Positions 1 through 64,000 of a stretch of 64,000 bases of DNA are shown here, one piece after another. Each line of letters begins with the position of its first letter. Position 1 is the stretch's first letter. The DNA is from Gammaproteobacteria bacterium. GTDB taxonomy: Bacteria; Pseudomonadota; Gammaproteobacteria; GCA-001735895. The notes below the pieces were generated by a model. It ran no database searches. It was not told the DNA's origin and saw only the letters and a program-made list of their open reading frames with translations. The translations under genes and the position numbers were made by a program. The stretch spans positions 1 through 64,000 of the forward strand of contig JAAEMR010000088.1 of assembly GCA_024225395.1 (NCBI GenBank), given 5' to 3'.

Positions 1-95
1 GGACGTTCTACGCTGTAAAACACCCCAGGTTATTTAGTCACCAAAAATAACTCATCTTTAGTACCTGAAAAGGTACGAGGTTTTCTTTCTAATTT

Positions 96-172
96 ATGGA
101 TGGATGCCTTGTTAATTTTTTTTAATTTTATGGATGTCTTGTTAATTCCTATGGATGGATGCCTTGTTAATT
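96..172. repeat. short imperfect tandem repeat
   Basis: Three copies of a unit built on ATGGATG(GATG)YCTTGTTAATT lie at 96-117, 130-147 and 151-172. The first and third copies are identical over 22 bases; the middle one lacks one GATG and has T for C. They are separated by short T- or C-rich spacers. The stretch is open in both directions (a 71-residue frame on + and an 81-residue frame on -), as expected for a repeat without stops, so I treat it as non-coding. Confidence 0.75.
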
Positions 173-207
173 CCGTTAATTCCGCGCCGATCACAGACCC
201 CCGGCAG

Positions 208-309
208 TCAGGCATAAAGACTTTCACGAAAATCCGGTCGAACATTCGCGGGGTGTCGATTTTCACTGCCCTCAAGAGCGCCCATCTCTACCGCGATTTT
301 CCGGCCCAT
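208..309 (-). other. possible 33-aa ORF or fragment of an intergenic repeat element
   Basis: On the minus strand an ATG at 309 opens a 33-codon frame beginning MGRKIAVEMGALEG and ending DFRESLYA before TGA. An overlapping frame over the same DNA is also open for 81 codons. Two frames open over one GC-richer island inside AT-rich surroundings is more typical of a dispersed intergenic element than of a gene. I recognise no protein family. Nothing else is identifiable between 310 and 531. Confidence 0.25.
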
Positions 310-531
310 GCCTGAACCTATGACCAATGTACCATGAGGTTTATGTGCTAGCCTCGGTAGCTCAGATCAAACATAAATTATCAATTCCTGGATAATGTTC
401 AAATGATGCATGCGTTATAGCGCTTGTTGCCTGTGGTTATAGATTTTATACTTTCTATACATCCTGTCGGGATGATTTTCTGCTGATTTGGCATTTGATC
501 AAAACGACCCTCACTTCAGTGGGCTGCATAT

Positions 532-1599
532 ATGTTGAAAACCATCATAAGATTTTCATGGATCCTTGCTCTACTTCTTACTGCCTGTGGTAATCAGGAT
601 AAAAGCCAGCCTGAAGTCAAGCTGGTCCCTGAGCCAGGAACCATTGACTACAATGGTACTTTCACCATGTCCTGGGAAACCGCAGCTGTTGATTATTGTA
701 TTGCTTCGGGTGACTGGTCTGGAAGTATCAAGACTACCGGTTCCAAAATCTTAGGTCCTCTCACCCGGGACAGTTTATACATATTGAATTGTTTTTATTC
801 AGGTAACGAGGTCAGTGACTCTGTATCGGTAAAAGTTCGAGCTCCGGAAATACCTCAGGTTAAACTGTCAGCCAACCCCTTAAGCATTGCGTTTCAGGAT
901 TCGACAACTATTATTTGGTCAAGCCAGCATGTTAAAGACTGTATTGCTGCTGGCGACTGGTCTGGACAGAAAGAACTGAATGGATCTCTTAAGATGGAAG
1001 GACTTGAAACAAACAGCGAATTTCGACTGATCTGCAACGGCCCACAAGGAGAAGTGAGTGACAGCGTCAGTATTCATGTTTATGAAGCCGGTGTTACAGT
1101 TCCGCATGTAAATCTCACGGCCAACCCTGCAAAGATATCCTATAACGGTTCAACAACGCTCAGCTGGAACACTCTGAATGCTGATATCTGCAGGGCCTCA
1201 GGAAAATGGTTTGGCAGTAAAGCCAGAAGCGGCATGCAAATCATCAAGCAACTCAATAAGGATAGCCGCTTTATTCTTACCTGCACTATTGCCGGAGGAG
1301 GAGGTGGTGAAGGTGTTGATGCCGCTGAGGTCACAGTTGATCCTGCGCCATCACCCATTGTAACGCTTACAGCTAACCCATCCACGGTAGCAATCAATGG
1401 ATCCACCACTCTACGCTGGTCAAGTTCACATGCCCACAGCTGTATCGCAATCGGTGACTGGTCCGGTACTAAGAGTGTTTCTGGAACCCAAACTATCACC
1501 GGCCTGAGAAAAAATAGCATGTTCAACCTGAATTGTATCGGGAGAGGTGGTTTGGGATCAGACACTATTTCAATCATGCTGATGGATGGCAACAAATGA
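532..1599 (+). CDS. lipoprotein with four Ig-like GDWSG-type repeats
   Basis: The 355-residue product starts with a signal peptide and lipobox (LLTAC, Cys19), so it should be lipidated; Gly at +2 rather than Asp favours the outer membrane. The rest is four tandem repeats starting near residues 29, 110, 191 and 275. Each has the pattern V-x-L-x-A-N-P, then a Trp, a Cys, a GDWSG-like block (varied to GKWFG in repeat 3), a second Cys and a SDSVSV-like end. One Trp and two Cys per repeat suggests Ig-like beta sandwiches with a disulfide. Similar Cys/GxWSG repeats occur in secreted bacterial proteins, usually as adhesion or spacer domains. The next gene begins 56 bp downstream on the same strand and encodes a heme protein, so the two may be co-transcribed. 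Function unknown. Confidence 0.85.
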   Translation: MLKTIIRFSWILALLLTACGNQDKSQPEVKLVPEPGTIDYNGTFTMSWETAAVDYCIASGDWSGSIKTTGSKILGPLTRDSLYILNCFYSGNEVSDSVSVKVRAPEIPQVKLSANPLSIAFQDSTTIIWSSQHVKDCIAAGDWSGQKELNGSLKMEGLETNSEFRLICNGPQGEVSDSVSIHVYEAGVTVPHVNLTANPAKISYNGSTTLSWNTLNADICRASGKWFGSKARSGMQIIKQLNKDSRFILTCTIAGGGGGEGVDAAEVTVDPAPSPIVTLTANPSTVAINGSTTLRWSSSHAHSCIAIGDWSGTKSVSGTQTITGLRKNSMFNLNCIGRGGLGSDTISIMLMDGNK

Positions 1600-1655
1600 T
1601 TAGTTTCACTTAACTATTTGTACGTTTCTATTACAGGGATAGTGATAGTATTTGA

Positions 1656-2321
1656 GTGGGGCTTTTATTGATAATGAACAGAGGTTTTACTGATTTGGAA
1701 AAGCATTATTTAGTCTGGACCTGGTGGCTATTTAGTCTTGTACTGATACCAGGCGAAGCTCTTTCCATTGAAGATGAACCCTTCAGGGAATCGGTCATTA
1801 TTTTTAATACCATCTGTGCAAAATGTCACGAAGCTCAATGCAGTGGTCGATTAAGCTTTAGTAATTCCTATCAGGCATCAATCGATCATATTGTCCGCTA
1901 TTATGACTCGGCCGCTGAAAAAAAATGGCTGCAAAAGGAATTGTTTACCATACTAAATTACATGAAAGAAAAGTGTGGCTATTATCCGGTTCCAGTAAAT
2001 GTTCCTCCCGGCAGGATATGGGATACTGAAACGCTGAAAAAAAATACAACCTTGCCGCAGAGAAACTACTTCATTCCCATCGGTTCCTTCACTCCAGGAC
2101 ACTACAACCTTGAAATAGAGCTGGCAAAGAATGCAAAGATGACCATGCATATTGTCTCTGAAACATTCGAACTGGTTATTGAAGATTGTTACCAAACCAG
2201 TGGCCAGCGATTAGTAATCCCGTTTTCTATTGAAGAGACTGAGAATTACTATCTTCGAGTATACCCGCGAATACCGGTACAAATCACACAGCTTGTAATC
2301 TCAACCACCACTCAAAATTGA
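1656..2321 (+). CDS. secreted monoheme c-type protein with beta-rich C-terminal domain
   Basis: The product has an N-terminal hydrophobic segment (YLVWTWWLFSLVLIPG) ending near ALS, consistent with export. A single heme c motif CAKCH starts at Cys54, followed by a helical stretch to about residue 110. The remaining ~100 residues alternate hydrophobic and polar residues like a small beta sandwich. Two extra Cys (AQC just after the heme motif and KEKCGYY) could form a disulfide. The longest frame starts at GTG 1656; ATG at 1674 gives a cleaner signal peptide and may be the true start. It follows the Ig-repeat lipoprotein gene. The CxxCH motif is seen directly; a role in periplasmic electron transfer or sensing is inferred, and I do not recognise the family. 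Confidence 0.7.
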   Translation: MGLLLIMNRGFTDLEKHYLVWTWWLFSLVLIPGEALSIEDEPFRESVIIFNTICAKCHEAQCSGRLSFSNSYQASIDHIVRYYDSAAEKKWLQKELFTILNYMKEKCGYYPVPVNVPPGRIWDTETLKKNTTLPQRNYFIPIGSFTPGHYNLEIELAKNAKMTMHIVSETFELVIEDCYQTSGQRLVIPFSIEETENYYLRVYPRIPVQITQLVISTTTQN

Positions 2322-2820
2322 AACACATTTTGTCAGGAATAACCTGCTTCTAGTAACAACAGGTATATCAGAACATGTCATAAATTACAGGTATTTCAAT
2401 AATCAGAAAATAGCAGATTGGATAGAGGTAATTTTTTTTATTTTTTTGAAAAACCCGGTTCATAATTAATGAATACCCTGGATATCTTAAATGGAAATAT
2501 TTAACATTTTTCCGGTTTCGAACTCTCCGGGTAATTCTTGCGGCAGGGGGTGTCAGTGGCGGGGTATTTTGAACCGCAGTTGGGATAGTGCCAGTTACGG
2601 CAGGTGTATCTGTTGTTTCGGAATTGATACAAGGTTATTTGCGAAGGTGGAAGGAGCTGCATTAGTCCTGAAATGGGGCTATTCACTAGCGAAATTATGC
2701 AGACTAAGTTGATTAATAGCAGGAATATTCACAGGTTCAATCCACAGACAGAAGACAGATTGATATAAAAAGAAATGCTGTTTATACTTTTATAAATTGA
2801 TCATTTACAGGGTGAAAGTA
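2322..2820. other. intergenic region without a convincing gene
   Basis: About 500 bp between the two heme-protein genes. A 73-codon frame (2491-2712, +) and an overlapping 61-codon frame (2501-2686, -) are open, but neither has a credible ribosome binding site, signal peptide or family-like composition. The middle part (2500-2650) is richer in GC than its flanks and could be a degraded gene, but no frame gives a recognisable product. Confidence 0.5.
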
Positions 2821-3201
2821 ATGCGTTTAAAAATGAAATTAATATTGATTTTTATGGTTCTCGTAGGGTTCCTGGGAGAAGGTTATGCGAGTGTATATAC
2901 TGATCAGAATGAAGCTGTAAAAAAAGGTTGGCAGCACTTTAAAATGTTCTGTGCCAACTGCCATGGTAAAAATGCTGATGGTAAAGGTCCATTAGTTGAA
3001 GCCATGAAATTAATGCCTTCTGATTTAACGGCTTTGAGGCAGACCGGAGATATTTGTATCGCAGAGCGTGTTTTGAGAGCCGTTTCTGGTGTCCATGTTT
3101 TACCTGAAGGACAGGAGCAAAAGATGCCTGTTTTCAGTGGTAACCTCGAAAGCATCACTATTTACGAGATTACTCAATTTCTGAAAGCAATACAGAAATA
3201 A
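2821..3201 (+). CDS. small periplasmic cytochrome c (class I-like)
   Basis: The start is taken at ATG 2821, preceded by a good ribosome binding site (AGGGTGAAAG, 2809-2818); a TTG at 2797 would only add eight residues. The 126-residue product has a classic signal peptide (MRLKMKLILIFMVLVGFLGE) and one heme motif CANCH at Cys44-His48, followed by GKNADGKGPL, typical of small class I cytochromes c. A Met in KMPVF near residue 102 is the likely second axial ligand. It is convergent with the NapH-like gene, which encodes part of a quinol-oxidising iron-sulfur module. Role as periplasmic electron carrier is inferred. Confidence 0.85.
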   Translation: MRLKMKLILIFMVLVGFLGEGYASVYTDQNEAVKKGWQHFKMFCANCHGKNADGKGPLVEAMKLMPSDLTALRQTGDICIAERVLRAVSGVHVLPEGQEQKMPVFSGNLESITIYEITQFLKAIQK

Positions 3202-3204
3202 AGA

Positions 3205-3231
3205 TATAGCGTTACTGGCAGTATCGCTATA
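3205..3231. terminator. near-perfect 27-nt palindrome between convergent genes
   Basis: Arms TATAGCG (3205-3211) and CGCTATA (3225-3231) flank a second pair TACTG/CAGTA. The whole is symmetrical except for one T-T opposition and the central base. It lies 4 bp after the cytochrome stop codon and about 25 bp from the napH-like stop. No T-run follows on either strand, so a bidirectional mRNA-end hairpin is likely but a classic intrinsic terminator is not shown. Confidence 0.5.
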
Positions 3232-3255
3232 CCCGACACGGCAAAACCGTCTCAA

Positions 3256-4269
3256 TTATTCTGGCCTGGCAGTGTTTTTCTCTTCAGGCTCGTCAAAAGC
3301 TTTGCCTATGCCTTTTATCTCAAATTTGAGTGCAGAGGCTGGGCAGATGTCTACACACATTCCGCATCGTGTGCAATCTGCACCAATCGGTACTATTTCA
3401 TCTCTGGCTCTTCCCATGATAGTTGAGTCTAATACATGAGGTACCAGGCAAACTGTGCGACAGTCACCCCCGAAGAAACATAGCTCTGGTTTATAGACCA
3501 CGCGCAGGGGTGACATTGAGCCAACAAAACCATAGGTCATTCCGATTGGGCAGACATAGCGACACCATGCACGTCTGGAAATGAATATCTCAAACAGGAG
3601 CAAAAAAAGCACCCACAATAATGCAACGCCAGCCCCATAGATTAGTGCCCGACTGAGAATCCCTGTGGGAGAGATGGCTTCAAAAATGGTGTAGCCGGTT
3701 ATAAATGTCAATGCAGCAAATACCAGATAGAAAAATGTGCGTACACCGCGATGAAAGGTATACCCTTTGATGATTTTTTTGGCAACCAGCCAGAGATGTA
3801 GCTTTTCAGCCCATTCTGAAAGAAGATGATAGGGGCAAACCCAGGAACAAAAGGTTCTTCCTCCCAGCAATAGCCAGAGTATAAATACCGTCACTGTGCC
3901 AATCATCAGGTTTAATACAATATGTTTGAAAGCCAGCATAACTTGTAAAGACGAATTGAGATCAGCCATATGAAAACCGACAAATCGAGAGGCTGTTAAT
4001 GCACCTTCCAGCAACTGAATATCAAAATAATAGGAAACGACAAACAACAGGTTGACAGAAATCAGTACAGCCCAGCGACGCTTCAACCAACGACTGGCTT
4101 CCCCTCTTGCCCGGTTAGCTTTTCTTTCTGCTTCAAGCTTTACCAGGGTTATCTTGTTGGCTTTTTTATATTTGTGAATTTCCTGAACTTTTATAGAAAT
4201 TTCATCATTGGCTGGTCTTTTGGGCTCTCGCCCGATTATCTGAGCCAGAGACTCAATAAAATAACCCAT
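3256..4269 (-). CDS. NapH/MauN-like membrane iron-sulfur protein
   Basis: The 337-residue product has an amphipathic N-terminus, then several membrane helices between about residues 85 and 240, two cytoplasmic-face Cys motifs (CSWVCP and CRYVCP), and two C-terminal ferredoxin-like clusters (CFFGGDCRTVC and CTRCGMCVDICP). This matches the NapH/MauN family of quinol-oxidising membrane subunits that pass electrons to periplasmic partners. The NapG-like gene lies 10 bp upstream in the same operon. No nitrate, methylamine or nitrous oxide enzyme gene is present in the window, so the electron acceptor cannot be named. The long charged cytoplasmic N-terminus (about 85 residues) is more than the family usually shows. 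Confidence 0.8.
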   Translation of the reverse strand: MGYFIESLAQIIGREPKRPANDEISIKVQEIHKYKKANKITLVKLEAERKANRARGEASRWLKRRWAVLISVNLLFVVSYYFDIQLLEGALTASRFVGFHMADLNSSLQVMLAFKHIVLNLMIGTVTVFILWLLLGGRTFCSWVCPYHLLSEWAEKLHLWLVAKKIIKGYTFHRGVRTFFYLVFAALTFITGYTIFEAISPTGILSRALIYGAGVALLWVLFLLLFEIFISRRAWCRYVCPIGMTYGFVGSMSPLRVVYKPELCFFGGDCRTVCLVPHVLDSTIMGRARDEIVPIGADCTRCGMCVDICPASALKFEIKGIGKAFDEPEEKNTARPE

Positions 4270-4279
4270 CTCTTTCTCC

Positions 4280-5170
4280 TCAAGTCAAATTTGTTATCTT
4301 GTGGATATCAATCACGATAGCCGGTTTCTCCAGCGGGCAAATCATCTCGCACACGCCGCATCCAACGCAACCTTGCTTGATCACTGGTAACATCCGTAAT
4401 TTACCATTAGGCATGGCAACTTCTTCCATGGCAATAGCATGCACTGGCGGGCATTCATTACCGATTTTTTTTGCGACCCTGGCTATTTTTTCACCTTCCG
4501 CAGGTTTATTCTTTTCGGCCTCGGCACACTGGGTTATTCGTATCTCAATGGGGCATTGACGGATACAAAGATCACATATTTCCAGGTCATAGGGATGATC
4601 TGCTACTGCGATGGGGTTCCACCGGTCAATTTCATCAAAACGTAACACTCCTTTGTAGTCAGGGCCTCGAGCCTGCCCCTTGAAACCTTTACCCAGTGCG
4701 GCCAGGCAAGTTCCAGGGCTTGATAGACGGGCAAAACCCATGCGTGAATCAGCCGGGAAATCGAGTTCATGAGCCAGAGATCCTGTTGGGCAGGCCAGCA
4801 CACATTGCAAACCATCACAGGAGAAATCACAGGCCTGGTCTCGAGCGTTGATATAAGGGGTGCCAATTCCTATTCCATCATTCATATCCGTCAGCTTGAT
4901 TGCCTCTACGGGGCATACCTGAACACACTGACCGCATTTGATGCATGAAGAGAGAAAATCTTTTTCATCGGAGGGTGTCTTGAGCGCACCTGGTGGTCGA
5001 AGACGTGATGAGGTTCCCTGAACTACAGGCAAAAAACCCAATAAAGAAAAACTGAGCACTCCGGCAGCCATGGCTGAGGTACGCAGAAATTCCCGACGGG
5101 CCTTTTCCTTACGTTTACCAGATAATGCTTTTCCAGGTTTGGTCTTTTTTAATTTAGTTTTATCAGGCAT
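4280..5170 (-). CDS. NapG/MauM-like periplasmic ferredoxin with Tat signal
   Basis: The 296-residue product carries a Tat-like signal (RREFLRTSAMAAG followed by a hydrophobic stretch) after a Lys-rich leader, and four [4Fe-4S] motifs: CIKCGQCVQVCP, CDFSCDGLQCVLACP, CDLCIRQCP with a later Cys, and CVGCGVCEMICP. This is the NapG/MauM pattern. With the adjacent NapH-like protein it would form a quinol dehydrogenase module delivering electrons to a periplasmic cytochrome or reductase. Two c-type heme proteins encoded just downstream, convergent, are plausible but unproven partners. First gene of a two-gene operon. Confidence 0.82.
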   Translation of the reverse strand: MPDKTKLKKTKPGKALSGKRKEKARREFLRTSAMAAGVLSFSLLGFLPVVQGTSSRLRPPGALKTPSDEKDFLSSCIKCGQCVQVCPVEAIKLTDMNDGIGIGTPYINARDQACDFSCDGLQCVLACPTGSLAHELDFPADSRMGFARLSSPGTCLAALGKGFKGQARGPDYKGVLRFDEIDRWNPIAVADHPYDLEICDLCIRQCPIEIRITQCAEAEKNKPAEGEKIARVAKKIGNECPPVHAIAMEEVAMPNGKLRMLPVIKQGCVGCGVCEMICPLEKPAIVIDIHKITNLT

Positions 5171-5528
5171 ATCATTTTTTCTCGCTGCCCTGTACTACTA
5201 AAATTCAAATGTATGGTATGTATGTTCGACACTTGTGTAAAATTTTTCAGTGCAGGTTATTGTTATGATCTCTTATTTCATTGTCTCAGGTGAAAATCAA
5301 TTCAGGGCGGGGTGTACCCTGATTACATGATTACTATTTGCTATCAGTGTCTCCATAATTATTTTCACAGATTCCTGATCCATGCTGGCTGAGGTCATCA
5401 GTATGATTATTGATGGCTCTACACAGGGTTCAACCGACGAAGTGTGAAAGTGTCCCGACTGTCTCGGTTCCCAGCAATAGAAAAATTAGCGTAAGTAATT
5501 GATTTATCGGGGTGTTAGTAGTGTTTAA
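5171..5528. other. intergenic region upstream of napG-like gene, no gene seen
   Basis: About 360 bp between the napG-like start and the tRNA gene. No reading frame of useful length, RNA gene or strong hairpin was recognised. It must contain the promoter of the napGH-like operon (minus strand) and the end of the tRNA transcript, but I could not assign either securely. Confidence 0.5.
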
Positions 5529-5605
5529 TGGTGGGTCTGGTAGGACTTGAACCTACGACCGATCGATTATGAGTCGAGCGCTCTAACCAACTGAGCTACA
5601 GACCC
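5529..5605 (-). tRNA. tRNA with CAT anticodon, probably tRNA-Ile2 (lysidine type)
   Basis: On the minus strand a 77-nt cloverleaf can be drawn: acceptor GGGTCTG pairing with CAGACCC, discriminator A, an encoded CCA end, D-stem GCTC/GAGC, anticodon loop CTCATAA, and T-stem GTAGG/CCTAC with loop TTCAAGT. The anticodon is CAT. The arm GACTCATAATC and GGTTCAAGTCC resemble E. coli ileX, which also lies near rpoD, so Ile2 (C34 modified to lysidine by TilS) is preferred over elongator Met. The outermost anticodon-stem pair is a C-T mismatch, compatible with the weak pair in ileX. The initiator type is excluded because the acceptor stem is fully paired. Confidence 0.93.
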
Positions 5606-5715
5606 CATATTAAACTACTTAAAATATCCTTATTTTTACTGCACTTTTTTGCTAAAACTCTGCGAGCTAGCTTCCCCTGAAAATCTTTATAATTTAACAG
5701 GCTATATTGCAGCCA

Positions 5716-5758
5716 CCTGTTAAAAGTCGATAGCTCTAACCGGCAGAGCTACAGACCC
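5716..5758 (-). pseudogene. tRNA 5'-half remnant
   Basis: About 110 bp upstream of the intact tRNA, on the same strand, a stretch reads GGGTCTGTAGCTCTG then GGTTAGAGC and TCGACT. It matches the first ~35 nt of the tRNA with a few changes, then diverges (TTTTAACAGG replaces the anticodon arm). No T-arm or 3' acceptor strand follows. It looks like a decayed or partial duplication; a degenerate second tRNA with a TTT anticodon is less likely because no anticodon stem forms. Confidence 0.75.
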
Positions 5759-5788
5759 ATGTAATGGGAGGGGAATTGTAACGAATTA

Positions 5789-7606
5789 TTAGTCTGCGTC
5801 AATAAAAGATCGTAATTGTTCAGAACGACTTGGATGGCGAAGTTTGCGTAGGGCTTTTGCTTCAATTTGCCTGATACGTTCACGAGTTACATCGAACTGC
5901 TTTCCTACTTCTTCCAGCGTGTGATCAGTATTCATATCGATGCCAAAACGCATTCTTAATACTTTTGCTTCACGTGGTGTCAGACTAGATAGAATCTCAC
6001 GAGTCGATTCAGACAGGCCTGCGTTGGTAGCAGTGTCAGCGGGTAGCATGACGTTGGTATCTTCGATGAAATCACCCAGGTGTGAATCTTCGTCATCACC
6101 GATCGGGGTTTCCATGGAGATGGGTTCTTTCGATATCTTGAGAACCTTTCTGACCTTGTCTTCTGACATTTCCATACGTTCTGCCAGTTCATCCGGCAGT
6201 GGCTCACGACCGAGTTCCTGCAACATTTGGCGAGAGATACGGTTCAGCTTGTTGATGGTTTCGATCATGTGCACAGGTATACGAATAGTACGGGCCTGAT
6301 CTGCGATAGATCGAGTTATGGCCTGCCTGATCCACCAGGTTGCGTAGGTTGAAAATTTATAACCACGACGGTATTCGAATTTGTCGACAGCTTTCATCAG
6401 GCCGATGTTACCTTCCTGAATCAGGTCAAGGAATTGCAAGCCACGATTGGTGTATTTTTTTGCAATAGAAATAACCAGACGCAGGTTAGCTTCAATCATG
6501 TCTTTTTTGGCGCGTCGTGCTTTAGCTTCGCCGATGGACATTTTGCGATTAATTTCTTTAATATCGCTGATATTCAGGCGAGACTGTTTTTCGATATTGG
6601 TCAGACGTTTCTGGTGTCGAAGAATTTCCTCTTTGAGGATACTGAGCATTTCAGAGTAAGGGTGTTTGGCTTCAATAAGGCCGGTGATCCACTTTTTATT
6701 TGTTTCGTTCTTTTTAAATGTGCTGATGAAATCCTTGCGCGGCATTTTGGCCTGGGTGACACATATATCGAGAATAGATCTTTCGTTTGAACGGATACGG
6801 TTTATGACGCTTTTCAGGTTACGGGCCAGTTCGTCAACAAACGCCGGCATCAATTTTATTTCCATCAGTAATTCGACGCTTTTTGCGATGTGTGCGTCAG
6901 CATCTTCACAGTGATTTTCTTCGATTGCTAACAGTGCTTTTGCAAAGTGTAATTCAATTTCGCTGAAACGCCTTTCTGCTTCCTCGGGGTCTAAACCAGT
7001 ATCTGGCTCTTCTTCATCCTCGTCATCATCATCTCCTTCTTCTTCAGTGTTTTTGGGCTGAGGAGGCATAGGAATCGCATTAGGATCTTCGTTTGGATCG
7101 ATATAACCAGAGATGAGATCGGTTAATTTTGCTTCTTCATCGCGCACCTGTTGGTAGCGATCAAGAATAAGAGCCATGGTATCCGGGTAGCTTGCCAGTG
7201 CTGACATTGCATGATTTAGACCACCTTCGATGCGGCGGGCTATTTTAATTTCACCTTCACGTGTGAGCAGTTCAACTGTTCCCATTTCACGCATGTACAT
7301 GCGAACAGGGTCAGTTGTGCGGCCAAATTCGCTATCCAGCGAGGCCAGTGCAGCGGCCGCTTCTTCTACGGCATCTTCATCGGGTTCACTTTCGTTGTCA
7401 TTGAGAATGTCATCTGAATCTTCGGCTGGAGCACTTTCATGGACTTTAATGCCCATGTCGTTGATCATACGGATAATATCTTCAATTTGCTCTGGCTCTA
7501 CAATCCCATCGGGAAGATGGTCATTGACTTCGGCATAGGTTAGAAAACCTTGCTCTTTGCCTTTGGCGATCAGTTCTTTTAAACTGGATTTCTGGTTTTT
7601 ATCCAT
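5789..7606 (-). CDS. rpoD: primary sigma factor RpoD (sigma-70)
   Basis: The 605-residue product has all sigma-70 regions: region 1.1 at the N-terminus ([20 protein letters not shown]), an acidic non-conserved insert near residues 190-210 ([15 protein letters not shown]), region 2 with [19 protein letters not shown] and the -10-binding [15 protein letters not shown], region 3, and the region 4 helix-turn-helix ending in [18 protein letters not shown]. Length is normal for gammaproteobacteria. It directs RNA polymerase to housekeeping promoters. dnaG lies 82 bp upstream, as in the classical macromolecular synthesis operon, and the tRNA lies downstream, transcribed in the same direction. Confidence 0.98.
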
Positions 7607-7688
7607 AAGGTCTCAATATGCGAAGAAAAATACGAAAAGTGAACTCGTTAGTATATAAGGTTTAGCTGATCTTTTCCAAGTTAATGAG

Positions 7689-9428
7689 CTATTTTTTATC
7701 TCTACGGAGTATTTGTCTGTATTCGTGCAGCTCATTTTCATCCAGTTTATGACCTGACATGAGTTTTTCCTGTAGCTTCATGAATCGGCTTTCAGCATAT
7801 TTGGGTCTGAGTTTTTTTATAGCATCGTCAAACATGGGTTTAATTTCGTCGGTTTCATTTAACATGGCCGGTGTCATGGCGGCTATTTTATACAGATGCG
7901 CCTCGTTTTCATGGCCTGCAAATCGATCCAGCAGGTTCTGAGTACTGATGTCGGGTTGTTCATGAACCTGATCCAGAATTTGCAGTAACAGTTCAATGCC
8001 TGGAATGTCTGCTTCTGCGAGATCTTCCAGGTTACCGGTAGATTGTGCCAGAGCCGGTTTCTGTAATAAAAGATTAATAGCCAGCCGGGCAGGGGTCCAG
8101 TGTTGTTCGGGCATTGGTTTTGAGAAGTCTATTTTTGTTGTGCCCTTAAGCCGGTCCAGGCTGTGTGTGTCATTCTTAATGGCGGCCAGTTTTTCAGATT
8201 CCTGAATGATTTGATTTTTGAGCGGCTCAAGAGGAATTCTACTTAAATAGACAATGAGTTTATCGATGAAGGTCGTACGTCCTTCCATACTGAGGATTTC
8301 CCCCTCGGTTAAAAGGCCATCAATTAAGAATTTACTCAATGACGATGCTTCTTCCACCTGCTGAGAGAAAGTATCTTTGCCAAACTGTTTAATAAAGGTG
8401 TCAGGATCATGCCCTTCCGGCAGGAAAAGAAAGCGGGCTATGCGCCCCTCCTTGATTAATGAGAGGCTATTTTCGAGTGCGCGCCATGCTGCCTTTCTAC
8501 CTGCTTTATCAGCATCGAAGCAAAATACCAGTTTTCTTGATAAGCGGAATAGTTTTTCTATCTGATGGTCATTAATCGCAGTTCCGAGCGTGGCCACGGC
8601 GGTGGTAATGCCGTGTTCTGCCAATGCAACGACATCCATGTAACCTTCGGTGACAAAGATCTGATCTATCTGGGTATTGGCTTTTTTGAGTTCAAACAGA
8701 CCGTAAATTTCTTCGCCTTTATGAAACACGGGTGACTCGGGTGAGTTCAGGTATTTTGGGTTGTCTTGCGGATCGATTACTCGTCCACCAAAAGCAATGG
8801 TGCGTCCTCTTCGATCCCTGATCGGGAACATTAGTCGATGGCGAAAACGGTCATAAGTTTTACCGCTGTCATTTTTGATCAGCATACCGGAATCGATCAG
8901 GTGGGTGTTATCTCCGCTCAGGTTGTTCCAGCCTTTTGGAGCGAAGCCAATAGAAAAATTTTTACTGGTCTGGCCGCTAATTCCTCGTTGTTCAAGATAG
9001 TCGATAGCTTCAGGGCTTTGTGATAACTGGCGTTGATAATATTCACTGCATTGTTGCAGCGTGTTCATCAGAGATTCTGATTGTGGGGTGCTTTTAGTAC
9101 TTTGTCGGGATTGTGAGTATTGACCTTTTTCATAAGGAATTTCAACGCCGATGTGCTGGGCCAGAGTTTCAATGGATTCAACGAAATCCATGTGGTCATA
9201 TTCCATCAAAAAGCCGATGGCATTGCCATGCTGCTGGCAGCCAAAACAATGATAAAACTGTTTGTTCTGACTCACCGAGAAAGAAGGGGATTTTTCATCG
9301 TGAAAAGGGCAGCAGGCCCAGTATTCACGGCCTTTCTTTTTTAATGGGACACGAGCGTCAATGATTTCAACAATATCTACCCGATTAAGCAGGTCATCAA
9401 TGAAAGGTCTAGGTATGCTTCCAGCCAT
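7689..9428 (-). CDS. dnaG: DNA primase
   Basis: The 579-residue product begins with the CHC2 zinc domain (CPFH at residues 40-43 and CFGC at 61-64), followed by the primase core and a TOPRIM fold containing the EGYMD glutamate and the DADKAGRKAA aspartates. The C-terminal ~140 residues are the poorly conserved DnaB helicase-binding domain. It synthesises RNA primers at the replication fork. It is followed by rpoD. rpsU and yqeY, which normally precede dnaG, are here more than 11 kb away (20893-21576), separated by the pilus/aro cluster. Confidence 0.98.
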   Translation of the reverse strand: MAGSIPRPFIDDLLNRVDIVEIIDARVPLKKKGREYWACCPFHDEKSPSFSVSQNKQFYHCFGCQQHGNAIGFLMEYDHMDFVESIETLAQHIGVEIPYEKGQYSQSRQSTKSTPQSESLMNTLQQCSEYYQRQLSQSPEAIDYLEQRGISGQTSKNFSIGFAPKGWNNLSGDNTHLIDSGMLIKNDSGKTYDRFRHRLMFPIRDRRGRTIAFGGRVIDPQDNPKYLNSPESPVFHKGEEIYGLFELKKANTQIDQIFVTEGYMDVVALAEHGITTAVATLGTAINDHQIEKLFRLSRKLVFCFDADKAGRKAAWRALENSLSLIKEGRIARFLFLPEGHDPDTFIKQFGKDTFSQQVEEASSLSKFLIDGLLTEGEILSMEGRTTFIDKLIVYLSRIPLEPLKNQIIQESEKLAAIKNDTHSLDRLKGTTKIDFSKPMPEQHWTPARLAINLLLQKPALAQSTGNLEDLAEADIPGIELLLQILDQVHEQPDISTQNLLDRFAGHENEAHLYKIAAMTPAMLNETDEIKPMFDDAIKKLRPKYAESRFMKLQEKLMSGHKLDENELHEYRQILRRDKK

Positions 9429-9480
9429 TTAAGTTGGCTCGATATGGCTTAAGTGGGCAGTAGAGGTTTTCATTGAAGGC

Positions 9481-10305
9481 TCAAAGTTCACTTTTAATCT
9501 GTTTAAAAGACCTGGCCCAGGGCGAAAGTTTTTGTAAGGCAGCCGGTAATTTAGATATTGCCTGCTTAGCCGAATCATGGCCAGGGTAGGAGCCATAGAT
9601 TAATCGCATTAATTTTTTACCATTTATCTGGGTGGTGTAAAAAGCGGACTTGTCGCATATGTTGTGTTTTTTACAGAATTGTAGCAAGTTGTCTTTATTC
9701 TTAATGGATAAAACCTGCAGGGCGTAAGCTGAATTTTGTTGATCCAGTATCCACGAGGCTCCATTGATTGTTTGCAGTTGTTTTTCTTCAGCTGTAATTT
9801 TATAAGTGATGGCAGCTTCCAGGTAATCGCTACTGAAGGGAAGAGAAACTATGTCTTTTTCAATGTCCGGCCAGGGTTGAATATTAATTTTTAGTATTGA
9901 ATCGGAAGCTTGTTGTGGTTTGAAAGTTGTTGCGGTTATTGGTTTTAATAATGTGAACAGGCTCATGGCTATGATGAGTATGGCAAAGTAAGTGTTGCTC
10001 GATAGCAGGCAGAAAGAGGGCGAGTCCATGTTAAGTACTGATTTAATGCAGAGGCTCCGAACTTGTTGAGGCTTACATTTTGATTGCTTGCGTATTCTGA
10101 TTAAGTCTCGAAAGGAAAAAGGGGAACGGTTTTCAATGCCGGAGTTTTGCAGTGACTGGTATACAAATTGACGAATAGTCAGCAGGCTGCAACTTCCTTT
10201 GCTGTGAAGTTCTATCGGGGTGTCCTTAAAAGCCTGGCACAGTAATTTTTGCCATGCCTTCTGTGGCTTAAATGTACTTTTATTGCTGGTGGTTTCCGGT
10301 TTCAA
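9481..10305 (-). CDS. DamX-like SPOR-domain protein
   Basis: The 274-residue product has a cytoplasmic N-terminal part (to about residue 105), one membrane helix (TYFAILIIAMSLFTLL), a linker, and a C-terminal SPOR domain from about residue 190 (SAYALQVLSIKNKDNL onwards, with MRLIYGSYPGHDSAKQAI). SPOR domains bind denuded glycan strands at the division septum. Its position directly after aroB (5-bp gap) matches damX in E. coli and its Pseudomonas counterpart. It lacks the AAA ATPase domain and long linker of some homologues. Annotation rests on topology, the SPOR signature and synteny. Confidence 0.8.
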   Translation of the reverse strand: MKPETTSNKSTFKPQKAWQKLLCQAFKDTPIELHSKGSCSLLTIRQFVYQSLQNSGIENRSPFSFRDLIRIRKQSKCKPQQVRSLCIKSVLNMDSPSFCLLSSNTYFAILIIAMSLFTLLKPITATTFKPQQASDSILKINIQPWPDIEKDIVSLPFSSDYLEAAITYKITAEEKQLQTINGASWILDQQNSAYALQVLSIKNKDNLLQFCKKHNICDKSAFYTTQINGKKLMRLIYGSYPGHDSAKQAISKLPAALQKLSPWARSFKQIKSEL

Positions 10306-10310
10306 GTGAC

Positions 10311-11399
10311 TCAGCTTTCCAGTAATGTTTTCTGCAGAAGTTGAGGGTCGTAATCAGCCGTGACGACTGCTTCTCCTAATCGTTTTAATAATACAAATTT
10401 GATAATGCCACGATCTACTTTTTTATCGATAGACATGGCCTGCATATAGTTATCTATAGTCATTTCACCGGGAGAGGTTACGGGTAAACCTGATTTTTTC
10501 AGTAAATTAATGGTTCTCAATTTAACTTCGGGTTCTATCCACTGCTGGCGTTCTGACAAATCTGCAGCCATCACCATGCCTGTAGCCACGGCTTCACCAT
10601 GTAGCCAGTTGCCATATCCCATGGTTGCTTCGATAGCGTGTCCAAAGGTATGGCCAAGATTTAAAATAGCCCTGATTCCCTGTTCTGTTTCATCGATGGC
10701 GACAATGTCGGCTTTTGTCTGACAGGAAACATATATAGCCTGGCTGATCAGTTGATAATCCAGTTGCATGAGTGCTTCTATATTCTGTTCTAACCAGCTG
10801 AAGAATTTTTCATCATGGATTAATCCATATTTGATGACTTCGGCAAATCCGGCGCTCAAGTCACGTTTAGTTAAGGTGTTCAGCGTGTCGGTGTCAATAA
10901 TGACGCATTGAGGTTGATGAAAAGCACCAATCATATTTTTCCCGGCCGGGTGATTTACGCCTGTTTTACCGCCAACTGAAGAGTCTACCTGTGAAAGCAG
11001 TGTTGTTGGAATCTGAATAAAATGTACGCCTCGTTGATAAATGGCCGCGGCAAATCCAGTAATATCTCCCACCACTCCGCCACCTAAAGCAATCAGCGTG
11101 GTCTTTCGGTCATGTTTATTTGTTAACAGCTTATCGATAATTAATTCAACAGAATCCATTGTTTTGAAAGATTCGCCATCTTCTAATATGACGGTGTCAT
11201 AGCGGATATCTATGGTTTCCAGGGAATGGGTAACTTTGTCGAGATATAACGGAGCGACGGTGGTATTCGAAACAATGATTACGCTGCTGCCTTTAATGTA
11301 ATCAGTGATTAATTTTGGGTTGTCCAGCAGTTGTTGACCTATAAAAATGGGGTAACTTCGGTCACCAAGGTCGACGTTGAGTTGATGTAATGGTTGCAT
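10311..11399 (-). CDS. aroB: 3-dehydroquinate synthase
   Basis: The 362-residue product matches AroB in length and motifs: NAD-binding GGGVVGDITGFAAAIYQRG, the PTTLLSQVDSSVGGKTGVNH block, and the metal-ligand segments AEVIKYGLIHD, LGHTFGHAIE and WLHGEAVATGM. It converts DAHP to 3-dehydroquinate, the second step of the shikimate pathway. It lies 17 bp after aroK, the conserved aroKB pair, and 5 bp before the damX-like gene. Confidence 0.98.
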   Translation of the reverse strand: MQPLHQLNVDLGDRSYPIFIGQQLLDNPKLITDYIKGSSVIIVSNTTVAPLYLDKVTHSLETIDIRYDTVILEDGESFKTMDSVELIIDKLLTNKHDRKTTLIALGGGVVGDITGFAAAIYQRGVHFIQIPTTLLSQVDSSVGGKTGVNHPAGKNMIGAFHQPQCVIIDTDTLNTLTKRDLSAGFAEVIKYGLIHDEKFFSWLEQNIEALMQLDYQLISQAIYVSCQTKADIVAIDETEQGIRAILNLGHTFGHAIEATMGYGNWLHGEAVATGMVMAADLSERQQWIEPEVKLRTINLLKKSGLPVTSPGEMTIDNYMQAMSIDKKVDRGIIKFVLLKRLGEAVVTADYDPQLLQKTLLES

Positions 11400-11416
11400 A
11401 AAGTTAAAAGGCTCGT

Positions 11417-11935
11417 TTATGTCAAATTTTTGGGAAGTTGAGGGATTATTTCAGCTGCCACTTTACGTGCAAATTTTCGATCTGTTTTGATGCGAAGGTC
11501 AGCCAGTTCTGCGTAAACAGGTTTCCGTTCAGCGAATAGTTTTTCCAGCTTTTCCCTGGGGTTGTCGGTTTGCAGTAATGGTCGCTTTTTATCATTTCGT
11601 AAACGTGCCATTTGCTGGTTGACCGAAGTGTCGAGAAAAATGATAAAGCCATCAGCAAGGATATGACGATTTTCCTCGCGCATAACAGATCCTCCTCCAG
11701 TAGCAATAACCAGTTTTTTTCGGTTGGTTAATTCTTCCAGTGCTTTGGTTTCACGTGCCCGGAAGCCATCTTCACCTTCAATATCAAATATAGTTGGAAT
11801 ATTGACGCCAGTTTTTTCTTCAATGTAGTAATCACTGTCGAAAAAATCGCGGTTTAATCGGCTGGCTATAAGTTGTCCGATAGTTGATTTACCGGAGCCC
11901 ATGGGGCCAATTAGAATGATGTTTTGATCGCTCAT
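11417..11935 (-). CDS. aroK: shikimate kinase I
   Basis: The 172-residue product opens with the Walker A motif GPMGSGKST (residues 10-18), then the substrate-binding DSDYYIEEKTG and FRARE, the ATGGG loop, and the lid region RNDKKRPLLQ. It phosphorylates shikimate at the 3-hydroxyl. It heads an aroK-aroB-damX set about 100 bp after pilQ, the standard gammaproteobacterial order. Confidence 0.97.
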   Translation of the reverse strand: MSDQNIILIGPMGSGKSTIGQLIASRLNRDFFDSDYYIEEKTGVNIPTIFDIEGEDGFRARETKALEELTNRKKLVIATGGGSVMREENRHILADGFIIFLDTSVNQQMARLRNDKKRPLLQTDNPREKLEKLFAERKPVYAELADLRIKTDRKFARKVAAEIIPQLPKNLT

Positions 11936-12032
11936 TGATAATAAAGTTATAAATCAGGAGCGGATTCTAAATTTGCGGCTAGAGTTTTACAAGTTTCCAG
12001 TTGCTAAACTGGAAACTTTTTTAATAGCCCTG

Positions 12033-14207
12033 TTATCTAATATCCAGGTTTGCACCCTGTAGAATTTTAGGTGTTACAAAGATTAATAACTCTGAGCGGT
12101 CATCCCGTGAAATGGTTGATTTAAACAGGTGACCCACTAGAGGTAAGTCACTAAAGAAGGGAACTCTTGTCACCTGGGTTGTCTGTGTAGTTTCGTAAAT
12201 ACCACCTAAAACAACCGTTTGTCCATCATCTACCAGAACCTGTGACTGAACCTCTCGAGTATCGATAGTCGGTGCAAATAGACCTTCACCGAAAGCAACA
12301 TCTTCACCTCGTGAATCTTTATGCACTGCAAGATCCATGATAATCCTGTCATCTGGAGTAATCTGAGGAGTGGTTTCCAGTGATAAAACGGCTTCTCTGA
12401 ATTTTAAGGTAGCTCGACCATTATTCAATTCCAGATAGGGTATTTCTACACCTGAATGTATTTTAGCGGTGTGAGAGTCAGCGGTTATTATGCGCGGACT
12501 TGAGACGACTTCACCACGACCTTCAGTCTGTGCCGCAGATAATTCCAGTTCCAGTAATGTGCCAATGGGCAATTTTGTCAGGGCCAGTGCGATCGAACCG
12601 GCAGGGTTTTGTAAGGGCATGTTTACATTCAGCCCATCGCTGGATGTAGATACAGTATTGCCGGTATCATTGATTAAACCGGTAGTTCCTGCACCGCCTC
12701 CAAGAGTTCCAGCAATTGTAGCGCCGCTGCCAGAATCATTGGAACCAAAACTATCATTGCTAATTCCAAAACGTACACCTAATTCCTTGCTAAAGTCATC
12801 GGCAGCAATAACCACACGGGATTCAATCAATACCTGACGTACAGGAATATCGAGTTCCTGCAGTAACTGACGAACATTTGTCAGGCTGGCATTTGTATCT
12901 TTAATGAGCAGGGTATTGGTTCTGCTATCGACGCTGACTGATCCTCTGGGTGACAGAATGGAGTTATCTTCAAGCTTGAGCAGAGCCGCTATATCGGCAC
13001 TTTTCGCATAGTTAACCTTGATGAATTCGGTGCGTAACTGCTCCAGTTCTTCGACTTGCTTGCGGGCCTCTAATTCCAGTTTTTCTCTGGCAGCAATTTC
13101 ATCGGTGGGAGCAACTAAAATTACATTTCCTGATTTACGCTGGGCTAAACCTTTAGTTTTCAGGATAATATCCATAGCCTGATCCCAGGGGACGTTTTTC
13201 AGGCGTAAAGTCAGGTTGCCTTCAACTGAGTCACTCACTACCAGGTTTAGCCCGGTAAAATCTGCAAGCAGTTGCAGTACTGATCTAACTTCAATATCCT
13301 GAAAATTCAATGAGAGTCTTTCACCGGTAAATCCAAACTTGTTCTTACGCCTTTTTTCTTCCTCGGCTTTGGTGATCCTGGAAATCTCTATGGTATATGT
13401 TTTGTCGGTCTGGTAAGCCAGGTGTTCATATTCGCCTTTTGCGGTAATGCTTAACTTGATAGAGGATCCATCCTGTATGGTATCTATATAGCTGATAGGT
13501 GTTGCAAAATCGCTGACATCCAGGCGTCTTTGCAGGTCTTCAGGTAATTGAGAACCAATAAATTCTACCTGGATCGTATCGTTTTCCCTCCACACGTCCG
13601 TGGAAATTGTTGCACTTGTTAAATCAACAATGACTCTGCCTTCACCATCATCTCCGCGTTTAAAATCAATATTGGTTATGCCTTTGATGGAAGCTCTGCT
13701 TATTTCTGCCACAGGTGCAGCGTCTACAATGGCTTTTGGTGTTTCAATGGTATTGTCTTCAGCGCTGGCCATGGCTGAGATGGTATCTGAACCGGCTAAT
13801 AGCATGATAACCTGATTGCCGTTGACTGATGTTGAGTATTCAGTTGATCTGATCAAGTTTAACACTACACGGGTACGGCTTTTAGACGATGCCGAAATGA
13901 TGCTTTGAATAGCCCCTATACCGACTTGGACAGAGCGTTGTTTAAGTTTGTTTTTAGTGTCGGCAAAATCGAGAGAAATTCTGGCGGGTTTATCTATGGT
14001 GAAAGAACGTGGTTCGACTGCATCTTCATTAAAAGTGAAAATCAGCTGAACCGCATTACCAGACATGACCGAATAGTCCATACCTATAAGTTCGCGCGCC
14101 TGTGCCTGACCCAGTTGGAGCAGAAGTGTAAGACTAAACAGTATTTTAAATATTGTACTAGCTTTCATTGATTTAGATTCCACGTGTTTTATTTGCCATA
14201 GTCTCAT
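12033..14207 (-). CDS. pilQ: type IV pilus secretin PilQ
   Basis: The product (about 724 residues from ATG 14207) has a signal peptide starting at MKASTIFKILFSL, two AMIN domains (about 25-135 and 170-275) that bind peptidoglycan, an STN/N0 domain (RLSLNFQDIEVRSVLQLLADF), a secretin N domain, and the secretin pore ending VPFFSDLPLVGHLFK. It forms the outer membrane channel for the pilus. ATG 14207 has a GAGG ribosome binding site; a TTG at 14228 would overlap pilP. The 13 residues before the signal peptide are unusual, and Met at 14168 may be the actual start. Confidence 0.95.
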   Translation of the reverse strand: MRLWQIKHVESKSMKASTIFKILFSLTLLLQLGQAQARELIGMDYSVMSGNAVQLIFTFNEDAVEPRSFTIDKPARISLDFADTKNKLKQRSVQVGIGAIQSIISASSKSRTRVVLNLIRSTEYSTSVNGNQVIMLLAGSDTISAMASAEDNTIETPKAIVDAAPVAEISRASIKGITNIDFKRGDDGEGRVIVDLTSATISTDVWRENDTIQVEFIGSQLPEDLQRRLDVSDFATPISYIDTIQDGSSIKLSITAKGEYEHLAYQTDKTYTIEISRITKAEEEKRRKNKFGFTGERLSLNFQDIEVRSVLQLLADFTGLNLVVSDSVEGNLTLRLKNVPWDQAMDIILKTKGLAQRKSGNVILVAPTDEIAAREKLELEARKQVEELEQLRTEFIKVNYAKSADIAALLKLEDNSILSPRGSVSVDSRTNTLLIKDTNASLTNVRQLLQELDIPVRQVLIESRVVIAADDFSKELGVRFGISNDSFGSNDSGSGATIAGTLGGGAGTTGLINDTGNTVSTSSDGLNVNMPLQNPAGSIALALTKLPIGTLLELELSAAQTEGRGEVVSSPRIITADSHTAKIHSGVEIPYLELNNGRATLKFREAVLSLETTPQITPDDRIIMDLAVHKDSRGEDVAFGEGLFAPTIDTREVQSQVLVDDGQTVVLGGIYETTQTTQVTRVPFFSDLPLVGHLFKSTISRDDRSELLIFVTPKILQGANLDIR

Positions 14208-14220
14208 TTTTTGGCCCTCA

Positions 14221-14766
14221 CTATTCAATCAGCGCAAGTGCTGCTGAACGTTCGATATAATTACCCAGCCCGTCCGGAACGATTTCAGTTAAATCAATAA
14301 CTCCATCTGTTAAGGATATTATGCGTCCATGATTTGATCCCATAAAGTTACCTTCCAGTACGCGGTGAATGGTGTTATCGGGAGCAAATATTAATCCCCA
14401 TTTGGTACCATTTTTGGTGACTGTTCCTTTGAACCGTAAAGTGTCCAGTGGAAAGTCTTCCAGTGGTTCACGAACTCTATCGATATCTGGACGTGGTCCT
14501 GAAGCAGTATCGCTAATTTCACCGATATCTGACTGGTCTGGATGCCTGAAATCAACGGCTTCGAAAGGGTCGCGCAAGTGTTGGGTTGAGTATTCAAAGT
14601 TCTGATAAGGGATAAATGGAGGGATTGGCTCCACTCTACCGGGTGGTTTAGCTTTAGTCTGACTTACGAATTGTTGTAAATCACCAATGCCCTGGTCACA
14701 ACCGGTTAAATTCAGAACTATTAAAGTCAGCAGTATATTTTTTAAGAGATGAGCTGGATGACGCAT
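14221..14766 (-). CDS. pilP: type IV pilus assembly lipoprotein PilP
   Basis: The 181-residue product has a lipobox (NLTGC, Cys23) and the PilP family's proline-rich N-terminal linker (AKPPGRVEPIPPF) followed by LRDPFEAVDF and a C-terminal beta domain (LRFKGTVTKNGTKWGLI) that docks onto PilQ. It connects the inner membrane PilNO complex with the secretin. Its start overlaps the pilO stop by one base. Confidence 0.95.
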   Translation of the reverse strand: MRHPAHLLKNILLTLIVLNLTGCDQGIGDLQQFVSQTKAKPPGRVEPIPPFIPYQNFEYSTQHLRDPFEAVDFRHPDQSDIGEISDTASGPRPDIDRVREPLEDFPLDTLRFKGTVTKNGTKWGLIFAPDNTIHRVLEGNFMGSNHGRIISLTDGVIDLTEIVPDGLGNYIERSAALALIE

Positions 14767-15374
14767 TATTGTTCATCCTCTTTCAGGTAGCGATAGGTCT
14801 TCGCAGTTGCTGTCATTTGTAATTTGCCGGAGGGCCTTGACTTATCTTCAGCCTTTTTAAGGTCAAGTTTTAAATTGTGCATGGTAACTATTCGTGGAAG
14901 TGCTGCGACACCACTGATAAATGAAGCAAGATCGTGGTAGTGGCCTGAAACCTCAAGAGAAATAGGTAGTTCAGCGTAGAATCCTTTTTTCTCTTCATCG
15001 CTAGGTTTAAATTTCTTGATTTCCAGACCATTAGCCAGACCCGTTTGTGAAACGTCGACCAGTAACGACTCGACATCGGTACCTTCGGGAAGCTGTCTTA
15101 AAATAGCCTGAAATGATGCTTTCATTTCAGCCAGCTGATCTTTGTAGAGGTCAAGTTTAGCTGCTTTATCGGCTTTGGAGGCAAACTCTTTCTTTAATTT
15201 AGTCTCTTTGTGTTCAACCCGTTCTAACTCGGTTAACTGGGTTTGAGTATCAAAATAAAGGCCTGCAGCTATTATTCCAATAAAAACGATTGCTAGAATG
15301 CCATATTTAATAGGGGGGGAAGCATTACCTAAATTATTGAAATCGAGATTATTGATTTCATCTTGTATGCTCAT
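14766..15374 (-). CDS. pilO: type IV pilus assembly protein PilO
   Basis: The 202-residue product has one membrane helix (YGILAIVFIGIIAAGLYF), a coiled coil (about 50-95), and a periplasmic ferredoxin-like fold with the family-typical LPEGTDVESLLVDVSQ and HDLASFISGVAALPRIVTMH. It pairs with PilN in the inner membrane alignment complex. It overlaps pilN by 4 bp, so the two are probably translationally coupled. Confidence 0.95.
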   Translation of the reverse strand: MSIQDEINNLDFNNLGNASPPIKYGILAIVFIGIIAAGLYFDTQTQLTELERVEHKETKLKKEFASKADKAAKLDLYKDQLAEMKASFQAILRQLPEGTDVESLLVDVSQTGLANGLEIKKFKPSDEEKKGFYAELPISLEVSGHYHDLASFISGVAALPRIVTMHNLKLDLKKAEDKSRPSGKLQMTATAKTYRYLKEDEQ

Positions 15375-15952
15375 TTGTTGCCTCCTAACTGATCTTCTTC
15401 CTCATTGTTATTAACGTTTGACTGTTTAACAGTTAGAACAAATGTGCTGATGCGGGTTACTTTTTTATCAAGAATTTCAATGATTTCAAGATTGGGCTCT
15501 TCTAACCATTCAGAATTACTTAAGTTACGCATGTAACTGGATACCCGGGCGTTAGACTCTGCTTCACCTGTTAATTTCAGGGTAGAGTCTTTTTGCTCCA
15601 GCGTCTTTAAAAAGACCCCGTTTGGAACCGTGCTTACTATTTCAGTGAACAGGTGCACGATTGAAGGACGGCTTGCCTGCAGAGCCTGAATAATATCCAT
15701 TCTTTCTACCAGGTTTTTGCGAACTTTTTGCAGTTCTTTTATTTCTGCAATTTCGTTGTCCAGTTTGGAAATTTCACGACTCAGATAAGTGTTACGACCA
15801 TTTTGATAATCTATTTTGGCATTCATCTGGAAATGGATCAGGCCAACGATTGCAGCAGAAAGCATAATAGTCAAAACCAGTAAGGTCATGAACTGTTTTT
15901 GTCTCTCCTGTCGTAGTTCTTCGCGCCAGGGTAGGAGGTTGATGCGGGTCAT
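15371..15952 (-). CDS. pilN: type IV pilus assembly protein PilN
   Basis: The 193-residue product starts with the conserved INLLPWREELR motif that inserts into PilM, then a membrane helix, a coiled coil, and a periplasmic domain with RPSIVHLFTEIVSTVPNGVFL. It forms the PilMNOP platform. It overlaps pilM by 4 bp and pilO by 4 bp. Confidence 0.95.
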   Translation of the reverse strand: MTRINLLPWREELRQERQKQFMTLLVLTIMLSAAIVGLIHFQMNAKIDYQNGRNTYLSREISKLDNEIAEIKELQKVRKNLVERMDIIQALQASRPSIVHLFTEIVSTVPNGVFLKTLEQKDSTLKLTGEAESNARVSSYMRNLSNSEWLEEPNLEIIEILDKKVTRISTFVLTVKQSNVNNNEEEDQLGGNK

Positions 15953-17016
15953 AGGTATTCAGTCCCCCTTATTGCCAGTCCAGCAGCAATTAAAAATGAT
16001 GGTCCGTCAGACACCAGATTAGCCTTGTTTATCTTGTTTGTGGTAGACATGTCCTGAAATGGATTGGCTATTGTTGTCGGTACACCTATATGTGATTCTG
16101 TAAGTTCAGTCAGATTTTCCAGTGCGGCCGTACCACCACCTAATATCAGGTGGTCAATATTACTGATGTTTCCACCGGCAGAATAAAAGAACTGTAAAAA
16201 ACGACTGACCTGTTGAGCGGTTGTTTCCTTAAATGGATCCAGTACTTCAGGTTCGTAGTTGTCAGGAAGTCCGCCCTGTCTTTTCGCCAATCCAGCTTCT
16301 TCGTAAGATAAGCCATATCGACGCATGATTTCTTCAGTTAACTGTTTGCCACCAAAGTTTTGTTCACGGGTATAAATTAATTGATGATTGTGGATGATGC
16401 TTAAGCTGGTCATTGTGGCACCAATATCAACGATGGCAACGGTTTGGTCCATGCCTTCATCGGGTAGGTGATGAGCCATGGTTTGAAACACGGTTTCTAT
16501 GGTATAAGCTTCAATGTCTACTATTTTGGGGGTTAATCCAGCAAGTTCTACTGCGGCTATGCGGTCGTCAACATTTTCACTTCGACAGGCTGCGAGTAAT
16601 ACATCCACGGTTTCCGGGTTGTCATCTGATTCACCCAGGATTTGAAAATCGAGATTTACTTCTTCCAGCGGGTAGGGGATGTACTGGTCTGCCTCTAATT
16701 GAATCTGCCCTTCCATTTCCTCTTCGTTAAGATTGGCAGGCATGGTAATCTTCTTGGTTATTACTGATGAACCAGCAACAGCAATTGCGCAATGTTTTGA
16801 TTTAATTTTTGACTTGTGCAGCGCACGCTTTACACTTTCACCAACGGCTTCAATTTCAGCGATGTTTTTTTCGACCATCGAGTTTGCAGGAAGCGGTTCT
16901 ACGGCTATACCTTCAATGCGATAGCTAGAGCCGGATTTACTGAGTTCTAACATCTTGATTGATGTCGAACTAATGTCTATCCCGATGAGTTTTGGTTTTT
17001 TAGGCGTTAAAAACAC
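15949..17016 (-). CDS. pilM: type IV pilus assembly ATPase-like PilM
   Basis: The 355-residue product is an actin-like protein: GIDISSTSIKMLELS at the start, VDIEAYTIETVFQTM, a second phosphate loop VDIGATMTSLSII, and GGGTAALENLTEL near the C-terminus. It is cytoplasmic and binds the PilN N-terminal peptide. It is the first gene of pilMNOPQ, divergent from mrcA across a 200-bp AT-rich spacer that must hold both promoters. Confidence 0.96.
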   Translation of the reverse strand: MFLTPKKPKLIGIDISSTSIKMLELSKSGSSYRIEGIAVEPLPANSMVEKNIAEIEAVGESVKRALHKSKIKSKHCAIAVAGSSVITKKITMPANLNEEEMEGQIQLEADQYIPYPLEEVNLDFQILGESDDNPETVDVLLAACRSENVDDRIAAVELAGLTPKIVDIEAYTIETVFQTMAHHLPDEGMDQTVAIVDIGATMTSLSIIHNHQLIYTREQNFGGKQLTEEIMRRYGLSYEEAGLAKRQGGLPDNYEPEVLDPFKETTAQQVSRFLQFFYSAGGNISNIDHLILGGGTAALENLTELTESHIGVPTTIANPFQDMSTTNKINKANLVSDGPSFLIAAGLAIRGTEYL

Positions 17017-17216
17017 AGGAGTCCCTCAGTTGTGACTGTGTTCAAGGATATTAAATGATCAATATGTCTATGATAATCCACTTTAACATCCGATTGTAAG
17101 TAACTATTTTGTTTATTTATTGTAAAATAACTTTTAATCTATTTGCAAAGTCTAGTTCAAGAATTTCATCTTGTCGATACTTTTCATGTATTTCTTTATA
17201 AATATACTCTAACTTC

Positions 17217-19670
17217 ATGAAAATACTAATTAAATTATTCTCAATAATGTTTGCTTTCGGCTTTTTAGTCGTTTTAGTGGCAGCATATTATGTCTACTTC
17301 GTGTTAATGCCTGAATTACCGGTGATTGATGACCTGCAAGATACTGAATTTCAGGTGCCTCTCAGAATCTACGATAAAAATGAATTTTTATTAGCTGAAT
17401 ATGGAGAGCATAGACGAATACCAGTAAAGTACGAGGAAATTCCGAAAAAAATTGAGCTGGCATTTTTGGCGGCTGAAGATGACCAGTTCTGGAATCATGC
17501 TGGTGTAGACCCACTGGCATTGCTGGCAGCGGCGTATGAGCTGGTTACTACCGGACATAAGACGCGCGGAGGTAGTACTATCACTATGCAGGTTGCGCGT
17601 AACTTTTTTCTCAGCACGGAAAAAACTTATAGACGTAAGCTGAACGAAATTCTGTTAGCGTTGAAAATTGAAAAAGATTTGAATAAGCAGAAAATCCTCG
17701 AACTGTATTTGAATAAAATTTATCTGGGAAACCGCTCATATGGCATAGTAGCTGCTGCTCAGGTTTATTATGGAAAAACACTGGAAGAGTTATCGGTTGC
17801 TCAGGCAGCGATGATTGCCGGTTTGCCTAAAGCTCCCTCTCGCTACAACCCCATCATAAACCCGCAAAGAGCGCTGATTCGTCGAGACCATATTATTCGA
17901 CGCATGGGGCAACTGGGTTATATCTCTGATGAAGATTATCAGATTGCAAAAGCAGAACCTGTTTCGGCCGAGTTACATGTCTCTAAAGTGAGTGCTGATG
18001 CGCGTTATGTGACTGAAATGGTGCGAGCTGAAGTTTTTCAGAAATATGGCAAAGAAGTTTACGGTTCGGGCCTGAATGTATACACAACAATTGATGATCG
18101 TCTGCAAACTACTGCTAATAAAGCACTGAGAACGGCTTTGCTCGATTATGACCGGCGTCATGGGTATCGCGGTGCAACCGGAAAGATAGATCTCTCTAAA
18201 GTTAAACAGGACCCTTTTGAAGAGGGGCTGGTTGATACCAACAATATTGGCAATTTGATTCAGGGAGTGGTTAAAGTTGTCGAGGAAGACAGGATTAAGG
18301 TGATGCTGCCTGATTATAAACTGGTCAATGTACCTTTTGTAAAAGGCATCGACTGGGCCAGGCCATTTATTAATGAAAATAGACGTGGCCCTGAAATAAA
18401 GAGCCCTGCTGAGGCTGTAACTGCTGGTGATATAGTCTGGCTTGAACATAGAAAGGAAGAGTGGTGGTTGGCCTCGGTACCTGCAGTTGAAGGTGCTATG
18501 GTTTCGATAGACCCTTCTTCCGGTGCGGTGTTAGCGTTAGTTGGAGGGTTTGATTATTTTAATAATAAATTTAATCGGGCGGTGCAGGCAAAACGTCAGC
18601 CGGGTTCAAACTTTAAACCATTTATCTATTCAGCGGCTCTCGAAAAAGACTTTACAGCAGCCAGCATGATTAATGATGCACCGGTGGTATTTGAAGATGA
18701 TTCGCTTGAAGCAACCTGGAGACCGGAGAATTACTCGGGACGTTTTTATGGTCCGACCCGCTTGCGTGAAGCACTGGTAAAATCCAGAAACCTGGTTTCC
18801 ATTCGAATTTTACAGTCTATTGGCCTTCGTTATGCAACGAAATATGCGCAACGATTCGGATTTGAGAAAAAAGACATGCCTTATGACCTGTCTCTCGCGC
18901 TGGGTAGTGGTGCTTTTTCTCCACTGGAAATTGTTCGATCTTATGCAGTGTTTGCCAATGGGGGATACCTGGTTACTCCTTATTATATCAATCGAATTGA
19001 GTCGAGAAGCGGGGATGTACTGTTTGAAAATAAACCAATGACTGTGTGTCAGGGTTGTGAACCGGCGGAGCAGGATGAACCGGGCTCAGAATCGCTTGCA
19101 GATACGGGAGCGAGTGAGCAGGCTGTTGAGCCTGATGATGAGATTCAATATGCACCAAGAGTGATCACCCCGCAAAATGCTTATATTATGCGTTCCATCA
19201 TTCGTGAAGTTGTGCGACGTGGAACAGCTGTGAGAGCCAAGGCTCTGGGTCGAACTGATATTGCAGGAAAAACAGGTACCACAAATGATCAGAAAGATGC
19301 CTGGTTCAGTGGATTTAATGATCAGGTGGTGACTACAGCCTGGGTTGGATTTGATAACCAGAAACCCCTGGGGGGCCGTGAAACGGGAGGACGTGCGGCC
19401 TTACCTATGTGGATAGAGTACATGCGTGAAGCTTTAGATGGCTTACCCATAAACCTGGAAGAGCAGCCTGATGAAATAGTAACGGTCAGAATAGATTCTG
19501 ATACCGGTGAACGGGCTACAAAAAATTCAGTCAATAGTCGTTTCGAAATATTCAAATTAGGCACAGAGCCCGCTGAAAAACTGATCGTTGAACTGTATCC
19601 CGATGGAAATGAAACCACTAAAGGGAGTTCAACGACTCAGCAGGAAGCCATTGAGGAAGATATTTTTTAG
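17217..19670 (+). CDS. mrcA: penicillin-binding protein 1A
   Basis: The 817-residue bifunctional class A PBP has one N-terminal membrane helix, a glycosyltransferase (GT51) domain with catalytic Glu near residue 87 in AAEDDQFWNHAG and RGGSTITMQVARN, and a transpeptidase with Ser464 in GSNFK, the KSRN motif and GKTGTTND. It polymerises and crosslinks peptidoglycan. An OB-like insert lies between the two domains. Divergence from pilMNOPQ is the common gammaproteobacterial arrangement. An acidic insert (about 610-640) precedes the last transpeptidase motif. Confidence 0.97.
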   Translation: MKILIKLFSIMFAFGFLVVLVAAYYVYFVLMPELPVIDDLQDTEFQVPLRIYDKNEFLLAEYGEHRRIPVKYEEIPKKIELAFLAAEDDQFWNHAGVDPLALLAAAYELVTTGHKTRGGSTITMQVARNFFLSTEKTYRRKLNEILLALKIEKDLNKQKILELYLNKIYLGNRSYGIVAAAQVYYGKTLEELSVAQAAMIAGLPKAPSRYNPIINPQRALIRRDHIIRRMGQLGYISDEDYQIAKAEPVSAELHVSKVSADARYVTEMVRAEVFQKYGKEVYGSGLNVYTTIDDRLQTTANKALRTALLDYDRRHGYRGATGKIDLSKVKQDPFEEGLVDTNNIGNLIQGVVKVVEEDRIKVMLPDYKLVNVPFVKGIDWARPFINENRRGPEIKSPAEAVTAGDIVWLEHRKEEWWLASVPAVEGAMVSIDPSSGAVLALVGGFDYFNNKFNRAVQAKRQPGSNFKPFIYSAALEKDFTAASMINDAPVVFEDDSLEATWRPENYSGRFYGPTRLREALVKSRNLVSIRILQSIGLRYATKYAQRFGFEKKDMPYDLSLALGSGAFSPLEIVRSYAVFANGGYLVTPYYINRIESRSGDVLFENKPMTVCQGCEPAEQDEPGSESLADTGASEQAVEPDDEIQYAPRVITPQNAYIMRSIIREVVRRGTAVRAKALGRTDIAGKTGTTNDQKDAWFSGFNDQVVTTAWVGFDNQKPLGGRETGGRAALPMWIEYMREALDGLPINLEEQPDEIVTVRIDSDTGERATKNSVNSRFEIFKLGTEPAEKLIVELYPDGNETTKGSSTTQQEAIEEDIF

Positions 19671-19689
19671 TCGGAAGTCGTGCTATGAC

Positions 19690-20769
19690 TTATGACTTCC
19701 TTATTTCGCGACCAAATTCGTGGACGGCATCAACCAGGACTTTTAGATGGTCCGGGTTTACTGTTTGATGAATGCCGTGGCCAAGATTAAATACGTGCCC
19801 GGTATGGTTGCCAAATTTATTGATTAACTGTTTTGCGTGTTCGCGGATAGTCTCAGGAGCAGCGTACAGAACATTTGGATCAAGGTTGCCCTGTAATGCA
19901 ACCTTATCGCCCACGCGCTTTCTCGCTTCATCAATTGACAGAGTCCAGTCAAGCCCGACACCGTTACAACCGGTATCTGCGATAAGTTCAATCCATTGTC
20001 CGCCGCCTTTGGTGAATAATGTGACCGGGATAGTTTGACCTTCGTATTCTCTGTGTAACTGTTCGACAATTTGTTGCATGTAGCTTAGAGAAAATTCCTT
20101 GTAAGCTTCTGGAGAGAGCACGCCGCCCCAGGTATCAAAAATCATCACTGACTGTGCGCCGGCTTCAATTTGAGCGTTTAAATAGGACACTACTGATTGA
20201 GCGATGACATCAAGAATCTGATGCAGGGCTTTTGGGTTTTCATACATGAGCCCCTTGGAGTGATGGTAATCTTTTGAGCTGCCGCCTTCGATCATGTAGG
20301 TTGCCAGAGTCCAGGGACTGCCACTAAAACCTATTAAAGGCACCTGGCCATTCAGTTCCTGACGTATCAGAGTGACGGCATCTGTGACATAGCGTAATTT
20401 TTCAGTAGGGTCAGGTACAAATAATTTATCGATATCAGCCTGAGATCTGATGGGGTTTTTGAATTTAGGACCTTCACCTTCGCTGAAATAAAGCCCCAGA
20501 TCCATCGCGTCGGGTATGGTCAGGATGTCAGAAAATAGTATGGCTGCATCCAGCTCAAAACGACGTAAAGGTTGTAAAGTGACTTCACAGGCCAGTTCAG
20601 GGTTCATGCATAAATCAAGAAAGCTGCCAGCCTGTTTTCGAGTTTCCTTGTATTCCGGCAGGTAGCGACCTGCCTGACGCATAATCCAGACGGGAGTTGT
20701 GTCTGTTTCCTGTTTTAATAATGCTTTCAGGTAACGGTCGTTTTTCAGGGCTGGAAATTGCATTGGCAA
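19690..20769 (-). CDS. hemE: uroporphyrinogen decarboxylase
   Basis: The 359-residue product matches HemE in length and signatures: [15 protein letters not shown] with the catalytic Arg residues, [15 protein letters not shown] with the catalytic Asp, [22 protein letters not shown] and NLGHGI near the end. It converts uroporphyrinogen III to coproporphyrinogen III in heme biosynthesis. It converges on mrcA with 19 bp between stops; the GGAAGTC/GACTTCC hairpin there (19673-19700) has no T-run. Confidence 0.98.
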
Positions 20770-20892
20770 TTATCTCTCTTGTTTATGATCGGATTATGTT
20801 GAGGAAATATTTAGTCTTCGCTAAATTATTCTAGTTTGTCGGGCCTGGTCGTTACGCCAGTTGTAACTGACGCAAGCTAATCAGAAAAGCAG

Positions 20893-21351
20893 TTAGTTTG
20901 CACCAAGGCTGCTTTTAATGAGCTGGCTGACTTTACCCATATCGGCGCGTCCCTGTAGCTGGGGTTTGAGAATGCCCATGACCTGACCCATCTGTTTCAT
21001 TTCAGTTGCGCCAGTAGACTCTATTGCCGCTGAAATTAATTTGCCAATCTCATCTTCAGACAAGGCTTCGGGCAGGTATTCCTGAATGATAGCCAGTTCA
21101 GCCTGTTCAATTTCGATCAGGTCGCTACGACTGGCTTGTTCAAACATTGAAATGGATTCACGACGCTGTTTTGCCATTTTGTCCAGTACAGCATTGACTC
21201 TGGCATCATCCAGCTCAATGCGCTCATCAACCTCTATCTGTTTGATAGCGGCCAGAATTGTTCGGATGACTAACAGGCGAGCTTTTTCACCATTTTTCAT
21301 GGTGCGTTTCATCTCGGCTACAAGCTGTTCCTTAAGGGCGCATGCAGACAT
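20893..21351 (-). CDS. yqeY: GatB/YqeY-domain protein
   Basis: The 152-residue protein has the YqeY pattern: a helical N-terminus (LKEQLVAEMKRTMKNGEKARLLVIRTILAAIK), a middle part with ISMFEQASRSDLIEIEQAELAIIQEYLP, and a tail-like C-terminus (GATEMKQMGQVMGILKPQLQGRADM) homologous to the GatB tRNA-binding tail. Exact role unknown; related to amidotransferase tails. It follows rpsU by 9 bp, as in many gammaproteobacteria where dnaG comes next. Here hemE and the pilus cluster follow instead. Confidence 0.93.
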   Translation of the reverse strand: MSACALKEQLVAEMKRTMKNGEKARLLVIRTILAAIKQIEVDERIELDDARVNAVLDKMAKQRRESISMFEQASRSDLIEIEQAELAIIQEYLPEALSEDEIGKLISAAIESTGATEMKQMGQVMGILKPQLQGRADMGKVSQLIKSSLGAN

Positions 21352-21360
21352 GGATGTTTC

Positions 21361-21576
21361 CTAGTAGTAACGCTTTCTGTTGCCGATCTCTTTGGATAGA
21401 CGCTTGAAGTTACGTTTTACAGCGGCAGCAGCTTTACGTTTACGTACTGCAGTTGGCTTTTCGTAAGTCTGTCTACGACGAGTTTCAGTTAATGTTCCTG
21501 CTTTTTCACAGGAGCGCTTGAAGCGGCGTAATGCATAATCGAAAGGTTCGTTGTCCTTTACTTTTACTGTTGGCAT
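21361..21576 (-). CDS. rpsU: 30S ribosomal protein bS21
   Basis: The start is ATG 21576, giving the canonical 71-residue protein beginning [20 protein letters not shown] and ending in a Lys/Arg-rich helix ([18 protein letters not shown]). The frame is open 21 codons further upstream but those residues do not belong to the family. bS21 helps position mRNA on the 30S subunit. It leads the rpsU-yqeY pair and is divergent from tsaD. Confidence 0.98.
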
Positions 21577-21854
21577 ATTAAAAATGTCCGAGTTGTTAAG
21601 CAATAAAAAATCTATTTGGAATAGCAGTGAATTAATCACCTGCTTTTCGAGCCGGACAATTATAAGGAGACATTTAGAAATATCAATTAATTAACAACGA
21701 AATATGCAAAAACAGGGGGTATTTAGTGTGCTTAACCCGTTGTAAAGCAATTTCACTGTCGAAACTGCCGATAGTTGCGGTTACACTGCATCATTTTGTA
21801 TAGCCCGGTTGTTATGGGCCGGCTCGTGACGGGATAAAAATCTTTGAGAATATT

Positions 21855-22871
21855 ATGAAGGTATTAGGGTTAGAAAGCTCCTGCGATGAAACGGGAATTG
21901 CCATTCTTGACGTTGAAAGCGGTGAAATGTTCCAGCGATTATATAGCCAGATCGAGTGCCATCGAGAATACGGTGGTGTGGTTCCAGAACTGGCATCGCG
22001 CGATCATGTGGCAAAAGCTGCTCCGATGATAATGGATGTGGTGGAAGAAGCCGGTGGCATTAACGAGCTGGATGGTATTGTTTATACACGTGGTCCCGGT
22101 TTAATGGGCGCGTTAATGGTGGGTGCCTGTATAGCTCGTGCTATAGCCTGGGCTCTGGATAAACCGGTGCTGGGTGTGCATCACATGGAAGGGCATTTAC
22201 TGGCACCGATGTTATCTGATGACAAACCTGAATTTCCATTTATTGCTTTACTGGTTTCCGGAGGGCATACCATGCTGGTGGATGTGCATGCCATGGGGCA
22301 GTATAAAATTCTGGGTGAATCATTAGATGATGCAGTAGGAGAAGCGTTCGATAAAACGGCCAAACTGCTAGGGCTTCCCTATCCAGGTGGGCCGGAGCTG
22401 GCGTCTTTGGCTGCAACTATTTCCAGCACCGAATTGAGATTCCCCCGACCTATGGTAGATCGACCCGGGCTGGACTTCAGTTTTAGCGGGTTAAAAACCT
22501 TCGCACTCAATACGATTCACAAACATTCACCGTTATCAGACCAAAGCCGGGCTGAAATTGCGCTCGCATTTGAACAGGCAGTTGTGGATACCTTGCAAAT
22601 AAAATGTAAGCGAGCTTTAAAACAGACCGGGTATTCACGTCTGGTGGTGGCTGGTGGTGTTGGTGCTAACCAGAGTTTGCGCAAGCGTCTTCAGGTGATG
22701 ACTAAAGACCTGGGTGCAAGGGTGTATTTTCCTGCGCTTGAATATTGCACTGATAACGGGGCGATGATTGCGTATGCTGGCGGGCTGAGAATGGCTGCGG
22801 GATTAAAAGATGTTGATGTGACCGATGTGTTGCCACGATGGTCTCTGGAAGACCTGACCGGTTTAAATTAA
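21855..22871 (+). CDS. tsaD: tRNA N6-threonylcarbamoyladenosine synthase subunit TsaD
   Basis: The 338-residue ASKHA-fold protein has [13 protein letters not shown] at the start, the metal-binding HMEGH at about residues 110-114, VSGGHTMLV, and [15 protein letters not shown] with [13 protein letters not shown] near the end. It transfers threonylcarbamoyl from TC-AMP to A37 of ANN-decoding tRNAs. Position opposite rpsU and next to plsY is the standard gammaproteobacterial arrangement. Confidence 0.98.
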
Positions 22872-22887
22872 TCTTTAGAAATACGAC

Positions 22888-23475
22888 TTAGGCTTCTTCA
22901 CCTTTGAGAATGCGCTGAATATTTTCTTTATGGCGATAGGTCATGATCATGGTGATAATAAACAGCAGGATACTGATGGTTATATCACCTTGCAGGGCGT
23001 AATAAATGAAGGGTAGGCAGGTAAAGGCAATTAGGGCTGCCAGTGATGATAATTTGAATACTTTGGCGACTATTAGCCAGATAGTAATAACGATTAATCC
23101 TGATATCCAGTTAAAAGCGAGGATAAAACCGATAGCGGTGGCAACGCCTTTGCCGCCTTTAAACTGGTAGAATACCGGGTAGCAATGTCCCAGGAAAGCC
23201 GCTAAGCCCGTTAATGCAATGAACAGTGGTTGCTGTAAAACAAAGCTGGCCACCAATACCGGGATAAAGCCTTTCAGCATGTCACCGAAAAGTGTCAGTG
23301 CTGCTGCTTTTTTGCCGGCAATTCTCATCACGTTGGTAGCACCGGGATTGTTTGAGCCTTCACTGCGCGGGTCCGCAAAGCCCATGATTTTACTCAAGGT
23401 AATGGCCGATGAAAATGAGCCCAGCAAGTAAGCAACAAGTATAAAACCGGTATTTAAAAGTGTCAGATTTTCCAA
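22888..23475 (-). CDS. plsY: acyl-phosphate glycerol-3-phosphate acyltransferase
   Basis: The 195-residue membrane protein has about five helices and the PlsY motifs SNNPGATNVMR, GHCYPVFYQFKGGKGVAT and a C-terminal YRHKENIQRILKG. It acylates glycerol-3-phosphate in the first committed step of phospholipid synthesis. It converges with tsaD, 16 bp between stop codons. Confidence 0.97.
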   Translation of the reverse strand: MENLTLLNTGFILVAYLLGSFSSAITLSKIMGFADPRSEGSNNPGATNVMRIAGKKAAALTLFGDMLKGFIPVLVASFVLQQPLFIALTGLAAFLGHCYPVFYQFKGGKGVATAIGFILAFNWISGLIVITIWLIVAKVFKLSSLAALIAFTCLPFIYYALQGDITISILLFIITMIMTYRHKENIQRILKGEEA

Positions 23476-23544
23476 GTGAATAAGCAGAGTTGTTTCGATT
23501 GCCTGAACTGTACCAGTTAAAATAGCATGTTAGCAATTAGATAA

Positions 23545-24324
23545 ATGAATAATCAGATTAAGACTTATCAGCAGGGTGATGGCACGCCATTAACATTAGT
23601 TCATGGCTGGGGAATGAACTCAGCCGTGTTCGAACCTTTGGTGCAAAATCTATCCAGTGAGTTTGCCATTACTCGAGTCGATTTGCCGGGGCATGGGCGG
23701 TCAAAATGGCAGGGGGAGACTGATTTTGATAAACAGGTGGATGCACTTGCCAAAGTGTTGCCGGATTCTGCACTAGTGGGTTGGTCGCTTGGTGGCTTGT
23801 ATGCCTTGCAGCTGGTCAATCGTTATCCTGAAAAATTTAATAAACTTGTGCTGGTGAGTTGTAATCCCTGTTTTGTGCAGAGGGAAAACTGGCAAACGGC
23901 AGTCGATGCCGATGTATTTGCTGAATTCTCTGCATCATTGATTGATAACTGGAAGTTAACGATCAGACGTTTTCTGGGGTTGCAAATGCACGGTGTCGAT
24001 CAGGCGCGAAGTCTTATTCGACAAATTTCGGAATTACTGGTGAATGGAGGTGAACCCGATCCTGAAGCGATGCGGTTTGGTCTGGATTTATTGTTGAAAC
24101 TGGATGCCAGAAATGAGCTGAAGCAGGTTGAAGTTCCGCTGATGGAAATACTGGGTCAGAGAGATACTCTGGTACCTGTCGGGCTGGCCGATCAATTATC
24201 GCTGATAAATTCTTCGATTCGTGTAGAATGCGTCGCGCGCTCGGCACATGCCCCGTTTTTATCTCATAGCGATCTTTTTGCAGGCTTGATACGTGAATTT
24301 ATTAAATCCTCCACGACTGGATAA
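23545..24324 (+). CDS. bioH: pimeloyl-ACP methyl ester carboxylesterase
   Basis: The 259-residue alpha/beta hydrolase has an oxyanion-hole region VHGWGMNS, nucleophile Ser in VGWSLGGLYAL, Asp in ILGQRDTLVPV, and His in SAHAPFLSH. It hydrolyses the methyl ester of pimeloyl-ACP, ending the BioC-started pimelate pathway. The bioC start lies inside its 3' end (32-bp overlap), which supports BioH over a generic hydrolase. Confidence 0.93.
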   Translation: MNNQIKTYQQGDGTPLTLVHGWGMNSAVFEPLVQNLSSEFAITRVDLPGHGRSKWQGETDFDKQVDALAKVLPDSALVGWSLGGLYALQLVNRYPEKFNKLVLVSCNPCFVQRENWQTAVDADVFAEFSASLIDNWKLTIRRFLGLQMHGVDQARSLIRQISELLVNGGEPDPEAMRFGLDLLLKLDARNELKQVEVPLMEILGQRDTLVPVGLADQLSLINSSIRVECVARSAHAPFLSHSDLFAGLIREFIKSSTTG

Positions 24325-25099
24325 GTCGGCCGTTAAAAAATCCTTTAATCGATGTGCCGGTCAGTATGATGATTCGGCTGTTTTGCAGGAAGAAGTTCTG
24401 TCTCGATTATTAGAGCGGCTCGAGTATATAAAGTGTCAGCCTGAACTGATTGTTGATTTAGGTTGCGGCACCGGTTCAGCCATTAAACCTTTACGAAAGC
24501 GATATAAAAAAACTCAGATTGTTGCTCTGGATATGGCTGATGCGATGCTGGCGATGACCAAAAAGAAATTCGGCCTGTTCGATAAAAAGTGGCTGGTCAA
24601 TGCTGATATGGAACACCTGCCTTTGAAAGATGACTGTGTGGATCTGCTATTTTCCAGTCTTGCTTTGCAATGGAGTAATGATCTTGCCGAAGGCTTTAAA
24701 GAATTCAAGCGTGTGGGTCGTGAAAGCGGGTTGCTGATGTTTACTACTTTTGGTGTCAATACGCTCAAGGAATTACGTGAAAGCTGGTCGCAGGTAGATT
24801 CATCGCCTCGAGTGCATCAGTTTATGGATATGCATGATATCGGTGACATGATGCTATCAGCGGGTTTATCTCAACCTGTAATGGACATGGAAGAGATTAC
24901 GATGGAGTACCGAAGTTTTAAAGATTTACTGTCTGACCTTAAAGCCATAGGTGCAACCAATGCTGAGAATGGACGTCAGCGTGGATTGATGACCGCTGCA
25001 AAATTAAACCGTCTGCAACAGGCGTATGAAGAAATTGCTTTTAATAATAACCGCTATTCGGCGACTTACGAAATTGTTTACGGACACGCCTGGTTTTAA
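24293..25099 (+). CDS. bioC: malonyl-ACP O-methyltransferase
   Basis: The 268-residue class I SAM methyltransferase has the BioC N-terminus (KKSFNRCAGQYDDSAVLQEEV), motif I VDLGCGTGSAI, and the post-I segment VALDMADAMLAMTKKK. It methylates malonyl-ACP to start pimelate synthesis for biotin. The GTG start at 24293 overlaps bioH by 32 bp; no other start gives the conserved N-terminus. bioA, bioB, bioF and bioD are not in the window. Confidence 0.94.
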   Translation: MNLLNPPRLDKSAVKKSFNRCAGQYDDSAVLQEEVLSRLLERLEYIKCQPELIVDLGCGTGSAIKPLRKRYKKTQIVALDMADAMLAMTKKKFGLFDKKWLVNADMEHLPLKDDCVDLLFSSLALQWSNDLAEGFKEFKRVGRESGLLMFTTFGVNTLKELRESWSQVDSSPRVHQFMDMHDIGDMMLSAGLSQPVMDMEEITMEYRSFKDLLSDLKAIGATNAENGRQRGLMTAAKLNRLQQAYEEIAFNNNRYSATYEIVYGHAWF

Positions 25100-25151
25100 A
25101 GGCTTTTAATGTTCGAATTTTTAATTATTTATCCTGTCTTCCGGGGCTTGT

Positions 25152-25177
25152 AACAGGTTCTTCGTTCACCTGTTTTA
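25152..25177 (+). terminator. candidate intrinsic terminator after bioHC
   Basis: AACAGGT (25152-25158), a 9-nt loop and ACCTGTT (25168-25174) are followed by TTAG, so the stem ends in a short T-run (TTTT). It lies about 50 bp after the bioC stop. The stem is only 7 bp, so strength is moderate. Confidence 0.5.
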
Positions 25178-25313
25178 GCAAGTATTTTTTAACAAATTTT
25201 TCATTTTTGTTGCTAAGCTGTAAAAAATAGACTAACCATGCATTTATAGTGGTTTTATCTATGTTTAAATGCCTGAAAAATTGAATTCCCGCTAAAATTC
25301 GAAATATAATAAC

Positions 25314-25327
25314 TTGATCTATGTCAA
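25314..25327. promoter_or_regulatory. FNR/ANR-type binding site upstream of the cox cluster
   Basis: TTGATCTATGTCAA; its complement is TTGACATAGATCAA, the TTGAC-N4-ATCAA form of the FNR/ANR/DNR palindrome. It lies about 90 bp before the DUF2244 gene that heads the oxidase cluster. Sites with the same half-sites precede korA and one ppk2 gene in this window. Oxygen control of the oxidase by an FNR-family regulator is inferred. Confidence 0.6.
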
Positions 25328-25417
25328 CTGCGCGATTAAACTTATCGTCTTTCAGTGGCTCTCATTGGTTTTTTTTTGCAAGAACATATCAGTTAAATCC
25401 ATTAGATGTGACTTGTT

Positions 25418-25918
25418 ATGATTCTTGAAAAAACTGATCCTGGTGAACATCAATATGATTTTCTGATCAGGCCCAACAGGTCAATGACTGCAAAGGGTAT
25501 GATGCTTTTTGTTGTACTTGTAGGTATCACTGTTTTCCTGATTGCTATTAGGTTTGTTATGCTGGGTGCATGGGTAATATTACCTTTTGCAATACTTGAA
25601 GTTGCCCTTTTGGCAGCTGGTTTCTGGCTCTATGAACGGGCAAGCCGATACAGAGAGACGGTGCAGCTTTCCAGAAAAAGTATCTTAATTACACAGGAAA
25701 GTGTAAAAGGCCAAAAAAGTTGGCAATTTAACCCACATTGGGTGAAGGTGACGCTCAGTCTGGATCAAAAGGACTGGTATCCCAGTCAGCTTTTCATTGG
25801 GTCGCATGGTCAGCAGGTTGAAATTGGAGCCTGTTTAACAAACCAGGAAAGAGAAGATCTTACTAAAGCTTTAAAACAGGCTATGCCGGATGTATTGCAA
25901 CATTCGACACAGCATTAA
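25418..25918 (+). CDS. DUF2244 membrane protein of the cytochrome oxidase cluster
   Basis: The 166-residue protein has two adjacent membrane helices (about 28-46 and 48-70) followed by a cytoplasmic beta-rich domain with ILITQESVKGQKSWQFNPHWVKV, the DUF2244 pattern. Genes of this family commonly precede coxB in proteobacteria. Function is not established; a role in oxidase assembly or regulation is inferred from position. coxB starts 48 bp downstream. A 318-bp non-coding region precedes it and contains a bioC terminator candidate and an FNR-type site. Confidence 0.85.
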   Translation: MILEKTDPGEHQYDFLIRPNRSMTAKGMMLFVVLVGITVFLIAIRFVMLGAWVILPFAILEVALLAAGFWLYERASRYRETVQLSRKSILITQESVKGQKSWQFNPHWVKVTLSLDQKDWYPSQLFIGSHGQQVEIGACLTNQEREDLTKALKQAMPDVLQHSTQH

Positions 25919-25966
25919 ACGAATTAACTATGAACTAGATAAATGACAAATCGGGGGATTCTGTAG

Positions 25967-27091
25967 ATGTCCAAGCTAAGACAAGTCTTCAATAGAGGAT
26001 TGTTGTTGATAGCCTCAACATTATTTTCATTACCAGCTTTCGCAGTGAGGGAGTACAACCTTCCTGAGCCTGCTTCTACCATTACACGAGAAATCTACGA
26101 TTTACATATGCTGACTGCCTGGGTAGCCACGGCAATTATGATTATCGTGACCGGTATCATTCTTTATGCGTTGATTAATTTTCGTAAATCAAAAGGTTAT
26201 CAGCCTGATATGGAATTCAATCATACCTGGTTCGGACGTTGGTCATGGGCACTGGTTCCCGCAATTGTTCTGGGTATCGACTTTAGTATTGCAGGTTCTG
26301 CGACTGAGACCTTAGGCAATATCGAGAGCCATGATCCTGCTGATGTAACGGTTAAGGTTACCGGCTCGCAGTGGAAATGGACTTATGAGTACATGGATGA
26401 TGATCTCAAAATTGTTAGTAATTTGAATAAAGATATTCCTGCCGATAATGATCTGTACTTAAGAGATGTTGATAATCGTCTAGTTTTACCAACCAATAAG
26501 AGAGTTCGATTTTTACATACGGCGACTGATGTGTTGCATGCCTGGTGGGTTCCCGCTATTGCCTATAAGAAAGACTCTATACCCGGTTATATCAATGAAA
26601 CCTGGACGGTAATCGATAAAGAAGGTGTTTATCGTGGGCAGTGTGCCGAGAACTGCGGTACCGGCCATGCATTTATGCCTATCGTAGTAGAAGCGGTTAG
26701 CCCTGCTAAATATGATGAATGGATGAAAGGCCAGAAAGTAGCCATGGCAGCAGCAATGGCTGAAGCGTCGTCAGATAAAATCTGGGATCAGGCTGAATTG
26801 ATGGAACGCGGTGAAAAACTCTATAACACTAGTTGTGCTGCCTGCCACATGCCAACAGGTGCTGGTATCCCTGGCGTGTTTCCTGCGCTGAAAGGCAGCC
26901 CGGTAGCTTTGGGAGACATGTCAAAGCATATTGATATTATTTTAAAAGGTGTTGCAGGAACTGCGATGGCATCCTGGGCCAACCAATTGAATGATCTTGA
27001 GCTGGCAGCAATTATTACTTATGAAAGAAATGCATGGGGTAATAATACTGGCGATTCCACGCAACCTGCTGACATTAAAGCGGCTCGATAA
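25967..27091 (+). CDS. coxB: cytochrome c oxidase subunit II with fused cytochrome c domain
   Basis: The 374-residue protein has a signal peptide, two membrane helices, and a CuA cupredoxin domain with VLHAWWVPAI and CAENCGTGHAFM (Cys226 and Cys230, His, Met). A C-terminal cytochrome c domain follows with CAACH at 290-294 and GIPGVFPALKGSP. This fusion marks a caa3-type (A-family) heme-copper oxidase. It accepts electrons from cytochrome c and passes them via CuA to subunit I. Confidence 0.97.
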   Translation: MSKLRQVFNRGLLLIASTLFSLPAFAVREYNLPEPASTITREIYDLHMLTAWVATAIMIIVTGIILYALINFRKSKGYQPDMEFNHTWFGRWSWALVPAIVLGIDFSIAGSATETLGNIESHDPADVTVKVTGSQWKWTYEYMDDDLKIVSNLNKDIPADNDLYLRDVDNRLVLPTNKRVRFLHTATDVLHAWWVPAIAYKKDSIPGYINETWTVIDKEGVYRGQCAENCGTGHAFMPIVVEAVSPAKYDEWMKGQKVAMAAAMAEASSDKIWDQAELMERGEKLYNTSCAACHMPTGAGIPGVFPALKGSPVALGDMSKHIDIILKGVAGTAMASWANQLNDLELAAIITYERNAWGNNTGDSTQPADIKAAR

Positions 27092-27115
27092 AAATTAAAT
27101 TCTGGAGAGTGTAAT

Positions 27116-28717
27116 ATGAGTGAAGCGACTGCACATGATGATCATCACGATCATAAACCAACAGGCATAGGCCGATGGTTATTTAGTACCAACCATAAAG
27201 ATATTGGGACTATGTACCTGATTTTTGCGCTGGTAATGTTATTTCTGGGTGGTGCCAGTGCGATGGTTCTGCGTATGGAGCTGTTTATGCCTGGTATTCA
27301 GATAGTTGATCCTGATACCTACAATAATCTGCTGACAAATCATGCATTGATCATGGTGTTTGGTATGGTTATGCCAGCAGGTGCAGGTATGGCTAACTGG
27401 ATGATTCCGATGATGATCGGGGCTCCGGATATGGCTTTACCGCGATTGAATAACCTGAGCTTCTGGTTACTACCAATGGCTGGAACCATGTTAATTCTAT
27501 CCATGGTCATTTCTTATTTCCCTGGAACGGGTACTCCGGTTAATACAGGCTGGACGTTATATCCTCCATTGTCTGTGCAGTCAGGCATGGGTATGGATTT
27601 CCTGATTTTTACCGTTCACATCCTGGGTATCTCATCGATTCTTGCAGCTATTAACATTGTTACTACAATCGTTAATATGCGTGCTCCTGGCATGACCTGG
27701 TTCAAAATGCCTTTGTTTGTATGGTCATGGTTGTTCACTGGTTTATTATTAATTATGATCATGCCTGTTCTGGCGGGTGGCGTGACCATGTTATTGTTTG
27801 ATCGTCATTTCGGTACATCATTCTTTGATGCTGCTGGTGGTGGTGATCCGGTATTGTTCCAGCACCTGTTCTGGTTCTTTGGACATCCTGAAGTTTACGT
27901 TCTGCTGCTGCCTTCAATCGGTGTGCTGGGTTTGATTATTCCTACTTTCTCACGTAAGCCTCTGTTTGCTTATAAGCCACTGGTCTGGTTCATGGCCGCA
28001 TTGACCGCTCTGGGAATGGTTGTATGGGCTCATCATCAATACACTGTTGGTATGTCACTCGATGCGACGACCTATTTCATGATTGGTACGATATTGATTT
28101 CGATTCCGGTAGGTATGATGTTAATGAGCTTTATTTTCACCATGTGGCGTGGAGCGATGACATTTGAAACACCGATGTTATTTGGTATAGCGATTATTTT
28201 AATGTTCTCTTTTGCCGGCGTTACCGGCGTTATGCTGGCAGTGGTACCGGCTGATCTGCAATACCATGACTCCTATTTTGTGGTAGCTCACTTCCATTAT
28301 GCGCTGATCCCTGGGTCTGTATTTGGCCTGTATGCAGCGGTCTTTTACTGGTTGCCGAAATGGACGGGCAATATGTATAACGAAACTCAAGGTCAGATTT
28401 TCTTCTGGTGGACCACGTTGTCATTCAACCTGACGTTCTTCCCGCAGCATTTCTCAGGGCTTGCCGGCATGCCTCGCCGAATAGTTGATTATAGTCCTCA
28501 GTTTGCAGACTTTAACTATCTGTCCAGTGTGGGTGGGATGTTATTCGGTCTTTCACATTTGCTATTCCTTTACATCATTATCAAAACTATAAAAGGTGGC
28601 GAGAAAGCGCCTGCTAATCCATGGGAAGGTTCGCAAATTGGTACAACGGGTCTGGAATGGACTTTACCGTCTCCACCGCCGTTTCACAGTTTTAATACAC
28701 CACCCGCTATCAAATAG
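27116..28717 (+). CDS. coxA: cytochrome c oxidase subunit I
   Basis: The 533-residue polytopic protein has the CuB ligands in [14 protein letters not shown] and AHHQYTVG, heme ligands in [11 protein letters not shown], and the [14 protein letters not shown]-terminus. HPEVY and the conserved Tyr indicate the A1 family with a crosslinked His-Tyr. It reduces O2 to water and pumps protons. It lies 24 bp after coxB with a good ribosome binding site (CTGGAGAG). Confidence 0.98.
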
Positions 28718-28724
28718 TAGCTAT

Positions 28725-28753
28725 GGGAGTGCGTCTTGATGAGACCTGCTCCC
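28725..28753 (+). other. hairpin between coxA and the small oxidase gene
   Basis: GGGAG (28725-28729) can pair with CTCCC (28749-28753) around an inner TCT/AGA, eight bases after the coxA stop. No T-run follows. It may protect the coxBA message or partly attenuate the downstream assembly genes. Confidence 0.35.
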
Positions 28754-28773
28754 TTAAATAAAAGGTTTAAATT

Positions 28774-28929
28774 ATGATGACTGAAAATATAACCGACGCC
28801 GAAATTTCTGATGCGGAAAAAAGGCTAAAAAGAAATAACATTATTGTTGCTGGCATCCTGAGTGCAATAGCATTAACCGGAATTCTGGTTCCACTTTTTT
28901 ATTACACGGGTTTAGTTGTTCCTCAATGA
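28774..28929 (+). CDS. 51-aa membrane protein of the cox operon
   Basis: ATG 28774 opens a 51-codon frame beginning MMTENITDAEISDAEKRLKR, followed by one membrane helix (NNIIVAGILSAIALTGILVP) and a short tail YYTGLVVPQ. Its TGA overlaps the ctaG start (ATGA), so translation is coupled. Small single-helix proteins are common at this position between coxA and ctaG in proteobacteria and are thought to help oxidase assembly. Topology and position are seen; function is inferred. Confidence 0.8.
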   Translation: MMTENITDAEISDAEKRLKRNNIIVAGILSAIALTGILVPLFYYTGLVVPQ

Positions 28930-29471
28930 GTTCAGAACAAGCACAACCCAAAGGTAAAAGGACTTCCTTAATGCTGGGTGGTCTAGGTATTGGCATGTTT
29001 GCTTTTGGCTTTGCTTTAGTGCCGTTGTATAACCTGGTTTGTTCAGTTGCCGGTATAAATGGCATTGCCACCAGTTCCACCAGGGCGGAGTTGGTATTGA
29101 CTGAAACGGATGTAAATCGTCTGGTCACGGTTGAATTTGATTCAACGCTTAATGCAGGTTTACCCTGGAAAATTGAAAAGCCGAAAGGAAAATTGAAAGT
29201 GCATCCCGGTGATCTGCATAATATAAGTTATCGTGCGACTAACCTGTCTGAAAAAACAATTCAGGTTCAGGCTATTCCGGGGATTACGCCCTGGCAGGCT
29301 ACAGAGTATTTTAATAAAACAGAATGCTTCTGTTTTGAAACACAAACTTTAGGTCCCGGGGAAAGTAGAGATATGAACTTGCAGTTCGTAGTGGATAGAG
29401 AATTGCCTGATAAATATCGTACGATCACATTATCCTATACATTTATGAATACCGATCGAACTAAGATTTAA
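28926..29471 (+). CDS. ctaG: cytochrome c oxidase assembly protein CtaG/Cox11
   Basis: The 181-residue protein has an N-terminal membrane anchor (LGGLGIGMFAFGFALVPLYNLVC) and a periplasmic Ig-like domain with the copper-binding motif ECFCFETQTL, and QFVVDRELPDKYRTITLSYTF. It delivers copper to CuB of subunit I. The start overlaps the stop of the 51-aa gene. Confidence 0.96.
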   Translation: MSSEQAQPKGKRTSLMLGGLGIGMFAFGFALVPLYNLVCSVAGINGIATSSTRAELVLTETDVNRLVTVEFDSTLNAGLPWKIEKPKGKLKVHPGDLHNISYRATNLSEKTIQVQAIPGITPWQATEYFNKTECFCFETQTLGPGESRDMNLQFVVDRELPDKYRTITLSYTFMNTDRTKI

Positions 29472-29525
29472 CATAATTTTTAAATACTGACAATAATTAT
29501 AAATACTGCAAAAAAGAGGAAAATC

Positions 29526-30413
29526 ATGACAAATACTGAATCATATTTTATTCCAGAACCGAGTCGTTGGCCGATTATTTCTGCCAGTAGCGTTTTTGTT
29601 CTGTTATTTGGTTTTATATTGATGATCAATGACGTAAGTGTTGGCTCAATGATTTTGACAGCTGGCTTCCTGATGATTGGCTATATATTTTTTGGCTGGT
29701 TTGGTGCGGTTATCGATGAGAACCTTAGGGGTAGTTACGGCCCTAATGTCAGTACCTCGTTTAGGCAGGGTATGTTCTGGTTTATTACTTCTGAAGTCTT
29801 TTTCTTCCTGACTTTTTTTGCCTGTCTGTATTATTTTCGGGGCATTGCCATTCCTTCTTTAAGTGGAGAAGGACATCAACCCATGTCCAATATTCTATGG
29901 GACGGGTTTCAGGATGTCTGGCCATTAGTTACCTTACCGGGTGACACTAATGTTGTTAGTGGAACAACCTATACACCTCCAAAAGAAGCGATGGGTGCTG
30001 GTGGAATTCCGTTATGGAATACCATCATCCTGTTGTCTTCGGGTGGAACTTTGACCTGGGCTCACTGGGGATTAAAGAAAGAAAGTAAAAACCAGCTGGT
30101 ACTGGGTCTAATGATGACAGTAGCACTGGGTTTGATCTTCTTTGGTTTTCAGGCTTATGAGTATTTTCACGCTTATACAGCAATGGATCTTAAGTTAACA
30201 TCAGGAATTTATGGTTCCACCTTTTACATGCTGACAGGTTTTCATGGTCTTCATGTCACTATCGGAACCATCATGCTGATAGTTATAACAATCCGTTCGA
30301 TGAAGGATCATTTTACTGAAGAAAACCATTTTGCGTTTGAAGCAGTTGCCTGGTACTGGCACTTTGTAGACGTGGTCTGGATTGGTTTATATTTCTTTGT
30401 TTACTGGTTGTAA
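29526..30413 (+). CDS. coxC: cytochrome c oxidase subunit III
   Basis: The 295-residue protein has seven membrane helices and family motifs: RQGMFWFITSEVFFFLTFFA, NTIILLSSGGTLTWAHWGL, TGFHGLHVTIGTIML and AVAWYWHFVDVVWI. It stabilises subunit I and its proton uptake path. It ends the structural operon and is followed by a clear intrinsic terminator. Confidence 0.97.
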   Translation: MTNTESYFIPEPSRWPIISASSVFVLLFGFILMINDVSVGSMILTAGFLMIGYIFFGWFGAVIDENLRGSYGPNVSTSFRQGMFWFITSEVFFFLTFFACLYYFRGIAIPSLSGEGHQPMSNILWDGFQDVWPLVTLPGDTNVVSGTTYTPPKEAMGAGGIPLWNTIILLSSGGTLTWAHWGLKKESKNQLVLGLMMTVALGLIFFGFQAYEYFHAYTAMDLKLTSGIYGSTFYMLTGFHGLHVTIGTIMLIVITIRSMKDHFTEENHFAFEAVAWYWHFVDVVWIGLYFFVYWL

Positions 30414-30444
30414 TTAAAAGTAAACAGGAAGTCGCTTTGTATTG

Positions 30445-30473
30445 AAAGCGCTTGGATTCAAGCGCTTTTTTTT
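30445..30473 (+). terminator. intrinsic terminator after coxC
   Basis: AAAGCGCTTG (30445-30454), loop GATT, and CAAGCGCTTT (30459-30468) form a perfect 10-bp stem continuing into a run of eight T. It lies about 30 bp after the coxC stop and ends the oxidase structural operon. Confidence 0.92.
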
Positions 30474-30645
30474 GTCTTAATATTAGTTATTGTTTTGACC
30501 ATGAAGAGCTAGAAAGAGAAACTGCAATATAGTATCGAAGCTTAATTTATTTAGCGCTTAAAGGGCTTTATTTAGATGCTTCTTTAAACCTGGTGATCTT
30601 CATGTGCTTCGTGGTAAGTTAATATTGATCATTTAGTTGAATGAT

Positions 30646-30846
30646 CTAGATTCCATGTGGTTTCAGATTGCCGGTGAAATAACCGATCAGCAGCAGGCAG
30701 ATCAGGCAAATTGAAAGTCCGACGCGAATGGTGAGTGATGTCACTATTCTATTTGAATTGCCTTTTTCTTTAGCGAGGAAAAAGGCACCGCTAATTAAAC
30801 TGATAATGATTAAAGCGAGATTGATGATAATGAGTGTCTTGAACAT
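30646..30846 (-). CDS. DUF2909 family twin-helix membrane protein
   Basis: The 66-residue protein has two membrane helices (FKTLIIINLALIIISLISGAF and LTIRVGLSICLICLLLIG) separated by a short charged loop (AKEKGNSNR). This is the DUF2909 pattern, often encoded in inverse orientation between coxC and the SURF1 gene. Function unknown; association with oxidase genes is known of the family. Confidence 0.8.
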   Translation of the reverse strand: MFKTLIIINLALIIISLISGAFFLAKEKGNSNRIVTSLTIRVGLSICLICLLLIGYFTGNLKPHGI

Positions 30847-30921
30847 GCGTGAAACAGTTAATAGTTAAGATGACATCTATTTTATCATGAAATGCTTTAA
30901 ACGATTAGGGTTGTACCTGTA

Positions 30922-31653
30922 GTGTTTTTTGGATTTCGATATATTTTTAATCCTTTAATGCTGTTTTTATTCCTGCTGTTTTTTGGAGTATTTAGCGCGT
31001 TATCGCTATGGCAGCTAAATCGAGTTTATGAAAAGCAGTCAACGGTGAAACAAATTGAGTTTGCTAATCAGCAGAAGCCACTGAGCTTTAAACAGTTAAC
31101 AGATGGAAGTGTTTTAGAGCATATTTTTTATCGGGCATCAGCTACTGGTCGATTTAATAGTGACAGTTGTTTTTTTGTAGAAAATGTTGTCATGGATGGT
31201 GAGCCAGGTATGTATGTGTATTGCCCGTTTGATCTTGATGATGAAAACCGATGGTTACTGGTCAATATGGGCTGGATAAAACGCGGTAAAAACAGACTGC
31301 AATTGCCTGAGTACCAGATTGATTCCGGAGCAGTAGTGATTGAAGGTTTTATTAAACAGCCTCGTTCAAAACCTGTGGTGACTTCAGGAGTGGATAAACC
31401 GAATACCGAGCATGAAAAGTTATGGGTATACTTTGATTTTGATAGCCTGAAGCAACAAAGCGGGCTGGACTTTTATCCCATCGAATTACAGTTAACATCA
31501 GATTTAAGTCATAACCTTCACAGGCAGTGGCCGCAATTTAAAGCGAAAACAGGCATGCATATAGGTTATGCAATTCACTGGGCTGCGTTTGCACTGGTGA
31601 CTCTAATTCTATTTATTAAATTTAACTTTAACAAAGCAAAACACGATGAATGA
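30922..31653 (+). CDS. SURF1 family oxidase assembly protein
   Basis: The 243-residue protein has membrane helices near each end and the SURF1 features: LSLWQLNRVYEKQ near the N-terminus, FVENVVMDGEPGMYVYCPF, LLVNMGWIKRG, and a C-terminal HIGYAIHWAAFALVTLILF. SURF1 proteins deliver heme a to subunit I. GTG start at 30922. The next gene overlaps its end by 8 bp, so the two are coupled. Confidence 0.92.
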   Translation: MFFGFRYIFNPLMLFLFLLFFGVFSALSLWQLNRVYEKQSTVKQIEFANQQKPLSFKQLTDGSVLEHIFYRASATGRFNSDSCFFVENVVMDGEPGMYVYCPFDLDDENRWLLVNMGWIKRGKNRLQLPEYQIDSGAVVIEGFIKQPRSKPVVTSGVDKPNTEHEKLWVYFDFDSLKQQSGLDFYPIELQLTSDLSHNLHRQWPQFKAKTGMHIGYAIHWAAFALVTLILFIKFNFNKAKHDE

Positions 31654-32254
31654 AAAAGTAAAAAAGGGTAGTTATGCACCGCTCTGGATATTGTTAGCGC
31701 TGAGTGCACTCCCTTACCTTGCCGGTACTTTGTACTATAAATATCGGGATGAGTTACCCCAGACCAGGACTTCCAATTACGGTACCTTGGTACAACCAGC
31801 CCGGGAAATAAAAGATGTACAACTACAGCTGTCTGATGGCTCGGATAAAGCTTTTGCTGAATACCAGAAAAAATGGTTAATGCTGTATATTCTGGATGAT
31901 AATTGCGATGAAGATTGTCTGAAAAATATCTATTATATGCGTCAGGTGCGGAAAGCGATGGCACAGGAACGATTTAGAATTAATAGATTATTGATTCTGG
32001 ATAGCGCGATGACTGATAAAAATCAGCTAGAAAAGATAAAAGAAAGCTATCCGGGGATGGATATAGCTACAGTCAGTGCGGAAACAAAGCAGCATTTTTA
32101 CTCTACAATTCAACAGGGTTCAGGTAGTATCTTTAAAAAAATCATGCTGGTTGACCCTTTTGGCAATTACATGATGGAATATTCACAGCTACCGGATCCG
32201 GAAAAGGTTCTTAAGGATATAAAGAGGTTACTGTCTATCTCAAGAATAGGTTAA
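31646..32254 (+). CDS. membrane-anchored thioredoxin-fold protein of the oxidase cluster (SCO-like)
   Basis: The 202-residue protein has one N-terminal membrane helix (PLWILLALSALPYLAGTLYY) and a soluble domain with WLMLYILDDNCDEDC, giving a CxxxC pair at Cys87 and Cys91 at the position of the Sco copper site. It lacks the usual Pro after the second Cys and an obvious C-terminal His ligand of true Sco proteins. Proteins of this type usually lie between SURF1 and ctaA or ctaB genes. Role in copper or thiol handling for CuA is inferred. Confidence 0.75.
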   Translation: MNEKVKKGSYAPLWILLALSALPYLAGTLYYKYRDELPQTRTSNYGTLVQPAREIKDVQLQLSDGSDKAFAEYQKKWLMLYILDDNCDEDCLKNIYYMRQVRKAMAQERFRINRLLILDSAMTDKNQLEKIKESYPGMDIATVSAETKQHFYSTIQQGSGSIFKKIMLVDPFGNYMMEYSQLPDPEKVLKDIKRLLSISRIG

Positions 32255-32270
32255 AGCTAAAATATAAATT

Positions 32271-33182
32271 ATGAATAAAACTAAAGTAAAAACTGACTTT
32301 TTGCCACACATCGGCGAATATTATCAACTGTGTAAACCCAAGGTGGTTTACCTGATTTTATTTACTGCGTTGGCAGGCATGTTGCTGTCTTCTCCAACCA
32401 TGGTAAGTGTCGATATCCTGTTTTTCGGATTATTAGGAATTGGGCTGGGTGCAGCATCAGGAGCGGCGATAAATCACTGGGTTGACCGTCGAATTGACAT
32501 CGTCATGGCGCGTACCAAAAACAGGCCTCTACCACAGGGTAATATCAGTTCTAAATCAGCGTTAATATTCGCCATTAGTTTAGGTGTTTTATCGATGGTG
32601 ATACTGGTTGCCTTTGTTAACACCATGACCGCCATATTAACGTTTATATCACTGGTTGGTTACGCCGTTGTCTACACCATGTTTCTAAAGCACAGTACTC
32701 CGCACAACATTGTACTGGGCGGTGCAGCTGGTGCGGCTCCACCGGTTTTGGGCTGGGTTGCGGTGACTAATGAACTGACTGTTGATGCGATGCTGTTATT
32801 CCTTATTATTTTTATCTGGACGCCTCCTCATTTCTGGGCACTGGCAATTAAACGCAAAGATGAATATAAGAAGGCAGGCGTGCCAATGTTACCTGTGACT
32901 CATGGTATCGCGTTTACCAAGCTGCATATCGTGTTGTACACCTTAATGTTGCTGGGCATTTCACTGCTGCCATTTGTCACGCAGATGAGCGGGTATTTAT
33001 ATCTTGCAGGATCTTTAGGGCTTGGACTTGGATTTTTGTACTACGCAATCAAGCTTTATCAATCGAAGGCCGATGAATATGCGATGAAAACCTTTGGCTA
33101 TTCTATTTTTTATCTAAGTGCATTATTTGCATTGTTGATTTCGGATCATTACTTACGAGAAATCATTCGAGCTTATATTTAA
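32271..33182 (+). CDS. cyoE: protoheme IX farnesyltransferase (heme O synthase)
   Basis: The 303-residue polytopic UbiA-family protein has the substrate motifs NHWVDRRIDIVMARTKNRPLP and YTMFLKHSTPHNIVLGGAAGA, and WTPPHFWALAIKRKDEY. It farnesylates heme B to heme O. It follows the SCO-like gene by 16 bp. ctaA (heme A synthase), which usually precedes it in such clusters, is absent here. Confidence 0.97.
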   Translation: MNKTKVKTDFLPHIGEYYQLCKPKVVYLILFTALAGMLLSSPTMVSVDILFFGLLGIGLGAASGAAINHWVDRRIDIVMARTKNRPLPQGNISSKSALIFAISLGVLSMVILVAFVNTMTAILTFISLVGYAVVYTMFLKHSTPHNIVLGGAAGAAPPVLGWVAVTNELTVDAMLLFLIIFIWTPPHFWALAIKRKDEYKKAGVPMLPVTHGIAFTKLHIVLYTLMLLGISLLPFVTQMSGYLYLAGSLGLGLGFLYYAIKLYQSKADEYAMKTFGYSIFYLSALFALLISDHYLREIIRAYI

Positions 33183-33205
33183 TAACTAACTTCACATGTT
33201 ATAAC

Positions 33206-33241
33206 GACCTGAAACCAGTAGTCGGTTTCAGGTCTGATTTT
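33206..33241. terminator. bidirectional terminator between cyoE and the ferritin-like gene
   Basis: GACCTGAAACC (33206-33216), a 7-nt loop and GGTTTCAGGTC (33224-33234) make a perfect 11-bp stem between two convergent genes. TGATTTTATT follows on the + strand. It probably ends transcripts from both sides. Confidence 0.85.
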
Positions 33242-33761
33242 ATTCCGGCATGTTTGGCGGATCCATATCATCACGTGTATTTCCCTTGTTTTGTTCCATT
33301 TCTGCTATCCAGTTCTTAAGTAATTCTACGTGCTCTGACTCTTCATCAGTAAACTCTGTAGCCAGCTTCCTTATTTCTTCGGATGGTGACTGTTCAGCGA
33401 TATGGGCATAAAAATCATGCCCGCGAATTTCATTGTGTAAGGCCAGTTGTAGAACCTTTACGGGCGTAATCTGATACTCAACGAATTCGAATGCCGTGGT
33501 TTCAGGACCTTCCGGGCTTTGCCATTCGAAATCCCAGCTGGCTACATTGGGTAATACCATGCCTTCGGCGTGTTCGATAATTTCAGATGCGTGTTTACCG
33601 CTGTATTCAGATAGTTTTCTAAACAGCTGCTCAACTTCCGGGTCATTATGCACTTGCATATTATCAGCCAGTTCTGTGTAACGATCAGATGATTCAATTT
33701 CCAGCAAATAGGCCAGCGCAAGAAAGGTTTCCAGGTCTTCAATAGATTCAGGTTTAATCAT
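33240..33761 (-). CDS. ferritin-like (rubrerythrin-type) diiron protein
   Basis: The 173-residue, mostly helical protein carries a four-helix-bundle diiron pattern: EIESSDRYTELAD, SGKHASEIIEHAEG, LHNEIRGHDFYAHIAE and DEESEHVELLKNW. It lacks a rubredoxin CxxC domain. Its ATG overlaps the korB stop (4 bp), so it is co-translated with the 2-oxoacid:ferredoxin oxidoreductase. Removing peroxide or oxygen near an oxygen-sensitive enzyme is a reasonable inference; the diiron residues are seen in the sequence. Confidence 0.83.
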   Translation of the reverse strand: MIKPESIEDLETFLALAYLLEIESSDRYTELADNMQVHNDPEVEQLFRKLSEYSGKHASEIIEHAEGMVLPNVASWDFEWQSPEGPETTAFEFVEYQITPVKVLQLALHNEIRGHDFYAHIAEQSPSEEIRKLATEFTDEESEHVELLKNWIAEMEQNKGNTRDDMDPPNMPE

Positions 33762-34579
33762 ACGACGAACTCCTCTTCGAATTGTTTAACAGAGGTCTGT
33801 GCAACTTCGGGTTTGTTCCATGTCGGGTAGTTGCTTTGAAAGATAAGACCACTGCTCATTCCATCATCAGTGTACAAACGGGTAGCTGCTTTGACCGGAT
33901 CATCGGTGGGTTCATGTGGAAATGCCTCCACCTGATGCTTCCACAACTTTTGTTCGGGACGAAAAGTAGGGCATGGGCTAAGCACCTGGATAAATGAAAA
34001 GCCGGGATGTTGAATGGCGGCAATAATGAGTTTGGTCATGCCATTTGGATCGCCGGAAAAAGCTCTGGCAATAAAACTTGCGCCGGATGCAAGAGCAATA
34101 GCTGCAGGCTGAAAAGGCCTCACACCGGTGCCATGTGGCGTTAATTTACTGGAAGCCCAGTCGGGTTGCGTTGTGGGGGATGCCTGACCTTTGGTCATGC
34201 CATAAACTTCGTTGTCCATCACGATATAAGTCATGTCCAGGTTGCGACGACAGGCATGTATAAAATGATTGCCTCCGATAGAAAATCCATCTCCGTCACC
34301 ACCTGATGCGATGACAGTTAACTCAGGTCGGGCTAACTTAAGCCCTGATGCAATCGGCAGAGCTCGTCCATGAATGCCATGAAAACCATAGCTACTAAAA
34401 TAAGCAGGTAAACGTGATGAGCAACCAATTCCAGATATAACAGCCAGGTCCTGTTTTGCCAGGTCGAGAAAAGCAAAGGCCTTGGTTAAGGCAGAAAGAA
34501 CTGCAAAGTCGCCACAACCCGGACACCATATCGGCTTTATGTCGGACTTGTAGGATTTTGCTTTAGCCAGGTTAGTCAT
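33758..34579 (-). CDS. korB: 2-oxoacid:ferredoxin oxidoreductase beta subunit
   Basis: The 273-residue TPP-binding subunit has IWCPGCGDFAVLSALTKAF, SGIGCSSRLP, HGRALPIASGLKLA, GDGDGFSIGGNHF and DNEVYGMTKGQASPT. The pattern fits 2-oxoglutarate:ferredoxin (KorB) enzymes, though pyruvate-specific relatives cannot be excluded. Start overlaps the alpha subunit stop by 4 bp. It decarboxylates a 2-oxoacid to acyl-CoA with reduction of ferredoxin; the Alvin-type ferredoxin at 47118 is a possible partner. Confidence 0.9.
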   Translation of the reverse strand: MTNLAKAKSYKSDIKPIWCPGCGDFAVLSALTKAFAFLDLAKQDLAVISGIGCSSRLPAYFSSYGFHGIHGRALPIASGLKLARPELTVIASGGDGDGFSIGGNHFIHACRRNLDMTYIVMDNEVYGMTKGQASPTTQPDWASSKLTPHGTGVRPFQPAAIALASGASFIARAFSGDPNGMTKLIIAAIQHPGFSFIQVLSPCPTFRPEQKLWKHQVEAFPHEPTDDPVKAATRLYTDDGMSSGLIFQSNYPTWNKPEVAQTSVKQFEEEFVV

Positions 34580-36318
34580 GATAATTCCCCTTTCAACAGC
34601 TGTACCGCATGAGTGATAGTGCCCGGTGTGATGGCAAGTGGACCTGGTTCAGCAAATACATTCACTTTATCTGGTAAAGTGTAGTGAGCTCGTAAATAGT
34701 GATAGAACTGCCTGGAATGACTTTGTTCGACAACCAGTAACCTGTTAACGCCTATCAGTTCCTTTTCCAGTGAATCAACTTGTGCAGGTGCCAGTAGGCG
34801 AATCGAAATGACCTTTACCGTTTGCCCGGTGAACTTTAGCCTTTGCGCAGCTTCCAGAACGGCAGCGGTACTGGAACCCCAGGTAATGATAGCGAGTTGA
34901 CCATCTCCATGAATATCAGCCCATTTTTCTCCAAACTCAAATAGATCTAACTTGCGCTGACGTTTATCCAGTTGGTCATGATGATCGGTGGCGATACTGG
35001 ATGGCTGCCCGGATGGTTTGTGTTCGAGACCGTCAGCCGTGTAACTACAGTCAGCGGTGCCGGGAATAGCCATAGGGGAAATACCGCTCTCTGTAATTGC
35101 ATAACGTTCAAAGACCTTATCTTTTTCTGGTTGGGCAACTTTACGAGCCATCGCCAAATCCGGCGATTCAGGCACCGGGGTGATGCAGCGGGACTGTCCC
35201 TGAAATTGATCGGTTAAAACTATGGCCGGAGTTTGCAATGCTTCAGCCAGTTGAACTGCCCATCGTGTGGTGTCGATGCAGTCAGTTATATTTTGTGGGG
35301 CGAGTACCAGGTGTGGTGCATCTCCGTGTAATCCATTCAGTGCGATATTCAAATCACTTTGTTCTGATTTAGTCGGGATACCGGTAGAAGGGCCACCACG
35401 AGTAACATTCACCACGATCAGGGGTATTTCACTGGCAACCGCCAGCCCGATACCTTCAGACATCAGGCTTAAACCTGGACCGGAAGTGGACGTCATCGAC
35501 ACAGTGCCACCAAAAGAAGCGCCGATCGCCATGTTAATGGAGGCAAGTTCATCTTCTGCCTGTAATAATGTTCCACCTATTTTTTCTATCCGGGGTGATA
35601 ACCATTCCAGTACCTCGGTAGCCGGTGTAATGGGGTAAGCAGCAACAAAACGCACACCACCCTGTAATGCCCCGAGCCCTGCTGCTTCATTGCCACTGAT
35701 ATTCCAACGAATTCCGGGTTCTGCCGCCATAAGTTGTGGACAGGGTAGTTTTCCCGGTAATTCATAATTAAAGCCTGTTTCAAAGCAATCGAGGGATGAT
35801 TTAATCGCTTCTTCGCCTTTTTTAACTAGAGTAGAACTTATGATATCGGTGGCTACCTCAGCCGGCATTTTCAGTAAAGCAGTGAGTAAGCCGACTGCAA
35901 CCATATTGATACGACCTCCGCTGACTGCACTGGCCATTTTCTTTAGCGGAACTTCTATAATTTTTGCACCTGACTGTTGTATGACTTCAGGAATCTCTCC
36001 GCTGGCAGGGTCTGTAATTATCAGGCTTTGACTGTCCAGAGGTATTTCTAGTGCAAAGCGGTCAGCATTTCGCCAGTCAAATGCAATTAACAGGTCGAAG
36101 CGGTCATCGGGGCAGAATACAGGTTGATCTGAAAGGCGTAATAAAGCGGCTGATTCACCACCTCGGATTTGTGGTCCGACTGAGCGACGCATAAAACCGT
36201 AGAGACTGTTTTTAGCGGCCTGTTGCAATAGCATATTACCGACGGTAATTGCTCCACTTCCACCTGAACCTGTGATGGCAATAGAATGGGTGCAGTTTTG
36301 CGTAGACATAGGCATCAA
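34576..36318 (-). CDS. korA: 2-oxoacid:ferredoxin oxidoreductase, fused gamma-alpha subunit
   Basis: The 580-residue protein fuses a gamma domain (about 1-190, with ITGSGGSGAITVGNMLL and RRSVGPQIRGGESAALLR) to an alpha domain (about 200-580, with AAYPITPATEVLEWLS, EDELASINMAIGASFGG and TSGPGLSLMSEGIGLA). This is the two-subunit KorAB type found in many bacteria. Candidate starts are TTG 36318 or ATG 36315/36309. First gene of a korA-korB-ferritin-like operon, preceded by an FNR/ANR-type site about 57 bp upstream. Confidence 0.9.
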   Translation of the reverse strand: MMPMSTQNCTHSIAITGSGGSGAITVGNMLLQQAAKNSLYGFMRRSVGPQIRGGESAALLRLSDQPVFCPDDRFDLLIAFDWRNADRFALEIPLDSQSLIITDPASGEIPEVIQQSGAKIIEVPLKKMASAVSGGRINMVAVGLLTALLKMPAEVATDIISSTLVKKGEEAIKSSLDCFETGFNYELPGKLPCPQLMAAEPGIRWNISGNEAAGLGALQGGVRFVAAYPITPATEVLEWLSPRIEKIGGTLLQAEDELASINMAIGASFGGTVSMTSTSGPGLSLMSEGIGLAVASEIPLIVVNVTRGGPSTGIPTKSEQSDLNIALNGLHGDAPHLVLAPQNITDCIDTTRWAVQLAEALQTPAIVLTDQFQGQSRCITPVPESPDLAMARKVAQPEKDKVFERYAITESGISPMAIPGTADCSYTADGLEHKPSGQPSSIATDHHDQLDKRQRKLDLFEFGEKWADIHGDGQLAIITWGSSTAAVLEAAQRLKFTGQTVKVISIRLLAPAQVDSLEKELIGVNRLLVVEQSHSRQFYHYLRAHYTLPDKVNVFAEPGPLAITPGTITHAVQLLKGELS

Positions 36319-36374
36319 TCCATAACATTTTTTTTATTGTTAATTTAACACTAGCATTTTTACTAGTGAAAGGA

Positions 36375-36388
36375 TTGATACAGGTCAA
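36375..36388. promoter_or_regulatory. FNR/ANR-type binding site upstream of korA
   Basis: TTGATACAGGTCAA; complement TTGACCTGTATCAA, matching TTGAC-N4-ATCAA. It is centred about 63 bp before the korA start codon, a distance at which an FNR-family regulator could activate. Same half-sites as the site before the cox cluster. Confidence 0.6.
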
Positions 36389-36469
36389 ACTAAGCACCTG
36401 TACAGGTTTGATTCTATTTGACGAATGCAGAATGTAATGAACTCAACGGAAATTTCTATGTTGTGCAAA

Positions 36470-36503
36470 TAAAAAACCCGGTAATTTACAGAAAACTACC
36501 GGG
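36470..36503 (-). terminator. intrinsic terminator after rpoH
   Basis: On the minus strand CCCGGTA, a loop of about 13 nt and TACCGGG are followed by six T (complement of 36471-36476) and ATTT. It starts 34 bp after the rpoH stop. Confidence 0.9.
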
Positions 36504-36536
36504 CTTTGGTTTGTGAACTAAGCGAGTTGAAACAGT

Positions 36537-37406
36537 TTAAGCAACAAACTGGTTTTTTATCTTGTTAAAAGCATTTTTTTCAATCTGGCGAATACGCTCT
36601 GCTGAAACGCCAAATTCATCGGCCAGTTCATGCAGTGTAGATTTATTGTCGGTTAACCACCGTCTACTGACAATTTGACGGCTACGATCATCAAGATCAT
36701 TCAATGCCTGCATCAGGGTTTCCTGAGTTTGCTGTTGACTGGTTTTATGCTCGAGCAATAACTCTGGAGACGGACTCTCATTAGCCAGTGTTAAAGCAGG
36801 TGCCTGATAAGCACTGTCGTCATCATCGTCGGTACTCATGTCAAAAGCCATGTCGTAACTATTTAAACGATTTTCCATTTCCAGCACGTTTTCTGGAGTA
36901 ACCCCGAGTGTTTCTGCAACATCCAGCACTTCTTCGTGTTTAAACCAGCCAAGACGTTTCTTCTGGCTACGCAGCTTAAAGAATAATTTCCGTTGAGCCT
37001 TGGTGGTTGCGATTTTAACGATACGCCAGTTTTTAAGGATGTATTCGTGCATTTCGGCTTTAATCCAGTGCACAGCAAAGGAAACCAGGCGTACGCCCAC
37101 ATCAGGGTCGAAACGTTTTACCGCTTTCATCAGACCGATATTGCCTTCCTGTATAAGGTCGGCAACAGCCAGGCCGTATCCAGAATAATTATTAGCGATT
37201 TTTATGACAAACCTTAAATGAGGAAGTACCAATTGCTGAGCAGCATTGATATCACCGGTTTGCTGTAATTCACGGGCATAAGCCTGTTCTTGCTCTAAGC
37301 TAAGAATTGGAATTGCATGAGCTGCGCTGATATAGGCTTCAAGGCTGGCCGACGAGCCGGAAATAGCTGGCAGGTGGTTCATTGAAGCGACAAGTTGTTT
37401 ACCCAT
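36537..37406 (-). CDS. rpoH: heat-shock sigma factor RpoH (sigma-32)
   Basis: The product from ATG 37406 (289 residues) is a group 3 sigma factor: LEAYISAAHAIPILSLEQEQAYA (region 1.2), region 2 with [38 protein letters not shown], the RpoH box QRKLFFKLRSQKKR, and region 4 ending FGVSAERIRQIEKNAFNKIK. The chosen ATG has a strong ribosome binding site (AACGAGGT); the frame extends 10 codons further to 37436. It directs heat-shock transcription. In E. coli rpoH follows ftsYEX; here those genes lie about 3 kb upstream on the same strand, separated by three other loci. Confidence 0.96.
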   Translation of the reverse strand: MGKQLVASMNHLPAISGSSASLEAYISAAHAIPILSLEQEQAYARELQQTGDINAAQQLVLPHLRFVIKIANNYSGYGLAVADLIQEGNIGLMKAVKRFDPDVGVRLVSFAVHWIKAEMHEYILKNWRIVKIATTKAQRKLFFKLRSQKKRLGWFKHEEVLDVAETLGVTPENVLEMENRLNSYDMAFDMSTDDDDDSAYQAPALTLANESPSPELLLEHKTSQQQTQETLMQALNDLDDRSRQIVSRRWLTDNKSTLHELADEFGVSAERIRQIEKNAFNKIKNQFVA

Positions 37407-37607
37407 AAATACCTCGTTAAAAGTGTTGGCACTCAACCAACTGGAGTGCTAAACATTAGAGCATACTTATGGGGTAAAGTTCAATAGACGGCTGTCAGGC
37501 GCTATTTTTTTAGCCGGGTTTTCGAAAGTCCTGTTGAAAAAAGGTGGTGGCTGAGTTAATTTCTGATCATAAATATTAACATAAGTCATATTTACTCATT
37601 AATAATT

Positions 37608-39005
37608 ATGTCCAGCGAAGAATCTAAAATTATTGTAGGCAGTGAAGAGTGGTGCTCATTTACAAATTTAGGCGTGCCCGCCATTAAAGCGCGTGTTGAT
37701 TCGGGTGCCAAAACATCCTCGATGCATGCCTTTAATATCCATAAATTTCGTCGTGATGGTGAGAGCTGGGTAAGCTTTGAAGTGCATCCATTGCAAAATG
37801 ATAGAAGAACCGTTATCCGTTGTGAAAGACCCGTTATTGATAAAAGGGTAGTGAAAAGTTCTAGTGGTATTTCTGAAACCCGCTACGTTATCAGTGCAAC
37901 AATGAAAGTGGGTGTTGAAAAGTGGGATATTGAACTGACTTTAGCCAATCGAGACTCTATGGGGTACAGGATGTTACTAGGGCGGCAGGCGATGAATGGA
38001 CGCATGCTGGTTGATCCATCGGTAAGTTTTTGCCTGGGTGACGTACATCCCGGCACACTGGATGAGTATTATGGCAAAAGGAAACATAAACGAAGCGGGC
38101 TGAAAATTGGCCTGTTAGCCAGTAATCAGGAGTTATATTCCAATTTACGCATTCTGGAAGCAGGGCAGGAGCGTGGGCATGAAATGGTGTTTCTTAACAT
38201 CAAGCAGTGTTATATGAAAATAGATGCGATGGAGCCGGAAGTACACTATCGTGGCGGAAAAGTACTAAATGATCTGGATGCTGTCATAACCCGAATTCGC
38301 CCCAGCGTAACTTTTTATGGTTGTGCCCTTGCGCGACAATTTGAAAGCATGGGTGTTTATACAATAAATTCATCATCTGCCATTACTCAGTCCAGGGATA
38401 AGCTGTTTTCTCTACAATTGTTATTGAAAAATGGCGTAAGCATTCCCACAACGGGTTTTGCCAATTCACCCATGGATACCAATGATTTGATCGACATGGT
38501 CGGTGGGGCACCGTTGATTGTTAAGTTGCTGGAGGGAACTCAGGGACGTGGTGTGGTGCTGGCCGAAACTAAAAAAGCCGCAGAGAGCGTTATTAATGCA
38601 TTTAAAGCGCTCAGAGCTAATTTGCTGGTTCAGGAGTTTATTAAAGAAGCTGATGGGAAAGATCTACGTTGTTTTGTAATTGATGGAAAAGTGGTTGCTT
38701 CGATTCAACGAGAGGCTGCACCCGGTGAATTTAGAGCCAATATTCACCAGGGAGGGACGGCTTCGATAATCAAAATAACACCTCAGGAAAGAGCGCTGGC
38801 GCTGAAGGCATCCAAAACTCTGGGCTTGAAAGTGGCTGGCGTGGATATCATCAGGTCTAAAAAAGGCCCGCTATTGTTAGAAGTGAATTCGTCTCCTGGC
38901 CTGGAAGGCATAGAATCGGCTACCGGTAAAGATATTGCGGGTATGATGATTGCGTCTATTGAGAAAAAACTGGGCTGGAAAAGAGCGCTTAATATAGAAA
39001 GCTAA
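37608..39005 (+). CDS. RimB-like retropepsin fused to RimK-type ATP-grasp ligase
   Basis: The 465-residue protein has two parts. Residues about 1-145 form an ATP-dependent zinc protease/RimB-like domain with [14 protein letters not shown] (catalytic-type Asp31) and [17 protein letters not shown]. From about 165 an ATP-grasp RimK-like domain follows: [74 protein letters not shown] and [28 protein letters not shown]. RimK adds glutamates to the C-terminus of ribosomal protein S6; RimB is a partner protease. Fusion of both in one chain implies a coupled modification/processing enzyme. Substrate is inferred. Confidence 0.85.
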
Positions 39006-39074
39006 CAGGTTTGTTTTTACCTGTGACAAATGGATGGTTTGATTGTATTGGCTGAAATCAGCGACCAGGTTGTT
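39006..39074. other. short spacer with weak hairpin after the rimB-rimK fusion
   Basis: ACAGGT (39005-39010) and ACCTGT (39019-39024) can pair directly after the stop codon. There is no clear T-run after it on the + strand. It may be a weak transcript end. Confidence 0.3.
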
Positions 39075-39400
39075 TTAGCTAAACTTTGAAAGCGAGTCTT
39101 GCGGGCTAAAAACCGGCGTTATGTCTGCTTCAACAGTATTGACCTGTGTATCCGGCCATCTCATAAGAGGTGCCCACTGCTCACCGCTGCCGGTCACCTT
39201 TAACACCAGAATAAGTCATTTCGCCTATACCTACTCCCTTCCCTGTTGCTTTAGCGTAATTTTGTGTATCGCGTAGCGTGGTTACAAAGGGGATATCCGG
39301 GGTAAACAGGAAGCTCATTAATTTATGGAACATTAATGGTTTTTTCGTACACGGTTGGCAACTACTGAAATTTTAATATTTTTTGCGAGCTTTTATGATG
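39075..39400 (-). pseudogene. ParA-like partition ATPase pseudogene, C-terminal part
   Basis: Reading the minus strand in three successive frames gives pieces of one protein: KISVVANRVRKN, then IPFVTTLRDTQNYAKATGKG with GVGIGEMTYSG, then EQWAPLMRWPDTQ up to a TAA at 39075. These match the C-terminal part of ParA-family ATPases (VVANRVR..., IPF-TLRDTQNY..., QW.PL..W). At least two frameshifts and an in-frame stop break it, and I find no N-terminal Walker motif upstream in the 80 bp before the response-regulator gene. It is a decayed remnant. Confidence 0.7.
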
Positions 39401-39477
39401 ACATTCGTCAATGCTTGTGTTTTATCGACCGCTTGAGCTTATGGTCGATATAGTTGCCGGATGCCTGGAAACTCTCT

Positions 39478-40311
39478 TTAATTTTCTAAAGCTTCATTTT
39501 GACGTTTGATATTAATTAAATTGAGGATCCTTTCTACCAGGACTTCTTCAACAATGGGTTTGGTAATGAAGTCATTGGTGCCTGCGCCAAAGATACCGGT
39601 AAAATCTGTTTTCTCGTTATCTTCCGGTTCAACAGTCATCAGTAAAATAGGTAATGTCAGATAATCAAAATTTAACTCTCTTCTAACACATTGTATTAGT
39701 TCGAAGCCGGTCATTTCCTTGCTAAGGGTTAAGTCGGTAATTAATACATCATATGTACATTTCTGGTTTTCCTCATAGTCCCGTCGTAATTCATTGAGTG
39801 CCATTTCGCCAGTTTTAACATGTAAAAAGTTAACGTTATTTTTTTCCAGTATAGAGCTGGTGATTGCCGCTGAAGTAGCACTTTGATCGACATACAATAT
39901 TTTGGCGGTGACAGTATTTTCTTTTCCCATAAAATTAGCGATGAAACTTACCAGTGCTTTATGTCCTTCAGATTTATCGAAATAAGCGGTTATGGCACTG
40001 GCTGTGATGCCCTCGTCGTCGTTACTAATGATGTGAGTATGAGTATCACCCGAGACGACGAAAATAGGGGTATCAATGTTTTTTTGCTGTTTACGGATTT
40101 CTTCGATCATCTTTTGACCATCCATATCTGGTAGAGATAAGCCGGTGGTGATGATTTCAAAATTAAACCGTTTTGTTGCCGTGAGTGCTTCTTTGGCTGT
40201 ACCGCAGGCAATAATGTCAATATCCGGAAGACTCGAAAGTAATTCTTTATACAGAATGGCTCGAGTAGAGTCAGAAGAATCGATTATAAGCAGGCGTTTT
40301 TTAAAGAGCAT
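39478..40311 (-). CDS. protein with two receiver domains, the first degenerate
   Basis: The 277-residue protein has two CheY-like receiver domains (about 5-125 and 135-265) and no output domain. The first keeps Asp11 but has Gly57 where the phosphoacceptor Asp is expected (FEIITTGLSLPDMDG). The second has the acceptor Asp193 (YDVLITDLTL) and Lys251 (DFITKP). A pseudo-receiver joined to a working receiver suggests a phosphorelay or sensor-scaffold protein. No histidine kinase is adjacent. It lies 15 bp after ftsX and may be read through from ftsEX. Confidence 0.85.
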   Translation of the reverse strand: MLFKKRLLIIDSSDSTRAILYKELLSSLPDIDIIACGTAKEALTATKRFNFEIITTGLSLPDMDGQKMIEEIRKQQKNIDTPIFVVSGDTHTHIISNDDEGITASAITAYFDKSEGHKALVSFIANFMGKENTVTAKILYVDQSATSAAITSSILEKNNVNFLHVKTGEMALNELRRDYEENQKCTYDVLITDLTLSKEMTGFELIQCVRRELNFDYLTLPILLMTVEPEDNEKTDFTGIFGAGTNDFITKPIVEEVLVERILNLINIKRQNEALEN

Positions 40312-40326
40312 ATTTTTATAGTCCTG

Positions 40327-41283
40327 TTAGGTTGGTTCAATATCATTTAAATGACGGGTAACGGCTAGCCATGAACCCGCCAGGCCGAGTAAGGTGCTGG
40401 CACTGATAATGATAATGAAGTCGATCAAGCTGAAGGTGATTAAATTGTATTGTGACTGGTAAAGCAAGTTTAGAGTAGATATAGGGTTCGAAAGAGCTAT
40501 TAAACTTAGCTCGACGATAAGCCACGATAATAAACCGCCAAACAATCCATACCAGACACCACTGTATAGAAATGGACGCCTGATGAAGGCGTTTGTTGCT
40601 CCAATTAATTTTGTGACGATGATTTCCTGGTACCGGCTTTGAATGTCGAGCCGAATGGTATTACCGATAATGAGTAAAACGGCAAAGCTGAATAACAGGC
40701 TGATGATGATAACGGTACGTTTGGCTATCTCAATGATGGTAAATAATTTTTCCAGCCATTCTGTATCCAGTTTGGCGATGTCTACCTGTGGAAGAATTTC
40801 CAGCTGGGAGAGTAATGTTTTTATACTGAGAGTATCAGTATCGGCAGGTGGTTGAACAACAATTGCATGAGGTAATGGGTTGCTTTCCAGGTGATCCAGG
40901 CTTTTTCCAAAGCCTGAGTTTTTCTTGAAATCCTGCAAAGCCTGGGTTCTGGGTATAAAGATAGTGCTGGTGATATCCTGACGATTTTGCAGTTCTTTAT
41001 TAAATTTCTGTGCACTATCTTCACTCAGGTCCATGTTCAGGTATAAAGTGATCTGAGTGCTGCCTCTTAAGTCTCCGGATATACTCTGAATGTTTTTCAG
41101 GAGTAGATAAAAACCACTCGGCAAAGTAAGCGTGATGCCGATTACGGCTATGGTCATAAGTGTGGAGGATGGGCTTCTATAAATTTTCCCCAGGCTGAAA
41201 ATCATTGATTGAAAATGATGTAAAAGCCAGGAAGTGAACTGATGGAATATATTGGGCCGATGCTGATGCGTGTTATCGCTCAT
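40327..41283 (-). CDS. ftsX: cell division protein FtsX
   Basis: The 318-residue permease-like protein has a cytoplasmic N-terminus, four membrane helices (one near 40-60 and three in the C-terminal half), and a periplasmic loop (about 75-170) that activates peptidoglycan hydrolases. VTKLIGATNAFIRRPFLYSG is typical. It forms a complex with FtsE. The start overlaps the ftsE stop by 4 bp. Confidence 0.95.
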   Translation of the reverse strand: MSDNTHQHRPNIFHQFTSWLLHHFQSMIFSLGKIYRSPSSTLMTIAVIGITLTLPSGFYLLLKNIQSISGDLRGSTQITLYLNMDLSEDSAQKFNKELQNRQDITSTIFIPRTQALQDFKKNSGFGKSLDHLESNPLPHAIVVQPPADTDTLSIKTLLSQLEILPQVDIAKLDTEWLEKLFTIIEIAKRTVIIISLLFSFAVLLIIGNTIRLDIQSRYQEIIVTKLIGATNAFIRRPFLYSGVWYGLFGGLLSWLIVELSLIALSNPISTLNLLYQSQYNLITFSLIDFIIIISASTLLGLAGSWLAVTRHLNDIEPT

Positions 41284-41963
41284 GTTGAAGGAGCGCTCCT
41301 CTCAAGATCGTTATGAATGATATTTCCCTTGTTCAGGGTAACGACCGGTTTTTGCAGTTCTTCGATTAAGTTAAGGTCATGACTGGCGACCAGCACACTG
41401 ACGCCGACCTGGTGAAAATCGATAAAAATTTGCATGATTTCCCGGGATAGCACCGGATCCAGATTACCGGTAGGTTCATCTGCCAGTAATAACATTGGCT
41501 TGTGCACTACAGCGCGGGCTATGCCGACTCGCTGCTGTTCTCCGCCAGACAGTGTGATGGGCATGGATTTTTCCTTATTTAACAAACCGACTTTATCCAG
41601 TGCTGCACGGGTTCGTTTGGCAATTTCATGTCGGGCATAACCCTGAATGATTAAGGGCAGCGCTACATTATCAAACACCGGTCGATCAAACAGTAATTGG
41701 TGATCCTGAAAGATGATGCCTATATTTCTGCGAATGTAAGGGATTCGAGAGTTTGGTAAGGTGTTGAGATTGATTTGATTGAGTAAAGCCTGGCCACGAG
41801 TGGGTTTTTCAATTAACGAGATGATTTTTAATAAGGTACTTTTACCGGCACCGGAATGTCCGGTTAAAAAGGCCATTTCGCCGTCTTCTAAATTCAATGT
41901 CACATTGGATAACGCATCATGACCACCGGGGTAGCGTTTTGTTATGTTGTGAAAATGAATCAT
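41280..41963 (-). CDS. ftsE: cell division ATP-binding protein FtsE
   Basis: The 227-residue ABC ATPase has Walker [14 protein letters not shown]-loop FQDHQLL, signature [14 protein letters not shown], Walker [13 protein letters not shown] and His switch ASHDLNL. It drives FtsX to activate septal peptidoglycan hydrolases. ftsY is about 270 bp upstream on the same strand, so ftsY and ftsEX are less tightly packed than in E. coli. Confidence 0.97.
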
Positions 41964-42230
41964 CGGCGATGGCTAAAGAATATTAATATCATATAGTTTG
42001 TTTATTAACTGAGCCATTATTAGATGAATTGTTAAATAATGCAGCTAGTATTTTATAAATCGTATTAAGATCCAGATAGCTGGTATATTTATTATTTTAT
42101 CGTTCTAACAGACTTTCCCGTGTAGCGATAATTTATCTTAATAGTAAGCAGGCTGATAATACATTATTAAATTGACCTGCTCAGCATATTTGTTTCATAT
42201 GTTGGTAGAAGTTAATGCTAAAAATGCTTT
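41964..42230. other. AT-rich gap between ftsY and ftsE
   Basis: This 267-bp AT-rich stretch contains no reading frame or hairpin that I can support. Because ftsY and ftsE are usually packed tightly, it may contain a separate ftsE promoter. Confidence 0.4.
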
Positions 42231-43205
42231 CTAATCTCTGTCTAAAAGTGCCCTGATAAACTCTTCAGAGTTAAACACACGTAAGTCCTGAGCCGTTTCT
42301 CCAACACCTATATATCGAATAGGTGTCTGCATCTGCTGAGCTAGACTAAAAACAATCCCGCCTTTGGCAGTTCCGTCCAGTTTGGTTAAAGTGATACCGG
42401 TAATATTTAATTTTTCATGAAAACTTTTGGCCTGTGCCAGTGCGTTCTGACCGGTACCGGAATCAAGCACCAGCATGGTTTCGTGCGGCGCTTCGGGATC
42501 GAGCTTTGCCATTACCCGTTTGATTTTTTCCAGCTCATTCATCAGGTTGTTCTGGGTGTGCAGGCGACCGGCTGTGTCGGCTATTAATATATCTATGTTT
42601 CGTGATCGAGCTGACTGTAATGCATCGTAAATAACAGAAGCTGAATCAGCACCATTGCCCTGGCTGACGACCGGTAAGTCGAGTCGTTCACCCCAGGTTT
42701 GCAGTTGTTCAACAGCGGCGGCACGGAAGGTATCACCGGCAGCCAGCATCACACTGAGCCCCTGTTCCTTGAACTGTTGAGCCAGTTTGCCAATGGTCGT
42801 TGTTTTACCGGCGCCGTTGATGCCGATCATGAGGATGACGAAAGGTTTTTTCTGGGTGTCTATTTGCAGTGGTTCAGAGATGACCGATAAAATTTCCTGC
42901 ATGGCGGTTTCTAATGAAGAGAATACACTGTCATTATCTTTAAGCTGGTTTCTGGCCAGAGCATCCGTCAGGTTGGCGGTAATTTTCTGGGTAGCTTCGA
43001 TGCCTACGTCTGCCATTAGCAGCTGATCTTCAAGCTGCTCCAGTAATTCTTCATCAATTTCTTTCTTGCCCAGAAAGATATCGCTAATACCACTGGTGAA
43101 GCTGGCCCTGGTTTTTGAAAGTTTGCTTTTCAGGCTTGAGAATAATCCGGGTTTGTTTACTGGATCTTTCTCACTTTTAGTATTGGTTTTTTTGAAACCG
43201 AACAT
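42231..43205 (-). CDS. ftsY: signal recognition particle receptor FtsY
   Basis: The 324-residue SRP GTPase has an N-domain (about 20-110) and a G-domain with [58 protein letters not shown] and GVGETAQDL. It lacks the long acidic A-domain of E. coli FtsY (N-terminus of about 15 basic residues). It docks SRP-bound ribosomes at the membrane. Confidence 0.97.
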
Positions 43206-43325
43206 AGATTACAGTGTCATATCAAGGGCGGAGGCAGTATGCTACCAGAACTTTGAATGACTGTTTATAAATGTTTAAACAGTTTTCGGTACTGCTATAA
43301 CTAAATAATGACTGGATAATACAAA

Positions 43326-44648
43326 ATGATTAAAAAGCTGTTTCTTTTATCAACCCTTTTTACGGTTTTACCGCTACAGGCGAATACTGTGGAAAGCATG
43401 CTGGAAAACGGTATGAAGATTATCGTGCGTGAGGATCACCGGGCACCTGTTGTCGCCTCTCAGGTATGGTATCGAATTGGTTCCACTTATGAATATGATG
43501 GTATCACCGGGGTTTCACATGTGCTTGAACACATGATGTTCAAAGGAACCAAAAAATTGAAACCAGGTGATTTCTCAGAAATTATTGCGGCCAATGGTGG
43601 CAGTGATAATGCTTTTACCTCGCACGATTTTACCGGGTATCACCAACGTATTGCCAGTGACCGTCTGGAAATTTGTCTTGAGCTGGAAGCTGATCGTATG
43701 CGAAATGTGATCTTTCTACAGTCAGAGTTCAATAAAGAACTGGCTGTGGTACAAGAGGAGCGTCGTTGGAGAGTAGACAATAAACCAAAATCTAAACTGT
43801 TTGAGCAATTTTATGCAACAGCATTTTTAAGCAGTCCCAGAAGAATTCCCGTTATAGGCTGGATGGGAGACCTGGAAGGCCTGGAAATGCAGGATGCTGC
43901 GGACTGGTATCAGCAATGGTATGCACCGAATAACGCGACGCTTGTTGTAGTTGGAGACGTTGTTGCAGACGAAGTTATTCAACTGGCAAATAAATATTTT
44001 GCAGATTTAAAACCTTCCGATATTACCCCTCCGAAACTAAGACCGGAAATAGCCCAGATGGGCGAAAGACGCATTAAACTGTATGGTCAAACAGCAAACC
44101 CTTACATGATCATGGGCTACAAAGCACCAGTTTTAGTGGGCAATAAAGATAAGGTAAAAGATATTTATGCACTGGATGTGTTAAGTGCAGTACTGGATGG
44201 AGGCAGCAGTGCACGAATCGCTAAAAATATACTGCGTGGACAGGAAATTGCGGCTGATGCCGGTACTTCTTTTGACCCTTTCGATCGACTCAATGGTTTA
44301 TTTTTATTTGCCGGAACTCCAAATGAAGGTGTAACGCCTGAGCAACTGGAGCAGGCTTTTCACACGGAAATAAAAAAATTACAGGATACTCCTGTTACCC
44401 AGAAGGAACTTGACCGGGTAAAGGCGCAGGTAATTGCCAGCAAGGTGTTTGAACGTGATTCCATGTTTTACACTGGCATGCAAATAGGCATGCTGGATAG
44501 TGTCGGTCTTGACTGGCGCATCCTTGATACTTATGTCGATGATATCCGTAGCATTACCGCGGAAGATGTTCAGCGGGTGGCCCGGGAATATTTTGATTCC
44601 AGCCAGTTAACCGTAGCAACACTATGGCCTGAGCAGGAAAACAAATGA
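43326..44648 (+). CDS. M16 zinc metalloprotease (active subunit)
   Basis: The 440-residue protein has a signal peptide and an inverted zinc motif HVLEH at residues 65-69, followed by the downstream Glu in ELAVVQEERRWRVD. It has the two-lobed M16B fold and YYRIGSTYE-like N-terminus (VWYRIGSTYEYDG). Its stop overlaps the start of an M16-like gene lacking the zinc motif, giving a pair like the mitochondrial processing peptidase and PqqFG-like bacterial pairs. It probably degrades periplasmic peptides. It is divergent from ftsY, as in other gammaproteobacteria. Confidence 0.93.
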   Translation: MIKKLFLLSTLFTVLPLQANTVESMLENGMKIIVREDHRAPVVASQVWYRIGSTYEYDGITGVSHVLEHMMFKGTKKLKPGDFSEIIAANGGSDNAFTSHDFTGYHQRIASDRLEICLELEADRMRNVIFLQSEFNKELAVVQEERRWRVDNKPKSKLFEQFYATAFLSSPRRIPVIGWMGDLEGLEMQDAADWYQQWYAPNNATLVVVGDVVADEVIQLANKYFADLKPSDITPPKLRPEIAQMGERRIKLYGQTANPYMIMGYKAPVLVGNKDKVKDIYALDVLSAVLDGGSSARIAKNILRGQEIAADAGTSFDPFDRLNGLFLFAGTPNEGVTPEQLEQAFHTEIKKLQDTPVTQKELDRVKAQVIASKVFERDSMFYTGMQIGMLDSVGLDWRILDTYVDDIRSITAEDVQRVAREYFDSSQLTVATLWPEQENK

Positions 44649-45955
44649 TGAATAAAATGAAATGGATGCTGGCTTTAACCAGTTGTGCCGTGTTGTTAAC
44701 GCAGTCTGCTTTCGCACTGGATATTAAAACCTGGAAAACTTCCAATGGCGTTGAGGTTCTGTTTGTAGAAAGCCATGATTTACCGATGATTGATGTTCGC
44801 CTGGCTTTCAAGGCGGGTAGTTCTCGAGATGGAGAACTCTACGGAGTCTCCCGACTGGTTAGTGCACTGCTGGTGGAAGGAACAGGTGATTATTCTTCTG
44901 AAGATATTGCAGAAAATTTTGAGTCGGTAGGTGCTGAATTAGGCCATGACTCTTTGCGTGATATGGCTTTTGTCAGCTTGCGAAGTCTTTCTGATACGCA
45001 GCCCTGGGAAAAGGTTATAGATTTGTTTGCCCGTGTTTCTGCATTACCATCGTTTCCGCAGGATGCTATCGAGCGTGATAGAAAATCGATGTTGATCAGT
45101 CTGGCAAATCGGAAAAAAGAAATCAGTAGTGTGGCCGAAGATACCTTTTATAAAAATTTATATAAAAACCATGCTTACAAAATAGGGCGAGCAGGCACGA
45201 CAAAAACCATGCAGGCTATTACGCAAAAGGACTTGAAACAGTTCCATTCTCAGTATTATGTGGCTAACAATGCCACTCTGTCACTGATGGGTGATTTAAC
45301 CCTGGAGAAAGCTAAATTTTATGCCGAACAGTTAACAAAGTATTTAAAAGCCGGGCAGAAAGCTAAACCGGTTGCTGCAGCTAAGATGGCTGACCAGGGC
45401 GAAACCATCAAGGTTCCTTTTAAAACTTCTCAAACTCATATTATTCAGGGATTACCAGTGATGCGACGTGGTGATGCCGATTATTATGCCCTCTACCTGG
45501 GTAACCATATTCTGGGTGGAAGTGGTTTCAGTTCTCGTTTAATGCAGGAGATTCGTGAAAATCGTGGTTTAAGTTACAGCGTTTATAGCTACTTTTTACC
45601 GATGGAAAGCAATGGCCCGTTCCAGATGGCATTGCAGACCAAAAATCATCAGGTGGCTGAGGCATCACAATTGTTGAATCAGATGTTGACAGATTTTATT
45701 AAAGAGGGTCCTACCGCCGCCGAGATTGATCATTCCAAAAAGAATATTACTGGTAGCTTTCCGTTAAAGATCGATAGTAATAAAAAAATAGTAGAATACC
45801 TTTCGCTGATTGGTTTTTATGATTTACCGCTGGATTACCTGGATAGTTTCAATGAAAAAATTCTGGCGGTAACTGCAGAAGATATTAAGGAAGCTTTTTC
45901 TCGCAGGGTTAAACCGGATCAGTTAATTCGTGTCATAGTTGGTGAAGCGTCATAG
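44645..45955 (+). CDS. M16 family protein lacking the zinc motif
   Basis: The 436-residue protein has a signal peptide and the M16 fold (AGSSRDGELYGVSRL, NATLSLMGDL, GGSGFSSRLMQEIRENRGLSYSV) but the HxxEH site is replaced (VSRLVSALLVEGTGD). It is therefore likely the non-catalytic partner that binds substrate with the upstream active subunit. It overlaps that gene by 4 bp, and its stop TAG overlaps the start of the next frame (rsmD). Confidence 0.93.
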   Translation: MMNKMKWMLALTSCAVLLTQSAFALDIKTWKTSNGVEVLFVESHDLPMIDVRLAFKAGSSRDGELYGVSRLVSALLVEGTGDYSSEDIAENFESVGAELGHDSLRDMAFVSLRSLSDTQPWEKVIDLFARVSALPSFPQDAIERDRKSMLISLANRKKEISSVAEDTFYKNLYKNHAYKIGRAGTTKTMQAITQKDLKQFHSQYYVANNATLSLMGDLTLEKAKFYAEQLTKYLKAGQKAKPVAAAKMADQGETIKVPFKTSQTHIIQGLPVMRRGDADYYALYLGNHILGGSGFSSRLMQEIRENRGLSYSVYSYFLPMESNGPFQMALQTKNHQVAEASQLLNQMLTDFIKEGPTAAEIDHSKKNITGSFPLKIDSNKKIVEYLSLIGFYDLPLDYLDSFNEKILAVTAEDIKEAFSRRVKPDQLIRVIVGEAS

Positions 45956-46539
45956 CTGGAAAATCCAAACAACCGCGCAAATCCCAGATACGCATTATTG
46001 CCGGCCAATGGCGAGGAAGCCGGCTAGATGTACTGGATAAAAAAGGTTTACGCCCGACACCGGATCGAGTTCGGGAAACTCTATTTAACTGGTTGAACAT
46101 GGATGTGCCCGGTGCCAATGTGCTGGATTGTTTTGCAGGTGCGGGTGGTCTCGGATTTGAAGCCGCTTCCCGTGAAGCAAGGCAGGTGACCATGGTGGAT
46201 AATGATCGCTTAATAACCAGCAACTTATCAAGGTTATGTGAGCGCTTAGGAGCGGATAATATTCGAGTAGTGACTGGAGATGTGCTGGATTTTCTGGAAT
46301 CTTCAGATGAATGTTATAACCTTGTTTTTATCGATCCACCTTATGATCTACCTGAATTGCGCTCTAAAGTACTTGATGAGTTGATTGATCGAAAATTGTT
46401 AAGCGCAGGTGCTTTAATCTTTATTGAGTGGCCAATAGAGCAGGAAATGCAGCTAAATCATGCCGACTTGACCTGGGTTAAACAAAAAAAGGCTGGGCGA
46501 GTCAGTTATGCTATAGCGAAATGGAGCCGAACTGGTTAA
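45952..46539 (+). CDS. rsmD: 16S rRNA (guanine966-N2)-methyltransferase, probable ATA start
   Basis: The conserved RsmD protein begins RIIAGQWRGSRLDVLD, then LRPTPDRVRETLFNWLN, the SAM motif VLDCFAGAGGLGFEAASRE, and the catalytic FIDPPYDLPEL. No ATG, GTG or TTG is in frame before these: a stop codon (TGA) closes the frame just upstream, and the only plausible initiator is ATA at 45952-45954, overlapping the upstream TAG, with GGTGA six bases before it. From there the product is 195 residues, near the usual length (E. coli about 198). The first ATG (46093) would remove 47 residues with conserved motifs. It methylates G966 of 16S rRNA. Confidence 0.85.
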   Translation: MAGKSKQPRKSQIRIIAGQWRGSRLDVLDKKGLRPTPDRVRETLFNWLNMDVPGANVLDCFAGAGGLGFEAASREARQVTMVDNDRLITSNLSRLCERLGADNIRVVTGDVLDFLESSDECYNLVFIDPPYDLPELRSKVLDELIDRKLLSAGALIFIEWPIEQEMQLNHADLTWVKQKKAGRVSYAIAKWSRTG

Positions 46540-46570
46540 AATCCCTGAAATTTATTTGCGTTGATAAATA

Positions 46571-47068
46571 TTGAGTTCAAATACGATAGCAATTTATCCT
46601 GGAACATTTGACCCGGTGACCTGTGGTCACACCGATGTGTGCCGTCGTGCGATAAAAATGTTTGATCACGTGGTTATTGGAGTGGCTGATAATCCACAGA
46701 AAAAACCTTTTTTTACGCTGGAAGAACGTATCGACATGCTGAATACTGTGTTTCAGGGTGAAGAAAATGTATCGGTTAAACCCTTTTCTGGTTTGTTAAT
46801 CGATTTTGCCCGGGAATGTGATTCACGAATTATTATTCGTGGCTTACGCGCCATATCAGATTTTGAATTTGAGGTTCAACTAGCCGGTATGAATAGATCG
46901 CTGGCACCGGAAGTTGAAACCGTATTTTTAACAGCGGCAGAACAATTTGCCTTTGTTTCATCCAGTCTGGTGCGTGAAATTGCGCGTTTGAATGGTGATG
47001 TCTCCGGATTTATTCACCCGGAGATACATAAACGATTAACTGAAAAACTGGCTGCAGCAAAAAATTAG
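46571..47068 (+). CDS. coaD: phosphopantetheine adenylyltransferase
   Basis: The 165-residue nucleotidyltransferase has IAIYPGTFDPVTCGH at the start, RGLRAISDFEFEVQLAGMN, and FAFVSSSLVREIAR near the end. It converts 4'-phosphopantetheine and ATP to dephospho-CoA. The TTG start at 46571 gives the conserved N-terminus directly. It lies 31 bp after rsmD, a common pairing. Confidence 0.97.
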   Translation: MSSNTIAIYPGTFDPVTCGHTDVCRRAIKMFDHVVIGVADNPQKKPFFTLEERIDMLNTVFQGEENVSVKPFSGLLIDFARECDSRIIIRGLRAISDFEFEVQLAGMNRSLAPEVETVFLTAAEQFAFVSSSLVREIARLNGDVSGFIHPEIHKRLTEKLAAAKN

Positions 47069-47114
47069 CTGCAGTATTAAATTAGAATTTTTATTGAAAA
47101 AGTAACAGGAGTAA

Positions 47115-47366
<252 letters not shown>

Positions 47367-47405
47367 ATAGAAACACTTCGGGAAGCAGGTTCCATATTTC
47401 CCATA

Positions 47406-47436
47406 AAAAGGTCGTGACCCGGAGTTGCGACCTTTT
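47406..47436. terminator. bidirectional terminator between ferredoxin gene and pgi
   Basis: AAAAGGTCG (47406-47414), a 13-nt loop and CGACCTTTT (47428-47436) form a perfect 9-bp stem with A/T ends on both strands, placed between convergent genes. Confidence 0.85.
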
Positions 47437-47439
47437 GCG

Positions 47440-49113
47440 TTAAGATTGATCTGAAATCTTCATGTAATGTTTTAGCAACCCGGTCGTAGACGGATCGTGA
47501 TCCTCCATGTGCTCCCCATGCAATAAATCACGTTGTAGCTGGCTGGCCAGTTCCTTGCCTAATTCAACGCCCCACTGATCAAAGGAATTGATATTCCAGA
47601 TTACGCCCTGCACAAATACCTTGTGCTCATACATCGCCAGTAACGAACCAAAGTTGTAAGGCGTTAATTTATCGATGAGCAGCGTGTTGGAGGGTGAGTT
47701 ACCCGGGAATGTGCGATAGCGCGCAATCAATTGCTGATGGTCATAATCCTGACTATCCGGTGACAGGTTCTCTAAAACTTCGTCCAGGTTGCGTCCTTTC
47801 ATCAATGCCTCGGACTGAGCGATTAAATTGGAAAACAATAATGACTGATGGTCACGCAATGGGTAATGGGTGTTAATAGATGCGATAAAGTCGACGGGCA
47901 CCACGGTTTCACTCTGGTGCAGAAATTGAAAAAAGGCATGTTGTCCGTTGGAACCTGTTTCCCCCCAGATAATCGGGCCGGTCGCATAACGAGCTATGGC
48001 TCCATTTCGTTTTAACTGTTTGCCATTGGACTCCATATCGAGTTGCTGCAGGTAACTGGGTAACAGATGGAGCAAGCTGTCATAGGGTAAAATTGCGTGC
48101 GAATCATAATTGAAAAAATTACGGTACCAGACGCCTAACATGGCGAGAATGACCGGAATGTTATGATGGAAGTCAGCCTCAAAGAAATGTTTATCCATGG
48201 CATGAGCACCGGCCAGTATTTGGCGAAAATTGTCCATCCCGATTTGTAGCGCGATGGATAATCCAATGGTGGACCATAGCGAATAGCGTCCACCGACCCA
48301 GTCCCACATGCGAAAAATATTTTCAGGTGCTATGCCAAATTCGGTGGCTTTTTCTACATTGCTGGAGATGGCAACAAAATGATGTTTTATATGTTCATTA
48401 TCTTTAGCTGTTTCCAGAAACCATTCACGAGCCGTGGAAGCTTCATAAATCGTTTCCAGTGTAGAAAATGATTTTGACGCAACGATGAATAAGGTGGTTT
48501 CGGGGTCCATTCCTTCCAGTGTCAGGGCTAGCTGGGCACCATCAAGGTTAGATACAAAGTGTAATTCAATACCTTCAATCCAGTAAGGACGTAAGGACTG
48601 GGTGGTGAGATACGGTCCCAGATCAGAGCCGCCAATGCCTATATTAATAACCTTGTTGATTTTTTTTCCGGAATAACCCACCCATTCTCCGGAATGAATC
48701 TGTTTGACAAAATTTTCCATTTTATCCAGTTCTTCATGGATTTCCGGTATCACATTACGTCCCTCGGTTTCCATAACTTCGTCAGCTGGCGCTCTCAATG
48801 CAATATGAAACACCGAGCGGCGTTCAGTATGGTTGATGTTATGACCGGCTTTCATCTTATCCATCCATGCGGGTAGATGACAGTTTTCAGCTAATTCTAT
48901 GAGGCTGTCAAAGGCCTTTTTATCGATACGATTTTTGGAGTAATCGAGTAGAAACTCGCCCTGTTGGGTCGAAAACTCATCGAAGCGTTTCGGGTTTTTG
49001 TTAAACAGATCGATAATGTCTGTTTTTTCCAGCCGGGTTTTATGGTTTTGTAATTTTTTCCAGATTGCTTTTTTTTGCAGCGGCAGTGCTCGTTCCATTT
49101 TATTTTTCATCAT
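47440..49113 (-). CDS. pgi: glucose-6-phosphate isomerase
   Basis: The 557-residue protein has the PGI signatures IGIGGSDLGPYLTTQ, SKSFSTLETI, DWVGGRYSLWSTIGLS, GSNGQHAFFQFLHQ with catalytic Glu and His, and VFVQGVIWNINSFDQWGVELGK. It interconverts glucose-6-phosphate and fructose-6-phosphate. It converges on the ferredoxin gene. Confidence 0.98.
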   Translation of the reverse strand: MMKNKMERALPLQKKAIWKKLQNHKTRLEKTDIIDLFNKNPKRFDEFSTQQGEFLLDYSKNRIDKKAFDSLIELAENCHLPAWMDKMKAGHNINHTERRSVFHIALRAPADEVMETEGRNVIPEIHEELDKMENFVKQIHSGEWVGYSGKKINKVINIGIGGSDLGPYLTTQSLRPYWIEGIELHFVSNLDGAQLALTLEGMDPETTLFIVASKSFSTLETIYEASTAREWFLETAKDNEHIKHHFVAISSNVEKATEFGIAPENIFRMWDWVGGRYSLWSTIGLSIALQIGMDNFRQILAGAHAMDKHFFEADFHHNIPVILAMLGVWYRNFFNYDSHAILPYDSLLHLLPSYLQQLDMESNGKQLKRNGAIARYATGPIIWGETGSNGQHAFFQFLHQSETVVPVDFIASINTHYPLRDHQSLLFSNLIAQSEALMKGRNLDEVLENLSPDSQDYDHQQLIARYRTFPGNSPSNTLLIDKLTPYNFGSLLAMYEHKVFVQGVIWNINSFDQWGVELGKELASQLQRDLLHGEHMEDHDPSTTGLLKHYMKISDQS

Positions 49114-49167
49114 CTAAAAGTTGGCGAAGTCTACTATAAAATTTATGGGTAGTCAGGATGAAGATAA

Positions 49168-51315
49168 TTATGTGGTCAATTTTCGATATATATCTGAAAT
49201 TTTGTAGGGTAATTTTTTAATATCACTGATGACAATGTAATTAGCGTAACCGTATAAATGAGGAAGGTAGTCACGTGCTTCTTCATCGATGGTTATGCAA
49301 AAGGGATGAATACCTTCGAGGCGAGCTTCAAAGAGCGACATGCGTGTATCTTCTATGCCATATTCACCGTGATAACTATCATAATCATCCGGTTTTCCAT
49401 CAGATAAGGTAATGAGCAATTTAGTCTTGGCCTGAACATCATGAAAAATACTGGTTAAGTGACGAATGGTAACGCCCATGCGAGTGTAGTCCTGAGGTTC
49501 GATAGCAGCGATACGGGCACGTACTTCATCGTCATAGTGATCGTCAAAAGTTTTGATGCGGTATAATTCACAGCGTTTACGTGTCATGCCGGAAAAACCA
49601 TAAATAGCGTAGCGATCACCGAGTGACTGCAGAGCTTCACACAGTAAAATCAACGCTTCTCTTTGCGCGGTGTTAATCCAGCCTTTGGTGGAACCACTCA
49701 TATCGATCATAAAGATAACTGCAATATTGCGTTCAGCTTTGTGAGCCTTGGTATAAATTCGAGATGATAACTCCATGCCGCTGCGGACATCGGCCATTGA
49801 GTTGACCAGTGCATCTATGTCCAGGTTTTCCCCGTCAGGTTGCTTTTTCAATACCTTGTTTTCATCCCGCATGGCTTCAAAAGTCCGTCGAAGTGTTTTA
49901 CTCAGGCCTTTGTATTTTTGCATGGTGTCGCTGACAAAATTGCTGTCAAAATCGGGTTTGACTTCTTTCTCGCGTAGAGCACACCAGTTTTTTCGATGTG
50001 CCTGACGAGTGCAATCCCACTCGTCATACAAAAAAGCACCTTCTTCGTGGTAAGTGCCTTTCCAGACTTCATCAGGATCATCTTCTTCCTGTTGCTGAGC
50101 ATGCCAGGCGTGATAAGCCCCTGAGCCGGCTGCAACCAGGTATTCTTCGGGTAGCTCTCCATGATCCTGAATTATCGAGTCAATCAGGCTTTGGGTTTCT
50201 TCATTTGGAATAGCCGGGTTGCCATCGAGTTCCAGTTCGTAGCTAAAACCCTGCGGTTGATCGGGGTCTTCAACCGGTGTCTGTTTGAATTTAGGACCGT
50301 CTGGCAATTCTTCATGTTCAGTTTCTGAGTCCAGCTTTTCCTGTTCGTCACCCTGACTTTGCTGTTCGGGATTCATTTCATCAGCCATTTTGGCCAGAGC
50401 CAGACGAAATAAATCTTTCTCCCTGGTGATACGAGCCTGCACTACGGCATTGACCTGGTCAGGTAATAATTGCCCCTGGTAAATCAAAGGTTCAGCTGTG
50501 GAGTGCGAGTACAGCTGTTGAATAAATGAAATTGAGTCATTAACGTTGGCTGATTTCTGTTTCAGGGCTTCTACGATTTCAACCGGGATGTGAGACTCTG
50601 TATCCGTACCCACAAACGATAACATCTGTCGATACAAACCGGGGAAGTCGCGTTTAATGCAGGCATTCAGGCGAATAGTTTCCAGGTTGTGGTAGATTGC
50701 AAGTGCTTTATCTTTATTTTTATACTGTGCTATTTCTGCTTCGATATCCAGCAACCAGGTTCCATACCAGGTTTGTGCCCACTGGTGCACCGCCATGGCC
50801 TTGTACAAATTAAAGTTGGTTTTAGAATCCTCCGATTCGCAGACCACTTCAGGTAGATGGATGGTTTCAGTATCGGTGAACAGTGTTTCATGAGCTTTGA
50901 TTTTGAGCGGGCGACCATTCAGTCCGTGCAGGAAGTTTTCCAGCACACCCTTGACATCTTTTAAACTGCTTCCTTTTTGAATTAAATGATACTTTTGTAT
51001 AAATTCATCAAGATTTTTTATAACCTGATTGGCTGGATACAGGCCGGCAGAAAAATAAATATCTAGCGCTGACTGTAACCATTGCTCGGTACCTTGCTGG
51101 CCAATTGAATCTAATGCTTTTTTTGACTGACCCGCATATTGATAGGCCAGTTCCGGTTGGGTTTTAGCGATAGAAGTTACCCAGTTGAGCACATATTCCT
51201 GCCATTGCTCATCCTGTGACAGGATAAATTCGGTGACTTCATCCACTGTCCAGCTATTGTAGAAATAGGGAGTCAGTATTTCATTCAGGCTGGTGGCGAA
51301 TTCAGTTTTGGACAC
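49168..51315 (-). CDS. NorD/CbbO-like VWA protein
   Basis: The 715-residue protein has a long, mostly helical N-terminal part, an acidic/Gln-rich linker (about 305-380), and a C-terminal VWA domain from about 530 with the MIDAS pattern FMIDMSGSTKGW, DYTRMG and TLSDGKPDDYDSYHGEYG. This is the NorD/CbbO family, which works with a MoxR-type AAA ATPase (NorQ or CbbQ) to activate nitric oxide reductase or Rubisco. No NorQ/CbbQ, nor or cbb gene is in the window, so the client is unknown. It lies 54 bp upstream of pgi on the same strand. Confidence 0.85.
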   Translation of the reverse strand: MSKTEFATSLNEILTPYFYNSWTVDEVTEFILSQDEQWQEYVLNWVTSIAKTQPELAYQYAGQSKKALDSIGQQGTEQWLQSALDIYFSAGLYPANQVIKNLDEFIQKYHLIQKGSSLKDVKGVLENFLHGLNGRPLKIKAHETLFTDTETIHLPEVVCESEDSKTNFNLYKAMAVHQWAQTWYGTWLLDIEAEIAQYKNKDKALAIYHNLETIRLNACIKRDFPGLYRQMLSFVGTDTESHIPVEIVEALKQKSANVNDSISFIQQLYSHSTAEPLIYQGQLLPDQVNAVVQARITREKDLFRLALAKMADEMNPEQQSQGDEQEKLDSETEHEELPDGPKFKQTPVEDPDQPQGFSYELELDGNPAIPNEETQSLIDSIIQDHGELPEEYLVAAGSGAYHAWHAQQQEEDDPDEVWKGTYHEEGAFLYDEWDCTRQAHRKNWCALREKEVKPDFDSNFVSDTMQKYKGLSKTLRRTFEAMRDENKVLKKQPDGENLDIDALVNSMADVRSGMELSSRIYTKAHKAERNIAVIFMIDMSGSTKGWINTAQREALILLCEALQSLGDRYAIYGFSGMTRKRCELYRIKTFDDHYDDEVRARIAAIEPQDYTRMGVTIRHLTSIFHDVQAKTKLLITLSDGKPDDYDSYHGEYGIEDTRMSLFEARLEGIHPFCITIDEEARDYLPHLYGYANYIVISDIKKLPYKISDIYRKLTT

Positions 51316-51429
51316 GTTTGATTAGAGGATAAAATAATGAATTATAGCAGGCTATGATATGGTATTTGTTTAGTTGGAGCAGGGCTATATCTTTAACCTG
51401 TCTATGGAGAGGTTAATAAAGTGCAGTAA

Positions 51430-51461
51430 CAAAGGGTGCAATATCCTTTTAACTGCACCCT
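51430..51461 (-). terminator. candidate terminator after the DsrE-like gene
   Basis: AGGGTGCA (51433-51440) and TGCACCCT (51454-51461) form a perfect 8-bp stem with a 13-nt loop, 17 bp after the DsrE-like stop on the minus strand, followed by TTGTTA. T-run is short. Confidence 0.5.
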
Positions 51462-51477
51462 AAGTCTGACTGGCCCC

Positions 51478-51849
51478 CTAGTAAATCAATGACTGGGTAG
51501 ACTTCAGGCTTTCTGAAACAAAAGTAGCAGCTCCAACGATTTCAGCCCCGGGGATTAAATCTTCTGCTTTTATCTGTCTAGAGCCGACGCATGGCCCGCA
51601 AACATACATTTTACCACCCGCTTCAAGATAGGTTTCAATGAGTTCGCTTAATTCGGGGAATCCATTTGCAATAACATGATCTGACATACACTTGACTGCC
51701 AGTAAGCCTCTATTTCCCTGAAATCCCGTCACGACATCGACATCCCCTGCCTGTGCTGCAGTGGCCATAACAAAAGGGACAGTTGCTAATTCCGGATTTT
51801 CTGGACCGTTAGTAACCATAATAAATAACTTTTTAGATTTATCAGTCAT
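51478..51849 (-). CDS. DsrE-family protein
   Basis: The start is ATG 51849, preceded by GAGAGGT; a GTG three codons upstream is a weaker choice. The 123-residue protein has the DsrE/F-like fold: KKLFIMVTNGPENPE, VPFVMATAAQAGDVDVV, and a Cys-containing segment KMYVCGPCVGSR near residue 83. DsrE relatives carry sulfur as persulfide in sulfur oxidation or tRNA thiolation; the CxxC here could be the sulfur-carrying site. It is divergent from the RND operon. Function inferred from family. Confidence 0.85.
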   Translation of the reverse strand: MTDKSKKLFIMVTNGPENPELATVPFVMATAAQAGDVDVVTGFQGNRGLLAVKCMSDHVIANGFPELSELIETYLEAGGKMYVCGPCVGSRQIKAEDLIPGAEIVGAATFVSESLKSTQSLIY

Positions 51850-52074
51850 TTCAAGCACCTCTCTACTTTTTACTACTATTAATATTGGAATATGCTTATA
51901 TGTTAATCAATGACCTGATGCAAATAGCTGATGGTGTTAATTTTATTGATTCAATGATGATCAGAGTCATTCATCACGATTGAAATATATGGTAAAAAAA
52001 CCATTATTCAGTTTTCTGATTAGTATATGTCGTACTACTAGTCATCAAAGAAACAGCTAATAGAGAGAGGTAAT

Positions 52075-53220
52075 ATGAGGTTTTATCATTTCCCCATGGC
52101 TTTCGTCTTACTGGCCCTGTTCTCATTTAATGTCAGCTCGCAACAATCACAACCCCTGTCAATTATTCCTGTCAAGACGCTTTCCATTCCGGCTAACCGT
52201 CTGCTTGTGGGAGGTACTGTCGCGGCACATAAATCGGTAGTTTTTTCTGCCCAGATGCCGGGGCGCATAATTAGTATTTCTGGCGAGGAAGGTGATCGGT
52301 TTAAGCAGGGTGAGTGGCTGGTCAAGATAAATGATGATGAATTAATCGCCCGGAGACAAACAGCCCTGGCACAGTATGCCACTGCTTATAGCGCGATCAA
52401 TAATGCAAGGGTTCAGCTTTACAGGCAAAGGGAATCTCCATTGACCAGCAGCCATACACCCGGCGGAATGGGAATGCCTGGAATGTTTGATCAGATATTT
52501 ACCAACCCCATGTCCGAAGTGTTGGGAATTCGAGATTACGGGGTTGAGCGGGGAGCTGACATTTATGCAACTCGCACTCAACTTGATCAGGCTTACTATG
52601 CGTTTGATCAGGCAGTTGCTCAAATACGGCAAATTGATACCAAGTTACGCGACACAGTTAGCATTGCTCCCTTTGAAGGTATCATTGTTTCGAAAAACAT
52701 TGAAGTCGGCGATACGGTGCAACCGGGGCAAACTTTACTGGTATTTGAAAATTTGAATGTGTTGCAAATTGTTGTTGATGTTCCGGGTCGTCTGATTATT
52801 AATTTGCAGGAAGGTCAACTGTTAAATGCCAGGGTTGATGGCATGCCCCACGATATCGAGGTCAGGGTCAGTAAAATATTTCCAACTTCAGATCCTGTCA
52901 GGCATACCACCCGGGTTAAATTAACATTACCGGCCGGCAGTCAGGTTTCTGCAGGAAATTATGCAGAAGTATGGATACCGGGTTCGAAGACAGCGACTCA
53001 AAAGCGATTGTTGATTCCTTCCAGTGCGGTTATTGAACGGGGTGGATTACCATCAATTTTTGTAGTTAATGCACAAAATTTTGTTGAATTACGCCTGGCC
53101 AGAGTGGGAGATATATTACCTTCTGGAGATGTTGTGATCCTGTACGGTGTTAAAGAAAATGAGCGGGTTCTGGATAAACCTCCGGCTTTTATCACTTCAG
53201 GCTTTGAAATAAAACAATGA
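52075..53220 (+). CDS. RND efflux periplasmic adaptor (membrane fusion protein)
   Basis: The 381-residue protein has a signal peptide, a split lipoyl/hairpin region (SAQMPGRIISISGEEGDRFKQGEWLV and IAPFEGIIVSKNIEVGDTVQPGQTL), an alpha-hairpin with a Gly/Met/Pro-rich loop (about 124-145), and beta-barrel and C-terminal domains. It links an inner membrane RND pump to an outer membrane channel. The pump gene follows after 12 bp. No TolC-like gene is in the cluster. Confidence 0.9.
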   Translation: MRFYHFPMAFVLLALFSFNVSSQQSQPLSIIPVKTLSIPANRLLVGGTVAAHKSVVFSAQMPGRIISISGEEGDRFKQGEWLVKINDDELIARRQTALAQYATAYSAINNARVQLYRQRESPLTSSHTPGGMGMPGMFDQIFTNPMSEVLGIRDYGVERGADIYATRTQLDQAYYAFDQAVAQIRQIDTKLRDTVSIAPFEGIIVSKNIEVGDTVQPGQTLLVFENLNVLQIVVDVPGRLIINLQEGQLLNARVDGMPHDIEVRVSKIFPTSDPVRHTTRVKLTLPAGSQVSAGNYAEVWIPGSKTATQKRLLIPSSAVIERGGLPSIFVVNAQNFVELRLARVGDILPSGDVVILYGVKENERVLDKPPAFITSGFEIKQ

Positions 53221-53232
53221 CATTATTCCCAA

Positions 53233-56200
53233 ATGACTACCCCGGATAAAGCGATGTCTGAGAAAAAAACCAACGGAGAACTGAAACATTTTTCCAGAAG
53301 ACCTGCATTATCCCACCCTCATCATGAACATCTGGAAGGACCTAAACTAGGGCTTGCCGGAAACATCGCGCATTTTTTTATTGACTCTCCACTGACCCCA
53401 TTGCTGTTTGCAGCGGCTTTATTTATCGGGCTGATCGGTTTGGTGTATACACCACGGCAGGAAGACCCTCAAATTTCTGTGCCGATGATTGATATTTTCA
53501 TACAGTATTCCGGGGTCTCTGCCAACGATGTTGCCAACCTTGCGATCGCGCCGCTTGAGGGAATGATGAAGGAAATCCCGGGTGTTAAACATGTCTATTC
53601 TGCATCTCAGCATGATCAGGGAATTGTCACTGTTCGCTTTAAAGTTAATGAAGAAATGGGGCCGTCAATCGTAAAGGTGCATGACAAACTGCAATCCAAT
53701 ATGGATAAAATACCGATGGGTGTTTCCATGCCGCTGGTCAAACCAAAAGGGATTGATGATGTTCCTGTGGTGACCCTGACTTTATGGGCTGAAGGAGTCT
53801 ATGATTCTGAATTAAGGGTATTGGCGCATAAAGTATTGCAACGTTTAAAAGAGGTACCTGATACCGGGCAGGGGTTTGTTATTGGTGGCAGAAAACATCA
53901 GGTACGTATTGAAGTCCTGCCTGAACGACTAATTGGTTTTGGCATCAGTCTGGATCAGGTAGCGAATGCCATCAGAAGTTCAAATAGCGAATATCCTGCT
54001 GGTTACCTGGAACAGGGTGCTACATCGTTTAAGGTTTTTACCGGTTCATTTTTTAAAAATGCAAGTGAGATAGAACAATTAGTCATTGGCGTGAACCAGG
54101 GAAAACCTGTGTATTTACGTGATATCGCCAATATTATCGACGGTCCATCTGAAACTCATGAACTGGTTTCCTATTATAGTGGTATCGATAAGGCTGATCC
54201 CTCGCTCGTTGCAGTTGATATACCTGCAGTTACTATCGCTTTAGCTAAGAAAGAAGGTTCTAACGGGGTTACAGTTGCGGAGGGTGTCATTGCGAAACTG
54301 GAAACCCTGAAAGGCCGCCTGATTCCTGACAATATTCACACAACGATTACTCGTGATTATGGTAAAACCGCAAACGATAAAGTAAATGAGTTATTAAAGG
54401 CCCTGGTTTATGCTGCTATCGCAGTCAGTATATTGTGCTGGATTACGATTGGTGCTCGACCGGCTGTTGTGGTTATAACTGTAATTCCAGTAGTCATCCT
54501 GATTACAATCTGGTCAAGCTGGGCACTGGGTAATAGCATCAATCGGGTGAGTATGTTTGCCCTGATTTTTTCTATTGGCATCCTGGTGGATGATGCGACC
54601 GTTGTAGTAGAAAATATTTTCAGACGTTGGTTAAGAGATGGTGAAACCACGATAACAACAGCAGTCGATGCGGTACGTGAAGTAGGTAATCCAACCATTA
54701 TTGCTACTTTTACCATTTTAGCCGCATTGTTACCGATGGGATTTGTCAGCGGCATGATGGGACCTTATATGCGTCCCATACCTGTCTTAGGTTCCGTGGC
54801 CATGGTATTTTCGTTGCTGGCTGCATTTGTTTTCACTCCGTGGTTTTCTTTACGGCTGAAACCCCGTTTATCGACTTTACTCAAAGCAGAAAACCATGAG
54901 AAAAATATCCAGACTAAAATTGGAAATTTTTATCGCCCTCTATTACTTCCGCTGATAAGAAATCGTTTTTTTGGCTGGACCTTTTTAATCTCAATTATTG
55001 TGCTGTTTTTTGTGGCCTGCTCCATGTTTTATACCCGGGCGGTTACGGTAAAAATGCTGCCCTTTGATAACAAGCCAGAATTTAATGTTTTAATTAATAT
55101 GCCGGAAGGAACTGCGTTGCTTGAAACAGCAAATGTGGCGAGACGCCTGGCAGAAACGGTGCGCAATAATGTACCTGAAGTCACCGCTTTACAAACCTAC
55201 GCAGGAACCGCTTCACCCTTTAACTTTAATGGCATGGTGAGGCATTATTATTTACGTCAGGAACCCTGGCATGCCGATATTCAGGTGATGCTGATGGATA
55301 AAGAGCACCGTGACCGCAGTAGTCATCAGCTTGCTGAAGCCACGCGTCGGTTATTGACTCAACAGGCTCATGAGCTAGGGGCTAAAATTGCTATTGTTGA
55401 AATGCCTCCCGGGCCTCCCGTGTTGCAAACGGTGGTAGCAGAGATTTATGGCCCGGATGCCGTCACCCGGCGACAGGTGGCTACTGATATGACAAAAATA
55501 TTTGAACAGACAATCAACCTGGTTGATGCTGATAATTATATGATTATGCCTTATGAACGTTGGCACTTTAAAGTAGACACTGAAAAAGTGTTACGCCAGG
55601 GAGTTTCAGTGGAAACTATAAATCGAAATATTCAGATGGCGATGGGTGGTTATAAACTGGGAGATATGAAGGGGCATAGTTCACTCGAACCCAGGTACAT
55701 CGTGCTTCAACTACCCCTGGAAAAACGTGGAGAAATTGAACGTTTGTTAAATTTACCGGTTTCCTCTGCGAGTGGGCAAGTGGTTCCTTTAGCAGAACTG
55801 GGCAGCTTTATTAAAGTTGAAGAGCAAAACATAATTTATCGAAAAGATCTGCGCCCTATGGAATATGTTGTGGGTGAAATGGAAGGTCGTCTGGGTGCCC
55901 CTATTTACGGGATTTTATCAGTTGAAGATGCCTTACAGAATTACCAGACACCTGATGGAGTGCAAATATCCGGTACTATGACCGGTGCTCCCGAGGATGA
56001 CCTGCATTCGGGATTTGAATGGAGTGGTGAATGGGTCGTCACCTATGAAACATTCCGTGATATGGGGCTGGCTTTTGCTGCAGCCCTGGTACTTATTTTT
56101 GGCCTGCTGGTGCTGGAATTTAGAAATTTTATTCTACCCGCTATTATTATGGCTCCGATCCCTCTGACCTTGATTGGTATCATACCCGGGCACTGGATTA

Positions 56201-56799
56201 TGAATGCTGAATTTACCGCAACCTCTATGATCGGTTTTATTGCGTTGGCCGGCATAGAAGTTAGGAGCTCTATTTTACTGGTTGATTTTGTAAAAAATGA
56301 AGTGCATCTGGGACGAGATGCAATGCATGCCGTAGCCAATGCCGGTCAAATCAGAATGCGTCCTATCTGGGTGACAAATTTAACCATGATGGCAGGTGCC
56401 GCAACCATATTGTTTGATCCAATTTTTCAGGGTATGGCTATCTCATTGTTATTTGGTCCCATTGTGGCGACCACCTTAACGCTGTTTGTCATTCCTCTGG
56501 GGTGTACTTCTGTAAGACATCATTTATGCCCGACTGATGATAGCGCTGAAGCTAAATCTTGCCTGATTACAGTTTCCATGACAGAAGATGAAGTCGAGGA
56601 CAGGTGTTACCAGTGCCTGGTAAAGGCAATCGTTGAAGAGAAAACAGTTTCACCCGATATTAAGTCGGTAGTCAGTTTTAACTTTGCCGGGGAAACCCTG
56701 TCCCGTAGTGATGCCATAAAATATCTTGATAAAATGGTGGAACAGGGAGTATTGGAGAAAAATGAAAATAATAACTATCAGCTGAGGAGTCCTGACTAA
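53233..56799 (+). CDS. RND family efflux pump with extra C-terminal domain
   Basis: The 1188-residue protein has twelve membrane helices in the usual two-fold layout, large periplasmic loops, and AcrB-family features such as GVSANDVANLAIAPLEGMMKEIPGVKHV and FALIFSIGILVDDATVVVENI with the proton-relay Asp pair. After the last helix, about 90 residues (from about 1097) form a soluble tail with Cys residues and SDAIKYLDKMVEQGVLEKN, a winged-helix-like pattern not typical of AcrB. Substrate unknown. The N-terminal cytoplasmic extension (about 40 residues, His-rich LSHPHHEHL) is also unusual. Confidence 0.9.
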   Translation: MTTPDKAMSEKKTNGELKHFSRRPALSHPHHEHLEGPKLGLAGNIAHFFIDSPLTPLLFAAALFIGLIGLVYTPRQEDPQISVPMIDIFIQYSGVSANDVANLAIAPLEGMMKEIPGVKHVYSASQHDQGIVTVRFKVNEEMGPSIVKVHDKLQSNMDKIPMGVSMPLVKPKGIDDVPVVTLTLWAEGVYDSELRVLAHKVLQRLKEVPDTGQGFVIGGRKHQVRIEVLPERLIGFGISLDQVANAIRSSNSEYPAGYLEQGATSFKVFTGSFFKNASEIEQLVIGVNQGKPVYLRDIANIIDGPSETHELVSYYSGIDKADPSLVAVDIPAVTIALAKKEGSNGVTVAEGVIAKLETLKGRLIPDNIHTTITRDYGKTANDKVNELLKALVYAAIAVSILCWITIGARPAVVVITVIPVVILITIWSSWALGNSINRVSMFALIFSIGILVDDATVVVENIFRRWLRDGETTITTAVDAVREVGNPTIIATFTILAALLPMGFVSGMMGPYMRPIPVLGSVAMVFSLLAAFVFTPWFSLRLKPRLSTLLKAENHEKNIQTKIGNFYRPLLLPLIRNRFFGWTFLISIIVLFFVACSMFYTRAVTVKMLPFDNKPEFNVLINMPEGTALLETANVARRLAETVRNNVPEVTALQTYAGTASPFNFNGMVRHYYLRQEPWHADIQVMLMDKEHRDRSSHQLAEATRRLLTQQAHELGAKIAIVEMPPGPPVLQTVVAEIYGPDAVTRRQVATDMTKIFEQTINLVDADNYMIMPYERWHFKVDTEKVLRQGVSVETINRNIQMAMGGYKLGDMKGHSSLEPRYIVLQLPLEKRGEIERLLNLPVSSASGQVVPLAELGSFIKVEEQNIIYRKDLRPMEYVVGEMEGRLGAPIYGILSVEDALQNYQTPDGVQISGTMTGAPEDDLHSGFEWSGEWVVTYETFRDMGLAFAAALVLIFGLLVLEFRNFILPAIIMAPIPLTLIGIIPGHWIMNAEFTATSMIGFIALAGIEVRSSILLVDFVKNEVHLGRDAMHAVANAGQIRMRPIWVTNLTMMAGAATILFDPIFQGMAISLLFGPIVATTLTLFVIPLGCTSVRHHLCPTDDSAEAKSCLITVSMTEDEVEDRCYQCLVKAIVEEKTVSPDIKSVVSFNFAGETLSRSDAIKYLDKMVEQGVLEKNENNNYQLRSPD

Positions 56800-56826
56800 T
56801 CAATCATCAATAAATTCGAGAGTAAA

Positions 56827-58035
56827 GTGGAAGTACATTTTTTCTTTTTGCAGTTGTTAACCGTTTTGTTAGCAGCCAGAGTTTTTGCTGAATTCACCGT
56901 TAACCTGGGAGCTCCTTCAGTGTTAGGAGAACTGTTAGCAGGTATTTTCATTGGGCCAAGTTTACTGGGCTGGGTAGAACCTGATGAAATACTGAAGCTG
57001 TTAGCTGAAATTGGAATTATCCTGCTGCTTTTTGAAGTAGGGCTTAAAACAGATGGTGAGCGTTTGTTGCATTCCGGTATCAAATCTACCATTGTCGCTG
57101 TGTCTGGTTTTATCTATCCCATGCTACTCGGGTTTTCGGTTGCCTACTGGCTTTTTGATCAGTCAATGCTGGTTTCACTGTTTATCGGCGGAACGATTAC
57201 CGCAACCAGTATTGGAATCACTGTCAGGGTATTAGAAGATATAAAATGTCTGCAATCACATGAAGGACAGGTTGTTCTTGGAGCTGCTGTACTGGATGAT
57301 ATTTTTGGTGTAGTCCTGCTGGCAATACTGTTTGATTTTTCTATGAGTGGGGATATAAGCTTTTTCAATATTGGCAAAGTACTTCTGTTTATGGGTGTAT
57401 TTTTTGCGGTTGCTCCCATTACCGCTAAATTTATTGCAATCTATATACAACGTCTGGATGACAGAAGTGAAATACCAGGTGTCATACCTACCACAATCGT
57501 TTCCCTGGTACTGTTCTTTTCATGGATTTCACACATTCTGGGTGCTCCAGAGTTATTAGGCGGGTTTGCTGCTGGACTTGCACTGTCCAGGCGATTTTTT
57601 ATTCCATTTGGTTTATCCATCAGTACACACAAAATGTGTGCGCAGTGTATTGAAGAACAAATGAAACCCATTATTCAGCTATTTACGCCGATATTTTTTG
57701 TTTATATCGGGTTGTCATTGAACCTGAGGGAAATCGACTGGGGTTCTCCATTTATCTGGGGTTTCTCAATGATATTTTTTACAGTTGCAGTCATTGGGAA
57801 AATGATTGGTCCCTTTTTTCTTAAAGAATCGATTCTGTCAAAATGGGCCATTGGTATGGCGATGGTTCCACGAGGGGAAATTGGTTTAATTTTTACTGAA
57901 TTAGGTCGAATCAGCGGGATTTTAAATAATGAAATACACGCAGGCATGGTCATTGTTATCGTGATGACAACATTATTACCACCTCTGGTCATGAAGTGGT
58001 ATCACGCGAACTATGCATCCCATTTATGTGATTGA
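56827..58035 (+). CDS. CPA2-type monovalent cation/proton antiporter
   Basis: The 402-residue protein has about 12 membrane helices with the Kef/NapA-type pattern GAPSVLGELLAGIFIGPSLLG, EIGIILLLFEVGLKTD, and LGAAVLDDIFGVVLLAI with the paired Asp. PRGEIGLIF near the end is typical of the family. It lacks the RCK/TrkA domain of KefB/C. It follows the RND pump by 27 bp and starts with GTG, probably in one operon; ion homeostasis linked to the pump is inferred. Confidence 0.9.
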   Translation: MEVHFFFLQLLTVLLAARVFAEFTVNLGAPSVLGELLAGIFIGPSLLGWVEPDEILKLLAEIGIILLLFEVGLKTDGERLLHSGIKSTIVAVSGFIYPMLLGFSVAYWLFDQSMLVSLFIGGTITATSIGITVRVLEDIKCLQSHEGQVVLGAAVLDDIFGVVLLAILFDFSMSGDISFFNIGKVLLFMGVFFAVAPITAKFIAIYIQRLDDRSEIPGVIPTTIVSLVLFFSWISHILGAPELLGGFAAGLALSRRFFIPFGLSISTHKMCAQCIEEQMKPIIQLFTPIFFVYIGLSLNLREIDWGSPFIWGFSMIFFTVAVIGKMIGPFFLKESILSKWAIGMAMVPRGEIGLIFTELGRISGILNNEIHAGMVIVIVMTTLLPPLVMKWYHANYASHLCD

Positions 58036-58070
58036 ACCAGTTTAATAAAATTAGTACTTTTTGCAGCCTG

Positions 58071-58574
58071 CTAGTTTTTTAGTACATCAAGTACTTCTGA
58101 GTAGTCAGGTTGTTTATGTATGTCAGGAACTATTTGTTTGTAGATTATTATTCCTGCTTCATCAATTACAACAATGGAACGAGCCATCAATCCTTTAAGC
58201 GGACCATCTTCAATAAGTACTCCATAATCTCTGGCAAACTTCCTGTTTTTCATCATGGACAGCTTAATGACATGATCGCAAACATCAGCACAACATAAAT
58301 GCCTGTGAGCAAAGGGCAGGTCGTTAGTCACCACTAGAACAACTGCATCTTCCCTGTATTCAAAAGTATTATGAAATCTAAGTTCAGAATCCGGGCATAA
58401 AGGGATATCAAGGGTGTGAAAGATATTTAATAACACCTTTTTGCCAGCATAGTCACTTAACCTGGCATTACTTAAGTCACTATGAGTTAACACGAGTTTC
58501 GGTGCTGGAGTACCAACAGCGGGTAGCTCGCCATTGGTATTGTATTGATTACCGTTAAAAGTAATTATTGCCAT
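58071..58574 (-). CDS. thiol peroxidase (Tpx-type peroxiredoxin) with altered active-site motif
   Basis: The 167-residue protein matches Tpx in length and family segments (GKKVLLNIF, LPFAHRHLC, YGVLIEDGPLKGLMARSIVVIDE). Peroxidatic Cys60 and resolving Cys94 are present with Arg132. However the P-x3-T-x2-C motif is H-TLD-I-PL-C: Pro becomes His53 and the catalytic Thr becomes Ile57. Two extra Cys follow (Cys95, Cys99). It should reduce peroxides, but the motif change may alter reactivity. It converges with the antiporter gene. Confidence 0.9.
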   Translation of the reverse strand: MAIITFNGNQYNTNGELPAVGTPAPKLVLTHSDLSNARLSDYAGKKVLLNIFHTLDIPLCPDSELRFHNTFEYREDAVVLVVTNDLPFAHRHLCCADVCDHVIKLSMMKNRKFARDYGVLIEDGPLKGLMARSIVVIDEAGIIIYKQIVPDIHKQPDYSEVLDVLKN

Positions 58575-58867
58575 TTTATTTTCCTCGAATTTCCAGTTTA
58601 AATTAAAGTAGAAGAACTTTATTTAATTCAAGTATATTTTTCCCATTTCCCATGTCGGGTAGCAGAGACTGAAAACTTTCTACAATTTTGATTCTACACC
58701 ATAGTGGTGATTGTTAAATATTTTATTCCCTTTTACCTTCTGTAAGTCAATATTATGGTGACAAAAAATATTATTTTCTACCAAAAAATAAGGCAATGCT
58801 GATTTCCATGTCGTTCAATACTCTAGCCAATCGAAAGCCCCAAAAAACAAGGTAGAAAGAATAATAA
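58575..58867. other. AT-rich upstream region of tpx-like gene
   Basis: About 290 bp, AT-rich, with no gene seen. It contains an imperfect inverted repeat (ACACCATAGTGGTGA, around 58695-58712) and must hold the tpx-like promoter. Confidence 0.4.
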
Positions 58868-59020
58868 CTAGAAAATGCTCACAAAAATCGACTGCTGATG
58901 GGTAAGACCCCATACGAAACGGGTCAGAAGACCCACGATGATGCTGATAACTACAAGTATAAAAAAACGAGCAAACAATATACGCCCAGACATGACTAAA
59001 TTGCTGCCGGTTCTGGTCAT
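58868..59020 (-). CDS. possible 50-aa single-helix membrane protein
   Basis: ATG 59020 opens a 50-codon frame ending at TAG 58868. It has a basic N-terminus (MTRTGSNLVMSGRILFAR), a membrane helix (FFILVVISIIVGLLTRFVWG), and a short tail. AGTAGGTT lies about 10 bases before the ATG as a possible ribosome binding site. The stretch lies in a 750-bp gap between the tpx-like and tauE-like genes. I recognise no family. Composition and topology suggest a real small protein but support is limited. Confidence 0.4.
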   Translation of the reverse strand: MTRTGSNLVMSGRILFARFFILVVISIIVGLLTRFVWGLTHQQSIFVSIF

Positions 59021-59329
59021 AATTTTATAACCTACTGTTTGTATCTATTAGTGACACTATAAAATCAGTACCTTGCTCTCCTGCACAAGAGTTGAAACTC
59101 ATGTATTATTCCTGAAAAACTTCAATATACAATAATGAGTACCATGATACTTAAAAGTGCTTCTTTTATAGGGATAGCGCTATATTTATTAAACCTGGGA
59201 TCCACAGTTGAATACTTTCCCATGGTGGTTTTTAGTGTAAAAATAGTTTCGATATAATTAAATCTTCTCCGTGCTCGAAGTACATTTCGTGGTGAAATCT
59301 CTATTTTCAAACTCTTCAGTATTTAAACA
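59021..59329. other. region before the TauE-like gene, no secure gene
   Basis: About 310 AT-rich bases. A 40-codon frame (59135-59257, +) encodes a hydrophobic peptide starting MSTMILKSASFIGIALYLL, without a clear ribosome binding site; I do not call it a gene. Promoter of the tauE-like/lyase pair must lie here. Confidence 0.4.
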
Positions 59330-60070
59330 GTGGACTGGATATTTTTAGCTATTATTACCCTGCTTGCCGCCACCATACAGTCGGCCACCGGTTTTGGTTT
59401 TGGTCTGATAGCGGTACCCGTGTTTTTATTGATTCTGGATTCTTCCGATGCGATTCAGATGGTGATGATGATTATTCTGTGCATGTCTATCGTGGACTGG
59501 GTCAAACTGCGGGGGCAGTCATCTTTTAATATTTTGCTATGGTTGAATGTCGGGATGCTGATCGGTTTTCCATTCGGACTGGTCATTTTTAAAACTGTAG
59601 AGTTGCCCATTTTAAAACTTATTATTGCTGTGGTGATCCTGCTTTTTAGCCTGCACAATTTGATCAGGCTTTTCAAAGGGAGTTTACATACTGAAACCCC
59701 CGCTGAAAATATCCACAACTGGAAGACTGCAGTGACGGGTTACCTTTCTGGACTGATGACTACCTGTCTGGCGATGCCCGGGCCGGTAGTGATGTTATAC
59801 CTGGTACACCTGAGTTTGGATAAAACCATAATTCGAGCAACAATTTTAACCTTTTTCATCTTCGCCTACGGGGGAGCCCTGTTATTACAGTCGTTGATGG
59901 TTGGGGTTTCTGTTACCACCTGGACCAGTGGATTGTCTCTGGTACCTGTTGCGCTTATGGGTGTGTTTGCCGGGCATTACCTGGCAGATAAAATTAACCA
60001 GAAGCTATTTAAGGAAATTGTGCTGGTTATTTTAATTCTGACAGCGTTAGTTATGCTGTTACAACTGTAG
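59330..60070 (+). CDS. TauE/SafE-family membrane exporter
   Basis: The 246-residue protein has seven to eight membrane helices and the TauE pattern TIQSATGFGFGLIAVPVFLL and LSGLMTTCLAMPGPVVMLYL, repeated halves with Gly/Pro motifs. The family exports sulfite and related organosulfur anions. The start is GTG 59330. The PLP-dependent lyase starts 8 bp downstream, so they are one operon. Sulfite export is inferred from the family and the neighbour. Confidence 0.88.
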   Translation: MDWIFLAIITLLAATIQSATGFGFGLIAVPVFLLILDSSDAIQMVMMIILCMSIVDWVKLRGQSSFNILLWLNVGMLIGFPFGLVIFKTVELPILKLIIAVVILLFSLHNLIRLFKGSLHTETPAENIHNWKTAVTGYLSGLMTTCLAMPGPVVMLYLVHLSLDKTIIRATILTFFIFAYGGALLLQSLMVGVSVTTWTSGLSLVPVALMGVFAGHYLADKINQKLFKEIVLVILILTALVMLLQL

Positions 60071-60078
60071 AGTTTTTT

Positions 60079-61092
60079 ATGATGTTAAATATTCCGTTCC
60101 CCTCTGTCTCGTTGTCTCATACGCCAACACCGCTTGAAAAAATGCCGAACTTAACGAGCGTAATGTCCGGTCCGGAAATCTGGATTAAACGTGATGACTG
60201 TACAGGGCTTGCGATGGGTGGCAACAAGGCTCGTCAACTTGAGTACTACGTGGGTCAGGCTTTGCAGCAGGGTGCTGACACCCTGTTGACGACTGGCGCT
60301 GTGCAATCTAATCATGTGCGCATGACGATAGCCGCAGCGCGTAAAATGGGTATGAAGATTGAAGTGCAGCTGGAAAAAAGAGTCAGTGGGCGTCAGTCAG
60401 AATATTATGATTCGGGTAACCCGCTGCTGATGAAAATTATGGGCGCTAGAATTCATCATTACCCGGTGGGGGAGGATGAAGAAGGAGCGGATAATGCGCT
60501 GTATGAACGAGCGGAGCAGTTAAAAGCTGAAGCAGCAGCTCCTTATGTTATCCCTTTATCGGGTATGCATACACCCTATGGTGCCTTAGGTTACGTGAAA
60601 GCAGCTGCAGAAATTTTACAGCAAATTGAACAAATGGAATTGCCGTTTGATGCTATTGTGCTGGCTTCCGGTTCGGCCAATACGCATGCCGGTTTATTAT
60701 TTGGATTACGACTGCTGGGAAGCCCCATCAATGTCTACGGAATGTGTGTTCGCCGAAGTGCAGAATTACAGAAACAACGTGTACTGAATAAAACCAATCA
60801 GTTAGCGCCTATGATGAAAGTAGATATTTGTGTGACAGCTGATGATGTCCATGTAGATGATTGCATGCTACAGCCAGGTTATGGACAGTTAAATGAACAT
60901 GTAATAGAAGCGATCTCATTAACGGCGGAGTCAGAAGGTATTTTACTGGATCCTACTTATACCGGTAAGGCTATGGCAGGATTACTGGCTTATGCCCGGG
61001 ATGGGCTTTGGGCTAAAAATCAGAAAGTAATATTTTTACATACAGGCGGGACGCCTGCACTATTCGGCTATCCTGAATTAATTTCAGAATAG
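60079..61092 (+). CDS. PLP-dependent D-cysteine desulfhydrase / L-cysteate sulfo-lyase family enzyme
   Basis: The 337-residue tryptophan-synthase-beta-fold enzyme has TPTPLEKMPNL, IWIKRDDCTGLAMGGNKARQLEYY with PLP Lys in GGNK, TTGAVQSNHVRMT with the conserved Ser, and TGGTPALFGY near the end. The family includes ACC deaminase, D-cysteine desulfhydrase (DcyD) and L-cysteate sulfo-lyase (CuyA). The adjacent TauE-like exporter favours CuyA, which yields pyruvate, ammonium and sulfite; DcyD (H2S release) cannot be excluded. Confidence 0.85.
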   Translation: MMLNIPFPSVSLSHTPTPLEKMPNLTSVMSGPEIWIKRDDCTGLAMGGNKARQLEYYVGQALQQGADTLLTTGAVQSNHVRMTIAAARKMGMKIEVQLEKRVSGRQSEYYDSGNPLLMKIMGARIHHYPVGEDEEGADNALYERAEQLKAEAAAPYVIPLSGMHTPYGALGYVKAAAEILQQIEQMELPFDAIVLASGSANTHAGLLFGLRLLGSPINVYGMCVRRSAELQKQRVLNKTNQLAPMMKVDICVTADDVHVDDCMLQPGYGQLNEHVIEAISLTAESEGILLDPTYTGKAMAGLLAYARDGLWAKNQKVIFLHTGGTPALFGYPELISE

Positions 61093-61125
61093 CCGTGTAG
61101 ATGAAGTGTCGGAGTCGACCTTTTC

Positions 61126-62187
61126 TTAGGCTTCGAATTTACCACTTTGTAAGCGTTGAGCTTCCATAGTTTCCATCTCTCTAGCTCCTGATACCACGAT
61201 TTCCGGGTCTGGAACGAAGTCCAGCTTCTGTTTCCCGCGTCGGTAGGGAACTGAGTTTAAAATAACTTTCATGGCATTCAATCTGGCCTGGTGTTTGTCA
61301 TTGGAACGAATAATTGTCCAGGGTGCGTGAGTGCTATGTGTTTTTCTCAGCATCTGATATTTGACGTTGGTAAAATCATCCCAGCGTTCCTGAGCCTGCA
61401 CGTCGACTTCACTCAGTTTCCACTGTCTGAGAGGGTCTGTTTTACGGCGGGTAAAGCGTCTATCCTGTTCTTCTTTAGTGACACTGAAATATAGTTTCAC
61501 AATGATAGTGCCCTGTCTAACCAGGTCTTTTTCAAATCCTGCTACACCACGCATGAAATTTTTATATTCGACATCGGTACAGAATCCGAAAACAGGTTCA
61601 ACCATGGCGCGGTTGTACCAGCTGCGATCGAATAATACGACTTCACCGCCTCGAGGAAAATGGCGTATATATTTCTGGAAAAACCATTGAGTCTTTTCGT
61701 ACTCAGTCGGTTTACCCAGTGCGACTATACGGTAGTGTTTTTCATTCATATAGCGTGATACACGACGGATGGTGCCACCTTTGCCTGATGCATCCCTTCC
61801 TTCAAAAAGAATGATCATGCGCTTATTGGTTTTTTCAAGGTGTTGCTGCAATTTTATCAATTCGGCCTGATAAGGTATTAACTCCTCTTCTCGTAAATAC
61901 CGGCGATAAGCCTTCTTTTTAATTTTTTTAAGTCGAGTTTCCTCGGCTTCCTGTTTGCTGGTAAGAGGTTTCTTTACAGTAGATGCTGAAACATTTGCTT
62001 TAGCAGGTGGTTCTACTTTAGAAGCTGACGATTTTACGGTAGTAGGTGTTGCTTTCTTTTTTACGGTAGTAGGTGCTGCTTTCTTTTTTACGGTTGAAGT
62101 CGGTCTCTTCTTTATCGTAGAAGCTGCTTTCTTGACTACAGCGGGGGAGGCGTCAGGTTGGCTGGTGGTTTTTTCTTCGTTACTCAT
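61126..62187 (-). CDS. ppk2: polyphosphate kinase 2 with H1-like N-terminal tail
   Basis: The 353-residue protein has a Lys/Ala/Thr-rich N-terminus (about 15-75, repeats like TTVKKKATPTT) similar to histone H1 tails, then a PPK2 domain: Walker A FEGRDASGKGG (about 128-138), RVSRYMNEKHYRIVALGKPTEYE, and Walker B LFDRSWYNRA. PPK2 uses polyphosphate to phosphorylate nucleotides. A second PPK2 is encoded immediately upstream. An FNR-type site lies about 95 bp before the start. Confidence 0.93.
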   Translation of the reverse strand: MSNEEKTTSQPDASPAVVKKAASTIKKRPTSTVKKKAAPTTVKKKATPTTVKSSASKVEPPAKANVSASTVKKPLTSKQEAEETRLKKIKKKAYRRYLREEELIPYQAELIKLQQHLEKTNKRMIILFEGRDASGKGGTIRRVSRYMNEKHYRIVALGKPTEYEKTQWFFQKYIRHFPRGGEVVLFDRSWYNRAMVEPVFGFCTDVEYKNFMRGVAGFEKDLVRQGTIIVKLYFSVTKEEQDRRFTRRKTDPLRQWKLSEVDVQAQERWDDFTNVKYQMLRKTHSTHAPWTIIRSNDKHQARLNAMKVILNSVPYRRGKQKLDFVPDPEIVVSGAREMETMEAQRLQSGKFEA

Positions 62188-62275
62188 GAGTAGCTTGTCC
62201 AGAAAATGTATAAATAATCAGTTGACATGCATAATAGGCTTTTTGCTTTTTTATGTATGCTCTCAGGGGCTTGCC

Positions 62276-62289
62276 TTGATGTGGGTCAA
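62276..62289. promoter_or_regulatory. FNR/ANR-type binding site upstream of ppk2 (353 aa)
   Basis: TTGATGTGGGTCAA; complement TTGACCCACATCAA, matching TTGAC-N4-ATCAA. It is centred about 95 bp before the start codon at 62187 and is flanked by TCAGGGG and CCCCTGA, which could form a hairpin in RNA. Third site of this type in the window. Confidence 0.55.
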
Positions 62290-62316
62290 ACCCCTGAAAT
62301 AGTTTTTTAGTATCTG

Positions 62317-63129
62317 CTAGGGATAAGTATCCGGTATAAAAGTTTGATCTGTCATTGGTGGCCTGACATAACCAATACCTTCTTCTCTCTTAGGCAGTTT
62401 GATGTTTTCGGGTGTGAGATCATCATAAGGAATCATATTTAACAAGTGAGAGATACAATTTAAGCGGGCATGTTTTTTAACATCAGATTTAACCACATAC
62501 CACGGAGCCTGTTTGATATCGGTGTGCGCAAACATCTGGTCTTTGGCTTTAGAATATTCAACCCATCGTTTACGTGATTCAAGATCCATCGGGCTAAGTT
62601 TCCAACGCTTCAGGGGGTCAGTCAGACGGCTTTGAAAACGAGCTTCCTGTTCTTCATCAGAAACAGAAAACCAGTATTTAATCAGGATGATGCCCGAGCG
62701 AACCAGCATGCGTTCGAATTCAGGGCAGGAACGCATGTATTCCTGATACTCTTCATTAGTACAAAAGCCCATGACTTTTTCGACTCCAGCACGGTTGTAC
62801 CAGCTACGATCAAACAGTACCATTTCACCAGCAGCAGGAAGATGAGGAACATAGCGTTGAAAATACCACTGAGTCTTCTCTCTTTCGGTGGGTGCCGGTA
62901 AAGCTGCTACACGGCAGACACGAGGATTGAGGTGTTGAGTAATGCGTTTGATGACGCCACCTTTACCTGCCGCATCACGTCCTTCGAATAAAACAACCAC
63001 TTTTAACTTTTTATGGGTAATCCAGGCTTGAAGTTTAACCAGTTCGTTTTGCAGTTTGGCTAATTCACTCTCATAACGTTTATTTTCAATTTTTTTGGGC
63101 TTTTTAAGGGTTTTCTTATTATCACTCAT
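62317..63129 (-). CDS. ppk2: polyphosphate kinase 2
   Basis: The 270-residue protein is a compact PPK2 without the H1-like tail: Walker A FEGRDAAGKGG (about 48-58), ALPAPTEREKTQWYFQRY and LFDRSWYNRAGVEKVMGF. It shares the layout of the neighbouring paralogue, so a tandem duplication followed by divergence is likely. The N-terminus is Lys-rich but short. A weaker FNR-like site lies about 75 bp before the start. Confidence 0.95.
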   Translation of the reverse strand: MSDNKKTLKKPKKIENKRYESELAKLQNELVKLQAWITHKKLKVVVLFEGRDAAGKGGVIKRITQHLNPRVCRVAALPAPTEREKTQWYFQRYVPHLPAAGEMVLFDRSWYNRAGVEKVMGFCTNEEYQEYMRSCPEFERMLVRSGIILIKYWFSVSDEEQEARFQSRLTDPLKRWKLSPMDLESRKRWVEYSKAKDQMFAHTDIKQAPWYVVKSDVKKHARLNCISHLLNMIPYDDLTPENIKLPKREEGIGYVRPPMTDQTFIPDTYP

Positions 63130-63196
63130 AACCTCTCCTTTAAGGTCGATCTATTTATTAGCAGTAGAGTATAGTCTATATTAATGGGCATATTAA

Positions 63197-63210
63197 TTGC
63201 TACAGATCAA
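63197..63210. promoter_or_regulatory. weak FNR-like site upstream of ppk2 (270 aa)
   Basis: TTGCTACAGATCAA; one half-site perfect, the other with one change from TTGAT. It lies about 75 bp before the ppk2 start at 63129. Listed because the neighbouring ppk2 has a better site of the same type. Confidence 0.35.
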
Positions 63211-63336
63211 TAACCTATGGATAAATTAGTCAAACGATAGCTGCATACCTGGAAAGCAAAGTTTTAGATGATTTTTTTAATCCCGGTAGACAACATTTAG
63301 GCTTTCTTCACAATCATATATTGTTCTGGATTTCTG

Positions 63337-64000
63337 TTATCGCTGACAGCAAGTGCAATAAAAAGTTGAACGTTGAGCCTGGGTAATACGTTTAATTTTT
63401 GTACCGCAATCAGGACAGTTATTTTTATTTCCATACACATTGAGCTGTTGCGCAAAATAGCCAGGCTGTCCATTGGTCTGGGTGAAATCCTGTAATGTTG
63501 TGCCGCCCTGAAAAATCGCCTGTTGTAAAACTGATTTGATAGATTGAACCAGCTTTTCAAGTCGTTTGATGCTGATTTTTGATGCTTTTATTTTGGGATT
63601 TATTCCACTTGAAAAAAGACTCTCACAGGCATAAATATTGCCAATTCCAACAACAATATGGCTATCCATGATGACCTTTTTTATGGCGCTGCTTTTTGAT
63701 GAACATTGCTGCTTCAGATAAGATGAATTAAATTCCGCGCTTAATGGTTCGGGTCCAAGCGAGCAGATTAATTTATGCGTTAACGGGTCGGAGTCAGTGT
63801 GTAGTAAAGCACCAAAGCGGCGCGGGTCAATATATCTCAGAGATGACCCGTTATCCAGGGTGATTTTAATGTGTTCGTGTTTATTGTCCGGTGCCTGTTC
63901 AGGCAACATGCGCATGCTGCCGGACATGCCTAAATGCCAGATCATGTTACCCTGATCGGTGTAGACCAGCAGGTATTTTGCACGTCGCTTAAGCAACTGA
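63337..64000 (-). CDS. mutM: formamidopyrimidine-DNA glycosylase, N-terminus cut off by window end
   Basis: The frame enters from the window edge (codons continue past 63999 without a start) and ends at 63337, giving about 221 residues, so roughly 50 N-terminal residues, including the catalytic Pro1 and Glu2, lie outside. Visible parts are MIWHLGMSGSMRML, LRYIDPRRFGALL, VVGIGNIYACESLFSSGI with the helix-two-turn-helix Lys/Asn region, and the C-terminal zinc finger CPDCGTKIKRITQAQRSTFYC followed by CC. It removes 8-oxoguanine. Confidence 0.95.
   Translation of the reverse strand, partial: QLLKRRAKYLLVYTDQGNMIWHLGMSGSMRMLPEQAPDNKHEHIKITLDNGSSLRYIDPRRFGALLHTDSDPLTHKLICSLGPEPLSAEFNSSYLKQQCSSKSSAIKKVIMDSHIVVGIGNIYACESLFSSGINPKIKASKISIKRLEKLVQSIKSVLQQAIFQGGTTLQDFTQTNGQPGYFAQQLNVYGNKNNCPDCGTKIKRITQAQRSTFYCTCCQR

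Follow-up and report, generated by a model that had tools for sequence, protein, structure and literature searches.

A probable AUA start codon of rsmD that overlaps the stop codon of an M16-family peptidase gene and is kept as AUA or AUC in most species of a gammaproteobacterial genus

The locus considered here belongs to Gammaproteobacteria bacterium GCA_024225395.1 and lies in the window, that is, the first 64,000 nucleotides of contig JAAEMR010000088.1; MAG sequences were used throughout, and genes were read from sequence. A gene for an M16-family peptidase, recognized in the list of open reading frames and by Pfam (PF00675 and PF05193), occupies positions 44645-45955 of the forward strand and ends with the TAG at 45953-45955. 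It begins in an ordinary 4-nt overlap of the ATGA type with another M16 gene (43326-44648). On the same strand it is followed by rsmD, for a 16S rRNA (guanine(966)-N2)-methyltransferase of 195 aa if read from an ATA (45952-46539), and then by a coaD-like gene of the cytidylyltransferase family (46571-47068, forward strand), assigned from the open reading frames and Pfam. The coaD-like gene starts with TTG here and, among several congeners, with either TTG or GTG; weak starts are thus a general trait of the gene cluster.

The rsmD frame (45946-46539, forward strand) opens after a TGA at 45943-45945 and closes with a TAA at 46537-46539. The motif IRIIAGQWRG is preceded in this frame by 14 codons, which read, from 45946, AGC GTC ATA GCT GGA AAA TCC AAA CAA CCG CGC AAA TCC CAG, and ATG, GTG and TTG are absent from all of them, as a preliminary description of the locus had stated. 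The same description had placed the N-terminal motifs ahead of the first ATG and this is borne out, since the earliest canonical codons of the frame, a TTG at 46093-46095 and the first ATG at 46099, both lie past IRIIAGQWRG and LRPTPDRVRETLFNW. Its naming of ATA as the sole candidate is correct for the stretch before the motif, where the ATA at 45952-45954 stands alone, but does not extend to the motif itself, which includes a further ATA (45988) and ATT codons. rsmD therefore presents itself as a candidate AUH-start gene (AUA, AUC or AUU), with no canonical start upstream of the conserved RsmD N-terminus. The two structural details reported earlier were also recovered. Indeed, the ATA and the TAG of the M16 gene overlap as ATAG (-4 nt spacing), the stop and start thus being placed as in termination-reinitiation pairs, where they overlap or nearly touch, and the Shine-Dalgarno (SD)-like GGTGA lies at 45941-45945 of the forward strand, six bases before the ATA.

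By its full-length family match the gene is RsmD, the 16S rRNA m2G966 methyltransferase, with the activity predicted. Read from the ATA, the product scores 151.9 bits against TIGR00095, for which the cut-off is 117.5; it also matches PF03602, and E. coli RsmD/YhhF (PDB 2fpo) aligns with it from IRII to the C-terminus with an E of 1.3e-40. It is the single match in the genome, where a search for a second canonical copy gave none. A start at the TTG at 46093 was rejected, as the product loses the conserved motifs and, at 92.5 bits, misses the family cut-off; since this cut-off is passed only when the segment ahead of the TTG is translated, the segment is counted as coding. Comparison of the window genome (G000) with G001 gave an omega of 0.12 over the 49 codons preceding the first canonical codon, and in the 35-codon block that runs from IRII to this codon pN was 0.03 vs a pS of 0.48. 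These substitution patterns indicate that strong purifying selection, of the kind acting on coding sequence, maintains the segment from the ATA up to the first canonical codon. The 11 codons that follow the ATA specify a basic stretch that is less conserved than the motif (IAGKSKQPRKSQ vs IAGKAKKKRKSQ), and weakly conserved N-termini are usual for RsmD.

The start region was then compared among eight species (G000-G007) of the genus, whose members are uncultured gammaproteobacteria. A canonical start is absent from seven of them: five have ATA and two have ATC, while the one remaining species has GTG. The ATAG junction is present in all five ATA species (G000, G001, G004, G006 and G007), and in G002 and G005 the ATC at the aligned position has a TAA stop a few bases on (ATC ATA A and ATC GTA A, respectively). 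A separate MAG, SI039_bin4, with an RsmD 85% identical, contains the same TC-ATAG-CC, its sequence here being identical to that of G001. The position is thus conserved among relatives with one GTG exception, and an AUH codon has been maintained there across deep divergence, with RsmD identity down to 54%. In G003, the sole species with a canonical in-frame candidate, the GTG has no SD of its own; it sits inside GGTGAG, which acts as SD in other species. In both the RsmD and the M16 trees the ATA species are basal in the genus and the ATC and GTG species group together, with moderate support, so that the common ancestor of the genus probably already had an AUH start. G006 also carries a second, more distant rsmD (G006:C184:428-970; 41% identity), possibly through contamination of the MAG.

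A lone non-canonical start in one MAG would normally suggest an error or a mutation, and the preliminary description had left the choice between a rare AUA start and a base change from ATG, proposing the starts of close relatives as a check. With the same ATAG in four further species, ATC in two and another canonical start in G003 only, this check supports the former and disfavours the latter. In particular, the AUA is not a base error because the same ATAG occurs in a separate MAG and the canonical start is absent in seven of the eight species. A sequencing error, a recent point mutation, a pseudogene or a true start at the TTG at 46093 were accordingly rejected, and in view of this conservation, of the purifying selection and of a truncated product that falls under the family cut-off, their joint probability is close to negligible.

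Initiation at the Ile codon of IRII (ATA 45988) would yield a 183-aa protein beginning M-RIIAGQ. This codon is AUA, AUC or AUU in eight of the eight species, and some relatives start one to five codons from its position; however, the Ile of IRII is also conserved where the protein begins further upstream, as in E. coli RsmD, no SD is apparent ahead of the codon, and KSQ or SQ with basic residues upstream of IRII is conserved among close species, which together make such a start unlikely. A fusion protein made by ribosomes that slip from the M16 frame into that of rsmD (-1 frameshifting) is more improbable still: the two frames do overlap at the M16 stop, but the heptamer at the overlap is neither slippery nor conserved, the open rsmD frame ahead of the ATA is short or unconserved, and the M16 protein has a signal peptide evident on sequence inspection, so that the fusion would be exported.

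The GGTGA would form a duplex of about -6.4 kcal/mol, a modest value, with the standard anti-SD, which was assumed for the host. Indeed, no 16S rRNA gene was found in the MAG assembly, and both the anti-SD and G966 are thus assumed. Six congeners have corresponding GGTG, GGAG or GGTGA sites and, with the same standard anti-SD assumed, all seven AUH species have an SD-like match at a workable distance, at -5.3 to -7.3 kcal/mol. These energies are to be read against a chance level at which 19% of random 20-mers of the window bind the anti-SD at -5 kcal/mol or better, and the GGTGA is partly a reflection of the conserved VGE codons of M16. A single-sequence fold of the junction RNA gave nothing notable (z = -0.26). 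Among the tRNA genes listed at least three have a CAU anticodon and none a UAU anticodon, and an unusual initiator tRNA was rejected on these grounds.

The best explanation, to which we assign a probability of about four in five, is that rsmD is functional and that its translation begins at a genuine AUA at 45952 (45952-45954, forward strand; conserved in G001, G004, G006 and G007), with low output, aided by the SD and coupled to the termination of M16. Ribosomes ending M16 at the UAG would stand over the overlapping AUA, and the GGUGA or GGAG six bases upstream would pair modestly with the anti-SD and direct re-initiation at the AUA. The ordinary CAU initiator tRNA would then re-initiate there with low efficiency, decoding the codon as fMet, and the outcome would be a low level of RsmD coupled to M16 translation. 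We infer the exact site of initiation, the fMet decoding, the coupling and the low output. There is precedent for such codons in S. aureus, where AUA starts of infC, ccpN and citZ have been demonstrated by Ribo-RET and where, in poor medium, reporters for ccpN, citZ and cvfC1 (AUU) reached about 10% of the AUG level, that for ccpN rising to 30% in rich medium (PMC13009471).

It does not appear that start codons have become relaxed throughout this lineage. When window positions 1-20000 and 35001-55000 were scanned by homology against G001 and G007, rsmD was the sole real gene whose coding conservation reached back beyond the first canonical start; of the other frames flagged, some read as antisense shadows, and the rest contained stops or had a non-coding upstream segment. 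About 200 genes (281 kb) were also scanned for coding potential, with a sensitivity low enough that rsmD itself fell below the threshold, and infC emerged as the one real case. General relaxation was rejected on these results, the second of which has low power. The infC of the genus (L091-L097, with L097 of the window genome at G000:C61:25314-25820) appears to start with AUC, as an ATC placed after a strong SD (ATCGC[AT]GATGA; SD of -8.3 to -9.3 kcal/mol) is the sole start candidate common to all seven complete copies. This would mean that ribosomes of the genus use AUH starts.

Outside the genus, no convincing start-less rsmD was found among the 193 loci located, which are spread mostly across many gammaproteobacterial families and some of which duplicate one genome. 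One candidate, in the single-contig genome of an unrelated gammaproteobacterium (L157, G074:C1:901099-901519), was set aside; its start is missing because the frame seems to slip by one base in a G run, which may be an assembly error or real. L003 and L057, in which an ATA was similar at first look, each have an upstream ATG and were rejected. In a Thiotrichaceae MAG (L018, 2899-3010) M16 and rsmD overlap, and the nearest canonical rsmD start lies 30-32 codons upstream, at the head of a long basic N-terminal extension; with a distant ATG or GTG present and the extension plausible, this locus is not start-less. Among the literature titles and abstracts listed, none described an rsmD start other than AUG, which is not proof of absence.

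The persistence of so weak a start may be explained in two ways. According to the first, the overlap is ancestral and came by drift to read ATAG; coupled translation would yield a sufficient amount of an enzyme that is not essential, and a return from AUA to AUG is blocked, as the M16 stop UAG would become UGG. Such a change would lengthen M16 by 16-53 codons in all five AUA species, the neighbouring coaD also has a weak TTG start, and a table in PMC10117853 gives no obvious growth defect for the E. coli rsmD deletion. This account leaves unexplained the AUC of G002 and G005, two species in which an AUG would not disturb M16, and over such divergence a better start could have come from any of many single mutations or from codons nearby; we consider it a serious one whose chances fall slightly short of even.

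According to the second, which is compatible with coupled initiation at the AUA, the codon is kept since AUH initiation depends on the methylation of G966. The m2G966 made by RsmD crosslinks to C34 of tRNAfMet and stacks on it in a 70S structure, initiation in vivo with a 3GC-mutant initiator tRNA increases when RsmB or RsmD is lost, and when both methylations are missing tRNAfMet binding is about twofold lower in vitro (PMC7949028). As m2G966 contacts C34 and its loss loosens initiation fidelity, the AUH start of rsmD could be an IF3-like feedback device, in which under-methylated ribosomes would be more permissive at AUA, more RsmD would be made, G966 would be methylated and the choice of start codon would tighten. 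The AUC start, in the same genus, of infC, a known autoregulated AUH-start gene, is in keeping with this, as are the maintenance of AUH over deep divergence and the two AUC species, which are free of the lock imposed by the M16 stop. However, the effect of m2G966 on AUA initiation is hypothetical and its direction a guess, the AUH start of rsmD is restricted to one genus, and the GTG of G003 counts against feedback. This second account is thus tentative, and blocked reversion is given the larger share. A second initiation-fidelity loop besides IF3, in which the state of m2G966 in the P site would set the use of the rsmD AUH start alongside the AUC of infC, is a shade more doubtful again.

To our knowledge, bacteria very rarely have AUA starts that are conserved in evolution, and gene prediction programs limited to ATG, GTG and TTG would truncate or miss genes such as this rsmD. 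Since RsmD modifies the nucleotide that is stacked on the initiator anticodon, a specific question can be posed, namely whether m2G966 controls near-cognate starts and rsmD is wired into this control; the conserved AUA/AUC start could be a self-regulating switch. The M16/rsmD junction, in turn, provides a natural AUAG stop-start overlap for the study of re-initiation at non-AUG codons.

Among known systems, E. coli infC, which encodes IF3, has an AUU start and is autoregulated. Like infC, rsmD encodes a factor that acts at start-codon selection in the P site and has an AUH start, in a genus where infC itself has AUC. Unlike rsmD, infC is an essential gene with a strong SD, whereas rsmD encodes a methyltransferase and combines a weaker SD with an overlapping stop codon; a feedback loop has been proven for infC in E. 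coli, and for rsmD it is only a suggestion. The rsmD of E. coli has a normal start codon. Its product, RsmD/YhhF (PDB 2fpo), belongs to the same family as that of the window and differs from it in the N-terminal extension. Another E. coli gene, pcnB, starts with AUU. A conserved AUH start with an upstream SD is shared by rsmD with S. aureus ccpN (AUA) and cvfC1 (AUU) (PMC13009471) and with pcnB, in all of which the AUH codon limits expression; all three differ from it in function, ccpN and cvfC1 depend on extended SD motifs, and rsmD lies instead in a 4-nt overlap with the upstream gene. No report of the ATAG form of this overlap was found in the literature searched. In known coupled pairs the overlap is NTGA, at the same -4 nt (PMC12548453), and, as in these, the start of rsmD and the stop upstream share two bases, here within ATAG, so that re-initiation would be positioned at the stop.
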